Assembly: GCA_017514845.1 (NCBI GenBank) | Contig: JAFWIM010000229.1 | Coordinates: forward strand, 1-35,179 | Reading direction: 5' to 3' | Origin: Lachnospiraceae bacterium | GTDB lineage: Bacteria; Bacillota; Clostridia; Lachnospirales; Lachnospiraceae | DNA: 35,179 bases | Shown here: positions 1-35,179 of the stretch, piece after piece | Layout of the letters: each line of letters opens with the position of its first letter | How positions within the stretch are numbered: the first letter of the stretch is position 1 | Program-made: the position numbers and the translations under genes | The notes under the pieces: generated by a model | What the model was told of the DNA's origin: nothing | Databases searched by the model: none | The model's input: only the letters and a program-made list of their open reading frames with translations

Positions 1-745
1 AATAATACTGGGCAGCGCCCTCGACACCGTAACAGCTGTTTCCGTAATAGTTGCTGTTGCAGTAGAATTCCATGATATCTGCTTTGGTAAACTCTTTTTC
101 GAGCTGCGAGGCAATCAGGATTTCCAGTGCTTTTCTGTCAAATGTCCTCTCTGTGGTGAGAAGATTGTTCTTGATGACCTGCTGAGTGATCGTGCTTCCG
201 CCCTGCGTGATGTGACCTCCATGGCGGATAAGCTCGAGACCCGCACGGAATGTCGCGATCCAGTCGACGCCGTGGTGGGACTTGAATCTCTTGTCCTCAA
301 CGTCAATGTATCCCTGCTGAATATAGTCAGAGATCTCCGTGATATCGATGTAGTCATAGTGCTCATATCCGAGCTTTCCGATCAGTTCGCCGTTCTTATC
401 ATATACGGACGTGTTGGTCTGCCGCCTGAAGGAACCGGTATTCATGTTGGCAATGATGTCGTATACCTGCTCCTTGGCCTTTGTGTACAGTGGCCTGATT
501 CGGACGAAGCCGTAGATGCCTCCGACCAGAAAGAGTACAAGAAAGAATCCGAGAAGGACCTCCAGCACCCTCTTCAGGATGAGTCTTCCCTTGCTCAGCG
601 GCTTTTTCTTTTTCTTCTTACGCGGGGCGGTCCCAGGGCCCTGAGTGGCCTTTGAGACCTGAGCGGTCTTTGGGACCGGACGCTCCTCATTGATATCCCG
701 GGGCCTCTTTTTGGGGCTGTCCGACGGACGTTTCTTTTCGGGCAT
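1..745 (-). CDS. Class A penicillin-binding protein (PBP1A-like), N-terminal part, cut by window edge
   Basis: This is the first ~248 codons of a bifunctional peptidoglycan glycosyltransferase/transpeptidase, which polymerises and cross-links murein outside the membrane. The start ATG (745-743) follows a GAGGAG ribosome-binding site. The protein opens with a Lys/Pro/Arg-rich cytoplasmic tail of about 60 residues ending in a KKKKK run, then one hydrophobic anchor (VLLGFFLVLFLVGGIYGF). The GT51 transglycosylase domain follows: a YIDVEDKRFKSHHGVD stretch carries the catalytic Glu, and GGSTITQQVIKNNL and an FTKADIMEFYCNSNYYG stretch are also seen. The transpeptidase domain would lie outside the window. 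Family assignment is secure; whether it is the PBP1A or PBP2c type cannot be told from this part. The upstream region holds no confident promoter. Confidence 0.93.
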   Translation of the reverse strand, partial: MPEKKRPSDSPKKRPRDINEERPVPKTAQVSKATQGPGTAPRKKKKKKPLSKGRLILKRVLEVLLGFFLVLFLVGGIYGFVRIRPLYTKAKEQVYDIIANMNTGSFRRQTNTSVYDKNGELIGKLGYEHYDYIDITEISDYIQQGYIDVEDKRFKSHHGVDWIATFRAGLELIRHGGHITQGGSTITQQVIKNNLLTTERTFDRKALEILIASQLEKEFTKADIMEFYCNSNYYGNSCYGVEGAAQYY

Positions 746-929
746 GTTATCTCCTCGTAAAAGCTGTAAAACGTTTTCCGCAATCCTGCTTGCGGATCAT
801 GTCTGTTCACCTTGTTTCAAAACATATCCCGGGCGGGAGCCTAAGATATGCTTATCAAGGAATCATACAACATATGAGCAGAATTTGCAAATGTTGTTAA
901 TGTATGGGACCTATCCGGGTGCCGGTCTT

Positions 930-1098
930 GCGTTGGGCTTGAGATAGAGAGGTGTGCTGGCTGAGTCATTGAAGAGTAACAGTTCAGGCAGGCTGTTCGT
1001 ATAGTGCGTTTTTCGGTGAAAATGATGGATGCGTTGGGCTTGAGATAGAGAAGTATGCTGTCTGTGCCATTGAAGAGTAACAGTTCAGGCAGGCTGTT
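930..1098. repeat. Two direct copies of a 68-bp repeat (930-997 and 1031-1098)
   Basis: Two 68-bp copies both begin GCGTTGGGCTTGAGATAGAG and end AACAGTTCAGGCAGGCTGTT. They differ at only five positions, clustered in the middle (about 951-967 of the first copy), and are spaced 101 bp start to start. The 33 bp between them contains TGCGTTTTTCGGTGAAAATG, a relative of the dispersed element described at 1208-1241. No credible gene covers them: the longest minus-strand reading frame here simply reads through the repeats. They lie between the PFOR terminator and the PBP gene. This is direct sequence observation; the function is unknown. Confidence 0.85.
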
Positions 1099-1276
1099 TA
1101 CGTACTTCAATACCGGCGGAAAGTATCCATCTTCGTGAGAAAAACATTGCGGGTCCGACCGAGAGATCAGCAATGCGTGAGCATTGCTAAGCTCGCAGGG
1201 AAGGACCTGCGTTTTTCGATGAAGATGATGCTTTCCGCCGGACTTATAATATCGAAACAGCCTGTCCGAACTATTA
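1078..1276. repeat. Nested ~200-bp imperfect inverted repeat (foldback element)
   Basis: The outer arms 1078-1099 and 1255-1276 are inverted copies matching at about 19 of 22 positions. Inner arms 1113-1145 and 1210-1241 pair over about 30 bp and share the end CCGGCGGAAAG. The centre holds a perfect 8-bp hairpin (AGCAATGC/GCATTGCT, 1169-1188, loop GTGA) and a smaller hairpin at 1195-1210. The whole could form one long cruciform or a structured RNA. The outer left arm is also the end of the 68-bp direct repeat, so the region looks built by duplication of one element. It could be a MITE-like or REP-like intergenic element; no transposase is present and no target-site duplication was identified. 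Confidence 0.75.
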
Positions 1277-1283
1277 CGACACT

Positions 1284-1312
1284 CAAAAGAGGCACGCCTT
1301 TCGGCGTGCCCC
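1284..1312 (-). terminator. Rho-independent terminator of the PFOR gene
   Basis: On the minus strand, 20-50 nt after the PFOR stop codon, GGCACGCC-GAAA-GGCGTGCC forms a perfect 8-bp stem with a GNRA-type tetraloop. It is followed by a CTCTTTT tract. Confidence 0.88.
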
Positions 1313-1332
1313 TCCGGGAATTACATATGTAA

Positions 1333-4300
1333 TTACTGAGCTTTGTAGACTTCGACGAGTCTCTTGAGATATTCGTAATGCTCCTTGCACTCTGCTTCGG
1401 ATCTTGCGAAGAGAGCCTTCGCACGCTCCGGATTTGCGCGCATAAGGGATGTGTAACGAACTTCGCCGCCGATGAAGTCCTGATAAGAGTCTGTCGGCTC
1501 CTTGGAATCCAGGCTGAACGCATTCTTGCCTTCCTTAGCGAGATCCGGGTTGAAGCGGAAGTTGAACCAGTAACCAGCCTTGACAGCGAGCTCTTCCTCT
1601 GTGATGGACTTGCCCATGCCCTTGCGGATACCATGGTTGATGCACGGTGCGTAAGCGATGATGAGTGACGGGCCGTCATATGCCTCAGCCTCAGCGATCG
1701 CCTTGACAGCCTGATTGTAGTCAGCGCCGATTGCGATGTGAGCGACATAGACATAACCATATGTCATTGCCATGCCTGCGAGGTCTTTCTTCTTGGTCTC
1801 CTTACCTGCAGCTGCGAACTGAGCGACAGCGCCTGTACGGGTAGCCTTGGAAGCCTGACCGCCGGTGTTGGAGTAAACTTCTGTATCGAATACCATGACG
1901 TTGACGTCCATGCCGGAAGCGAGGACATGATCTACGCCGCCGTAACCGATATCGTATGCCCAGCCGTCACCGCCGAAGATCCACTGGCTCTTCTTGCCGA
2001 GGAAGTCTTTCTTCTCGACGATTTCCTTAGCTTCAGCTGTGTCGACATCAGCGAGTGCTGCAACGAGAGCGTCTGTAGCAGCGCCGTTCTCAGCACCGTT
2101 CTTATATGTATCGAGCCACTTCTGGCCTTCAGCAGCACCCTTGCCGCCTTCTGCCACGATAGCTTCGACCTTAGCCTTCAGACCTTCACGGACTGCCTTC
2201 TGAGCGAGGAACATACCGTAACCGAACTCAGCGTTGTCTTCGAACAGGGAGTTGTCCCAAGCCGGACCCTTGCCTTCCGGAGTTACTGTGTACGGTGTGG
2301 ACGGTGAGCTGTTGCCCCAGATGGAGGAGCAGCCTGTAGCGTTGGCAATGTACATTCTGTCGCCGAAGAGCTGAGTGATGAGCTTAGCGTACGGTGTCTC
2401 GCCGCAGCCTGCGCATGCGCCGGAGAACTCAAGCAGCGGCTGCTTGAACTGGCTGCCCTTGACAGAAGCTGCCTTGAACTTGGCAACGACGTCTTCCTTG
2501 ACCGGTGTCTTTACGAGGTAATCGAATGCCGGCTGTACCTTGTCGACGTTGGCTGCCATATTGACCATTGTGAGTGCCTTGTTGCCCTTCTTGCCCGGGC
2601 AGACGTTAGCGCAGGAGCCGCAGCCTGTGCAGTCCAGACCGGAGACGCCGATCGTGAACTTGTAAGCCGGCATACCTGTGAGCGGAAGTACCTGTGTGCC
2701 TTCCGGAGCTGCAGCAACTTCTTCATCTGTAAGTGCAAATGTACGGATGACAGCGTGCGGGCAGACATAAGAGCAGCGTCCGCACTGGATGCAGTTCGTC
2801 GGATCCCACAGCGGGATATTGACAGCGATGCCGCGCTTCTCATATGCAGAGGAGCCGGACGGTGTGGAGCCGTCAACATAGTCAAGGAACGCGGAGACCG
2901 GAAGATTGTTGCCTTCCTGAGCGGATACAGCATTCTGTACGCCATTGACGAACTTAACAACGTCTTCTCTGCCCTCTGTTACCTGCTTGTAATCAAGACC
3001 TTCATCTTCGCACTGAGCCCACTCAGCCGGAACCTTGAACTCGCGGACCTGCTTAGCGCCTTCTTCGATGGCTGCCCAGTTCTTCTCAACGATATCCTGA
3101 CCCTTGCGGCCATAGGTCTTCTGAGCTGCTTCCTTCATAAGACGGATTGCGTCTTCTTCCGGAATGATGTTAGCCAGCTTGAAGAATGCGGACTGAAGGA
3201 TAGTGTTGATACGTGTCGGGCCCATGCCTGTGGCGATACCGATCTTGACACCGTCGATGACATAGAACTTGATGTTGTGCTCTGCCATGAATTTCTTCAT
3301 CTGGCCCGGAAGATGCTGTGCTACTTCCTCATCGGACCACGGGCAGTTCAGAAGGAATGTACCGCCGTCAACGATTTCCTGAACCATGTTGAACTTGCGG
3401 ACATATGCCGGGTTGTGGCAAGCGACGAAGTCTGCCTTACGAATAAGGTATGTAGACTTGATCGGCTTCTTGCCGAAGCGGAGGTGGGACATTGTGACAC
3501 CGCCGGACTTCTTGGAGTCATAGTCAAAGTAAGCCTGAGCGTACATGTCAGTGTTGTCGCCGATGATCTTGATGGAGTTCTTGTTAGCACCAACAGTACC
3601 GTCTGCGCCGAGACCCCAGAACTTGCAGTTGACTGTGCCGGCCGGTGTAGCCACGAATCTCGGGCCTGTCGGCAGAGACAGATTGGTGACATCGTCTACG
3701 ATGCCGAGCGTGAAGCGCTTCTTGTCAACGTTCTCGAATACAGCCTTGATCTGTGCCGGATCTGTATCCTTAGAACCGAGGCCGTAACGACCGGAATTGA
3801 TGACAACGTTCTTGAACTCGGAATCGAACAGTGCAGCGACGACATCGAGGTAAAGCGGCTCGCCGTTAGCGCCCGGCTCTTTTGTTCTGTCGAGGACGTT
3901 GATGACCTTGACAGTCTTCGGGATAGCGTCGATGAGAGCTTTGTTGGAGAACGGACGATACAGTCTGACTTTGATGACACCGACCTTTGCGCCCTCTTTC
4001 TCGCGGAGATAATCGATTGTCTCATCGATTGTCTCGCAGACAGAGCCCATAGCGATGATGACGGATTCAGCTTCCGGATCGCCATAGTAATTGAACAGGC
4101 TGTAGTTCGTGCCGATCTTGGCATTTACTTTGTCCATGTACATCTGGACGATTTCAGGCATCTTGTCATAAGCCTGGTTGCAAGCTTCACGAGCCTGGAA
4201 GAAGATATCCGGGTTCTGAGCGGAGCCTCTCTGGCACGGATGATTCGGATTGAGAGCATGATCACGGAACTTCTTGATAGCTTCGTGATTTACCATCTCG

Positions 4301-4878
4301 TCAAGATCTGCGTAATCCCATGTACGAATCTTCTGGATCTCGTGAGATGTACGGAAACCATCGAAGAAGTTGATGAACGGAAGGCTGCCCTCGATTGCTG
4401 CCATATGAGCAACCGGTGCAAGATCCATTACTTCCTGTACGGAAGATTCGCACAGCATACATGCGCCGGCCTGACGACATGCATATACGTCAGAGTGATC
4501 GCCGAAGATGGAAAGCGCATGGGAAGCAAGCGCACGAGCGGATACGTGGAAAACGCCCGGGAGCTGCTCGCCGGCAACTTTGTAGATGTTCGGGATCATA
4601 AGAAGAAGACCCTGAGAAGCGGTGTAAGTTGTTGTCATAGCGCCTGCTGCAAGGGAGCCGTGGAAAGCACCTGAAGCGCCTGCTTCAGACTGCATCTCTG
4701 TGACCTGGACGGTCGTTCCGAAGATGTTCTTTCTTCCTGCTGTTGCCCACTCGTCTACATGCTCAGGCATGACAGATGACGGGGTGATCGGGAAGATGGT
4801 CGCTACTTCTGTGAAGGCATATGAAGCATGAGCTGCAGCTTCATTGCCGTCCATGGTCAGCCATTTTCTGTTATCCAT
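1333..4878 (-). CDS. nifJ: Pyruvate:ferredoxin (flavodoxin) oxidoreductase
   Basis: This cytoplasmic enzyme oxidatively decarboxylates pyruvate to acetyl-CoA and CO2 and reduces ferredoxin; it is central to anaerobic fermentative metabolism. The 1181-residue single chain has the usual family length. The N-terminus carries the substrate-domain signature FPITPSS. Two 4Fe-4S motifs of the inserted ferredoxin domain are seen near residues 696 (CIQCGRCSYVCP) and 749 (CTGCGSCANVCP). Further cluster-binding Cys lie in CAGCGETPY near 819, and the thiamine-diphosphate site is at GDGWAYDIGYGG (about 973) with FDTEVYSNTGGQ (about 1000). The ATG follows a strong AAGGAGG site. The gene is monocistronic, with its own promoter (4978-5006) and terminator (1284-1312). 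Confidence 0.97.
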   Translation of the reverse strand: MDNRKWLTMDGNEAAAHASYAFTEVATIFPITPSSVMPEHVDEWATAGRKNIFGTTVQVTEMQSEAGASGAFHGSLAAGAMTTTYTASQGLLLMIPNIYKVAGEQLPGVFHVSARALASHALSIFGDHSDVYACRQAGACMLCESSVQEVMDLAPVAHMAAIEGSLPFINFFDGFRTSHEIQKIRTWDYADLDEMVNHEAIKKFRDHALNPNHPCQRGSAQNPDIFFQAREACNQAYDKMPEIVQMYMDKVNAKIGTNYSLFNYYGDPEAESVIIAMGSVCETIDETIDYLREKEGAKVGVIKVRLYRPFSNKALIDAIPKTVKVINVLDRTKEPGANGEPLYLDVVAALFDSEFKNVVINSGRYGLGSKDTDPAQIKAVFENVDKKRFTLGIVDDVTNLSLPTGPRFVATPAGTVNCKFWGLGADGTVGANKNSIKIIGDNTDMYAQAYFDYDSKKSGGVTMSHLRFGKKPIKSTYLIRKADFVACHNPAYVRKFNMVQEIVDGGTFLLNCPWSDEEVAQHLPGQMKKFMAEHNIKFYVIDGVKIGIATGMGPTRINTILQSAFFKLANIIPEEDAIRLMKEAAQKTYGRKGQDIVEKNWAAIEEGAKQVREFKVPAEWAQCEDEGLDYKQVTEGREDVVKFVNGVQNAVSAQEGNNLPVSAFLDYVDGSTPSGSSAYEKRGIAVNIPLWDPTNCIQCGRCSYVCPHAVIRTFALTDEEVAAAPEGTQVLPLTGMPAYKFTIGVSGLDCTGCGSCANVCPGKKGNKALTMVNMAANVDKVQPAFDYLVKTPVKEDVVAKFKAASVKGSQFKQPLLEFSGACAGCGETPYAKLITQLFGDRMYIANATGCSSIWGNSSPSTPYTVTPEGKGPAWDNSLFEDNAEFGYGMFLAQKAVREGLKAKVEAIVAEGGKGAAEGQKWLDTYKNGAENGAATDALVAALADVDTAEAKEIVEKKDFLGKKSQWIFGGDGWAYDIGYGGVDHVLASGMDVNVMVFDTEVYSNTGGQASKATRTGAVAQFAAAGKETKKKDLAGMAMTYGYVYVAHIAIGADYNQAVKAIAEAEAYDGPSLIIAYAPCINHGIRKGMGKSITEEELAVKAGYWFNFRFNPDLAKEGKNAFSLDSKEPTDSYQDFIGGEVRYTSLMRANPERAKALFARSEAECKEHYEYLKRLVEVYKAQ

Positions 4879-4947
4879 TCTGTTATTCCTCCTTACAAAT
4901 GTATGTTATTAGTTACATAAAATAGCCATCTGTTAAAACATAACAAA

Positions 4948-4974
4948 TACAGGCTGATAGATATACAACCTGTA
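4948..4974. promoter_or_regulatory. Operator-like dyad in the PFOR leader
   Basis: TACAGGCTG (4948-4956) and CAACCTGTA (4966-4974) are inverted half-sites matching at 8 of 9 positions, separated by 9 bp. They lie immediately downstream of the predicted -10 box, across the likely transcription start. A second weaker dyad, TGTTA-N5-TAACA (4931-4945), is nearby; it resembles a Rex redox-repressor site but has a spacer one base shorter than the usual TTGTTAANNNNTTAACAA pattern. The binding protein is unknown. Confidence 0.45.
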
Positions 4975-4977
4975 CAA

Positions 4978-5006
4978 ATTATAACACTGCAAATTTTTTC
5001 TGTCTA
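4978..5006 (-). promoter_or_regulatory. SigA-type promoter of the PFOR gene
   Basis: On the minus strand, TAGACA (5006-5001), a 17-bp spacer and TATAAT (4983-4978) form a near-consensus promoter. It leaves a leader of roughly 90 nt before the PFOR start at 4878. The 307-base gap 4879-5185 otherwise holds the dyads at 4931-4974 and the terminator of the next gene upstream. Confidence 0.7.
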
Positions 5007-5093
5007 TCAAAGTTCTGTTAATTGTGCATAAAGAATTGTACAAAATTCAGTACGACACTGAGTCGGTTTGACAATACTGCCTTAAAAAACTGT

Positions 5094-5126
5094 AGAAAAG
5101 AGCCGAACGCGCAATGCGTCCGGCTC
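5094..5126 (-). terminator. Terminator of the ABC-F gene
   Basis: On the minus strand GAGCCGGACGC / GCGTTCGGCTC pair as an 11-bp stem with one mismatch and a 4-nt loop, followed by TTTTCT. It begins about 60 nt after the stop codon at 5186. Confidence 0.75.
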
Positions 5127-5185
5127 CGAATATCTTCTTATTCTTATATTTATATGACCCTGACCCGCGTGTCACAGTCAAAATT

Positions 5186-6826
5186 TCAGTCGTCCGCCTC
5201 CTCATCTTCGCTGGCAACATAGATCTGACGTTTCTTGGCCATGACATCGGACGCAAGATACTCATCGTAAGTGCCGACCTTGTCGACCAGTGTGCCGTCC
5301 GGCAGAAATTCCATAATGCGGTTTGCTGTCGTCTCCACGATCTGATGATCGTGGGATGTGAACAGAATGACGCCCGGATACTTGATCATGCCGTTATTCA
5401 GGGCGGTTATGGATTCCATGTCAAGATGGTTCGTCGGCTCGTCAAATACAAGTACGTTTGCGCCGGAAATCATCATCTTGGAGAGCAGGCAGCGCACTTT
5501 CTCACCTCCGGAGAGCACGCGCACGCGCTTAATGCCGTCCTCACCCGCAAAGAGCATGCGGCCCAGGAATCCGCGAACATAAGTCGTGTCCTTGTTCTCC
5601 GAATACTGGGTCAGCCAGTCGGCGATCGTGAGATCGTTGTCGAACTCATCGTTATAGTCGTGCGGGAAGTAGGCCTGGCTCGTCGTAATGCCCCACTTGT
5701 AATAGCCCTCATCCGGCTCCATGTTGCCCATGATGATTTCGAACAGTGTCGTCTTGGCCCGCTCGTTGCCGCCGACAAAGGCTACCTTGTCGGTGCGGTT
5801 GATGATGAAGTTCAGGTCCTTGAAGATCACTTCGCCGTCAATCGTCTTTGAGAGATGCTCGACGTAGAGCACGTCGTTGCCGATTTCACGGTTAGGCCTA
5901 AAATCGATGTACGGATATTTTCTGGAGGTCGGGACCATCGTCTCGAGCTGGATCTTCTCAAGAGCTCTCTTGCGGGACGTCGCCTGCTTGGACTTTGACG
6001 CATTTGCCGAGAATCTTGATATGAACTCCTGCAGCTCCTTGATCTTCTCCTCTTTCTTTCTGTTCTCCTCTCTCATCTGCTTCTGCAGGAGCTGTGAGGA
6101 CTCGAACCAGAAATCATAGTTGCCGGCGAACAGCCTGATTTTTCCATAGTCAATGTCGGCTGTCTGCGTGCAGACTTTATTGAGGAAATAGCGGTCGTGG
6201 GAGACAACGATGACCGTGTTCTCAAATCCGATGAGGAACTCTTCGAGCCACTCGATCGCGCCGAGATCCAGGTGGTTGGTCGGCTCGTCGAGAAGCAGGA
6301 TATCCGGGTTTCCGAACAGAGCCTGTGCGAGCAGTACCTTGACCTTGACAGGGCCTTCGAGCGTTCCCATGATCTCATGGTGAAGATCCGTCTCAATGCC
6401 GAGGCCGTTGAGCAGCGCTTCCGCGTCCGACTCTGCCTCCCAGCCGTTCATCTCCGCAAACTCGCCCTCAAGCTCGGCCGCTTTTATGCCGTCCTCATCC
6501 GTGAAGTCCTCCTTCATGTAGAGGGCGTCCTTCTCTTTCATGATGTCGTAGAGTCTCCTGTTGCCCATGATGACTGTGTCAAGGACATCGTACTCATCAT
6601 ATTTGAAATGGTCCTGTTCCAGGAAGGATATACGGTCACCCGGAGTCACAGTGATGGTGCCGCTCGTGGTCTCGAGCTGGCCGTCTAATATTTTCAGGAA
6701 TGTGGACTTGCCGGCGCCGTTCGCACCGATAAGACCGTAGCAGTTGCCCTCAGTGAATTTAATGTTGACATCCTCAAAGAGAGCCTTTTTTCCGACGCGG
6801 TAGGTTACATTGTTAGCAGCAATCAT
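5186..6826 (-). CDS. ABC-F family ATPase (YbiT/YkpA-like)
   Basis: ABC-F proteins have two fused ATPase domains without membrane segments; characterised members act on the ribosome (translation factors, antibiotic protection). Domain 1 has Walker A GANGAGKST (34-42) and Walker B ILLLDEPTNHLD (from 176). A charged coiled-coil linker (about 245-310) follows. Domain 2 has signature LSGGE (438-442) and Walker B VLVFDEPTNHLD (from 458). Two elements are degenerate: the domain-1 signature reads LEGPVK (156-161) and the domain-2 Walker A reads GGNERAKTT (352-360), with Ala in place of the Gly before Lys. In a head-to-tail dimer these two belong to the same composite site. The start ATG follows AAAGGAG. 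The tail is acidic. The exact ABC-F subclass and any antibiotic-resistance role are not determinable here. Confidence 0.93.
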   Translation of the reverse strand: MIAANNVTYRVGKKALFEDVNIKFTEGNCYGLIGANGAGKSTFLKILDGQLETTSGTITVTPGDRISFLEQDHFKYDEYDVLDTVIMGNRRLYDIMKEKDALYMKEDFTDEDGIKAAELEGEFAEMNGWEAESDAEALLNGLGIETDLHHEIMGTLEGPVKVKVLLAQALFGNPDILLLDEPTNHLDLGAIEWLEEFLIGFENTVIVVSHDRYFLNKVCTQTADIDYGKIRLFAGNYDFWFESSQLLQKQMREENRKKEEKIKELQEFISRFSANASKSKQATSRKRALEKIQLETMVPTSRKYPYIDFRPNREIGNDVLYVEHLSKTIDGEVIFKDLNFIINRTDKVAFVGGNERAKTTLFEIIMGNMEPDEGYYKWGITTSQAYFPHDYNDEFDNDLTIADWLTQYSENKDTTYVRGFLGRMLFAGEDGIKRVRVLSGGEKVRCLLSKMMISGANVLVFDEPTNHLDMESITALNNGMIKYPGVILFTSHDHQIVETTANRIMEFLPDGTLVDKVGTYDEYLASDVMAKKRQIYVASEDEEADD

Positions 6827-6922
6827 CTCTACTCCTTTAGTATTTAAGAATTGTGTTCCTGCATCAGCGATGCATCTTCAGATAATGATAAACTATTCCT
6901 TTAAAAAACAAAAGCCCTATCG

Positions 6923-6936
6923 GCATGAATTCATGC
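6923..6936 (-). terminator. Possible weak terminator/palindrome at the end of the VanZ-like gene
   Basis: GCATGAATTCATGC is a perfect 14-bp palindrome overlapping the stop codon of the gene ending at 6931. On the minus strand it is followed within about 10-25 nt by TTTTGTTTTTT. The stem is only 5 bp once a 4-nt loop is allowed, so termination here is uncertain and read-through into the ABC-F gene is possible. Confidence 0.3.
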
Positions 6937-7458
6937 GGTCCTTCTGCGGCGGTTCCTGATCTCCTCCGCTTTCCTTCTCTCCTTCTCGAGCTTCTTCTCA
7001 TGGTGCACCTGCCAGCCCGAATATATGATGAGAAGGACAGTGACCATAGCAAGAACACCTGTCATATCCACGCACACGTCCGTGAACTGGCCTGCCCTGC
7101 TGTCGACGAACGTCTGATGAAACTCATCTGCGCACGCGTATACGAATGAGACTATGATCGATATCGCCATGCTGCGGGTCGCCAGCGTCGTTGCGAGAAA
7201 CGACAGGAACAGCAGCAGGAACAGGATTGCGTATTCCGCCATGTGAGCACCTTTTCTGACAAGCGGATGAAGTACTTCGATCAGATAATAATAGTCGTTC
7301 GGTCCGATCTGGAGTTTCATGAGGATCTCCACGACTTTCTCCGTCACCTTGAGTGACAGGCCTGCGGAGGTCTCACCGACCTGATCCGAGAAAGAAAAAA
7401 TGACATACATCCAGATTGCTGCCGGCATGAACCAGAAATACTTTCGGATAAACTTCAA
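6931..7458 (-). CDS. VanZ-like family membrane protein
   Basis: The 175-residue protein has about four hydrophobic segments and the VanZ-family conserved motifs: RKGAHMAEY in the middle and ACADEFHQTFVDSRAGQFTDVCVD towards the end (given here only as family landmarks). VanZ itself gives low-level teicoplanin resistance by an unknown route; most homologues have no assigned function. The start codon is TTG (7458-7456), chosen because a strong AGGAGGTG site sits about 6 nt upstream and no better in-frame start precedes it. The C-terminus is a very basic tail (KKLEKERRKAEE then RRRR). It lies 50 nt after the DUF6056-like gene and probably shares its transcript. A second VanZ-like gene is at 15769-16605. 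Confidence 0.85.
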   Translation of the reverse strand: MKFIRKYFWFMPAAIWMYVIFSFSDQVGETSAGLSLKVTEKVVEILMKLQIGPNDYYYLIEVLHPLVRKGAHMAEYAILFLLLFLSFLATTLATRSMAISIIVSFVYACADEFHQTFVDSRAGQFTDVCVDMTGVLAMVTVLLIIYSGWQVHHEKKLEKERRKAEEIRNRRRRTA

Positions 7459-7508
7459 TATATCACCTCCTAAAAGATACCGGTTCCGTATGAGCCCGCC
7501 CGACAGCT

Positions 7509-8837
7509 TTATGCCGCACTCTCCTTTGGCTGTTTTTTCCGTGCAAATGCGACCGCCTCGGCAAAGGCCCTATATACTACGCAAAACATCGGTACCATGA
7601 GGATCTCGCGGCAGAAGAATACGCAGCGGCTCATGGAAACGATGATTGTCGGAGTATATCCCATAATTACGGATTCCGCAAGCCCGCCGGCGTAAAAAGC
7701 CGAAGTGACCGTGTCAAGTCTGTCACCTGTGCACATAAACAGAAGGATCGTAAGCAGGAAGACATGAAAAATGCCGAAAAATACCGCGGTCCAGTTATTG
7801 GCCGTGAAGCCTCGCACACTGTCCGGGAATGCGTAATCGTATAAAAGCGGCGCTTTATATATGCGATAAAGACCGTAGTAGACCACCGGCAGTAAGGCTA
7901 CTGCCTTCGCGAAGACACTGTTCTTTCTCAGACAGACGATCACAAATGTCCCGACAGCCGTCACGAAGACGGGAACAAAGAGATCAGTGAGACAATATCT
8001 CAGTGTGTAGCTGATACCGAGAAACAGTCTGTCGCCCGTGGAGAGCAGACCGAAATCGGGGAACCAGAAAAGGATCTCCTCGGAATATCGGATAAAGTTA
8101 CCGGGTGACATGATAAAAAAGAACGTAAATACCGTGCCGACAACCCAGACGATGAGAGCCTTCACGGAAATTTTTCCTGTTCGCAGCGCAGCAGCCAGCA
8201 GGAGAATCAGGCCCATTGCCGCGAAAAAACCGCCGCTCTGCTCAAAGCCGGCGGCGTAGAGCGCAGCGCATCCCGCAAGGATCCACTGAGTGAGCGGACT
8301 GTCCTCGCCTCTCAGATATAACTTCAGCATGGGGTAAAGAGCGAAGAGCATGGCAGCGTATCCCCACACATAGAGGACTGCCGCCGTTTTCCAGAAGGCA
8401 CTGACTTCCAGCACGGCATGCTCTGTTCCCAGATAGAAAAAGCCCATGATGAGCACAAGGAGCATAGACCAGGAAAGTCCCCGTCTCCTTCCGGGATTAT
8501 TAATGATGAACATCCCCGCAAGGTAAATGCATACTGCCTGCATGAGCGCGTTGATCACATTGACAAGACCGGGGCTTATATCCATGAGGACAACAAAGAC
8601 CGCGTGGGGCAGCACTCTGCCGCTCCAGGTCGTCCAATATTCCTGGGCCCATGTCCATAGGTTGGAGCCGTCCTTGGCATACATTCGCATGAATGCGGCA
8701 TCATCGAGGCGCAGCGGCTGCCCGAGGTTCAACGCGAACGCCACAGCGAGCAGTATGCAGACAGAAAGCCACTGTTCCTCCATCGCGCGGATGACGCGCA
8801 CCGGTTCAATTGCTTTTTTCAAACTGTATCGTCTCAT
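7509..8837 (-). CDS. Polytopic membrane protein, DUF6056/GT-C-like
   Basis: This 442-residue protein has about ten to twelve predicted membrane spans. After a short basic N-terminus comes a first span, then an extracytoplasmic loop with a PLRLDDAAFM motif and WSGRVLPH. An acidic DD pair after the first span is typical of GT-C-fold lipid-phosphosugar transferases and of DUF6056 membrane proteins, so a role in adding sugar to an envelope polymer is a reasonable guess, not a demonstrated function. The ATG (8837-8835) directly abuts the TAG stop of the upstream gene, so the two are probably translated as a pair. The C-terminus is basic and cytoplasmic. Confidence 0.65.
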   Translation of the reverse strand: MRRYSLKKAIEPVRVIRAMEEQWLSVCILLAVAFALNLGQPLRLDDAAFMRMYAKDGSNLWTWAQEYWTTWSGRVLPHAVFVVLMDISPGLVNVINALMQAVCIYLAGMFIINNPGRRRGLSWSMLLVLIMGFFYLGTEHAVLEVSAFWKTAAVLYVWGYAAMLFALYPMLKLYLRGEDSPLTQWILAGCAALYAAGFEQSGGFFAAMGLILLLAAALRTGKISVKALIVWVVGTVFTFFFIMSPGNFIRYSEEILFWFPDFGLLSTGDRLFLGISYTLRYCLTDLFVPVFVTAVGTFVIVCLRKNSVFAKAVALLPVVYYGLYRIYKAPLLYDYAFPDSVRGFTANNWTAVFFGIFHVFLLTILLFMCTGDRLDTVTSAFYAGGLAESVIMGYTPTIIVSMSRCVFFCREILMVPMFCVVYRAFAEAVAFARKKQPKESAA

Positions 8838-9377
8838 CTACGGCACCATCACCCCGGTCCTTTTTATGACCGGTCCCTCATCTTTTCTCACTGAGATCAC
8901 GCAGACTTCCATACCGTAAGGTTCAAAGCCGCCGCTCCGCAGTTTTGCGGCACTCTTTATCCCGAACCGTCTCTCCACACCCTGGGGCAGAGCCGTCTCC
9001 GGGAACATCGCGTTCACATCCGCCCTGATCGAGGCTATGGTCTTCAGCCTGTATACATCGATACCGTCAGTCACTGCAAAGTAAGTCTCATTGTAAGTGC
9101 TTGTGACTGTCATCTCCGCGCCGTAGTTATACCCGGAATACAATTTCGTGTCTGCGGCCCAGCCGCGGATGACAAGCACATCTTTATTGTCGCCCTCATA
9201 GACTACGGATTCGACACTGCATACAAGCCTGTCATCTGCAGGCCTGTACTCCTCCATCTTTGAGGCCGACACGCCGTAATGTTCAGTGTAAAACACGCTG
9301 ACGAGAAGAAGCGCGCAGGCAGCGCTCACCACAATCGGTATAAAGTTCATGAAAACCGTTCGTATTGCTCCCCGCAT
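8838..9377 (-). CDS. Membrane-anchored extracytoplasmic protein of unknown function
   Basis: Product not recognised. The start chosen is ATG 9377-9375, giving 179 residues. It has a GGAG site 8 nt upstream and places one hydrophobic segment (about residues 10-30, IPIVVSAACALLLVSVFY) at the N-terminus; the longer in-frame extension upstream is Cys-rich and unlike an N-terminus. The remainder is a hydrophilic domain with several Tyr/Val-rich strands (VESVVYEG, DVLVIRGWAADTK, AEMTVTSTYNETYF), so it probably sits outside the membrane as a beta-rich domain. It is paired with the DUF6056-like gene (stop-start abutting), which suggests that the two work together at the envelope. Confidence 0.65.
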   Translation of the reverse strand: MRGAIRTVFMNFIPIVVSAACALLLVSVFYTEHYGVSASKMEEYRPADDRLVCSVESVVYEGDNKDVLVIRGWAADTKLYSGYNYGAEMTVTSTYNETYFAVTDGIDVYRLKTIASIRADVNAMFPETALPQGVERRFGIKSAAKLRSGGFEPYGMEVCVISVRKDEGPVIKRTGVMVP

Positions 9378-9381
9378 CTTC

Positions 9382-9410
9382 TTGTCTCCGATACATTTTG
9401 AGGGTATACT
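9382..9410 (+). promoter_or_regulatory. Promoter of the plus-strand small membrane-peptide gene
   Basis: TTGTCT (9382-9387), a 17-bp spacer and TATACT (9405-9410) read on the plus strand and point to the small ORF starting at 9445. The -35 box lies only 5 bp from the ATG of the divergent minus-strand gene (9377). Confidence 0.65.
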
Positions 9411-9444
9411 AATATTGTATTTTCCGACCGAAAGGAGTATTGAC

Positions 9445-9546
9445 ATGTTCAAAAAACAGCAGAGACAACTCGACATAATTCTCTCAATCGCGTGTCTTGC
9501 ATTTATTGCACTGCTCTCAGTCCTCACTTATCTGCAGGACAGGTAA
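9445..9546 (+). CDS. 33-residue single-span membrane peptide, own transcription unit
   Basis: This is the only plus-strand gene called here. The ATG at 9445 follows GAAAGGAG with a 7-nt spacing; the stop is TAA at 9544-9546. The peptide opens with a basic, polar MFKKQQRQLD, continues with a hydrophobic helix of about 18-20 residues (core IILSIACLAFIALLSVL) and ends in a short polar YLQDR tail, as expected for a small membrane-inserted protein with the N-terminus inside. A well-placed promoter (9382-9410) and a strong terminator (9570-9606) frame it, which is why it is accepted despite its size. It does not resemble a small-protein family I can name. It lies between two minus-strand envelope gene groups. 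Confidence 0.7.
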   Translation: MFKKQQRQLDIILSIACLAFIALLSVLTYLQDR

Positions 9547-9569
9547 GCATGATTGCGTTTTCACCTGAC

Positions 9570-9606
9570 ACCCGGAGGTCCGACAAGGTCCTCCGGGTCT
9601 TTCTTT
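9570..9606 (+). terminator. Terminator of the small membrane-peptide gene
   Basis: ACCCGGAGG (9570-9578) and CCTCCGGGT (9590-9598) form a perfect 9-bp stem with an 11-nt loop, followed by CTTTCTTT on the plus strand. On the minus strand the hairpin is followed by GTCAGG, with no U tract, so it should act mainly on plus-strand transcription. It starts 23 nt after the ORF stop. Confidence 0.85.
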
Positions 9607-9654
9607 GAGCCTGCACTTAGATGAACGCAGCGCGAGCGCGGCTTGGACATGCCG

Positions 9655-10689
9655 TCAGTCCATCTCGAACATGATCTTTGTGTAGAGCCCATTTCCCATA
9701 AGTGTCGCAAATGCCTCCTGGCTCTCTTCCAGCTTGTAAACATGAGTAATGAGATTCGTGGGATCGAGACTTCCGTCGGACATCATGGAGATCACACTCT
9801 TCCAGTCGTTCACTGTCGAAGAGTACGAAGAGTTCCACGTTCCTCTGATATTGAGCTCGCCCCGGAGAATCCTCCAGAAAACATCCTTTTTAATGTTGAC
9901 ATCCTCCACAGGATTGCCGACGATCACGATGTTGCCGCCTCTGGCCACGACCCGCATCGCGGTCAGGACCGCATCCGAGTTTCCCGCGCACTCGAGCACC
10001 ACGTCTGCCATTCCGCCCTCAGTGAATTCCCGTATAGCCTCCTCCGGATCCCATATGGACGAGTTGACCACATGGTCCGAATACTGGGACGCATATTTCA
10101 CCTTGTCCCTCGTGCGTCCGATGAGAATGACCTTGTAAGCCCCGAGGATGCGGGCGATCTTGGCAGCAAGTATAGCGATCGTCCCTGTTCCTACGATCGC
10201 GACGACATCGCCCTTTTTCATCTTGCCGCGCCGGAGCGCGTGCAGGGCGACCGCTGCCGGCTCGCACATCGCTGCCGCGCGATAATCAAGATCATCCGGG
10301 ACAAGATTGATGTTGAAGACCGGAACGCTTATGTATTCGGCAAATGCCCCGTCGCATCTCGAACCGTAATAGCTGTAGTGCTCACACTGGGCATAACGCT
10401 CAGACCTGCAAGGTGCGCACTGTCTGCACGGAAGGAGCGGATATACACCTGCCCTTCTCCCCAAAAGCTCCGGGTTTACGCCCTGCCCCAGCTCAACGAT
10501 CTCGCCTGAGAATTCGTGGCCGGGAACCGTCGGAAAATGATATGTCCCGTTCTTGAATATCCTGTCCTTATCGCTGCTGCAGATGCCGCAGTTCTTGATC
10601 TTCAGCAGGACCTCGCCTTTTCCCGGCTTCGGCGTCGGTATCTCCTTATACACAATTTTTCCAATATCCTCAAGCACAAGTGCCTTCAT
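9655..10689 (-). CDS. Zinc-dependent medium-chain alcohol dehydrogenase, galactitol-1-phosphate dehydrogenase-like
   Basis: The 344-residue MDR-family oxidoreductase acts on polyols or sugar phosphates with NAD(P). Catalytic-zinc residues are C37 (NCGICSSD) and H58-E59 (GHE). The structural zinc lobe has C88, C91, C94 and C102. The nucleotide-binding turn is GTGTIA (around 190). IFKNGTYHFP and the late ILRGELNIRGTW resemble GatD. The ATG at 10689 is chosen because GGAGG lies 6 nt upstream; the longer frame begins inside the previous gene. It is 11 nt downstream of an IspD/TarI-like cytidylyltransferase. In teichoic acid and capsule clusters such a pair makes CDP-ribitol or another CDP-alditol (TarJ/TarI logic), so a sugar-phosphate reductase role is inferred. 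The true substrate is unknown. Confidence 0.85.
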   Translation of the reverse strand: MKALVLEDIGKIVYKEIPTPKPGKGEVLLKIKNCGICSSDKDRIFKNGTYHFPTVPGHEFSGEIVELGQGVNPELLGRRAGVYPLLPCRQCAPCRSERYAQCEHYSYYGSRCDGAFAEYISVPVFNINLVPDDLDYRAAAMCEPAAVALHALRRGKMKKGDVVAIVGTGTIAILAAKIARILGAYKVILIGRTRDKVKYASQYSDHVVNSSIWDPEEAIREFTEGGMADVVLECAGNSDAVLTAMRVVARGGNIVIVGNPVEDVNIKKDVFWRILRGELNIRGTWNSSYSSTVNDWKSVISMMSDGSLDPTNLITHVYKLEESQEAFATLMGNGLYTKIMFEMD

Positions 10690-10700
10690 AAGCTCCTCCG

Positions 10701-11417
10701 TCAATCTAATTTTACTGTTTCCACGACCCCGCCGCATATCTTCGCAAAGCGCATCAGGTCCTCTTTCGTCGTTATCTTAAAATTGTCGCGGCTTCCCGGC
10801 GTGATCCGTATCTTCATCCCGTTTTCAAATGCGATCTGGGAACTCCCCCGGCATCCGGCGAGATACTCCGCGGACGCTCTCATGTGAGCCTCGTAATACT
10901 TCCCGAACAGATAGGATTCCGGGGTCTGGCCGGCTACGATCTGGTCTCTCGGCAGCTGACGGCCGATCGTCTTTCCATCGAACGAGAGATAGCAGGTGTT
11001 CGTGACCGGCAGCGACGGCATTACGCCGTCATAATCGTCAGAGACCGACGCACATTCCGAGATGATATTATCGGATGTGCACGGCCTCACCGCGTCATGC
11101 ACGAGCACAATGTCCGTGTCCGCGGCATTCTCTCGCATAGCGAGAAGTCCGTTTTTGACTGATTCCTGCCGTGAATTTCCCGGCTGCGCAAATCCCCTGA
11201 ACTTTGTGATTCCGCACTTCCGCATCCACTCACCTATAAAATCATGCCACTTTTCGTCAGCCACGATCCATATGGCGTCAATATCTCTGTGGGAATCGAA
11301 CCGCTCCAGCGTGTAAGCTATAATGGGCTTTCCGTTCACAGTCAGATACTGTTTGGGGACATTTCCTATTGTCATCCGGCTGCCCACGCCGCCGGAAACG
11401 CACAGAAGATGATTCAT
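10701..11417 (-). CDS. IspD/TarI-like cytidylyltransferase
   Basis: The 238-residue enzyme transfers CMP from CTP to an alditol phosphate (methylerythritol 4-phosphate for IspD, ribitol 5-phosphate for TarI). Motifs: SGGVGSRM (8-15) with PKQYL for CTP binding, HDAVRP (107-112), QTPE, and a C-terminal NFKITTKEDL. The sequence opens LLCVSGGVGSRM where the usual form is A-G-G-x-G-x-R-M. It begins 3 nt after YfhO stops, with a GGAAAGG site inside that gene, and is followed by a polyol/sugar-phosphate dehydrogenase. Context with LicD and glycosyltransferases favours a CDP-alditol for a cell-surface polymer over isoprenoid synthesis, although the sequence alone cannot exclude IspD. Confidence 0.87.
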   Translation of the reverse strand: MNHLLCVSGGVGSRMTIGNVPKQYLTVNGKPIIAYTLERFDSHRDIDAIWIVADEKWHDFIGEWMRKCGITKFRGFAQPGNSRQESVKNGLLAMRENAADTDIVLVHDAVRPCTSDNIISECASVSDDYDGVMPSLPVTNTCYLSFDGKTIGRQLPRDQIVAGQTPESYLFGKYYEAHMRASAEYLAGCRGSSQIAFENGMKIRITPGSRDNFKITTKEDLMRFAKICGGVVETVKLD

Positions 11418-11420
11418 ATT

Positions 11421-13805
11421 CTACCTTTCCGCCCTGCGGGCTCTCCGCATTAAGAGAATATAGACGGCAGCAAGGGCCGCGCCCGCAGCGCTGATGATCG
11501 CGCCGGACATGAGTCCGGGCACTGTGTATTCAAAGCGGATCCTGTTCGTGCCCCCATGGATCTTCACCGCCATAAATCCGTTAATGTCAACAATCGCTGT
11601 CTCCGCACCGTCCACATAAGCCTTCCATCCCGAATCGTTCGGTATGGAGAAAAACGCGTATTTGTCCGAATCCGCGTCGATCGAGACCTCATAGCTGTCC
11701 GTTGTCTGTTGGACATTGTACGCACACTCATCAAGGTGGTCTATGCTGATATCCGAAATATATTCCTTCAGTGCGGGTCCGTCAACGAACTGATCATAGG
11801 GCCTTAAATACTGCGAGACCTCTTCCTCCATATCATCCGGAACGATCAGAGTCTTCAGCATAAGTATCGCCCGGTCATCCTCGAAGGTCGACGCAAAATC
11901 AGACGCGGTCATGTACGTGTTGTAGGTAAAGCCCATCGGCGGCACCGTGCGGTCCTCATAGACATAGTAGGTCGTGTACTGACCGGTCACGACCTGCGAA
12001 GGCTCCTCGTCTTCCCTCGGCTTTGTCTCAATGGAGAAGCGCGCCGAGATGAGGTTCATCATGCCTTCAGGCGCTTCCGGGCTCTTGACATCCCGCTTCA
12101 GTCCGAGAGATTCGTAGAATCGAAAGATTGAGCCGGATACAGTGCTGCAGAAATTGGCGCTTGCCGGGTAGCCGTGGGACAGCGTTTCGATGTTGTCCCG
12201 GCTCGTGAAGCGGTATTCCGGTGTGGTGTACTCAATCTTTTCGGACGTCATAAGCTTGTCATATATATGCCGCGCGTCCTCCCGGTGAGCCAGCTGCAGA
12301 AGATATACATCCGATATGGTGACAGTCACCGAGATGACAAAGACCGCAGCGGCGAGCACAAGTTTCTGCTCTCTCTTCATGACCGTGAGAACGAGCCATG
12401 TCAAAAGAGTCCCGACCAACGCGATCACGCACCAGTAGGCGAACAGCCCCGGCCGATAAATCTTGCTGGGCTCCGAATCATTCCATTTCACCAGAGTGAG
12501 GAACAGAATGAAGAAAATCTGGATTGCGCCCCAGATGACAGCGCCTTTTGTGATCGCCCTGTCAGTGGGCGTTTTTCCCGACCATCTCTTTTTGTCCGAC
12601 TCCCATCGGTCGAGTACCATGACCGAAGCCAGCACCATGATATAGTCCGCCATATAATACCAACGGCAGTAGAGTCCGGCAAAGAGCGAGAACGATGCGT
12701 TGAAAATGGGGATCACCGCCATGATCAGGCAGAACAGCAGCATTCTCGTGATCCAGTGTCTCCGGTTCTGGGTGACGAACGCAATCACCAGGACAAGTCC
12801 GGTGACCGGGATCCACGCGTTGCACGATGAAAAATTATTCTTGATCACCGCGCTCTGGTGGGACATGACCTCTCCCGGAAGTATAAGTCCCTTCAGTATG
12901 TATAGATATCTCTCAGCCCCGAAGACCAGCGATGTAGACCCGGTATAATCCACCCCGACGCGGGGATTCTGTATGACAAAATAGAAAGCCGGCAGCAGTA
13001 ATACTGCCCCGAGCATACAGCCGAGGGCTCCCTCGATGAATATCTGCGGCAGCCGCTTTATATACTCGCGGAACCTCGGGATGAGGTAGCGGATCACATA
13101 GTAAGCGGCCATAAAAATGATTTCACCGATAAAGAAGAAATAATTGACCAGCGCATTTATGCACACGGCAAAAATGAACGGTCCCCTTTTCTTCTCAAGC
13201 ATCATATCGTCGAAGGTCAGAATGAGCAGCGGGAACAGCGCGACCACATCATGGAAATGGTAGAACAGCAGATCCTCGCCCATGAACCCGCAGAAGGCAT
13301 ACAGCATGGAGCCGATGACTGCCATCTGCTGGTCCCTGACATATTTCTTCATGCAGGCATAGGATGTCAGGCCGGCGACCGCGTACTTGAGGGCATAGAT
13401 CCATCCGACCACATACATGAAGTATCTGGACGGAAAGAGCAGTGAGAGCCAGAAGGACGGATTTCCCACGACATAGAACATCTGCCCGCCGATAAAGTTG
13501 GAACCCAGATCAAGGGACCAGTCCCAGATGATGTTTCCGGCCTTGACGGCATCATTTGCAGCCATTGCAAATGTAATCTGCTGGGAATTAAAATCCCCCG
13601 CAAGGGAGAAAAGTCCACCCTGCACTATGATCGTCCAGGCAAATGAAAGGATACCGGCCGCCAGATTGAAGAGAAAAGCCTGCACGTAATAATTTCCGAA
13701 GGCCATTCTTCCTCTTTTCTTCTTTTTCCCTGTTGATCCGGTGTTGCCGGTCTTATCCGCAGCCACAAAGAGGCTCCCCTTTCCTCTTAACATCTTTTCC
13801 ATCAT
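11421..13805 (-). CDS. YfhO-family polytopic membrane protein (GT-C-like)
   Basis: The 794-residue protein has a disordered, Lys-rich cytoplasmic N-terminus of about 40 residues (GKKKKRGR), at least a dozen membrane spans up to about residue 500, a long extracytoplasmic domain, and a last span before an RRARRAER tail. This architecture and length match YfhO proteins. The Bacillus subtilis member is implicated in glycosylation of lipoteichoic acid using lipid-linked sugar, so an extracellular decoration step on an envelope polymer is inferred. The early loop has GDFNSQQITFAM, where GT-C enzymes usually place an acidic residue. The ATG is 4 nt after the upstream stop, with a weak Shine-Dalgarno (GAGATGATGAT), which suggests translational coupling. 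Confidence 0.85.
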   Translation of the reverse strand: MMEKMLRGKGSLFVAADKTGNTGSTGKKKKRGRMAFGNYYVQAFLFNLAAGILSFAWTIIVQGGLFSLAGDFNSQQITFAMAANDAVKAGNIIWDWSLDLGSNFIGGQMFYVVGNPSFWLSLLFPSRYFMYVVGWIYALKYAVAGLTSYACMKKYVRDQQMAVIGSMLYAFCGFMGEDLLFYHFHDVVALFPLLILTFDDMMLEKKRGPFIFAVCINALVNYFFFIGEIIFMAAYYVIRYLIPRFREYIKRLPQIFIEGALGCMLGAVLLLPAFYFVIQNPRVGVDYTGSTSLVFGAERYLYILKGLILPGEVMSHQSAVIKNNFSSCNAWIPVTGLVLVIAFVTQNRRHWITRMLLFCLIMAVIPIFNASFSLFAGLYCRWYYMADYIMVLASVMVLDRWESDKKRWSGKTPTDRAITKGAVIWGAIQIFFILFLTLVKWNDSEPSKIYRPGLFAYWCVIALVGTLLTWLVLTVMKREQKLVLAAAVFVISVTVTISDVYLLQLAHREDARHIYDKLMTSEKIEYTTPEYRFTSRDNIETLSHGYPASANFCSTVSGSIFRFYESLGLKRDVKSPEAPEGMMNLISARFSIETKPREDEEPSQVVTGQYTTYYVYEDRTVPPMGFTYNTYMTASDFASTFEDDRAILMLKTLIVPDDMEEEVSQYLRPYDQFVDGPALKEYISDISIDHLDECAYNVQQTTDSYEVSIDADSDKYAFFSIPNDSGWKAYVDGAETAIVDINGFMAVKIHGGTNRIRFEYTVPGLMSGAIISAAGAALAAVYILLMRRARRAER

Positions 13806-13809
13806 ATCA

Positions 13810-15699
13810 TCATCTCATAAGCAGCTGCATTTTGTAGAGCAACCGCAGCATATTTCGGAGTACGGTCCTTATTACGGGGTCTTTCTCCTCCGAAATCGTC
13901 TTTTTCATCTCGTCAAAATCCAGATAGTCTTCAAATCTGAGTCTGTCAATATGTTCAAAATAAAACTCCGTGAGAGCGCCGTATGCCTTCTCCTCGATCT
14001 CTGTATAGAAATCCATGCGGCCTGTGTCCTCTTTCTCCACGTTGGAAGTCCCCGCGAAGTTCGTGAGGTAGCCGGGAAGTATGTCAGAGAGAGCTCTCTG
14101 CGGCAGCACACGCTTTGAGTCGCCGTCAATATAGAGCCTTCTCGGGACAGTCAGCGCAAAATCGAGCACGCGCGCGTCGAGAAGCGGGAAGAGGTACATG
14201 ACACCTGCGTCCGCGCCGGCCGAGGCCGCGAGCAGCGTACGCGACTCCAGCGTTCCCGACAGAAGATTCTTCTCCGGTGAGACACCGAAGTATTTCATTT
14301 TTCCCTTGTGGCTTTGCCGCATTTCTTCTGCAAATGCAGGCTGGACCACACTGAAAGTCAGCCCGTTCGCCTGTAATCCGTTCCAGGGCTTCTGCGATTC
14401 GTATAGATATCTGACCGTTCTCCGCATGAACCCGAGGTATTTTTTCGGAGAACCTCCCGCTGCGTGTCCGGCAGCCTTAAAGTAGGCTTTGTACTCTCCG
14501 GCCTGTGCCAGATGGAACGGACCGAACCGCATCGAAATGCCCTCATCTCCTCCCCAGCCGGAGAAGACCGCCCGCACTCCGGCATCAGCGAGGGCCTGCA
14601 TCGAATCCGCTATAATGCCGGTCTCATATTCGCAAATCTCCTCGCGGGCGCCGCGGGATAAGATTTTTTCACGGTCAGTTGCCTCCTGCGCGTTCCTGAA
14701 GATGCATGCATTTCCCTTCTCCTCGCAGAATCGGGTGATCACTTTCCTCTCATCGCGCAGTTTTCCGCCGTCCGCCTGCCTGATCTTATAATCCCACGGT
14801 GAGGGGGACCAGGTATAGACGACCGGTCTCACCACGCCTCTTTGATCCGCGATCTCATCTATGAGCGCTGTGACCATGCCGGAGTCAAGTCCCCCGGAGA
14901 ACTCGCAGCCGATTTCAGTGCCGAGCACTGCCTCATAGCGGATCAAGGCAGCGTCCCGAAGGAGCCTGGCCGCATCGTCATAGTACTCCTCGTCATAATC
15001 GCGCCTTTTTGCCCTTCGCTCACCCGGGATGTAGAAACGCTCGGTCTTGACCTCATCCGCGCGGATAAATCGGGTGACGCTTCCGTGGACGGCCTTTTTA
15101 ACATTTGCAAATGCAGTATCCGTCTCCGAGGCCATCGAGCCCAGAGTGAGGGCGTCATACACCATATTCTCATCGATCTCGGGCTCTATAAAGTCCAGGT
15201 GCAGCATCGGACGGTAATCAGTGGACACCGTGATCCGCCCCTCCGTCCGGACATAGTAGAGCGGCCGCACACCGATGTGGTCGCGCACAAGGCGAACCGA
15301 GCCGTCGCCGCGGCCAACGAGGACTGCGGCAAAATCACCGTTGACATGCAAAAGCCCCCTTGCGCCGAACTTTTCGTATATGAGGACAAGAAGCTCCTCA
15401 TCGCTGATCTCCTCATCTGCCGAGACCGCTTTCAGCATCTCGCTCCTGTTGTATATGATCGCGTCGCACACCGCAATAAAGCGCTTCGTCATGATGACCG
15501 GCTTTCCCGCAGGAACTCCCTGATGCATACCGGAGATACAGCTTCCGAGGATCAACTGCCATCCTGCCGCGCCGAGGATCTCATATCCGCAATCCGCCCT
15601 GCCGTAGACGCTGAGACCTTCTGTCATCAGCCCTGCCGCGCCTTCCGCATCCGCTATTCTGTTTTCTTTTTCACTGATGATAGCAAATATTCCGCTCAT
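13810..15699 (-). CDS. Asparagine-synthetase-like lasso peptide cyclase (C protein)
   Basis: The chosen start gives 629 residues beginning MSGIFAII: AGAGG lies 8 nt upstream, and the N-terminus aligns with the asparagine synthetase MCGIxG start. The catalytic Cys2 of the glutaminase domain is Ser here, so ammonia release from glutamine is not expected. The N-terminal fold is otherwise kept (YNRSE, GDFAAVLV, RDHIGVRPLYY). The ATP-pyrophosphatase domain has SGGLDS (268-273) and GWGGDE (381-386), as in enzymes that adenylate a carboxylate. Lasso cyclases such as McjC use this chemistry to close the Asp/Glu-to-N-terminus ring. Genes for B1, B2, kinase, nucleotidyltransferase and ABC exporter lie just upstream, supporting a lasso-type role. 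A beta-lactam-synthetase-like or other amide-forming role is the alternative. Confidence 0.82.
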   Translation of the reverse strand: MSGIFAIISEKENRIADAEGAAGLMTEGLSVYGRADCGYEILGAAGWQLILGSCISGMHQGVPAGKPVIMTKRFIAVCDAIIYNRSEMLKAVSADEEISDEELLVLIYEKFGARGLLHVNGDFAAVLVGRGDGSVRLVRDHIGVRPLYYVRTEGRITVSTDYRPMLHLDFIEPEIDENMVYDALTLGSMASETDTAFANVKKAVHGSVTRFIRADEVKTERFYIPGERRAKRRDYDEEYYDDAARLLRDAALIRYEAVLGTEIGCEFSGGLDSGMVTALIDEIADQRGVVRPVVYTWSPSPWDYKIRQADGGKLRDERKVITRFCEEKGNACIFRNAQEATDREKILSRGAREEICEYETGIIADSMQALADAGVRAVFSGWGGDEGISMRFGPFHLAQAGEYKAYFKAAGHAAGGSPKKYLGFMRRTVRYLYESQKPWNGLQANGLTFSVVQPAFAEEMRQSHKGKMKYFGVSPEKNLLSGTLESRTLLAASAGADAGVMYLFPLLDARVLDFALTVPRRLYIDGDSKRVLPQRALSDILPGYLTNFAGTSNVEKEDTGRMDFYTEIEEKAYGALTEFYFEHIDRLRFEDYLDFDEMKKTISEEKDPVIRTVLRNMLRLLYKMQLLMR

Positions 15700-15768
15700 A
15701 TATATGCCTCTTGCAGGTGTCATCCGGCTGCTGCGGATTCACGCCGCGCTCTCCGCCGACACTTATGA

Positions 15769-16605
15769 TCAGTAACTCTGAATGTCCCCCGCCGGCATGC
15801 CGGTCAAAAATCCGGACGTCGCCCTCACGAGATACGTGAGAGCTGTCTGCACGACCACACTGCCCGCGTAATAATACCATGGCAGATGATACGGGAAAAG
15901 GACCAGCCAAATAAGAAGCAGCCCTGTGAGAACGCTCAGGAAGTTGGCTGCCAGAAGTCTGCCTGCGAGCTCTCTCCCTGAATATGTCTCCGCATTATAG
16001 AGCTTCCACTGTCTGAAAATCAGCACCGTGAGCGCTGCCGTCGGGATGCTGGATACGATCCAGATCTGCATGGGAAACATTGCTGCCCGGAGAAACTTCG
16101 TCGGACCGAAAAATATGATATCCACGATCTGAAGCATGCCCCCGCCTGTCAGGATCACCGCCATAAAATCGTAGGTCCAGAGCGGACCGTAGAAACAGAT
16201 CATGCCAAGAAGCGCGCCGAGTGAATTGTGAAATACGTCGTCGAACTCTCCAAGGCCTTTGCCTGTCACGTACTGAGCCACCTCAACGAACACAAAAAGG
16301 AGCACACAGGCCGCAAAGATACGCCTTTTGTCTGTAATCTTTCTCTTCCAGGCTGCCGCTGCCGCGAGATATCCGATTGGCACCGTCAGCAGTATATTGA
16401 TGACCAGAAGCTGAAATCTGTAAACATCACCCCGAAGCGCGTGCCGTATCGTCCAGAAAGGTGTCAGATTGGCTCTCCGGTTATGGCTGCCCCGAAACAG
16501 CAGGGTCTGGGACAGAAAAAACAGCATGTAAACAGCGAGAAGGATGTAAAGGATCCTGTCATCTGTCAGCTTTCTTCCGTCCCTTGGTTTTTCTATCTGA
16601 TTCAT
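15769..16605 (-). CDS. VanZ-like family membrane protein
   Basis: The 278-residue protein has about seven membrane spans. VanZ-family landmarks: NLTPFWTIRHALRG, NILLTVPIGYLAAA and FVEVAQYVTGKGLGEFDDVFHNSLGALLG (cited as landmarks over roughly residues 95-135). The E..Q and DD..N pattern is typical. The start ATG (16605) overlaps the end of the nucleotidyltransferase gene by 47 nt, with an AGGA site further inside it. It sits between the nucleotidyltransferase and the cyclase-like gene, an unusual place for a VanZ protein. It might protect the producer or help assemble the polymer; neither can be shown from sequence. Confidence 0.83.
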   Translation of the reverse strand: MNQIEKPRDGRKLTDDRILYILLAVYMLFFLSQTLLFRGSHNRRANLTPFWTIRHALRGDVYRFQLLVINILLTVPIGYLAAAAAWKRKITDKRRIFAACVLLFVFVEVAQYVTGKGLGEFDDVFHNSLGALLGMICFYGPLWTYDFMAVILTGGGMLQIVDIIFFGPTKFLRAAMFPMQIWIVSSIPTAALTVLIFRQWKLYNAETYSGRELAGRLLAANFLSVLTGLLLIWLVLFPYHLPWYYYAGSVVVQTALTYLVRATSGFLTGMPAGDIQSY

Positions 16606-17767
16606 CTTTTTTAATTATTTTCCTGTACAGCTTGTAAGGTCCGCGCACAATGTAGTAAAGAAAGAAGAAGCGATCGCTGAAATGGAACTTTTCGAAATCT
16701 TTCTCGGAAGGATCGATCCTTCTCTTCTTTTCCTTTTTCGTGACCAGGCCGCGGCGGTCCATCTCCCCGTCCAGATACAGCCTGTAGGCCTTAAATGTAT
16801 CGTCCTTGACTCCGTTCGATCCGGTGAGCACCTTCAGCATCTCCTTTGTGAGCTGGGTGCCGAAGACCGTGCGGGTCTCATTTTCACCGGCGACCAGCGC
16901 AGCGAGGCTCTCCGAGGCCTCAAGCGCAAATGTCATCTTTCTCATGGCAGCGATCTTTTTCACTCTGTCACGGTCGATGAGCGGATGGTGAAACAGCGCG
17001 TCAAAATCGACGAGCCACTTCATCCACATGTAGCCGTGGTGCACGCCGTGATAGGCAAGATAAACGAGCAGTTCCTCCGCGCTGAAGGAGGGAAGTGTCT
17101 TGCCGTAGAATTCAAGCTCCGACTGCGCGACGTCAATTGTAAGCAGCTCGGCGTTCTTGTAGTCGGCGACTCTCCAGTGAAGCTCCAGGCGAACACCGTT
17201 CTCGGACTCAAAATCATAGTCGTGGAACTTCGACTCATAGACTTCCGTCTGTTTCTGAGTTTCAACGTAGTCCTTGAGGCAGGTGTATCCGTGGGCAAGG
17301 AGAAGCTCTTTGGCACAAGAAAGCTGCTCGTGGGGTACAAGCAGGTCAATATCTGTCGCGACCCGGTATGTCGCATCCCCGTAAAGGATCTTGGAGAGGA
17401 TGACTCCCTTCATCGGGACAGCGCGGATGCCTGCCCCCTCCATGAGGCGGACAAGGCGGACCAGCTCACCGGACTGTTTCATGGCCGCGATCTTATTCCT
17501 GTTCGCATTCTCATAGAGCCCGCGGATCTCCTCTGTGATTCCGCTCGCCTCCCCGCTCCTTGTTGCCTGACCGGCAGTCGGAAAGAATTTTTTAAGATTA
17601 GTCGCGAACAGGCCGTAGACCTGATGAACGTAAGCGATCCTCACGCACTCCGAAAGGTCTAGTCCCTCGCCGTAGAGCCTTTCCGCCCTTTTAAGGTAGG
17701 CTTCAGGCATCGGCATCGCCGAGCACAGGAAGACAAATCTCATCTCCCTCGTTATACCGTACTTCAT
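16559..17767 (-). CDS. Nucleotidyltransferase-fold protein of lasso clusters (NTP_transf_5-like)
   Basis: The 402-residue protein has a core AVPMKGVILSKILYGD (from about 117) followed by RVATDIDLLV (about 135-144), the G-x-D-x-D-type metal-binding signature of this nucleotidyltransferase family. Homologues sit beside lasso peptide genes in Bacillota; in the pseudomycoidin pathway the corresponding protein acts after the kinase to modify the phosphorylated C-terminus. Here it follows B2 with a 4-bp ATGA overlap (start 17767, B2 stop 17764), which is why this start is chosen over an in-frame one 75 nt upstream. It could instead transfer a sugar or nucleotide to another acceptor in this glycopolymer cluster. 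The C-terminus is Lys/Arg-rich. Confidence 0.8.
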   Translation of the reverse strand: MKYGITREMRFVFLCSAMPMPEAYLKRAERLYGEGLDLSECVRIAYVHQVYGLFATNLKKFFPTAGQATRSGEASGITEEIRGLYENANRNKIAAMKQSGELVRLVRLMEGAGIRAVPMKGVILSKILYGDATYRVATDIDLLVPHEQLSCAKELLLAHGYTCLKDYVETQKQTEVYESKFHDYDFESENGVRLELHWRVADYKNAELLTIDVAQSELEFYGKTLPSFSAEELLVYLAYHGVHHGYMWMKWLVDFDALFHHPLIDRDRVKKIAAMRKMTFALEASESLAALVAGENETRTVFGTQLTKEMLKVLTGSNGVKDDTFKAYRLYLDGEMDRRGLVTKKEKKRRIDPSEKDFEKFHFSDRFFFLYYIVRGPYKLYRKIIKKDESDRKTKGRKKADR

Positions 17768-18192
17768 GCAAATACAGCAGTCACCGTGAACTGCTCTCTC
17801 CCTTCTGCTCCGGTGACATAGATATCCCCGCAGCGCGTCCATGCATGGGCCCGCATCGCGCCGTCTTTGGTCTTCGCGACTCCCATATACACAGTCATTT
17901 TTTCATGCAAAAGAAGGCGTTTGGCCACAAACGCCTCCACAAGACATTCATTCTTAAAATGCAGCCTCGGGCACACGATTTTTATTGCCCTGGATACTTC
18001 GAAGATCCGCTCTTTATTATTTCCTGAATAAGGCTCAAAAGGGGCTGACTCACAGCGCTTTCCGAGCCGGCAACAGATGTCGCGGAAAGCTTTTTTACTG
18101 ATCAGCCATTTATAATAAAGTGCCAGTAAAAAGACTCTTACGACCAGGATCTTCAGGCTCAGCGGATACTTAAGGAATTTCAGTATCTTCAT
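17764..18192 (-). CDS. Lasso peptide biosynthesis B2 protein (transglutaminase-like leader peptidase)
   Basis: The 142-residue stand-alone protein belongs to the papain/transglutaminase-like family that removes the leader from lasso precursors after the B1 partner binds it. The catalytic Cys is C83 in CPRLHFKNECLVEAF, the His is H116 in MRAHAWTRCGD, and D123 is a candidate for the third residue. The length and the spacing of Cys to AHAW fit split B2 proteins. It starts by a 4-bp overlap with the PqqD-like gene (stop 18189, start 18192) and ends by a 4-bp overlap with the nucleotidyltransferase, so translation is coupled across all three. The N-terminus is basic with a moderately hydrophobic helix. 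Confidence 0.87.
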   Translation of the reverse strand: MKILKFLKYPLSLKILVVRVFLLALYYKWLISKKAFRDICCRLGKRCESAPFEPYSGNNKERIFEVSRAIKIVCPRLHFKNECLVEAFVAKRLLLHEKMTVYMGVAKTKDGAMRAHAWTRCGDIYVTGAEGREQFTVTAVFA

Positions 18193-18464
18193 TTCTCTTC
18201 CGTAAAAGCAAGCCCCGCATCTATAAGCTGAGTTAGAAAGCTCTTCGTCTCCTTCTCACACTCGGCCCTTTCGACATCATATATTTCCATCATCTCATCA
18301 ACGATCCTGTCAACGGTATGATGATTCTCTAAGTTTTTCCAGATATCCCCGCCGGTCCTGCCAAGATTATAATACTTGCCTGTCTCAATATCCATCATGA
18401 CAGTCTCACCGTCCATGTCAGCTGTAATCAGCCCCTCTTTTCTGTAAAATACTGTATCACTCAT
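18189..18464 (-). CDS. PqqD-like RiPP recognition protein (lasso B1)
   Basis: The 91-residue PqqD-fold protein is of the type that binds the leader of a ribosomally made peptide and presents it to the B2 peptidase. Typical features: a paired-strand N-terminus ending MDIETGKYYNLGRTGGDIW, then a helical half with TVDRIVDEMMEIYDV and a C-terminal helix. The start ATG overlaps the kinase stop by 8 bp and the stop overlaps B2 by 4 bp. In known pathways this family is essential for substrate choice, so it is the best lead to the missing precursor's leader sequence. Confidence 0.88.
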   Translation of the reverse strand: MSDTVFYRKEGLITADMDGETVMMDIETGKYYNLGRTGGDIWKNLENHHTVDRIVDEMMEIYDVERAECEKETKSFLTQLIDAGLAFTEEK

Positions 18465-19377
18465 AGATAAATTCCTCCGTTTTGTCCCATAATTCCGCTT
18501 CTGTCGTTCCCTCGTAGCGGAAAAGATGTGCCTCGGATAAGTGCGAGGCGCACTTCGCGCATTTCTGAAAATGAGACTGCCTGTCCTCTGCCGTCACGAG
18601 AAGGTAGGTCCTGTAGGTGTGTATCTGCAGAAGGACTGCCTTCTCAAGGCCGGTCACCTCTTTAAGGAGCGGCCGATCCCCCTGTTCTCCCTCTTTCGGG
18701 ATGAGCTGAAGTACACCGACGAGCTCCACGGTCTCATCGAGGAAGCTGTCGCCGACATCCATTGCGAACTTGGTCCTGCTCTCCTCCTGAAATACCGGGT
18801 GATCTTTCATATCCCAGCTTCCGCCGCGGTCGATCGCGTCCTCCCAGAGCTTCTGCTGCGGGAAGGAAGGCTCAGCCAGGACTTTACCGTTCTCAAGCCG
18901 GATCGGGGTGACATCGTCCGTCACAAGCCTGTAGCCTCTTCTCAGGGCTTCCGCAGACAGGGATGACTTCCCGGCTCCTGAGACTCCTGTTATGAGAATC
19001 CCCTTCCCGTCTCTTGCCACGCAGCTGCCATGCATGGGGACCGCGCCCCGCTGGTGCAGGATCGCGCCGAGAGCAAGACCTGTGACATAGGCCTGCATCT
19101 CCCCCTCCCTTGCAGGGTCCGTGAACAGCCGCTCGACTCTGATCTCATTTCCGTTCGCGGCATACAGCCTTACGACATTTTCAATTTCCGTCCACATTTC
19201 CTTCCTGCCGAGTATGCAGTCCGGCCATGTCTTGACGGGCTCCCTGACAAGTTCTGACGGGGCCGGCGCGCTCACGATCCTCACGTCAGGATCGCCCGTG
19301 TCCGTTGCCTTCCTCATCTGGGCCAGCGGAAAATCGCTGCTTATTCTGAGGCCGAAGCCTCTCATCATGTATGTCAT
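18457..19377 (-). CDS. HPr kinase-like protein of lasso clusters (K)
   Basis: This 306-residue protein has an N-terminal domain of about 100 residues and a C-terminal P-loop kinase domain: Walker A GVSGAGKSS (131-139), then LVTDDVTPI (about 152-160), which matches the acidic pair of HPr kinase/phosphorylase. In paeninodin-type clusters the equivalent kinase phosphorylates the C-terminal Ser of the lasso precursor. It is much too far from sugar-transport genes to be a real HPr kinase and lacks the usual HprK N-terminal domain. Its ATG (19377) directly abuts the TGA of the ABC exporter gene (19378), giving TGAATG. Confidence 0.83.
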   Translation of the reverse strand: MTYMMRGFGLRISSDFPLAQMRKATDTGDPDVRIVSAPAPSELVREPVKTWPDCILGRKEMWTEIENVVRLYAANGNEIRVERLFTDPAREGEMQAYVTGLALGAILHQRGAVPMHGSCVARDGKGILITGVSGAGKSSLSAEALRRGYRLVTDDVTPIRLENGKVLAEPSFPQQKLWEDAIDRGGSWDMKDHPVFQEESRTKFAMDVGDSFLDETVELVGVLQLIPKEGEQGDRPLLKEVTGLEKAVLLQIHTYRTYLLVTAEDRQSHFQKCAKCASHLSEAHLFRYEGTTEAELWDKTEEFIYE

Positions 19378-21153
19378 TCAACCATCCTTCATTCTTACAA
19401 GATAACTGTCCGGATTCGCGAGCAGCTCCTTTGCCGTTCCCGCTTCGCAAAGATGTCCATCCGCAATGACGAGTATATCATCTGCCGTCTGTATTGTCGA
19501 TACGCGGTGGGCTATAAGAATCACGGTCACATGATCTCCGAGACGCGCCAATACGTCCGCGATCAGTCTTTCATTTTCAAAATCAAGAGCGCTCGTCGCC
19601 TCATCGAGAATAAGAAGCTCCGGATCGCCCGCAAGGGCTCTGGCCAGCACGATCCGCTGGACTTCGCCGCCGGAGAACATGGCCCCGTCATCTCCCATTC
19701 TGAGGTCGAGCGGCATGATTTCACCGTCCGCCTTGCGCACAAGGAAATCCCATGCCCCGCTCTTCCTGAGGGCCGATATGATCTTGTCGTCGCTGATGCC
19801 CGGGTGGAATCTCGCTATGTTCTCCTTAACGCTCGCGTTCAATATCATCGGATTCTGCGGCACATAGCATATTCTGTCCTTGGTGACGGCGATTTTAACT
19901 TCGCCGGATCCCGGACTCAGGAAACCGAGTATCAGGTCGACCGCAGTGGACTTTCCTGCGCCCGACGGTCCTGTGAGGGCCGTTATCGTATTCTTTTTGA
20001 CATCGAAGGTCACATCCTCAAGCGCGTTCTCCGAGGCGCCTGCGTAGGAGAAACTCACATGGGAGAACGAAATGGCTGTGCCCTCCGGCAGATCGGCACC
20101 GAACTCACCGTCCGTACTGACCTCCTGTGTCGACCGGTTCCCTTCCGTTCGTTTTCGAACATCCTCCATGACGCGGTAAGCAGGAAGAGTTTCCCTGATT
20201 CCCATGATGTACTCCTGGGTCGACGGTAGCAGCGGCCATATTCTCATGAACACATAGAGAACGATGACAAGGTGGGACGTCTCGATCTCAAGGAAGTATA
20301 CCGCTCCGAAGAAGATCACACTGATCAGAACGGCCTCTCCGATCGTCGACAGCATGCGGGGTCTCGCCACATTGTCCGCAGATCGGACCATCGTGTGTTC
20401 AAGTTCTCTGGACGCGCTGTCAAAGCGCCTCGCCTCCTCCTCCTCGATGCCGTAGCTCCGAATCTCCTTAAAGCCCGCGAGCTGTGTCTTCATCTCGGCT
20501 GTGAAACGGTCGTACTGGGCGGTCAGAGTATTTCCGATCTCCTTTGACCTCTTCGTGAAAGGTCTGAAGAAGATAAAGAAGATGCCTCCCGCGCAGATGA
20601 CGAACAGCGACAGCGGTACCGACATCGCAAAAGCCACGATGAGTTCCACGAAGGCCGTCGCCATATTGGTCAACATACAGAGAAAATAATTGACAGTGGT
20701 CGTGAGCCTTGGAATCTCATTTACCATGGCGTCCATATGCCTTGCCTGACTGCCTGTGATATAGCGCTCCCACGGAGTATTCATGAGGCAGCTGTAATAC
20801 TCTTCCCGCATGTCTGCCGTAAAATTGGACGCCAGCTGCATACACTGGACCCGCATTTTCCGATGCGCGGCAGCCTGTACCAGCATTATGACAAAAAAGA
20901 ATCCCAGAACGAAGATCAGCCTTAAGAGCAGCGGCTGCGCATTGAGGGCGGCAGCTGCCGCGCTGATGCCGAACGGCAGAGTCGCGTCCGAGCTCGCCCC
21001 TCCGATATTGAGGATGCCCAGAATAGGAATCAGGGTCAGTATTGTCACGCCCTGCAGCAGCGATGAGACGATCATGAGAACGAGGGTCCATACAAAAAGG
21101 CCGGCGTCTTTTTTTAGAACATCCCGGAGCACTGCCCCCAGCTCATGCACCAT
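19378..21153 (-). CDS. ABC exporter, fused membrane and ATPase domains (lasso D-like)
   Basis: The 591-residue half-transporter has six spans in the first ~330 residues, then an ATPase domain: Walker A GPSGAGKST, signature FSGGEVQR, Walker B LLILDEATSALD and H-loop IAHRVST. There is no N-terminal C39 peptidase domain, so leader cleavage must be done by another protein, as in lasso pathways (B2). Start chosen: ATG 21153, which has GAGGAG 10 nt upstream; a GTG at 21171 lies within that ribosome site. It is the first gene of the coupled D-K-B1-B2-N block and lies 47 nt after licD. A lipid-linked glycan flippase is the alternative role. Confidence 0.88.
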   Translation of the reverse strand: MVHELGAVLRDVLKKDAGLFVWTLVLMIVSSLLQGVTILTLIPILGILNIGGASSDATLPFGISAAAAALNAQPLLLRLIFVLGFFFVIMLVQAAAHRKMRVQCMQLASNFTADMREEYYSCLMNTPWERYITGSQARHMDAMVNEIPRLTTTVNYFLCMLTNMATAFVELIVAFAMSVPLSLFVICAGGIFFIFFRPFTKRSKEIGNTLTAQYDRFTAEMKTQLAGFKEIRSYGIEEEEARRFDSASRELEHTMVRSADNVARPRMLSTIGEAVLISVIFFGAVYFLEIETSHLVIVLYVFMRIWPLLPSTQEYIMGIRETLPAYRVMEDVRKRTEGNRSTQEVSTDGEFGADLPEGTAISFSHVSFSYAGASENALEDVTFDVKKNTITALTGPSGAGKSTAVDLILGFLSPGSGEVKIAVTKDRICYVPQNPMILNASVKENIARFHPGISDDKIISALRKSGAWDFLVRKADGEIMPLDLRMGDDGAMFSGGEVQRIVLARALAGDPELLILDEATSALDFENERLIADVLARLGDHVTVILIAHRVSTIQTADDILVIADGHLCEAGTAKELLANPDSYLVRMKDG

Positions 21154-21200
21154 CTTTTTCTGTCTCCTCACTCTTATGGATTTCTACAACCGTATCCGGC

Positions 21201-22082
21201 TCATGTCTCATCATCAGCAGTCTCCTCAAAGGATACAAATTCTATCTTTCGGATATTGTGCTTATCCCGGTTCCCCTCCGCCGGCGGCTTCATATAATCG
21301 CCGTAGAACCTGGAAAGGAATTCATCATAAAGTCTCGGGCCGGGCAGCATGACATCCTCAAACCTGTACAGGCGGACATGCTCACCTCCCCAGACATTTT
21401 TGGGAACGATCTCGCGGTACGCGTACGCCCCGAATACATTTGCGCCCGTGCTGCTGCCGTCCCATCCATAGCGGTGCAGCTTTTTATCGATCTCCCAGAG
21501 GATCTCCTTCGTGTCGGCTCCCCTGCCGAGATTCACCCTCTTCGCGGCTTCGATAATGAGCCGCTGATAGAGCGGTCTGCCCGGTCTGTTAAGATTCACC
21601 AGATAATCAAAGCACGACAGATGGTATCTGAGCCTCGTCCACATGAGAGATGTGTAGTGCAGGTAACGGAAAAACGGAATATTCGGATTTCCGTCAAGCG
21701 GGAAAATATCGATCCACGCGGACTCGACGATTTCCCGGCCTCCGGAAGCATTGTATACCCGTACGCGGTTGTCCACGATGCGGCTGAAATATCTGTTGTA
21801 ATCTTTTTTGATCTTGAAATTCAGATACTCAAAGTGCTCCGGAAGACCTTCGCCTCCCGCAAGGAGGTCGAACAGTCTGTCATAATCTTCTCTGGGCATG
21901 CCGATGTCCACGTCATCGTCCCAGGGAATGAAGCCCCTGTGCCTTACCGCGCCGAGCATAGTGCCCCCGATCATGTAATAACGCAGGTGCTCCCTCTCAC
22001 AGATATCGATAAAAACGCGGATGATCTCAAGCTCTGCCAGCTGCAGTTTTCTTAAATTGGAATGAACTTCTTCGTTATACAT
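21201..22082 (-). CDS. LicD-family phosphotransferase
   Basis: LicD proteins attach phosphocholine or other phospho-alcohols/alditols from a CDP-activated donor to teichoic acid or capsule sugars. The sequence has MIGGTMLGAVRHRGFIPWDD (from about 37) and DDDVDIGMPREDY, the metal-binding nucleotidyltransferase-fold signature of the family. ATG 22082 is preferred over GTG 22085: GAGAGGG is 6 nt upstream and the ATG shares a base with the upstream TGA stop. A donor could be made by the IspD-like and GatD-like genes at 9655-11417. The nature of the transferred group is inferred only. Confidence 0.9.
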   Translation of the reverse strand: MYNEEVHSNLRKLQLAELEIIRVFIDICEREHLRYYMIGGTMLGAVRHRGFIPWDDDVDIGMPREDYDRLFDLLAGGEGLPEHFEYLNFKIKKDYNRYFSRIVDNRVRVYNASGGREIVESAWIDIFPLDGNPNIPFFRYLHYTSLMWTRLRYHLSCFDYLVNLNRPGRPLYQRLIIEAAKRVNLGRGADTKEILWEIDKKLHRYGWDGSSTGANVFGAYAYREIVPKNVWGGEHVRLYRFEDVMLPGPRLYDEFLSRFYGDYMKPPAEGNRDKHNIRKIEFVSFEETADDET

Positions 22083-23437
22083 CACTGACCCTCTCTTCGT
22101 CTGCGGAATACGCCTCCCCAGACGTCCATACGATGTGACAGCTTCTGCGGGATCGGCTTGCTCACTGCGACCTGAAGTTTCTCCTCTGCGCGGCCTGCTG
22201 CATTTTGCTTCTCCACTGCCGTATAAGTTCCCGGAAGGTACGCGAACGCAAAAAGAATGAACGGGTCATACCAGGACTCAAGGAAGTGGTGGTCTATACA
22301 GGTAGTCGCGGCGATGAACGCGATGATCAGGGCAATTTTCGGCTGCCCTCTCCGCACTGCCCTCATCGCGATATAGACAAATGTTCCGACTGCGATCGTC
22401 GTGAGAATAGGACCGTACATGATGAGCGACTGCATGTAACCGATGTCGACAAAGTTGTAACCGACTGTGTTATTGAAGTTGATGACGCCGTGTCCCTGCT
22501 GGAAAAGATACGTGCCGAACGGCTTGATCCCAAAAATCAGGACGTTGTAGTATGCCATGGCGATGCGGTGACTTAAAATGCTGTCGATGTGGGACCAGAA
22601 AGCCGTCCTCTTGTAGCTCATGACAAAGCAGTATACGAATACGTAGAGCACCGGCATGACCATGGGCAGAAGTTTTGAGCACCACCTTGTCTCGAAAAAC
22701 TTCGTCTTCGCATTCACGTAAAACACAATGCCTGCCGCCGCGATCAGAATCGAGTCCACTCGGACGTCGCAGAAGTAGAGAATCGCCCAGCCCGTCAGAA
22801 GGTAGATCAGCGTGTGGATCCAGTTGAACTTCTTGTCGAGAAGATAGGCGACGCCGAGATAAGTATAGAACACACGCGCTCCGAAATCCGTGGGATAGAT
22901 AAATCCCATGGAGTTCCTTGTCGTACCGTCGAATATGATCGAGTGGCTGATGCCGGATATATCGTCTCCTGTCGCCCGAAGAAAGATCCGGTTCGTGAGC
23001 ACGCCCGTCGCGGTGAACAGGATCGTGATGCCTATAAGGAAGAGTCCGATATAGGTGAACGCTTTGACGATCCTATCAGATCTGATCCCTCTTGCCCCCA
23101 TGATAAGGAAAAAGAGATCGATGCTGTATGTGTAGCCGGACGACAGATAGCACACGATCAGAAGGAGCATCATAGCTCCGTAGAGTATGAGCCGCTTCAG
23201 TGTGAACCTTTCGACCATAATGATTTTCGTGATAACTGTTGTATAGAGAAGTGCCCTGGCCATCATTCTGCTGAGATCGCCGAGCGGCAGGAACTCTATG
23301 AACATAGTTGTCGTGAGGAAGAGGGAGATATAATAGACTCCCGCCCCGATAAAGAAAATCATTTCGGACGGTGTGAACAGTATCGCCTTTTGTTTATTGT
23401 CAAGATATGATGCTGTCTTCACTCCTGCCTCTTTCAT
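22082..23437 (-). CDS. Wzy/oligosaccharide repeat-unit polymerase-like membrane protein
   Basis: The 451-residue protein has about ten to twelve membrane spans. A short region with RVDSILIAAAG and a late periplasmic-facing loop with NFNNTVGYNFVDIGYMQSLI resemble O-antigen/capsule polymerases, which join lipid-linked repeat units. Sequence identity in this family is always low, so this is a topology and context call. ATG 23437 overlaps the stop of the glycosyltransferase by 4 bp (ATGA). The C-terminus is basic and cytoplasmic, ending in RRRREGQ. Confidence 0.75.
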   Translation of the reverse strand: MKEAGVKTASYLDNKQKAILFTPSEMIFFIGAGVYYISLFLTTTMFIEFLPLGDLSRMMARALLYTTVITKIIMVERFTLKRLILYGAMMLLLIVCYLSSGYTYSIDLFFLIMGARGIRSDRIVKAFTYIGLFLIGITILFTATGVLTNRIFLRATGDDISGISHSIIFDGTTRNSMGFIYPTDFGARVFYTYLGVAYLLDKKFNWIHTLIYLLTGWAILYFCDVRVDSILIAAAGIVFYVNAKTKFFETRWCSKLLPMVMPVLYVFVYCFVMSYKRTAFWSHIDSILSHRIAMAYYNVLIFGIKPFGTYLFQQGHGVINFNNTVGYNFVDIGYMQSLIMYGPILTTIAVGTFVYIAMRAVRRGQPKIALIIAFIAATTCIDHHFLESWYDPFILFAFAYLPGTYTAVEKQNAAGRAEEKLQVAVSKPIPQKLSHRMDVWGGVFRRRREGQ

Positions 23438-24564
23438 TCGCGGTCCGCAATAGCTTTTTCTGCAGCCCGCGCGGTAAATTCTCCGGCTGTAAGCAGCCGG
23501 CCAACTGCTGCCGCGTTCTCACGCAGCTTCGCGTAAGTCTCCTCATCCATGCCCGCTATGATTTCTCTGATCTCACTGAGAGATCCGACTGTGACGCCGC
23601 ATTCATGGGCAAGAATGAACGGGGCGAGCGCCGCTTCCTTCCAGATAATGACCGGAATGCCGGCTGCCAGATAAAGTGATGTCTTGTGAGGATCGTTGAT
23701 CCGAAGGTATTCCCCGTACACACCCTCGCAAGTCCGTGAGGAGGGTCCGTCCCAGACGAGACCGAAACCGCCCTCCAGTTTTTCTATGATCTCTTCGGCC
23801 GGATAAGAGCCGTAGTAGACCACGCCCTTTTCCAGGTCAAGCTCGGCGGCTTTCTCGGCGCTGACGGCATTTCCCGCGAAATTGACACCGTAAAGGTTCC
23901 ATCTGACGTCCTCCGGCAGCCGGTACACATAGCCGGCCTTCACCGGAGTGAGGTTTCCAGCGATGATCACACCCGCGCTTTTATCCCGCCGGCCTCTACA
24001 TGCCTCTCCCCCCAGATAATCAAAAATTTCAAGATTGATCAGCTTTTCGGCGGGAATATTCATTGCCTTCGCGACCATCTTTCCCATACGGTCATTATGG
24101 ACGATCAGCCTGTCAAAATACCGAAGACACAAGATTTCCTCAAAGTACTTGCGCAGACGGTTCTTCAGCGACTTATTCCTGCGCTTTAAACCGCGGATGG
24201 CCTCGACATCGTGGAGAACAGCGATCAGATACACTCCTCTCTTTTTGAGAGACTTAAGAACCCGGTAAAGAAACAGCGAATGGTTCACTGCCGGGAACTG
24301 CACAAGAAGCACATCGCCGCGCGTGAGACTTTTTGTCTTCTTCTCCCACTCGCGTTTCGCCTTTAGATGCTCACCGATCTGGACAAATGCGGGATGGTCC
24401 ATCCATCTTCCCGTGTCGAAATTGATGCTCAGTTCGCGAAATGTCATATCTGACCCGCCCCGGGTCAGGATGCGGGTGATGTCGTCCCTCGCCTTTTCGC
24501 TCGCAAGTCTTTTTTCGTTTTCTGTGAAAGCTGTCTCACAGGCTATATAATAAGTGCCTGGCAA
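23434..24564 (-). CDS. GT-B glycosyltransferase (galactofuranosyl/Gtf3-like)
   Basis: This 376-residue cytoplasmic glycosyltransferase has no membrane span. It has an N-terminal LLVQFPAVNHSLFLYR and AVLHDVEAIRG, and a C-terminal donor domain with GLVWDGPSS, GEYLRINDPHKTSLYLAAG and IPVIIW. These match the family of bacterial galactofuranosyltransferases and Gtf3-like enzymes that build capsule or glycan repeat units. The start is TTG (24564-24562): GGAGG lies 9 nt upstream and an in-frame stop prevents a longer frame. The 135-bp tandem repeat lies directly upstream, between this gene and the GT4 gene. Donor and acceptor sugars are unknown. Confidence 0.82.
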   Translation of the reverse strand: MPGTYYIACETAFTENEKRLASEKARDDITRILTRGGSDMTFRELSINFDTGRWMDHPAFVQIGEHLKAKREWEKKTKSLTRGDVLLVQFPAVNHSLFLYRVLKSLKKRGVYLIAVLHDVEAIRGLKRRNKSLKNRLRKYFEEILCLRYFDRLIVHNDRMGKMVAKAMNIPAEKLINLEIFDYLGGEACRGRRDKSAGVIIAGNLTPVKAGYVYRLPEDVRWNLYGVNFAGNAVSAEKAAELDLEKGVVYYGSYPAEEIIEKLEGGFGLVWDGPSSRTCEGVYGEYLRINDPHKTSLYLAAGIPVIIWKEAALAPFILAHECGVTVGSLSEIREIIAGMDEETYAKLRENAAAVGRLLTAGEFTARAAEKAIADRE

Positions 24565-24585
24565 ATCAAAGCACCTCCGTCCGAT

Positions 24586-24720
24586 TTGTATCTCACCGGT
24601 TTATATCTCACCGATCTGTATCTCACCGATCTGTGTCTTACCGATCTGGATCTTACCGATCATTGTCTTGCCGATCTGTGTCTTACCGGTCTGTATCTTA
24701 CCGATCTGTATCAAGCCGAC
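24586..24720. repeat. Nine tandem 15-bp repeats between two glycosyltransferase genes
   Basis: Nine consecutive 15-bp units (plus-strand consensus CTGTATCTTACCGAT) fill 24586-24720 without indels. Units vary mostly in positions 1-5 and 9-10. On the transcribed strand each reads ATCGGTAAGATACAG. Because 15 is a multiple of 3 the array stays open: in minus-strand frame with the preceding gene it would give IGKIQ-type pentads after two stop codons, and on the plus strand it reads TDLYL-type pentads that mimic pentapeptide repeats. No ribosome site supports either. It separates the GT4 stop (24736) from the next ribosome-binding site by about 140 nt in an otherwise tightly packed cluster. Confidence 0.9.
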
Positions 24721-24735
24721 ATGCAAGGGCGCTCA

Positions 24736-25845
24736 TCATATCACACTCAGATATACTTCAAGTATTTTTTCTGTCATATATCCGGATGTAAAGTGCAGCA
24801 TTGCGTGCTTGTAGGCCCGGTCCGTCATGTCGGAATAGATGGGACCGTCGCTTCCCGCAAGCTCATCGAGGATCCCGCTCCACGCTTTCACATCCATGGC
24901 CTCATAACCCAGACAGAGATCTTTCATCTCCTCATAGCCTCCGGTCTTTGACCTCGCGACCGGTACCCGCATGAAGAATCCCTCGAGAGCAGTCATGAGA
25001 AAGCTCTCCTCGGTGCTCGGAGCCAGCAAAAGATCGGACATGCCCAGGATTTCCCTCGTGGCTGTCCAGCCGGTAAAGCGGAAATGGGAAAGTACTCCCA
25101 GCTTTCTGAGCTCCCCGACCAGAGTATTATAGAACGACACTTCACGGCTGCCGGAGCACAGAATGACGAGCCTTTTCCTCTTTTCCGGTGAAAGCGCAGC
25201 CAGGGCTTTTCCGATGACAACATGGTTCTTCCTCGGATCAAAACGCCCGTGTATACACGCGACGCGGCTGCCCGGGGCAATGAAAAACCTCTGCTGAAGT
25301 ACAGCCTTTTCCTCTTCGGTGAGGGAGAGAAGCGCTGACGGATCGACCCCGTTAGGTACGACGCGGATTTTTTCCTCCGGAATATGCAGCCCTTCCATCA
25401 TGAACTTTTTGGACGCGCCGGACACAGCGATATTCATGGCAGCGTTGCCGGCCAGCGCGCGGTGGAAAACATCTGTCTTCAGGGAGAGCGAGTGGCAGGT
25501 GAATACACACGGCACCCGGACGCCCGCGCATTTGACATAAAACGCGCTGTCTCTCCCGTGGCAGTGGATGATATCAAATCTGTGTTCCTTCACTATTTTC
25601 CTGATGACGGCAATGCAGCGCATCTGGGCAGCAGGATTATGGTCGCTGATCGGCGCGACAAATATCCGGCCTTTGAGCAGTTCAGCGCACATTCCGCCAT
25701 GTTCTGCCGAAGTAAGCAGATAGACACAGTGCCCCATCATAGTGAGCTCCCTGGCAAGCGTGTACACATGCACAGCTTCGCCTCCTGCCCTCACTTTTGT
25801 GGACGCGAGCAGAATATTCAGTTTCTTCTCTGAAGATGCTCCCAT
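24736..25845 (-). CDS. GT4-family glycosyltransferase
   Basis: This 369-residue GT-B enzyme is the first gene of the 16 kb cluster. The N-terminal domain has ILLASTKVRAGGEAVHVYTL and FDIIHCHGRDS; the C-terminal has IRVVPNGVDPS, a basic HGRFDPRKNH and STEESFLMTALEGF, the retaining GT4 E-x7-E region with a first Glu at EESF. It would transfer a sugar from a nucleotide donor during assembly of the surface polymer. The ribosome site is weak (AGGGCAGG about 11 nt upstream). Two TGA stops in a row end it. Confidence 0.9.
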   Translation of the reverse strand: MGASSEKKLNILLASTKVRAGGEAVHVYTLARELTMMGHCVYLLTSAEHGGMCAELLKGRIFVAPISDHNPAAQMRCIAVIRKIVKEHRFDIIHCHGRDSAFYVKCAGVRVPCVFTCHSLSLKTDVFHRALAGNAAMNIAVSGASKKFMMEGLHIPEEKIRVVPNGVDPSALLSLTEEEKAVLQQRFFIAPGSRVACIHGRFDPRKNHVVIGKALAALSPEKRKRLVILCSGSREVSFYNTLVGELRKLGVLSHFRFTGWTATREILGMSDLLLAPSTEESFLMTALEGFFMRVPVARSKTGGYEEMKDLCLGYEAMDVKAWSGILDELAGSDGPIYSDMTDRAYKHAMLHFTSGYMTEKILEVYLSVI

Positions 25846-25886
25846 AATTGTTCTGCCTGCCCTAAAAATAGTCGATAATTATTATG

Positions 25887-25915
25887 ATTATACTAGCATT
25901 GGGCTAAATAAGGAA
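25887..25915 (-). promoter_or_regulatory. Likely promoter of the 16 kb cluster
   Basis: A perfect TATAAT (25892-25887) on the minus strand lies about 40 nt before the GT4 start, in an AT-rich stretch following a terminator. At 17 bp the -35 is only TTCCTT, so the promoter may need an activator. No better promoter was seen further downstream before 9655. Confidence 0.45.
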
Positions 25916-25958
25916 GAGCAAATTTCCGCTGCGCTTCCTTCATGCCGGCTCTGTACGG

Positions 25959-25997
25959 CAAAAGATGGCAGCATTCTCGCGAATGTCTGCCATCTTT
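25959..25997 (-). terminator. Terminator of the LCP gene
   Basis: On the minus strand AAAGATGGCAG-A-CATTC pairs with GAATGCTGCCATCTTT: a 16-bp stem with one bulged base and a 4-nt loop, followed by TTTTGCC. It starts 17 nt after the stop codon of the LCP-family gene and isolates it from the cluster. Confidence 0.88.
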
Positions 25998-26014
25998 AAA
26001 TAAATCATATAATA

Positions 26015-28759
26015 TTATGCAGCGCCTACCCAGTCCCAGGGATCTTCAATCTCAATAGTCGGTGCGGTTGTTGTTCCCGTGGACTCAGCCGTCTGTCCGG
26101 ACTCAACTGTCTCGCCGGACTCAGCTGTTCCAACGGAAGCCGCAGCGGAATCTGTCGCGCTCTCCAAAGCACCTGACTCCGTGCCGGATGAGGTATCGAC
26201 TGCCGCCACAGCACCGGAATCCGTTACTGTCGGCAGGAAGCTTGTCGCATTTACCTTATCGGTGTAAGCGGAACTTCCGTCACCGTAGAGAATATCCTCG
26301 ATGATCGGGAGTGTTGTCGCAAAATCCGGTACCAGAATCTCATGATCGATCGTGAACAGACCGTCAAACGGAATTCTCGCGCTCTGAAGCTTATAGTCTG
26401 TAAGGCTGATGATCGTCGGAACAGAGCCGAATATTCTGGACTCCGGAATATTGTGTGTGACGTACGGAAGGATTTTCCGTATGATCGACGCTTTCTCCTT
26501 TGTGCTTGCGCTGCCGATCTTGCCGATGATCTGGGCAAGAATGACTCTCTGGCGCTCTGTCCTTCCGAAATCGGAATTTCCGACGCTTCGTATCCTTGCA
26601 TAGCCCACGGCCTGATAGCCGCTCATGTGGACATCGCCGCTCGTGAGCAGGAAGTGCTGCTGCGGGTCTTCGCCGTTGAGCCGTGCCATCTCGCTGATAT
26701 AGCCGTTGGCAGCCTGCATCTCGGCATCGGAGATCCGAAGATCGACGCCTCCGAGGAGGTCGATGATCTGTATCATTCCGTTAAAGTCGACCCACGCATA
26801 ATTGTCGATCGGGATCTTATAATTGTTCTCAATCGTGGTCACGAGAAGCGGGCACCCTCCATACGCGCAGGCAGCGTTGAGCTTTTTAATTCCGTGGCCG
26901 GGGATCTCAGCATAGAGATCGCGCATGAAAGACATCATTGTGATCGTCTTCTTTGTCCGGTTGAACGAGAGCAGGATATTGCAGTCGGCATTGCCGTACC
27001 AGCTGGAATCCCTGCGGTCAACTCCTACGAGAAGAAGATTGTAGACATCTTTTCCACCGACCATGTCGACATCGGCTGCCTCGATCTGCGCCGTGACTGT
27101 CTCTGTCAGCGCGCTCTCGTCCTCGGCTGTGAGCCCTGTATCTTCGACTGTAGCGGCCAGCGCGAGGTTATCAGTGTTCTCAGCGATCTGCGTGTCGGCA
27201 ATAAAGTTAGCCCTGTTGTAATATGTGTGCATGACCACGAATCCGGCGATGAAGAGCACTGCGAGGATCGCGGCTATCGTGCCGAAGATCATAAAACCGA
27301 CATGCTTTCTGGGCTTATCACCGCCCAGGTCATCGTCTTCATCTTCGTCATCTATATCCTCATCGTCCTCGTCATAGTCCAAAGACTCGGCGCGGTTGTG
27401 ATCTCTGACGAAGCCGGCAGAGTTGTCCTCCGTGTGGCTGACAGCCGATGAGGCTGTGTCGGATACATCCCTGAAGCTGGGCGTGTATGCCTCCTTCTTG
27501 GAAGGTCTTACTTTCTCCGGCTCCTCCGGGACTGTCGTCACCTCCCTGGCCACGGCATCCGCCACGGGCTCCGGGTAGACCTCCGCTTTCCTGCTCTCCG
27601 CTTCAGCCCTGGCTGACATCGCGCTCTTTTTCTGAGCTTCCTTGATATCCTCCTCGAGCTTGTCGGAAACATCCTGCCCGATCTCGGATATCTCCTCGGT
27701 GCCTCCTCTGGCGATCGCTGCCGCCTCGGCGACATTTCGGGCTACGAATTCAAGATCTTCTTTCCTTCGGTTGGAGACGACCCTGTCCTCTCCCTCCTCA
27801 TCGAGCGTCCTCTTGACATCCTCGACGGATGTGGCCTCACATGCCTCCTGCACTGCATCGATGCGCTTCATGCGGTCCTCGTTGTTGTGCTGAAGAATCC
27901 GAAGGAGCATAAGCTGATAGGTCTCATCGTACCAGGCTTCCAGCTCCTCTTTCGACATCGCTGCCACATGATCTACTTTATCATCTCCATCCATATTGTT
28001 ATTGCGAATGTTGAAGTTGTAGAGCATGAACTCGATGTTGCTGAAGAGCCTCACATTACCCGGACTCCTGTTGTCCGTATAACTCTCGATCGTATCCCCC
28101 ATCGCGTTCAGAATGCTCTTCTTCCGCTCAAGGTTCCCGGATACCGAGTAACTGTTGTACTCGATGATCGCGTCGATTGCGGGATCCTGCGATGTCTCGG
28201 CGACAGCGTCCATTGCGACGTCCTTGGTCACCAGATAGATGACTTCCTTATCGGAAATGTACTTGACATCGTATTTCAGCCTTGCCAGCAGTTCTCTGAT
28301 CCTTGACAAAAGGACCGTATAATTCCTGAGGTCAAAATCATATCCGCGGGTCTCATCCGCATTAAAGTTTCTTCGGCACAGCTCAGCAATATTCAGTGTG
28401 TACTGCAGATATGTCAGGATCTCGTTCTTTGTCGGATCCGGTTTTGCCAGAATACCGTCAATATTAAGACCCTGCCTCATTGCGTCTGTGTCCGAGCAGC
28501 CTTCCTTCCCCTTCCAGGAATAAAAATACTTCTTGTCTACAAAATTCTCTATTGAATATTCCTTGAAGCCGTAGGACAGGATATGGCTCTGGAAAATCAT
28601 TTCGATCTGTATCATCGCGTCATGATAGTCGAAATATTCGTCTTTTTTTCTGCCGGTGTGCTTACCGCCAGCCCTTCCGGGCTGTTTTGTGCCGGCTGTC
28701 GGATCCGGACTTGTCATATCCGGACTGACATTGTCGTTGATCTGTGGATCATTAGCCAT
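26015..28759 (-). CDS. LytR-CpsA-Psr (LCP) family protein with a large novel cytoplasmic N-terminus
   Basis: LCP enzymes transfer undecaprenyl-linked polymers (teichoic acid, capsule) to peptidoglycan outside the membrane. The LCP domain spans roughly 571-760: LLLVGVDRRDSSW (575-587), SFMRDLYAEIPG (610-621), and RIRSVGNSDFGRTERQR (722-738). A single span (about 487-509) precedes it. Unusually, residues 1-486 are cytoplasmic: a folded-looking region (about 40-300), a charged helical stretch, then an acidic run rich in Asp/Glu (about 461-478). The C-terminus (about 845-900) is Ser/Thr/Ala/Gly/Glu-rich. At 914 residues it is two to three times the usual LCP length. It is monocistronic and adjacent to the glycopolymer cluster, so it is a good candidate to attach that polymer. 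Confidence 0.88.
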   Translation of the reverse strand: MANDPQINDNVSPDMTSPDPTAGTKQPGRAGGKHTGRKKDEYFDYHDAMIQIEMIFQSHILSYGFKEYSIENFVDKKYFYSWKGKEGCSDTDAMRQGLNIDGILAKPDPTKNEILTYLQYTLNIAELCRRNFNADETRGYDFDLRNYTVLLSRIRELLARLKYDVKYISDKEVIYLVTKDVAMDAVAETSQDPAIDAIIEYNSYSVSGNLERKKSILNAMGDTIESYTDNRSPGNVRLFSNIEFMLYNFNIRNNNMDGDDKVDHVAAMSKEELEAWYDETYQLMLLRILQHNNEDRMKRIDAVQEACEATSVEDVKRTLDEEGEDRVVSNRRKEDLEFVARNVAEAAAIARGGTEEISEIGQDVSDKLEEDIKEAQKKSAMSARAEAESRKAEVYPEPVADAVAREVTTVPEEPEKVRPSKKEAYTPSFRDVSDTASSAVSHTEDNSAGFVRDHNRAESLDYDEDDEDIDDEDEDDDLGGDKPRKHVGFMIFGTIAAILAVLFIAGFVVMHTYYNRANFIADTQIAENTDNLALAATVEDTGLTAEDESALTETVTAQIEAADVDMVGGKDVYNLLLVGVDRRDSSWYGNADCNILLSFNRTKKTITMMSFMRDLYAEIPGHGIKKLNAACAYGGCPLLVTTIENNYKIPIDNYAWVDFNGMIQIIDLLGGVDLRISDAEMQAANGYISEMARLNGEDPQQHFLLTSGDVHMSGYQAVGYARIRSVGNSDFGRTERQRVILAQIIGKIGSASTKEKASIIRKILPYVTHNIPESRIFGSVPTIISLTDYKLQSARIPFDGLFTIDHEILVPDFATTLPIIEDILYGDGSSAYTDKVNATSFLPTVTDSGAVAAVDTSSGTESGALESATDSAAASVGTAESGETVESGQTAESTGTTTAPTIEIEDPWDWVGAA

Positions 28760-28824
28760 TCAAACGCCCTCTACATTCTCCAGGCAGCATTTGCCCCATA
28801 CAATAGTATTACATAATCTTTGTT

Positions 28825-28852
28825 ATGATAGCACACTTTTTTATCGTTGCAA
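28825..28852 (-). promoter_or_regulatory. Promoter of the LCP gene
   Basis: Minus strand: TTGCAA (28852-28847), a 16-bp spacer, then an extended -10 TGCTATCAT with TATCAT at 28830-28825. An alternative -35, TTGACT, lies just upstream (28858-28853). The gene starts at 28759. Confidence 0.55.
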
Positions 28853-28907
28853 AGTCAAAGCCACTCAAAATATACAACTGTTTTTCACATTTTGAGGCTT
28901 TCCGCAT

Positions 28908-28938
28908 GAAAAAAAGGCCGCCGCAGCGCGGCAGCCTT
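28908..28938 (-). terminator. Terminator after aspS
   Basis: Minus strand AAGGCTGCCGC and GCGGCGGCCTT pair over 11 bp (one G-T pair) with a 3-nt loop, followed by an unbroken T tract. It ends the MBL/HD-hisS-aspS transcription group. Confidence 0.9.
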
Positions 28939-28953
28939 ATAAGACCGGTATTC

Positions 28954-30789
28954 TTATTCAGTTTTTTCAGGAAGGACTACCTCAATGGAGAGCTCCCTGA
29001 GCTGCTTCTCATCGACATTGCCCGGAGCCTTGATCATGAGATCGGACGCATCCTTGACCTTCGGGAACGCGATGACGTCGCGGATCGAGTCGGAACCGGT
29101 GAAGATCATTGCCATGCGGTCGAGACCGTAGGCAAGTCCCGCATGAGGCGGAACACCGTACTTGAATGCCGTGAGAAGGAAGCCGAACTGCTCCTCCGCC
29201 CTCTCCTTCGTGAAGCCGAGGACTTCGAACATCTTCTCCTGCACCTCATCGATATGAATTCGAACGCTGCCGCCTCCGAGTTCCGTGCCGTTTAAGACGA
29301 TATCGTACGCTTCCGCGCGGACAGAGCCCGGATCCTCGTCCACATGCTCCCAGTCAGAAAGGACCGGCATCGTGAACGGATGATGCATGGCCATATAGCG
29401 TCCCTCTTCATCCGACCACTCAAGAAGCGGGAACTCGGTGATCCATACAAATCTAAGCTCGCGCTCGTCGTAGAGCCCCAGCTGCTTTCCGAGTTCGAGA
29501 CGCAGAGCGCCGAGCGCGGCGCAGACGACCTTGTACTTGTCGGCTGCGAACAGAAGCAGGTCACCGTTCTCGCCGTCCATAGCGGCGATCAGATTCTTCA
29601 TCTCGTCCTCCGTCATGAACTTGCTGAAGGAAGACTTGACTTCGCCGTTGTCCTTGATCGCGATATAGGCCATGCCCTTAGCACCGTAAGTCTTCGCGAC
29701 CTCGGTCAGCTTGTCGATCTTCTTTCTTGCCATTCCGCCCTGACCCTTTACATTAAGGCCGCGGACAAAGCCGCCGGAGGCAAGTGCCCCGGTGAACACA
29801 GCGAAGCCGCAGTCCTTAACGACATCGCTGACATCAACAATCGGCATTCCAAAGCGAAGGTCCGGCTTGTCGGATCCGTAGAGGTCCATTGCCTGCTTCC
29901 AGGGCATTTTCTCAATGCCTTCGGCAGCGACCTTATTTGCAGCCTTCTCCGCTGCGACAGCGAGGGACTCATCCATTCCGAGGTCACGGTAAATTTTCGG
30001 CAGACGGGCAAGAATAAAGGCGATCAGGCGGGTGTTGACATCCATGACGTCTTCCTGTTGTACGAAGGAGAGCTCCATGTCGATCTGTGTAAATTCCGGC
30101 TGACGATCAGCGCGGAGATCCTCGTCGCGGAAGCATCTTGCTATCTGATAGTAGCGGTCATAGCCGGAGCACATGAGCAGCTGCTTGAATATCTGCGGGC
30201 TCTGCGGCAGGGCATAGAAGCATCCCGGATGCACACGGCTGGGAACGAGATAGTCGCGGGCTCCTTCCGGTGTGCTGCCGATAAGATCCGGCGTCTCGAT
30301 GTCGAGGAAGCCCTCTCCGTTCATAAATTCATGGACAAGCGCCACAAGGCGGCTCCTGAACATAATCTTCTTCTGAAGCTCCGGACGGCGGAGATCAAGA
30401 TAGCGATAGCGGAGACGAAGATCTTCTCTCGTGTCAATACCGTCAAGAACATGGAACGGCGGTGTCTCCGATTCGCTCAGAATACGCAGAGACTCGCCAG
30501 CGACTTCCATCGTTCCTGTCTTAAGATTCACATTTGCAGCGCCTTCCCTCTTTCTCACAGTACCTGTGATCGCGATACAGTACTCGCTGTGCAGAGAAGC
30601 TGCCTTCTCATTTCCCTCAAAGATGACCTGCATGATGCCGGTGCGGTCTCTCAGGTCGACAAAGACGATTCCGCCCTTGTTGCGGCTCTTTGCGACCCAT
30701 CCCATGAGTGTCACCTGTTTTCCGATCATATCCTCTGTGACCTCGCCGCATCTTGCAGTGCGTACGAGACCCTTCATTGATTCAGCCAT
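28954..30789 (-). CDS. aspS: Aspartyl-tRNA synthetase
   Basis: This class II synthetase charges tRNA-Asp in the cytoplasm. At 611 residues it is of bacterial type, with an N-terminal OB-fold anticodon domain (GWVAKSRNKGGIVFVDLRDR), motif 2 FRDEDLRADRQPEFTQ, the inserted GAD domain between, and motif 3 GLAYGLDRMAM near the C-terminus. ATG 30789 is chosen because GGAGG lies 5 nt upstream, giving the usual MAESMKGL start; an in-frame ATG 12 nt further up overlaps the ribosome site. It lies 12 nt after hisS, in the common hisS-aspS operon order. No T-box leader is visible. Whether it is discriminating or non-discriminating for tRNA-Asn cannot be told. Confidence 0.97.
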   Translation of the reverse strand: MAESMKGLVRTARCGEVTEDMIGKQVTLMGWVAKSRNKGGIVFVDLRDRTGIMQVIFEGNEKAASLHSEYCIAITGTVRKREGAANVNLKTGTMEVAGESLRILSESETPPFHVLDGIDTREDLRLRYRYLDLRRPELQKKIMFRSRLVALVHEFMNGEGFLDIETPDLIGSTPEGARDYLVPSRVHPGCFYALPQSPQIFKQLLMCSGYDRYYQIARCFRDEDLRADRQPEFTQIDMELSFVQQEDVMDVNTRLIAFILARLPKIYRDLGMDESLAVAAEKAANKVAAEGIEKMPWKQAMDLYGSDKPDLRFGMPIVDVSDVVKDCGFAVFTGALASGGFVRGLNVKGQGGMARKKIDKLTEVAKTYGAKGMAYIAIKDNGEVKSSFSKFMTEDEMKNLIAAMDGENGDLLLFAADKYKVVCAALGALRLELGKQLGLYDERELRFVWITEFPLLEWSDEEGRYMAMHHPFTMPVLSDWEHVDEDPGSVRAEAYDIVLNGTELGGGSVRIHIDEVQEKMFEVLGFTKERAEEQFGFLLTAFKYGVPPHAGLAYGLDRMAMIFTGSDSIRDVIAFPKVKDASDLMIKAPGNVDEKQLRELSIEVVLPEKTE

Positions 30790-30801
30790 TATATCCTCCA
30801 A

Positions 30802-32007
30802 TTATTCAGCAAAAAACTCTCTGATGTCTGTGTAACCTTCCTGCGCAAGCTGTTCTTTCTGGAATTTCTTATTCTTCTTCATAATAGAGATCCAGACAGC
30901 TTTTCCGGCATCCCTCTCCTTCTGAGCTTCCGCAAATACATCAGCGAGCCTCTCGGAAGGCATCTTCTTTTCGATAAGGAACGCAACTTTTTCTTTTGCG
31001 TCCGGAACTTCAAATCCGCGCTCGAGGAGCAGCATAATAATGCGCTCGAAGCCGATGGAAAATCCTACCGCCGGTGTGTCATGGCCGGTGAACTTGCCGA
31101 TCATCTCATCGTATCGCCCGCCACCGCCGACGGAGCCGCCGAATTCATCCATAGCGATCTCAAAAATCGGGCCTGTGTAATAGCTCATTCCGCGGACCAG
31201 GGTCGGATCGAACATGACTCTGAAATCAGCCGTTTTGACCTTGTCGACTACGGAGATGATTTCCGGAAGCGGTGAGCCTTCCATGAGGACTGCCGGGTCG
31301 ACGTTCTCGTCGAACTGGGCAAGGTATGTTGTCACCTTCTCCTCGGGATAACTCTCGAGCAGCTCTTCTCTCACGCCTTCAAGTCCGATTTTATCCATCT
31401 TATCGAGGATGATAAAAACCTTGCCGTAATCCGCCGGCTCAAAGCCTGCCTTTGAGGCCATGGCCTTCAGTATCTTTCTGTCATTAATGCGGATCGTAAA
31501 ATTGTGGAAATCGAGTTTTCCAAGGACTGTCGTCGTCGCGAGAATGAGTTCTATCTCAGCCAGATAGGACGGATCGCCGAGGATATCGATGTCGCACTGT
31601 GTGAACTGGCGGAAGCGTCCTCTCTGCGGACGGTCTGCACGCCATACACTGCCGATCTGCAGGGCTTTGAACGGAGCCGGCAGCTCATTCATGTGATTTG
31701 CGTAATATCTTGAAAGCGGAAGGGTCAGGTCGTAGCGCAGACCGCTGTCCGTCACGTTTTCCTCTGTTGTAGCTTTGGAGAGGTCAAGTTTCTCACCGCG
31801 CTTCAGGATCTTGAAGATCAGCTTTTCATTCTCTCCTCCCTGCTTGGAGAGCAGGTTCCCGATGTGCTCGACCGCCGGTGTCTCGATCGATGAAAAACCG
31901 AATTCCGCGTAGGTCTTGCGGATCAGCTCCGTCACATACATGCGGACCGCCATCTCGGACGGAAGAATATCCTTCATGCCGTTGACCGGCTTTTTCTTAA
32001 GTGCCAT
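30802..32007 (-). CDS. hisS: Histidyl-tRNA synthetase, short C-terminal domain
   Basis: This class II synthetase charges tRNA-His. It has motif 2 GSVWRADRPQRGRFRQFTQ, the HisA motif LVRGMSYYTG (Ser where many bacteria have Asp) and SVGGGGRYDEMIG, then motif 3 GFSIGFERI. ATG 32007 has GAGG 8 nt upstream and gives MALKKKPVNGMKDILP; the long in-frame extension upstream is the HD gene in another frame. At 401 residues the protein lacks most of the usual second half of the anticodon-binding domain: after VAFLIEKK it has only about 60 residues, ending DIREFF. The typical GxxE...vKdm segment is missing. Confidence 0.95.
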   Translation of the reverse strand: MALKKKPVNGMKDILPSEMAVRMYVTELIRKTYAEFGFSSIETPAVEHIGNLLSKQGGENEKLIFKILKRGEKLDLSKATTEENVTDSGLRYDLTLPLSRYYANHMNELPAPFKALQIGSVWRADRPQRGRFRQFTQCDIDILGDPSYLAEIELILATTTVLGKLDFHNFTIRINDRKILKAMASKAGFEPADYGKVFIILDKMDKIGLEGVREELLESYPEEKVTTYLAQFDENVDPAVLMEGSPLPEIISVVDKVKTADFRVMFDPTLVRGMSYYTGPIFEIAMDEFGGSVGGGGRYDEMIGKFTGHDTPAVGFSIGFERIIMLLLERGFEVPDAKEKVAFLIEKKMPSERLADVFAEAQKERDAGKAVWISIMKKNKKFQKEQLAQEGYTDIREFFAE

Positions 32008-32023
32008 AATTGTTCCTCTTTCT

Positions 32024-32716
32024 TTATGTAGTCTTGCTCTGCCCGCCCTCAGGGGACATTTCCGCATGCCCGGATGAAGGCTTCCATCTCGCGTACCGCA
32101 CGTAAGGTCTCCTGTTCCTGACCGCGAGTGCCGGACAGAGCTCCTCGTCCGAATCAGGGATATCGACCTTGTAGGACGTCCCGACTCTGTGCACGACCCG
32201 CTCAAAGGCCAGAAATACGCGGAGATCAAAACAGCTGATATCCTCGATCATCAGAGCCATCGTCTCCTCCTCCGAAAAACGGCTCCTGTAGGGCCGGTCA
32301 GAAGTCAGGGCCGCGTACACGTCACACACGCGGATGATTCTGGCTCCCATGGGAATCTTCTCGCCCGACAGTCCGTCCGGATAGCCAGAGCCGTCATAAT
32401 TCTCATGGTGATGGCGGATCATACGGCACACATCCTCGCCCACCCCATAGCTTTTGAGGGTCTGGGCTGAGATCACCGGGTGCATGCGCACATATTTCAT
32501 CTCCTCGACGACAAGCGGGCTTCCCGGTCTCACGTCCGAATACAGGTAGTTGGCAAGCCGAAGTTTACCTATATCGTGGAGAAGACCGGCTTTCGCAACG
32601 AGATCTTCCTGCTCTTTGGGCATATTAAGTTCCCTCGCGACCTCACGCGCAAGGCGGCTCACATATATTCCGTGTGCAATTTCCTCTGTGAGATTATAAT
32701 CTACGATTTTAGCCAT
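32024..32716 (-). CDS. HD-GYP-like metal-dependent phosphohydrolase
   Basis: In the 230-residue protein, residues ~10-150 carry the HD fold: GLLHDIGKLRL (HD at 47-48), then HHENYDGSGYPDGLSGEKIP, the GYP motif of cyclic-di-GMP phosphodiesterases, and RIIRVCDVYAAL. The second half (after about 165) is not recognised and ends in a basic, polar tail. It has no sensor or receiver domain. The gene has its own promoter (32766-32794) and is followed by hisS after 16 nt. A weak Shine-Dalgarno (GGAAG) precedes the ATG. A cyclic nucleotide or other phosphomonoester substrate is possible; activity on c-di-GMP is an inference from the motif. Confidence 0.87.
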   Translation of the reverse strand: MAKIVDYNLTEEIAHGIYVSRLAREVARELNMPKEQEDLVAKAGLLHDIGKLRLANYLYSDVRPGSPLVVEEMKYVRMHPVISAQTLKSYGVGEDVCRMIRHHHENYDGSGYPDGLSGEKIPMGARIIRVCDVYAALTSDRPYRSRFSEEETMALMIEDISCFDLRVFLAFERVVHRVGTSYKVDIPDSDEELCPALAVRNRRPYVRYARWKPSSGHAEMSPEGGQSKTT

Positions 32717-32765
32717 AGTCTTCCACGATACTGAGAACTGCTATGCCGCGGGCATCCAGCTTTAA

Positions 32766-32794
32766 ATCATACCATCTGAGAGTTTTAATGTAAA
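32766..32794 (-). promoter_or_regulatory. Promoter of the HD-hisS-aspS operon
   Basis: Minus strand TTTACA (32794-32789), a 17-bp spacer and TATGAT (32771-32766) form a near-consensus SigA-type promoter about 50 nt before the HD gene. Confidence 0.7.
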
Positions 32795-32816
32795 GTGCCG
32801 ATACCTTTTTAACAGT

Positions 32817-32857
32817 GAAGGTCCTTGCTTTTCGATGAAGATGGTGTTTGCGCCGGG
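32817..32857. repeat. Dispersed copy of the intergenic repeat seen at 1200-1241
   Basis: GAAGGTCCTTGCTTTTCGAT continues through GAAGATGGTG to CGCCGGG. It matches 1200-1241 (GAAGGACCTGCGTTTTTCGA... to CCGCCGG) at about 35 of 42 aligned positions, with one gap. A partial third copy is at 1005-1027 and an inverted copy at 1113-1145. All are in gene-free DNA just after gene ends. Confidence 0.65.
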
Positions 32858-32885
32858 TCCCGAGCTCACGGGCAGCCGGGCTGAA

Positions 32886-34373
32886 TTATTCGGCTTCCAT
32901 CCTGGCGAGGTAGGTCTTCACATCCTTGGGGTTTATGATCCGCTCAATAAGCCCGTCCGGCGATATGGTCTTGGACGACGCGCCAGCTCCGAAAGCGCGG
33001 ATCTCCTGCTTCTCCTCCATGATCAGAATATTGTAGAGGCACTCTCTGCCGGGCTTCGCGAAGCCTGTGTTCTCCAGCCCGCCTTTCATATTCTTCTGAC
33101 GGTATAGGTAATACGGGAACATGCCCATACGCCGCGCATACGCATAAGCCATGTTGATAATCGTCTCGGAATTGACGAACTGAAGGCCAGCATAGCGGCT
33201 CATATCCTCCGTCTCACCGGATCTGTGGGCTTCCTTCAGAGCTTTCGTGAGTCTTGAAGCCCGCTTGACCGCAAGTGAGTGGATGGTCAGAGAATCCGGA
33301 CCCAGTTTTTCGATCTCCTGCAATGTGTACTCGACATCCTGCGGTTCCTCCCCGGGCAGGCCGAGGATGATATCCATATTGATGTTGTCGAACCCGACTT
33401 CCCTGGCGAGTGCGAAAGCCCTCTTCGTATCCAGGGCAGTGTGATGCCTTCCGATGAGATCCAGAGTCCTCTGGTTCATAGTCTGCGGATTGACGGAGAT
33501 GCGGTTGATCCCGTGGGCTTTTAGAACTTCGAGTTTCTCCCTGGTTATTGAGTCAGGGCGGCCGGCCTCGACAGTGCGCTCGGCACAATTTGCAAGATCA
33601 TATGTATTTTCAGCCGCGGTCAGAAGGCGGTCCAGCTGATCCGCTGTGAGTGCTGTCGGCGTGCCTCCTCCGACGTAAAAAGTGACAGGTGCCGGGAACT
33701 TCTCTGCCGGCGGATCATACCGCCGCAGAGGCTTTTTAATATGGTTCTTCGGACCGCGGTCGGGCAGCAGAACGGTCTCCGGGAGCTCTTTACAGTGAAC
33801 GTTCGTATAGAGCTCTTTTTCGACCGCGCTGAGATACTCGTCCATCCGATCCTGCCACAGAGACACCGGGGACGCGGAGAACGTGCAGTAGAGGCAGATC
33901 GACGGGCAGAACGGAACGTGCAGATAAAGACTCATGCTGTCCCCGCCCGTAGGGATGTTCCCGAGAAGCCGCCTTTCATTCTTTGCGACTTCAAGTGCGA
34001 GTTCAGCCTTGGCCCGCGAGACAAGATATGTCTCCATCATGCTGTCTGTGATCTGCGTATCCGACATGCCCTCTTCCAGCATCTTCATCGGAATCTTGGT
34101 CGGTCGAATGCCGGACAGTGTCCCCCAGGGCAATTCATGACCCGTATAATCGCAGAGAGTCCTATAGAGCGAGCGCTTCAGATGGTCCTTTGTCTCTTTT
34201 CTGTCCTCATAGTCGGGTATGGTGACAAAAAACTCAAGATCCTTCGGCAGGCTGCATTTTTCCTTCTCATCCTCCGTATATATACTGACATCATCGTCCG
34301 GAAAAAACGCCTTCACGAGCGAATGCATATCATACATAAAGTCATTTCTGCTCAGTCTTACACCGACCTTCAT
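32886..34373 (-). CDS. hemZ: HemZ-like radical SAM coproporphyrinogen dehydrogenase
   Basis: The 495-residue radical SAM protein has C156-x3-C160-x2-C163 in LHVPFCPSICLYC, the 4Fe-4S site for SAM cleavage. It is followed by FYVGGGTPTAL, GRPDSI and SVNPQTMNQRTLDLIGRHH, typical of HemN/HemZ/HemW. The N-terminal ~140 residues have LPWGTLSGIRPTKIP, the mark of HemZ rather than HemN. It is annotated as oxygen-independent coproporphyrinogen III oxidase, but activity in this branch is not well proven. The start is ATG 34373 with GGAGGG 4 nt upstream. It lies 18 nt after the MBL gene and probably shares its transcript. Confidence 0.9.
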   Translation of the reverse strand: MKVGVRLSRNDFMYDMHSLVKAFFPDDDVSIYTEDEKEKCSLPKDLEFFVTIPDYEDRKETKDHLKRSLYRTLCDYTGHELPWGTLSGIRPTKIPMKMLEEGMSDTQITDSMMETYLVSRAKAELALEVAKNERRLLGNIPTGGDSMSLYLHVPFCPSICLYCTFSASPVSLWQDRMDEYLSAVEKELYTNVHCKELPETVLLPDRGPKNHIKKPLRRYDPPAEKFPAPVTFYVGGGTPTALTADQLDRLLTAAENTYDLANCAERTVEAGRPDSITREKLEVLKAHGINRISVNPQTMNQRTLDLIGRHHTALDTKRAFALAREVGFDNINMDIILGLPGEEPQDVEYTLQEIEKLGPDSLTIHSLAVKRASRLTKALKEAHRSGETEDMSRYAGLQFVNSETIINMAYAYARRMGMFPYYLYRQKNMKGGLENTGFAKPGRECLYNILIMEEKQEIRAFGAGASSKTISPDGLIERIINPKDVKTYLARMEAE

Positions 34374-34391
34374 AAACCCTCCAGCTGTGCG

Positions 34392-35021
34392 TCATTGAAA
34401 TCCTTTTACCCGCTTTTCATATCCGATCGTTGTGCTCCTGTCATGACCGCAGAGCACTGTGACGTCGTCCGGCAGCTCTGTGAGCAGGCGCGTTAATGAC
34501 ATCACCATGTCCCGGCTGTTTCCCGTGGGCAGATCTGTTCTCCCGTAGCTCCTGAAAAACAGCGTGTCACCCGCAAAGAGAACGCCCTGCTCCTCATAGT
34601 AGTAACATACGCTGCCGGCTGTGTGGCCGGGCGTGTGCATGACGGTGCAGTGAAAGCCTGCCAGATCGATCTCCGTTCCCTCGCTGACAAGATGATCCGG
34701 CTCGACTGTGATTCTGGTGCCATAGCAGTCACAGTTGAGGCTGTCATCCTTCAGCATAGCCGCATCCTTTGCGCCGATGTAGACGCGGATCTCAGGGTAT
34801 GCATCCCTCAGGCTGTTGACCGCGAGAATGTGGTCAAAGTGACCGTGGGTGAGGAAGATGGCTGCAGGTCTGCCGTCCAGATCGCGGATCTTATTGCAAA
34901 TGTGATCCGCGTCATCTCCCGGATCGACAATAATCATCTCCCGGCTTTCCTCATTTAGTATAAGATAGCAGTTGGTGCGGATCATTCCGACCTCAAGCGC
35001 GTAAATCTTCATATCTGCCAT
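34392..35021 (-). CDS. MBL-fold metallo-hydrolase (glyoxalase II-like)
   Basis: The 209-residue cytoplasmic hydrolase has the binuclear zinc motif THGHFDH (58-64), then HTPGHTAGS, FAGDTLFFRSYGRTDLP and a final CGHDRSTT. It fits the hydroxyacylglutathione-hydrolase-like group often found next to hemZ in Clostridia. The substrate is unknown. ATG 35021 follows GAGGAG with 6 nt spacing. The upstream region 35022-35179 carries stem-loops but no promoter that I could identify. Confidence 0.9.
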   Translation of the reverse strand: MADMKIYALEVGMIRTNCYLILNEESREMIIVDPGDDADHICNKIRDLDGRPAAIFLTHGHFDHILAVNSLRDAYPEIRVYIGAKDAAMLKDDSLNCDCYGTRITVEPDHLVSEGTEIDLAGFHCTVMHTPGHTAGSVCYYYEEQGVLFAGDTLFFRSYGRTDLPTGNSRDMVMSLTRLLTELPDDVTVLCGHDRSTTIGYEKRVKGFQ

Positions 35022-35041
35022 TGTAAACTCCTCATAGAATC

Positions 35042-35160
35042 AAGAACGCCTCGGCGTTCTTGCCGCGCCGCGCAAAGTGCGAAGCACCTTCATCATTGCG
35101 CGGCTGCGATCCGCCGGAGGCATTTAATCTCTGACGCGGGTTTGTATCCCATGTCAGAGG
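35042..35160. repeat. Stem-loops upstream of the MBL gene
   Basis: Three dyads are seen. AAGAACGCC-TC-GGCGTTCTT (35042-35061) is a near-perfect 9-bp hairpin just before the MBL ribosome site. CCGCGCAA (35068-35075) pairs with TTGCGCGG (35096-35103), enclosing a GTGC-GAA-GCAC hairpin (35078-35088). CTCTGAC (35130-35136) pairs with GTCAGAG (35153-35159), continuing through a GGG/CCC pair. No U tract follows the first. It may be a structured leader, an upstream gene's terminator or an intergenic repeat. Confidence 0.5.
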
Positions 35161-35179
35161 TAGGTTTCTTTTGCGCATT

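Follow-up and report, generated by a model that had tools for sequence, protein, structure and literature searches.

A lasso-peptide-type machinery in a wall-glycopolymer locus of a Lachnospiraceae bacterium and its probable precursors encoded in trans

Gene content of the locus

The window analyzed here is a stretch of 35,179 nucleotides from a Lachnospiraceae bacterium (contig JAFWIM010000229.1), whose positions 13810-21153 hold a set of lasso-type maturation genes on the minus strand. Gene D (19378..21153) encodes a B-family/MsbA-like ABC exporter (PF00664/PF00005) and is followed by K (18457..19377), a HPr-kinase-like protein with a partial match to PF07475 and the predicted kinase for the C-terminal Ser of the precursor; by B1 (18189..18464), a PqqD-type RiPP recognition element (RRE) of the W-x2-P type (NF033536, lasso_PqqD_Bac); and by B2 (17764..18192), a transglutaminase-like leader peptidase (NF033537, lasso_biosyn_B2). 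Next comes N (16559..17767), a NTP_transf_5 nucleotidyltransferase-like protein (PF14907, 142.7 bits) assigned to the PsmN type from its cluster position, its start codon being taken from the ATGA overlap with B2. The block closes with C (13810..15699), an asparagine-synthetase-like macrolactam cyclase (PF13537 and PF00733) in which Ser2 replaces the glutaminase Cys. The preliminary description had assigned these six genes to a paeninodin/pseudomycoidin-type set, and their identity, strand and order were confirmed; it had overlooked a gene for a VanZ-like membrane protein (15769..16605, minus strand, PF04892) between N and C, which is also found in genomes G025, G003, G022 and G020 and to which the G001 cluster showed no match.

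The neighbors, on the same strand, resemble wall-glycopolymer genes. D is flanked by a LicD-family phosphotransferase (21201..22082, PF04991, 125.9 bits), and a LicD gene adjoins D also in G025, G022, G020 and G001; a YfhO-like membrane protein (11421..13805, PF09586) lies directly downstream of C, a position conserved in the same four genomes. The glycopolymer cluster is headed by a gene for a LytR-CpsA-Psr (LCP) protein (26015..28759, PF03816) and also includes cytidylyltransferase/dehydrogenase genes. The source is a gut bacterium, and its lasso enzymes are housed within a cluster of cell-surface sugar genes.

Search for a precursor gene

The only gap within 13810-21153 measures 69 nt (15700-15768), in agreement with the earlier statement that all gaps are shorter than about 70 nt; the remaining genes abut or overlap, and the gaps flanking the block are of 4 and 47 nt. 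Among the listed gap ORFs with 20 or more codons in the window, none was precursor-like, and a leader profile run over its six frames gave a best match of only E = 0.11, so that the reported lack of a precursor in the cluster was borne out; a precursor ORF inside the cluster, named beforehand as the finding that would overturn this, did not emerge on re-reading. A precursor concealed in the gaps or in other frames was likewise discarded, as none was recognized by motif scan, gap ORFs or leader profile. Since gene order and chromosomal place, from the AspRS side to YfhO, are repeated in G025, G022, G020 and G001 (the latter without VanZ), the absence is not an assembly artefact of the window contig.

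A genome-wide search, as the preliminary description had proposed, located a tandem pair of ORFs of 39 and 35 codons on another contig of the same genome (G000), C200, unlinked to the window and the only contig with precursor matches in the profile searches. The 39-codon precursor (G000:C200:29670-29789, minus strand, stop included) consists of the predicted leader MEKWEAPVVNELNVQETA and core GGKSDMPIECYCGCPCKGGQS; the 35-codon one (G000:C200:29429-29536, minus strand, stop included), with a TTG start, of the predicted leader MEKWEIPTIMEINVEETA and core GGKYEDVMEDYCAHAQS. In both, the leader has W-x2-P and Thr at -2, and the core carries Glu at position 9 and ends in Ser. The leader anticipated earlier was Y-x2-P; the one found is W-x2-P.

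All 11 complete ORFs of the genus share W-x2-P, Thr-Ala-Gly, Glu ten residues past Thr and a final Ser; their cores begin with Gly-Gly (one with Gly-Ala) and their tails contain Cys. The broader pattern (a W- or Y-x2-P leader with Thr at -2, and a core with a small first residue and an acid at 7-9) is likewise seen in 11/11, the first four having come from a motif demanding the acid at 7-9 and the others from the profile. Against the PadeA model NF033524 (cut-off 27 bits) peptide A stays below, at 16.2 bits, and peptide B gave no match; used as a genome search the model was set aside, returning only a sub-threshold match (E 0.09), yet at the correct place.

The pair apparently has its own promoter and terminator. 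The sigma-70 scan alone was rejected as promoter evidence, with counts of 5 at the C200 locus (2.3 +/- 1.7 expected) and of 3 at that of G025 (2.4 +/- 1.5 expected), and the promoter box carries weight solely because it is conserved across four species. The terminator scan was also rejected as evidence; it places the hairpin after peptide B on the expected strand in the own genome and on the opposite one in G025. In all eight precursor comparisons pS exceeded pN, these comparisons being non-independent and based on few changes.

Evidence for the individual proteins

B1 scored 103 bits against NF033536 (cut-off 80) and its best solved relative is the lasso PqqD-family chaperone 9x90 (E 1.3e-22), 9x8z following at 2.8e-6; by our reading of the alignment it retains 12 of the 17 leader-contact residues named for PbaB1. 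B2 passed NF033537 with 66.5 bits (cut-off 33), its Cys and His being present in 40/40 aligned rows, and no solved relatives of it were found. The His-Lys-Asp-Asp motif of K occurs in 36 of 39 K rows, including all five of the genus, matched by the final Ser of the 11 complete precursors; PadeK is described as modifying the C-terminal Ser of its precursor (PMC9266682). Solved relatives of K, D and C are generic and were not retained as functional evidence, the best 60 of 274 for D being generic ABC exporters. From its sequence D may export a peptide or a lipid-linked glycan, the two being indistinguishable at this level.

C starts with Met-Ser and contains the SGGLDS and GWGGDE motifs. In a midpoint-rooted tree of 31 rows, a branch with 100/100 support sets apart 11 of them: seven C proteins of the genus and four cyclases from Metabacillus and three other Lachnospiraceae genera, each lying near a precursor. 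The partial C of G003 was absent from the input and that of G130 (426 aa) was dropped under the 450-aa limit. A placement of B1, B2 and C outside lasso-associated clades had been named as evidence against the assignment; C groups with lasso-associated cyclases, and B1 and B2 were judged by their profile scores. C reaches 124 bits against the lasso cyclase model NF033535 (cut-off 525), and since L020, a clear PadeA-type control, also falls below at 332 bits, this cut-off does not discriminate and was discarded as a membership test.

Distribution of precursors and machinery

With a search profile derived from four ORFs, two each from G000 and G018, the pairs of G025, G022 and G020 were recovered out of sample, with E values from 7e-21 to 4e-14; beyond these five genomes, the best match among the 117 searched was E 0.025. 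The pair occupies the same unlinked locus in four species, the own one and three others. Of the 42 genus genomes, five have strong precursor matches, each of them one of the seven with C (E <= 1e-30), and the remaining 35 gave no match below E 0.05, counts that are not phylogenetically independent as they come from one genus. Among 397 genomes of the family a precursor match (E <= 0.001) was found in six, of which five belong to the 12 with B2; the sixth is G442, where genes for C and K lie next to the precursor. No precursor was found in G001 (89% complete) or G003 (64%), both with C, while G018 (86% complete) has precursors and two C genes, and neither B1 nor N was found there.

The motif scan over 914 kb of loci returned 19 matches, compared with 4 in order-reversed sequence, for which reason single motif matches were distrusted unless backed by position or conservation. 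The leader profile, A5, comprised sequences from the window-C clade and G464, each cut ten residues after Thr. Candidates in cis outside this profile (three in G132 and one each in G212, G151 and G288, the last selected by eye from a gap listing) have their nearest acidic residue at T+8 to T+11, only that of G288, an Asp, being at T+10; the fixed Glu is therefore valid for the window-C clade and not for the whole family.

Proposed pathway and alternatives

We consider it probable, at roughly four chances in five, that a lasso pathway of the paeninodin/pseudomycoidin type is split here between two loci, with the machinery coming from the wall-glycopolymer locus of the window and the substrates, in trans, from the C200 pair. 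A precursor encoded elsewhere was the first option of the preliminary description, and the tandem pair gives it substance. What the genes encode, how the precursors are built, the co-occurrence of the two, synteny and the branching of C are direct observations; all steps of catalysis, the site where the leader is cut, the threading and export we infer by analogy with characterized relatives. B1 would bind the W-x2-P leader, K would phosphorylate the C-terminal Ser, B2 would cleave after Thr-Ala and C would link Gly1 to Glu9; N would perhaps extend the phosphoserine with a sugar and D perhaps export the product.

The same enzymes could turn the C200 precursors into something other than a threaded lasso, either a linear phosphopeptide or a branched ring that is not threaded, which we regard as unlikely. 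The linear phosphorylated peptide family also has genes for an RRE, a HprK-like kinase, a NTP transferase and a MsbA-like transporter (PMC13381572), the divergence of C (124 of 525 bits against NF033535) counts in the same direction, and the fixed Thr-to-Glu spacing permits a ring size of either 9, with Thr at -2, or 8, with Thr at -3. However, C and B2 are both retained in the five genomes with a fully read cluster, with SGGLDS, GWGGDE and the Cys/His pair intact, and the Glu stands ten residues past Thr in every complete genus precursor.

A substrate linked to the surrounding surface-polymer genes had also been put forward; that the enzymes serve chiefly a non-peptide substrate of the glycopolymer pathway, for example by amidation of a uronic acid, now appears very improbable. 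The lasso genes do hold a fixed place in the glycopolymer cluster in five genomes, and C matches TIGR03108, an amidotransferase of a polysaccharide-linked system, far below cut-off (71.9 of 816.9 bits); but B1 comes from a leader-binding family and B2 from a leader-cutting one, both scoring above lasso cut-offs, C branches with precursor-associated cyclases, and fitting precursors occur in five of the seven genomes with C. Just as little credit is given to the C200 peptides being handled by another system, such as a second PqqD locus on contig C140, with the window serving some unseen substrate. C140 encodes a PqqD protein (30 bits), a HprK-like P-loop protein without a Pfam match, a NTP_transf_5 protein and a CAAX-type protease, but in the 16.9 kb read neither B2 nor C of the window had a match at E <= 1e-4, and the small neighbor there is Y-x2-P rather than W-x2-P. 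Moreover, G005, G011 and G037 have weak PqqD matches without strong W-x2-P precursor matches, and it is the window B1 that resembles a W-type RRE.

An extension of the split pathway, speculative and in our view doubtful, is that the lasso peptides are built for attachment to the wall glycopolymer, so that knotted, Cys-bearing peptides would be shown on the cell wall. K would then phosphorylate the C-terminal Ser, N and/or LicD would link it by a phosphodiester to a polymer sugar or alditol, the surrounding genes would make the polymer and the LCP protein would anchor the peptide-decorated product.

Lasso mining usually seeks precursors beside the enzymes, and a cluster that has none is labelled incomplete, as in PMC7533575. 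Searches of an open-access library turned up no report of lasso precursors encoded in trans. Here the likely substrate of a precursor-less cluster was reached by a leader profile together with co-occurrence, an approach to which other "incomplete" clusters are open. The conserved unlinking suggests that peptide dose is regulated apart from the enzymes, and the fixed place of the machinery among wall-glycopolymer genes offers a testable case for why paeninodin-type clusters occupy surface-polysaccharide loci.

Comparison with known systems

The paeninodin core has Ala1 and Asp9, whereas here the precursors lie outside the cluster, with Gly-Gly cores (one Gly-Ala), Glu9, Cys in the tails and scores below the PadeA cut-off. 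The paeninodin pathway of Paenibacillus dendritiformis has separate B1 and B2, C, a HPr-kinase-like K acting on the C-terminal Ser and a Trp-type leader (PMC9266682 and PMC13381572); the window shares the separate B1/B2, the C cyclase and K, and the C200 precursors the C-terminal Ser and Trp-type leader, both organisms being Bacillota. In the pseudomycoidin pathway of Bacillus pseudomycoides, the nucleotidyltransferase-like PsmN has been connected with hexoses borne by the phosphorylated Ser (PMC9266682). K together with a PsmN-type nucleotidyltransferase is also present in the window. The pseudomycoidin precursor is encoded locally, whereas here the precursors are unlinked and the machinery lies within a glycopolymer cluster. 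Prochlorosin-type lanthipeptides likewise have precursors away from the maturation enzyme that are matured in trans, with unrelated chemistry and enzymes and many precursors in place of the one fixed pair seen here.

The linear polyphosphorylated peptide (LPP) family is characterized by a SipW-like peptidase, Y-x2-P precursors and no cyclase (PMC13381572). Membership in it was rejected, as the window has a cyclase and B2 and the precursors are W-x2-P; no signal peptidase was found among the scanned window proteins. In the rumen Lachnospiraceae lasso clusters of Sabino et al. (2020), the neighboring genes are, as here, those for HPr kinase, PqqD, a nucleotidyltransferase and glycosyltransferases; to complete the clusters, that study sought precursors in the genomic regions around them (PMC7533575), so that a distant precursor would be missed. 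Finally, an association of this kind is already known from Popov et al. (2026), in whose study capsular polysaccharide loci of Bacilli house paeninodin-like clusters (PMC13381572). The likeness extends to lasso machinery among surface-polysaccharide genes, W-x2-P leaders and a B1 nearest to the 9x90 RRE; those clusters are described there as encoding their precursor, whereas here the precursor is in trans and the neighbors are wall-glycopolymer-like.

Organization of the cluster

The window is contig C138 of an assembly of 3.18 Mb (259 contigs, 83% complete, contamination 4.9%), whose two nearest named relatives are metagenome-assembled Lachnospiraceae genomes (goat ileum; RUG13328). The gene run lies on the minus strand; it begins with LCP, glycosyltransferase, glycosyltransferase-like, Wzy-like and LicD genes, continues with the ABC exporter (D), HPr-kinase-like (K), PqqD-type (B1), leader peptidase (B2), nucleotidyltransferase (N), VanZ-like and asparagine-synthetase-like cyclase (C) genes, and ends with YfhO, an IspD-like cytidylyltransferase and an alcohol dehydrogenase. 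The glycosyltransferase-like gene, second in the run, scored under the Pfam cut-off; the membrane protein before LicD gave no match in the Pfam scan and is named Wzy-like as a guess. D, the sole exporter recognised in the cluster, may by its sequence serve peptide export, glycan export or both. A 15-bp tandem repeat (24581-24712, 8.8 copies) fills the gap between two glycosyltransferase-like genes, the corresponding gap in the congener G025 measuring only about 44 nt.

B1 and B2 passed the NCBI lasso cut-offs. The best model for C was the lasso cyclase, with a score under that model's cut-off; this is little informative because another Bacillota cyclase (L020), located near a precursor scoring 58.7 bits in the PadeA family, was likewise under it. 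C starts with Met-Ser (Met-Ala in the congener G001) and therefore lacks the glutaminase Cys, which is also absent from most precursor-adjacent cyclases compared.

The preliminary description reported lasso-type machinery devoid of a precursor gene, and our analysis confirmed it: the lasso-type genes (13810-21153, minus strand) leave a sole gap of 69 nt, and no precursor was found in the window among gap ORFs, by leader motif scan or by leader profile in six frames (best E 0.11). The congeners G025, G022, G020 and G001 share this gene order from the AspRS side to YfhO, excepting VanZ, without match in G001; from LCP to YfhO, G025 and our genome share 78-97% protein identity. Profile searches found no precursor inside any of these four clusters.

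A tandem precursor pair on a separate contig

The PadeA model produced a single weak match in our genome, at C200:29727-29783, and when the retrieved stretches were scanned for the leader motif, two tandem ORFs came to light at this site on the minus strand, each with a GGAGG site ahead. Peptide A (29670-29789) reads MEKWEAPVVNELNVQETA before and GGKSDMPIECYCGCPCKGGQS after the inferred cut; peptide B (29429-29536), with a TTG start, reads MEKWEIPTIMEINVEETA and GGKYEDVMEDYCAHAQS, respectively. The motif scan also detected, in the congener G018, a pair of similar ORFs that follow a C gene. A first profile made from these four ORFs was searched against 117 relatives, and matched strongly in our genome (G000), G025, G022, G020 and G018, the best E in the remainder being 0.025. 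Among 42 genus genomes, an 11-row profile recovered six at E <= 0.1, five of them strong (best E of each at most 1.4e-17) and G024 weak (0.065), while a 12-row leader profile recovered nine at E <= 0.5, the same five strong (2.8e-14 or lower) and four weak (0.10-0.41).

C was detected at E <= 1e-30 in 7 of the 117 genomes, all in the genus of our genome, and the five strong precursor genomes are all among them. Ignoring relatedness, the chance of such an overlap by random placement is 2.5e-5, or 1e-3 when the two genomes of the first profile are left out. The pair and its co-occurrence with C thus support one option of the preliminary description, a precursor encoded elsewhere and matured in trans; the whole-genome search for small leader-core ORFs that it proposed is what located the pair.

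Precursor features and the enzymes

Trp-x2-Pro, Thr-Ala-Gly, Glu at Thr+10 and a final Ser are shared by all 11 complete precursors of the genus; a twelfth, short ORF (G018, contig C142) has the Glu and lacks the final Ser. Every one of the 11 cores bears at least one tail Cys, peptide A having four in CxCxCxC spacing. This tail behind a Cys-free ring (stretch L052, 7674-7790, and relatives) is kept in four species and is unusual among lasso peptides; possibly it is metal-binding or disulfide-bonded.

Among solved structures, B1 is closest to the lasso PqqD-family chaperone 9x90 (E 1.3e-22); the PqqD protein 9x8z, which we take to be LppB, gave 2.8e-6. From its residue numbers, we infer that 9x90 is PbaB1. 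PMC13381572 names leader-contacting residues of PbaB1, D68 and E70 among them; in an ungapped B1-9x90 alignment 12 of the 17 contacts given there are identical in B1, including a Gly described as contributing to discrimination against Tyr-type leaders. K carries His-Lys-Asp-Asp, a motif that PMC9266682 reports for paeninodin kinases together with the C-terminal Ser as their target. Judged from sequence, the precursor anatomy fits the window enzymes.

Conservation of the unlinked locus

The pair lies directly downstream of a gene that we named EamA-like from its sequence, with the same upstream neighbours, in our genome, G025, G022 and G020; its 3' neighbour is a 241-aa membrane protein in our genome and G025, and different genes in G022 and G020. 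If the contigs abutted, machinery and precursors would be at least about 134 kb (G020), 42 kb (G025) and 37 kb (our genome) apart; the separation in G022 (about 6 kb) is uninformative because both loci are near contig ends. In 8 of 8 pairwise comparisons pS exceeded pN, on small counts. By alignment, a TTGACT-17-TATACT box 5' of the pair is kept in 4/4 species, and in our genome a 10-pair hairpin lies 3' of peptide B; scans of our genome and G025 gave promoter-like sites in a number within chance.

Contamination of our assembly (4.9%) was considered as the cause of the split and ruled out, since G025, G022 and G020 each hold both loci.

A further precursor of G018 (contig C264, core GANKMSFSE...) probably occupies the same C200-type locus, because nearby ORFs resemble the ones that follow the G020 pair and the 241-aa protein has a homologue about 5.5 kb off.

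Two congeners, G001 and G003, have machinery (partial in G003, on a 4.5 kb contig) and no precursor was found in them. In G018 neither B1 nor N was found, but precursors are present, as are two C genes and a glycopolymer cluster that is cut off after D by the end of its contig. These absences are weak because the three genomes are fragmented (64-89% complete). The two G018 C genes are on short contigs, C176 (L050) and C326 (L049), where nothing matched B1, B2, K or N; on C176, C is followed by two lasso precursors with a 415-aa ORF separating the two. On contig C269 (L156) of G018, a 502-aa flippase-like ORF (2407-3915, minus strand; Wzx-like by eye) lies between LicD and D, and the D ORF is longer (729 aa), extra sequence interrupting the match.

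Relatives in other genera

Among 397 Lachnospiraceae-family genomes (334 genera), B2 is present in 12, ours included; six genomes gave a precursor-like match at E <= 0.001, and five of the six are B2 carriers (5.8e-8; 1.6e-6 with ours left out); in the sixth, G442, C and K adjoin the precursor. We examined 12 loci, those of the other 11 B2 carriers and of G442: a precursor-like ORF was found near C or K in eight (G181, G442, G200, G464, G132 with three, G212, G151 and G288) and not in G430, G256, G420 and G130. Several of these loci, judged from ORF starts, are rich in glycosyltransferase- and capsule-type ORFs.

In a midpoint-rooted tree of 31 cyclases, the seven genus C rows formed one group (100/100), adjoining G181, G200 and G442 and, next in order, Metabacillus L016; each of these four cyclases lies near a local precursor. 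For C, the enzyme covered by this tree, the lasso assignment made previously is upheld, the genus rows standing beside precursor-associated cyclases. Given these neighbours, the local arrangement is probably ancestral and the split a later development; in G018, where two precursors follow a C gene, the state may be intermediate or secondary.

In G181, a weak leader match (E 8e-5; contig C29, near 76032; L127/L142), off the lasso-gene contig, is possibly another trans precursor. In G430 (contig C49, L128) a B1 53% identical to the window B1 accompanies B2 and N, no C or precursor being recognised within the 20 kb read.

Comparison with known systems

The C200 pair is well supported as the substrate of the window machinery, with a product predicted from sequence. 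Attachment of lasso peptides to wall polymer, an idea drawn from gene neighbourhood and the phosphorylation and glycosylation chemistry of relatives, seems improbable.

Our genome holds a second PqqD-type locus (L051, G000:C140:36000-52886; 8507-16885, minus strand) encoding a VWA-domain protein, a 78-aa peptide with Y-x2-P close to its start, a P-loop HprK-like protein without Pfam match, PqqD, NTP_transf_5, a lipoprotein-like ORF and a Rce1/CAAX-type protease; nothing there matched the window B2 or C. Its peptidase differs, but overall the locus resembles the Bacilli clusters for linear polyphosphorylated peptides.

Lasso clusters within capsule loci have already been published for Bacilli, the role of paeninodins being called unknown in PMC13381572, and PMC8498205 describes a tailoring deiminase whose gene lies outside a lasso cluster. 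Searches of an open-access library, mostly without subscription papers, yielded no account of lasso precursors located apart from their enzymes. The pathway itself is of a known kind; what is new is the genetic arrangement, with machinery and precursors at separate loci.
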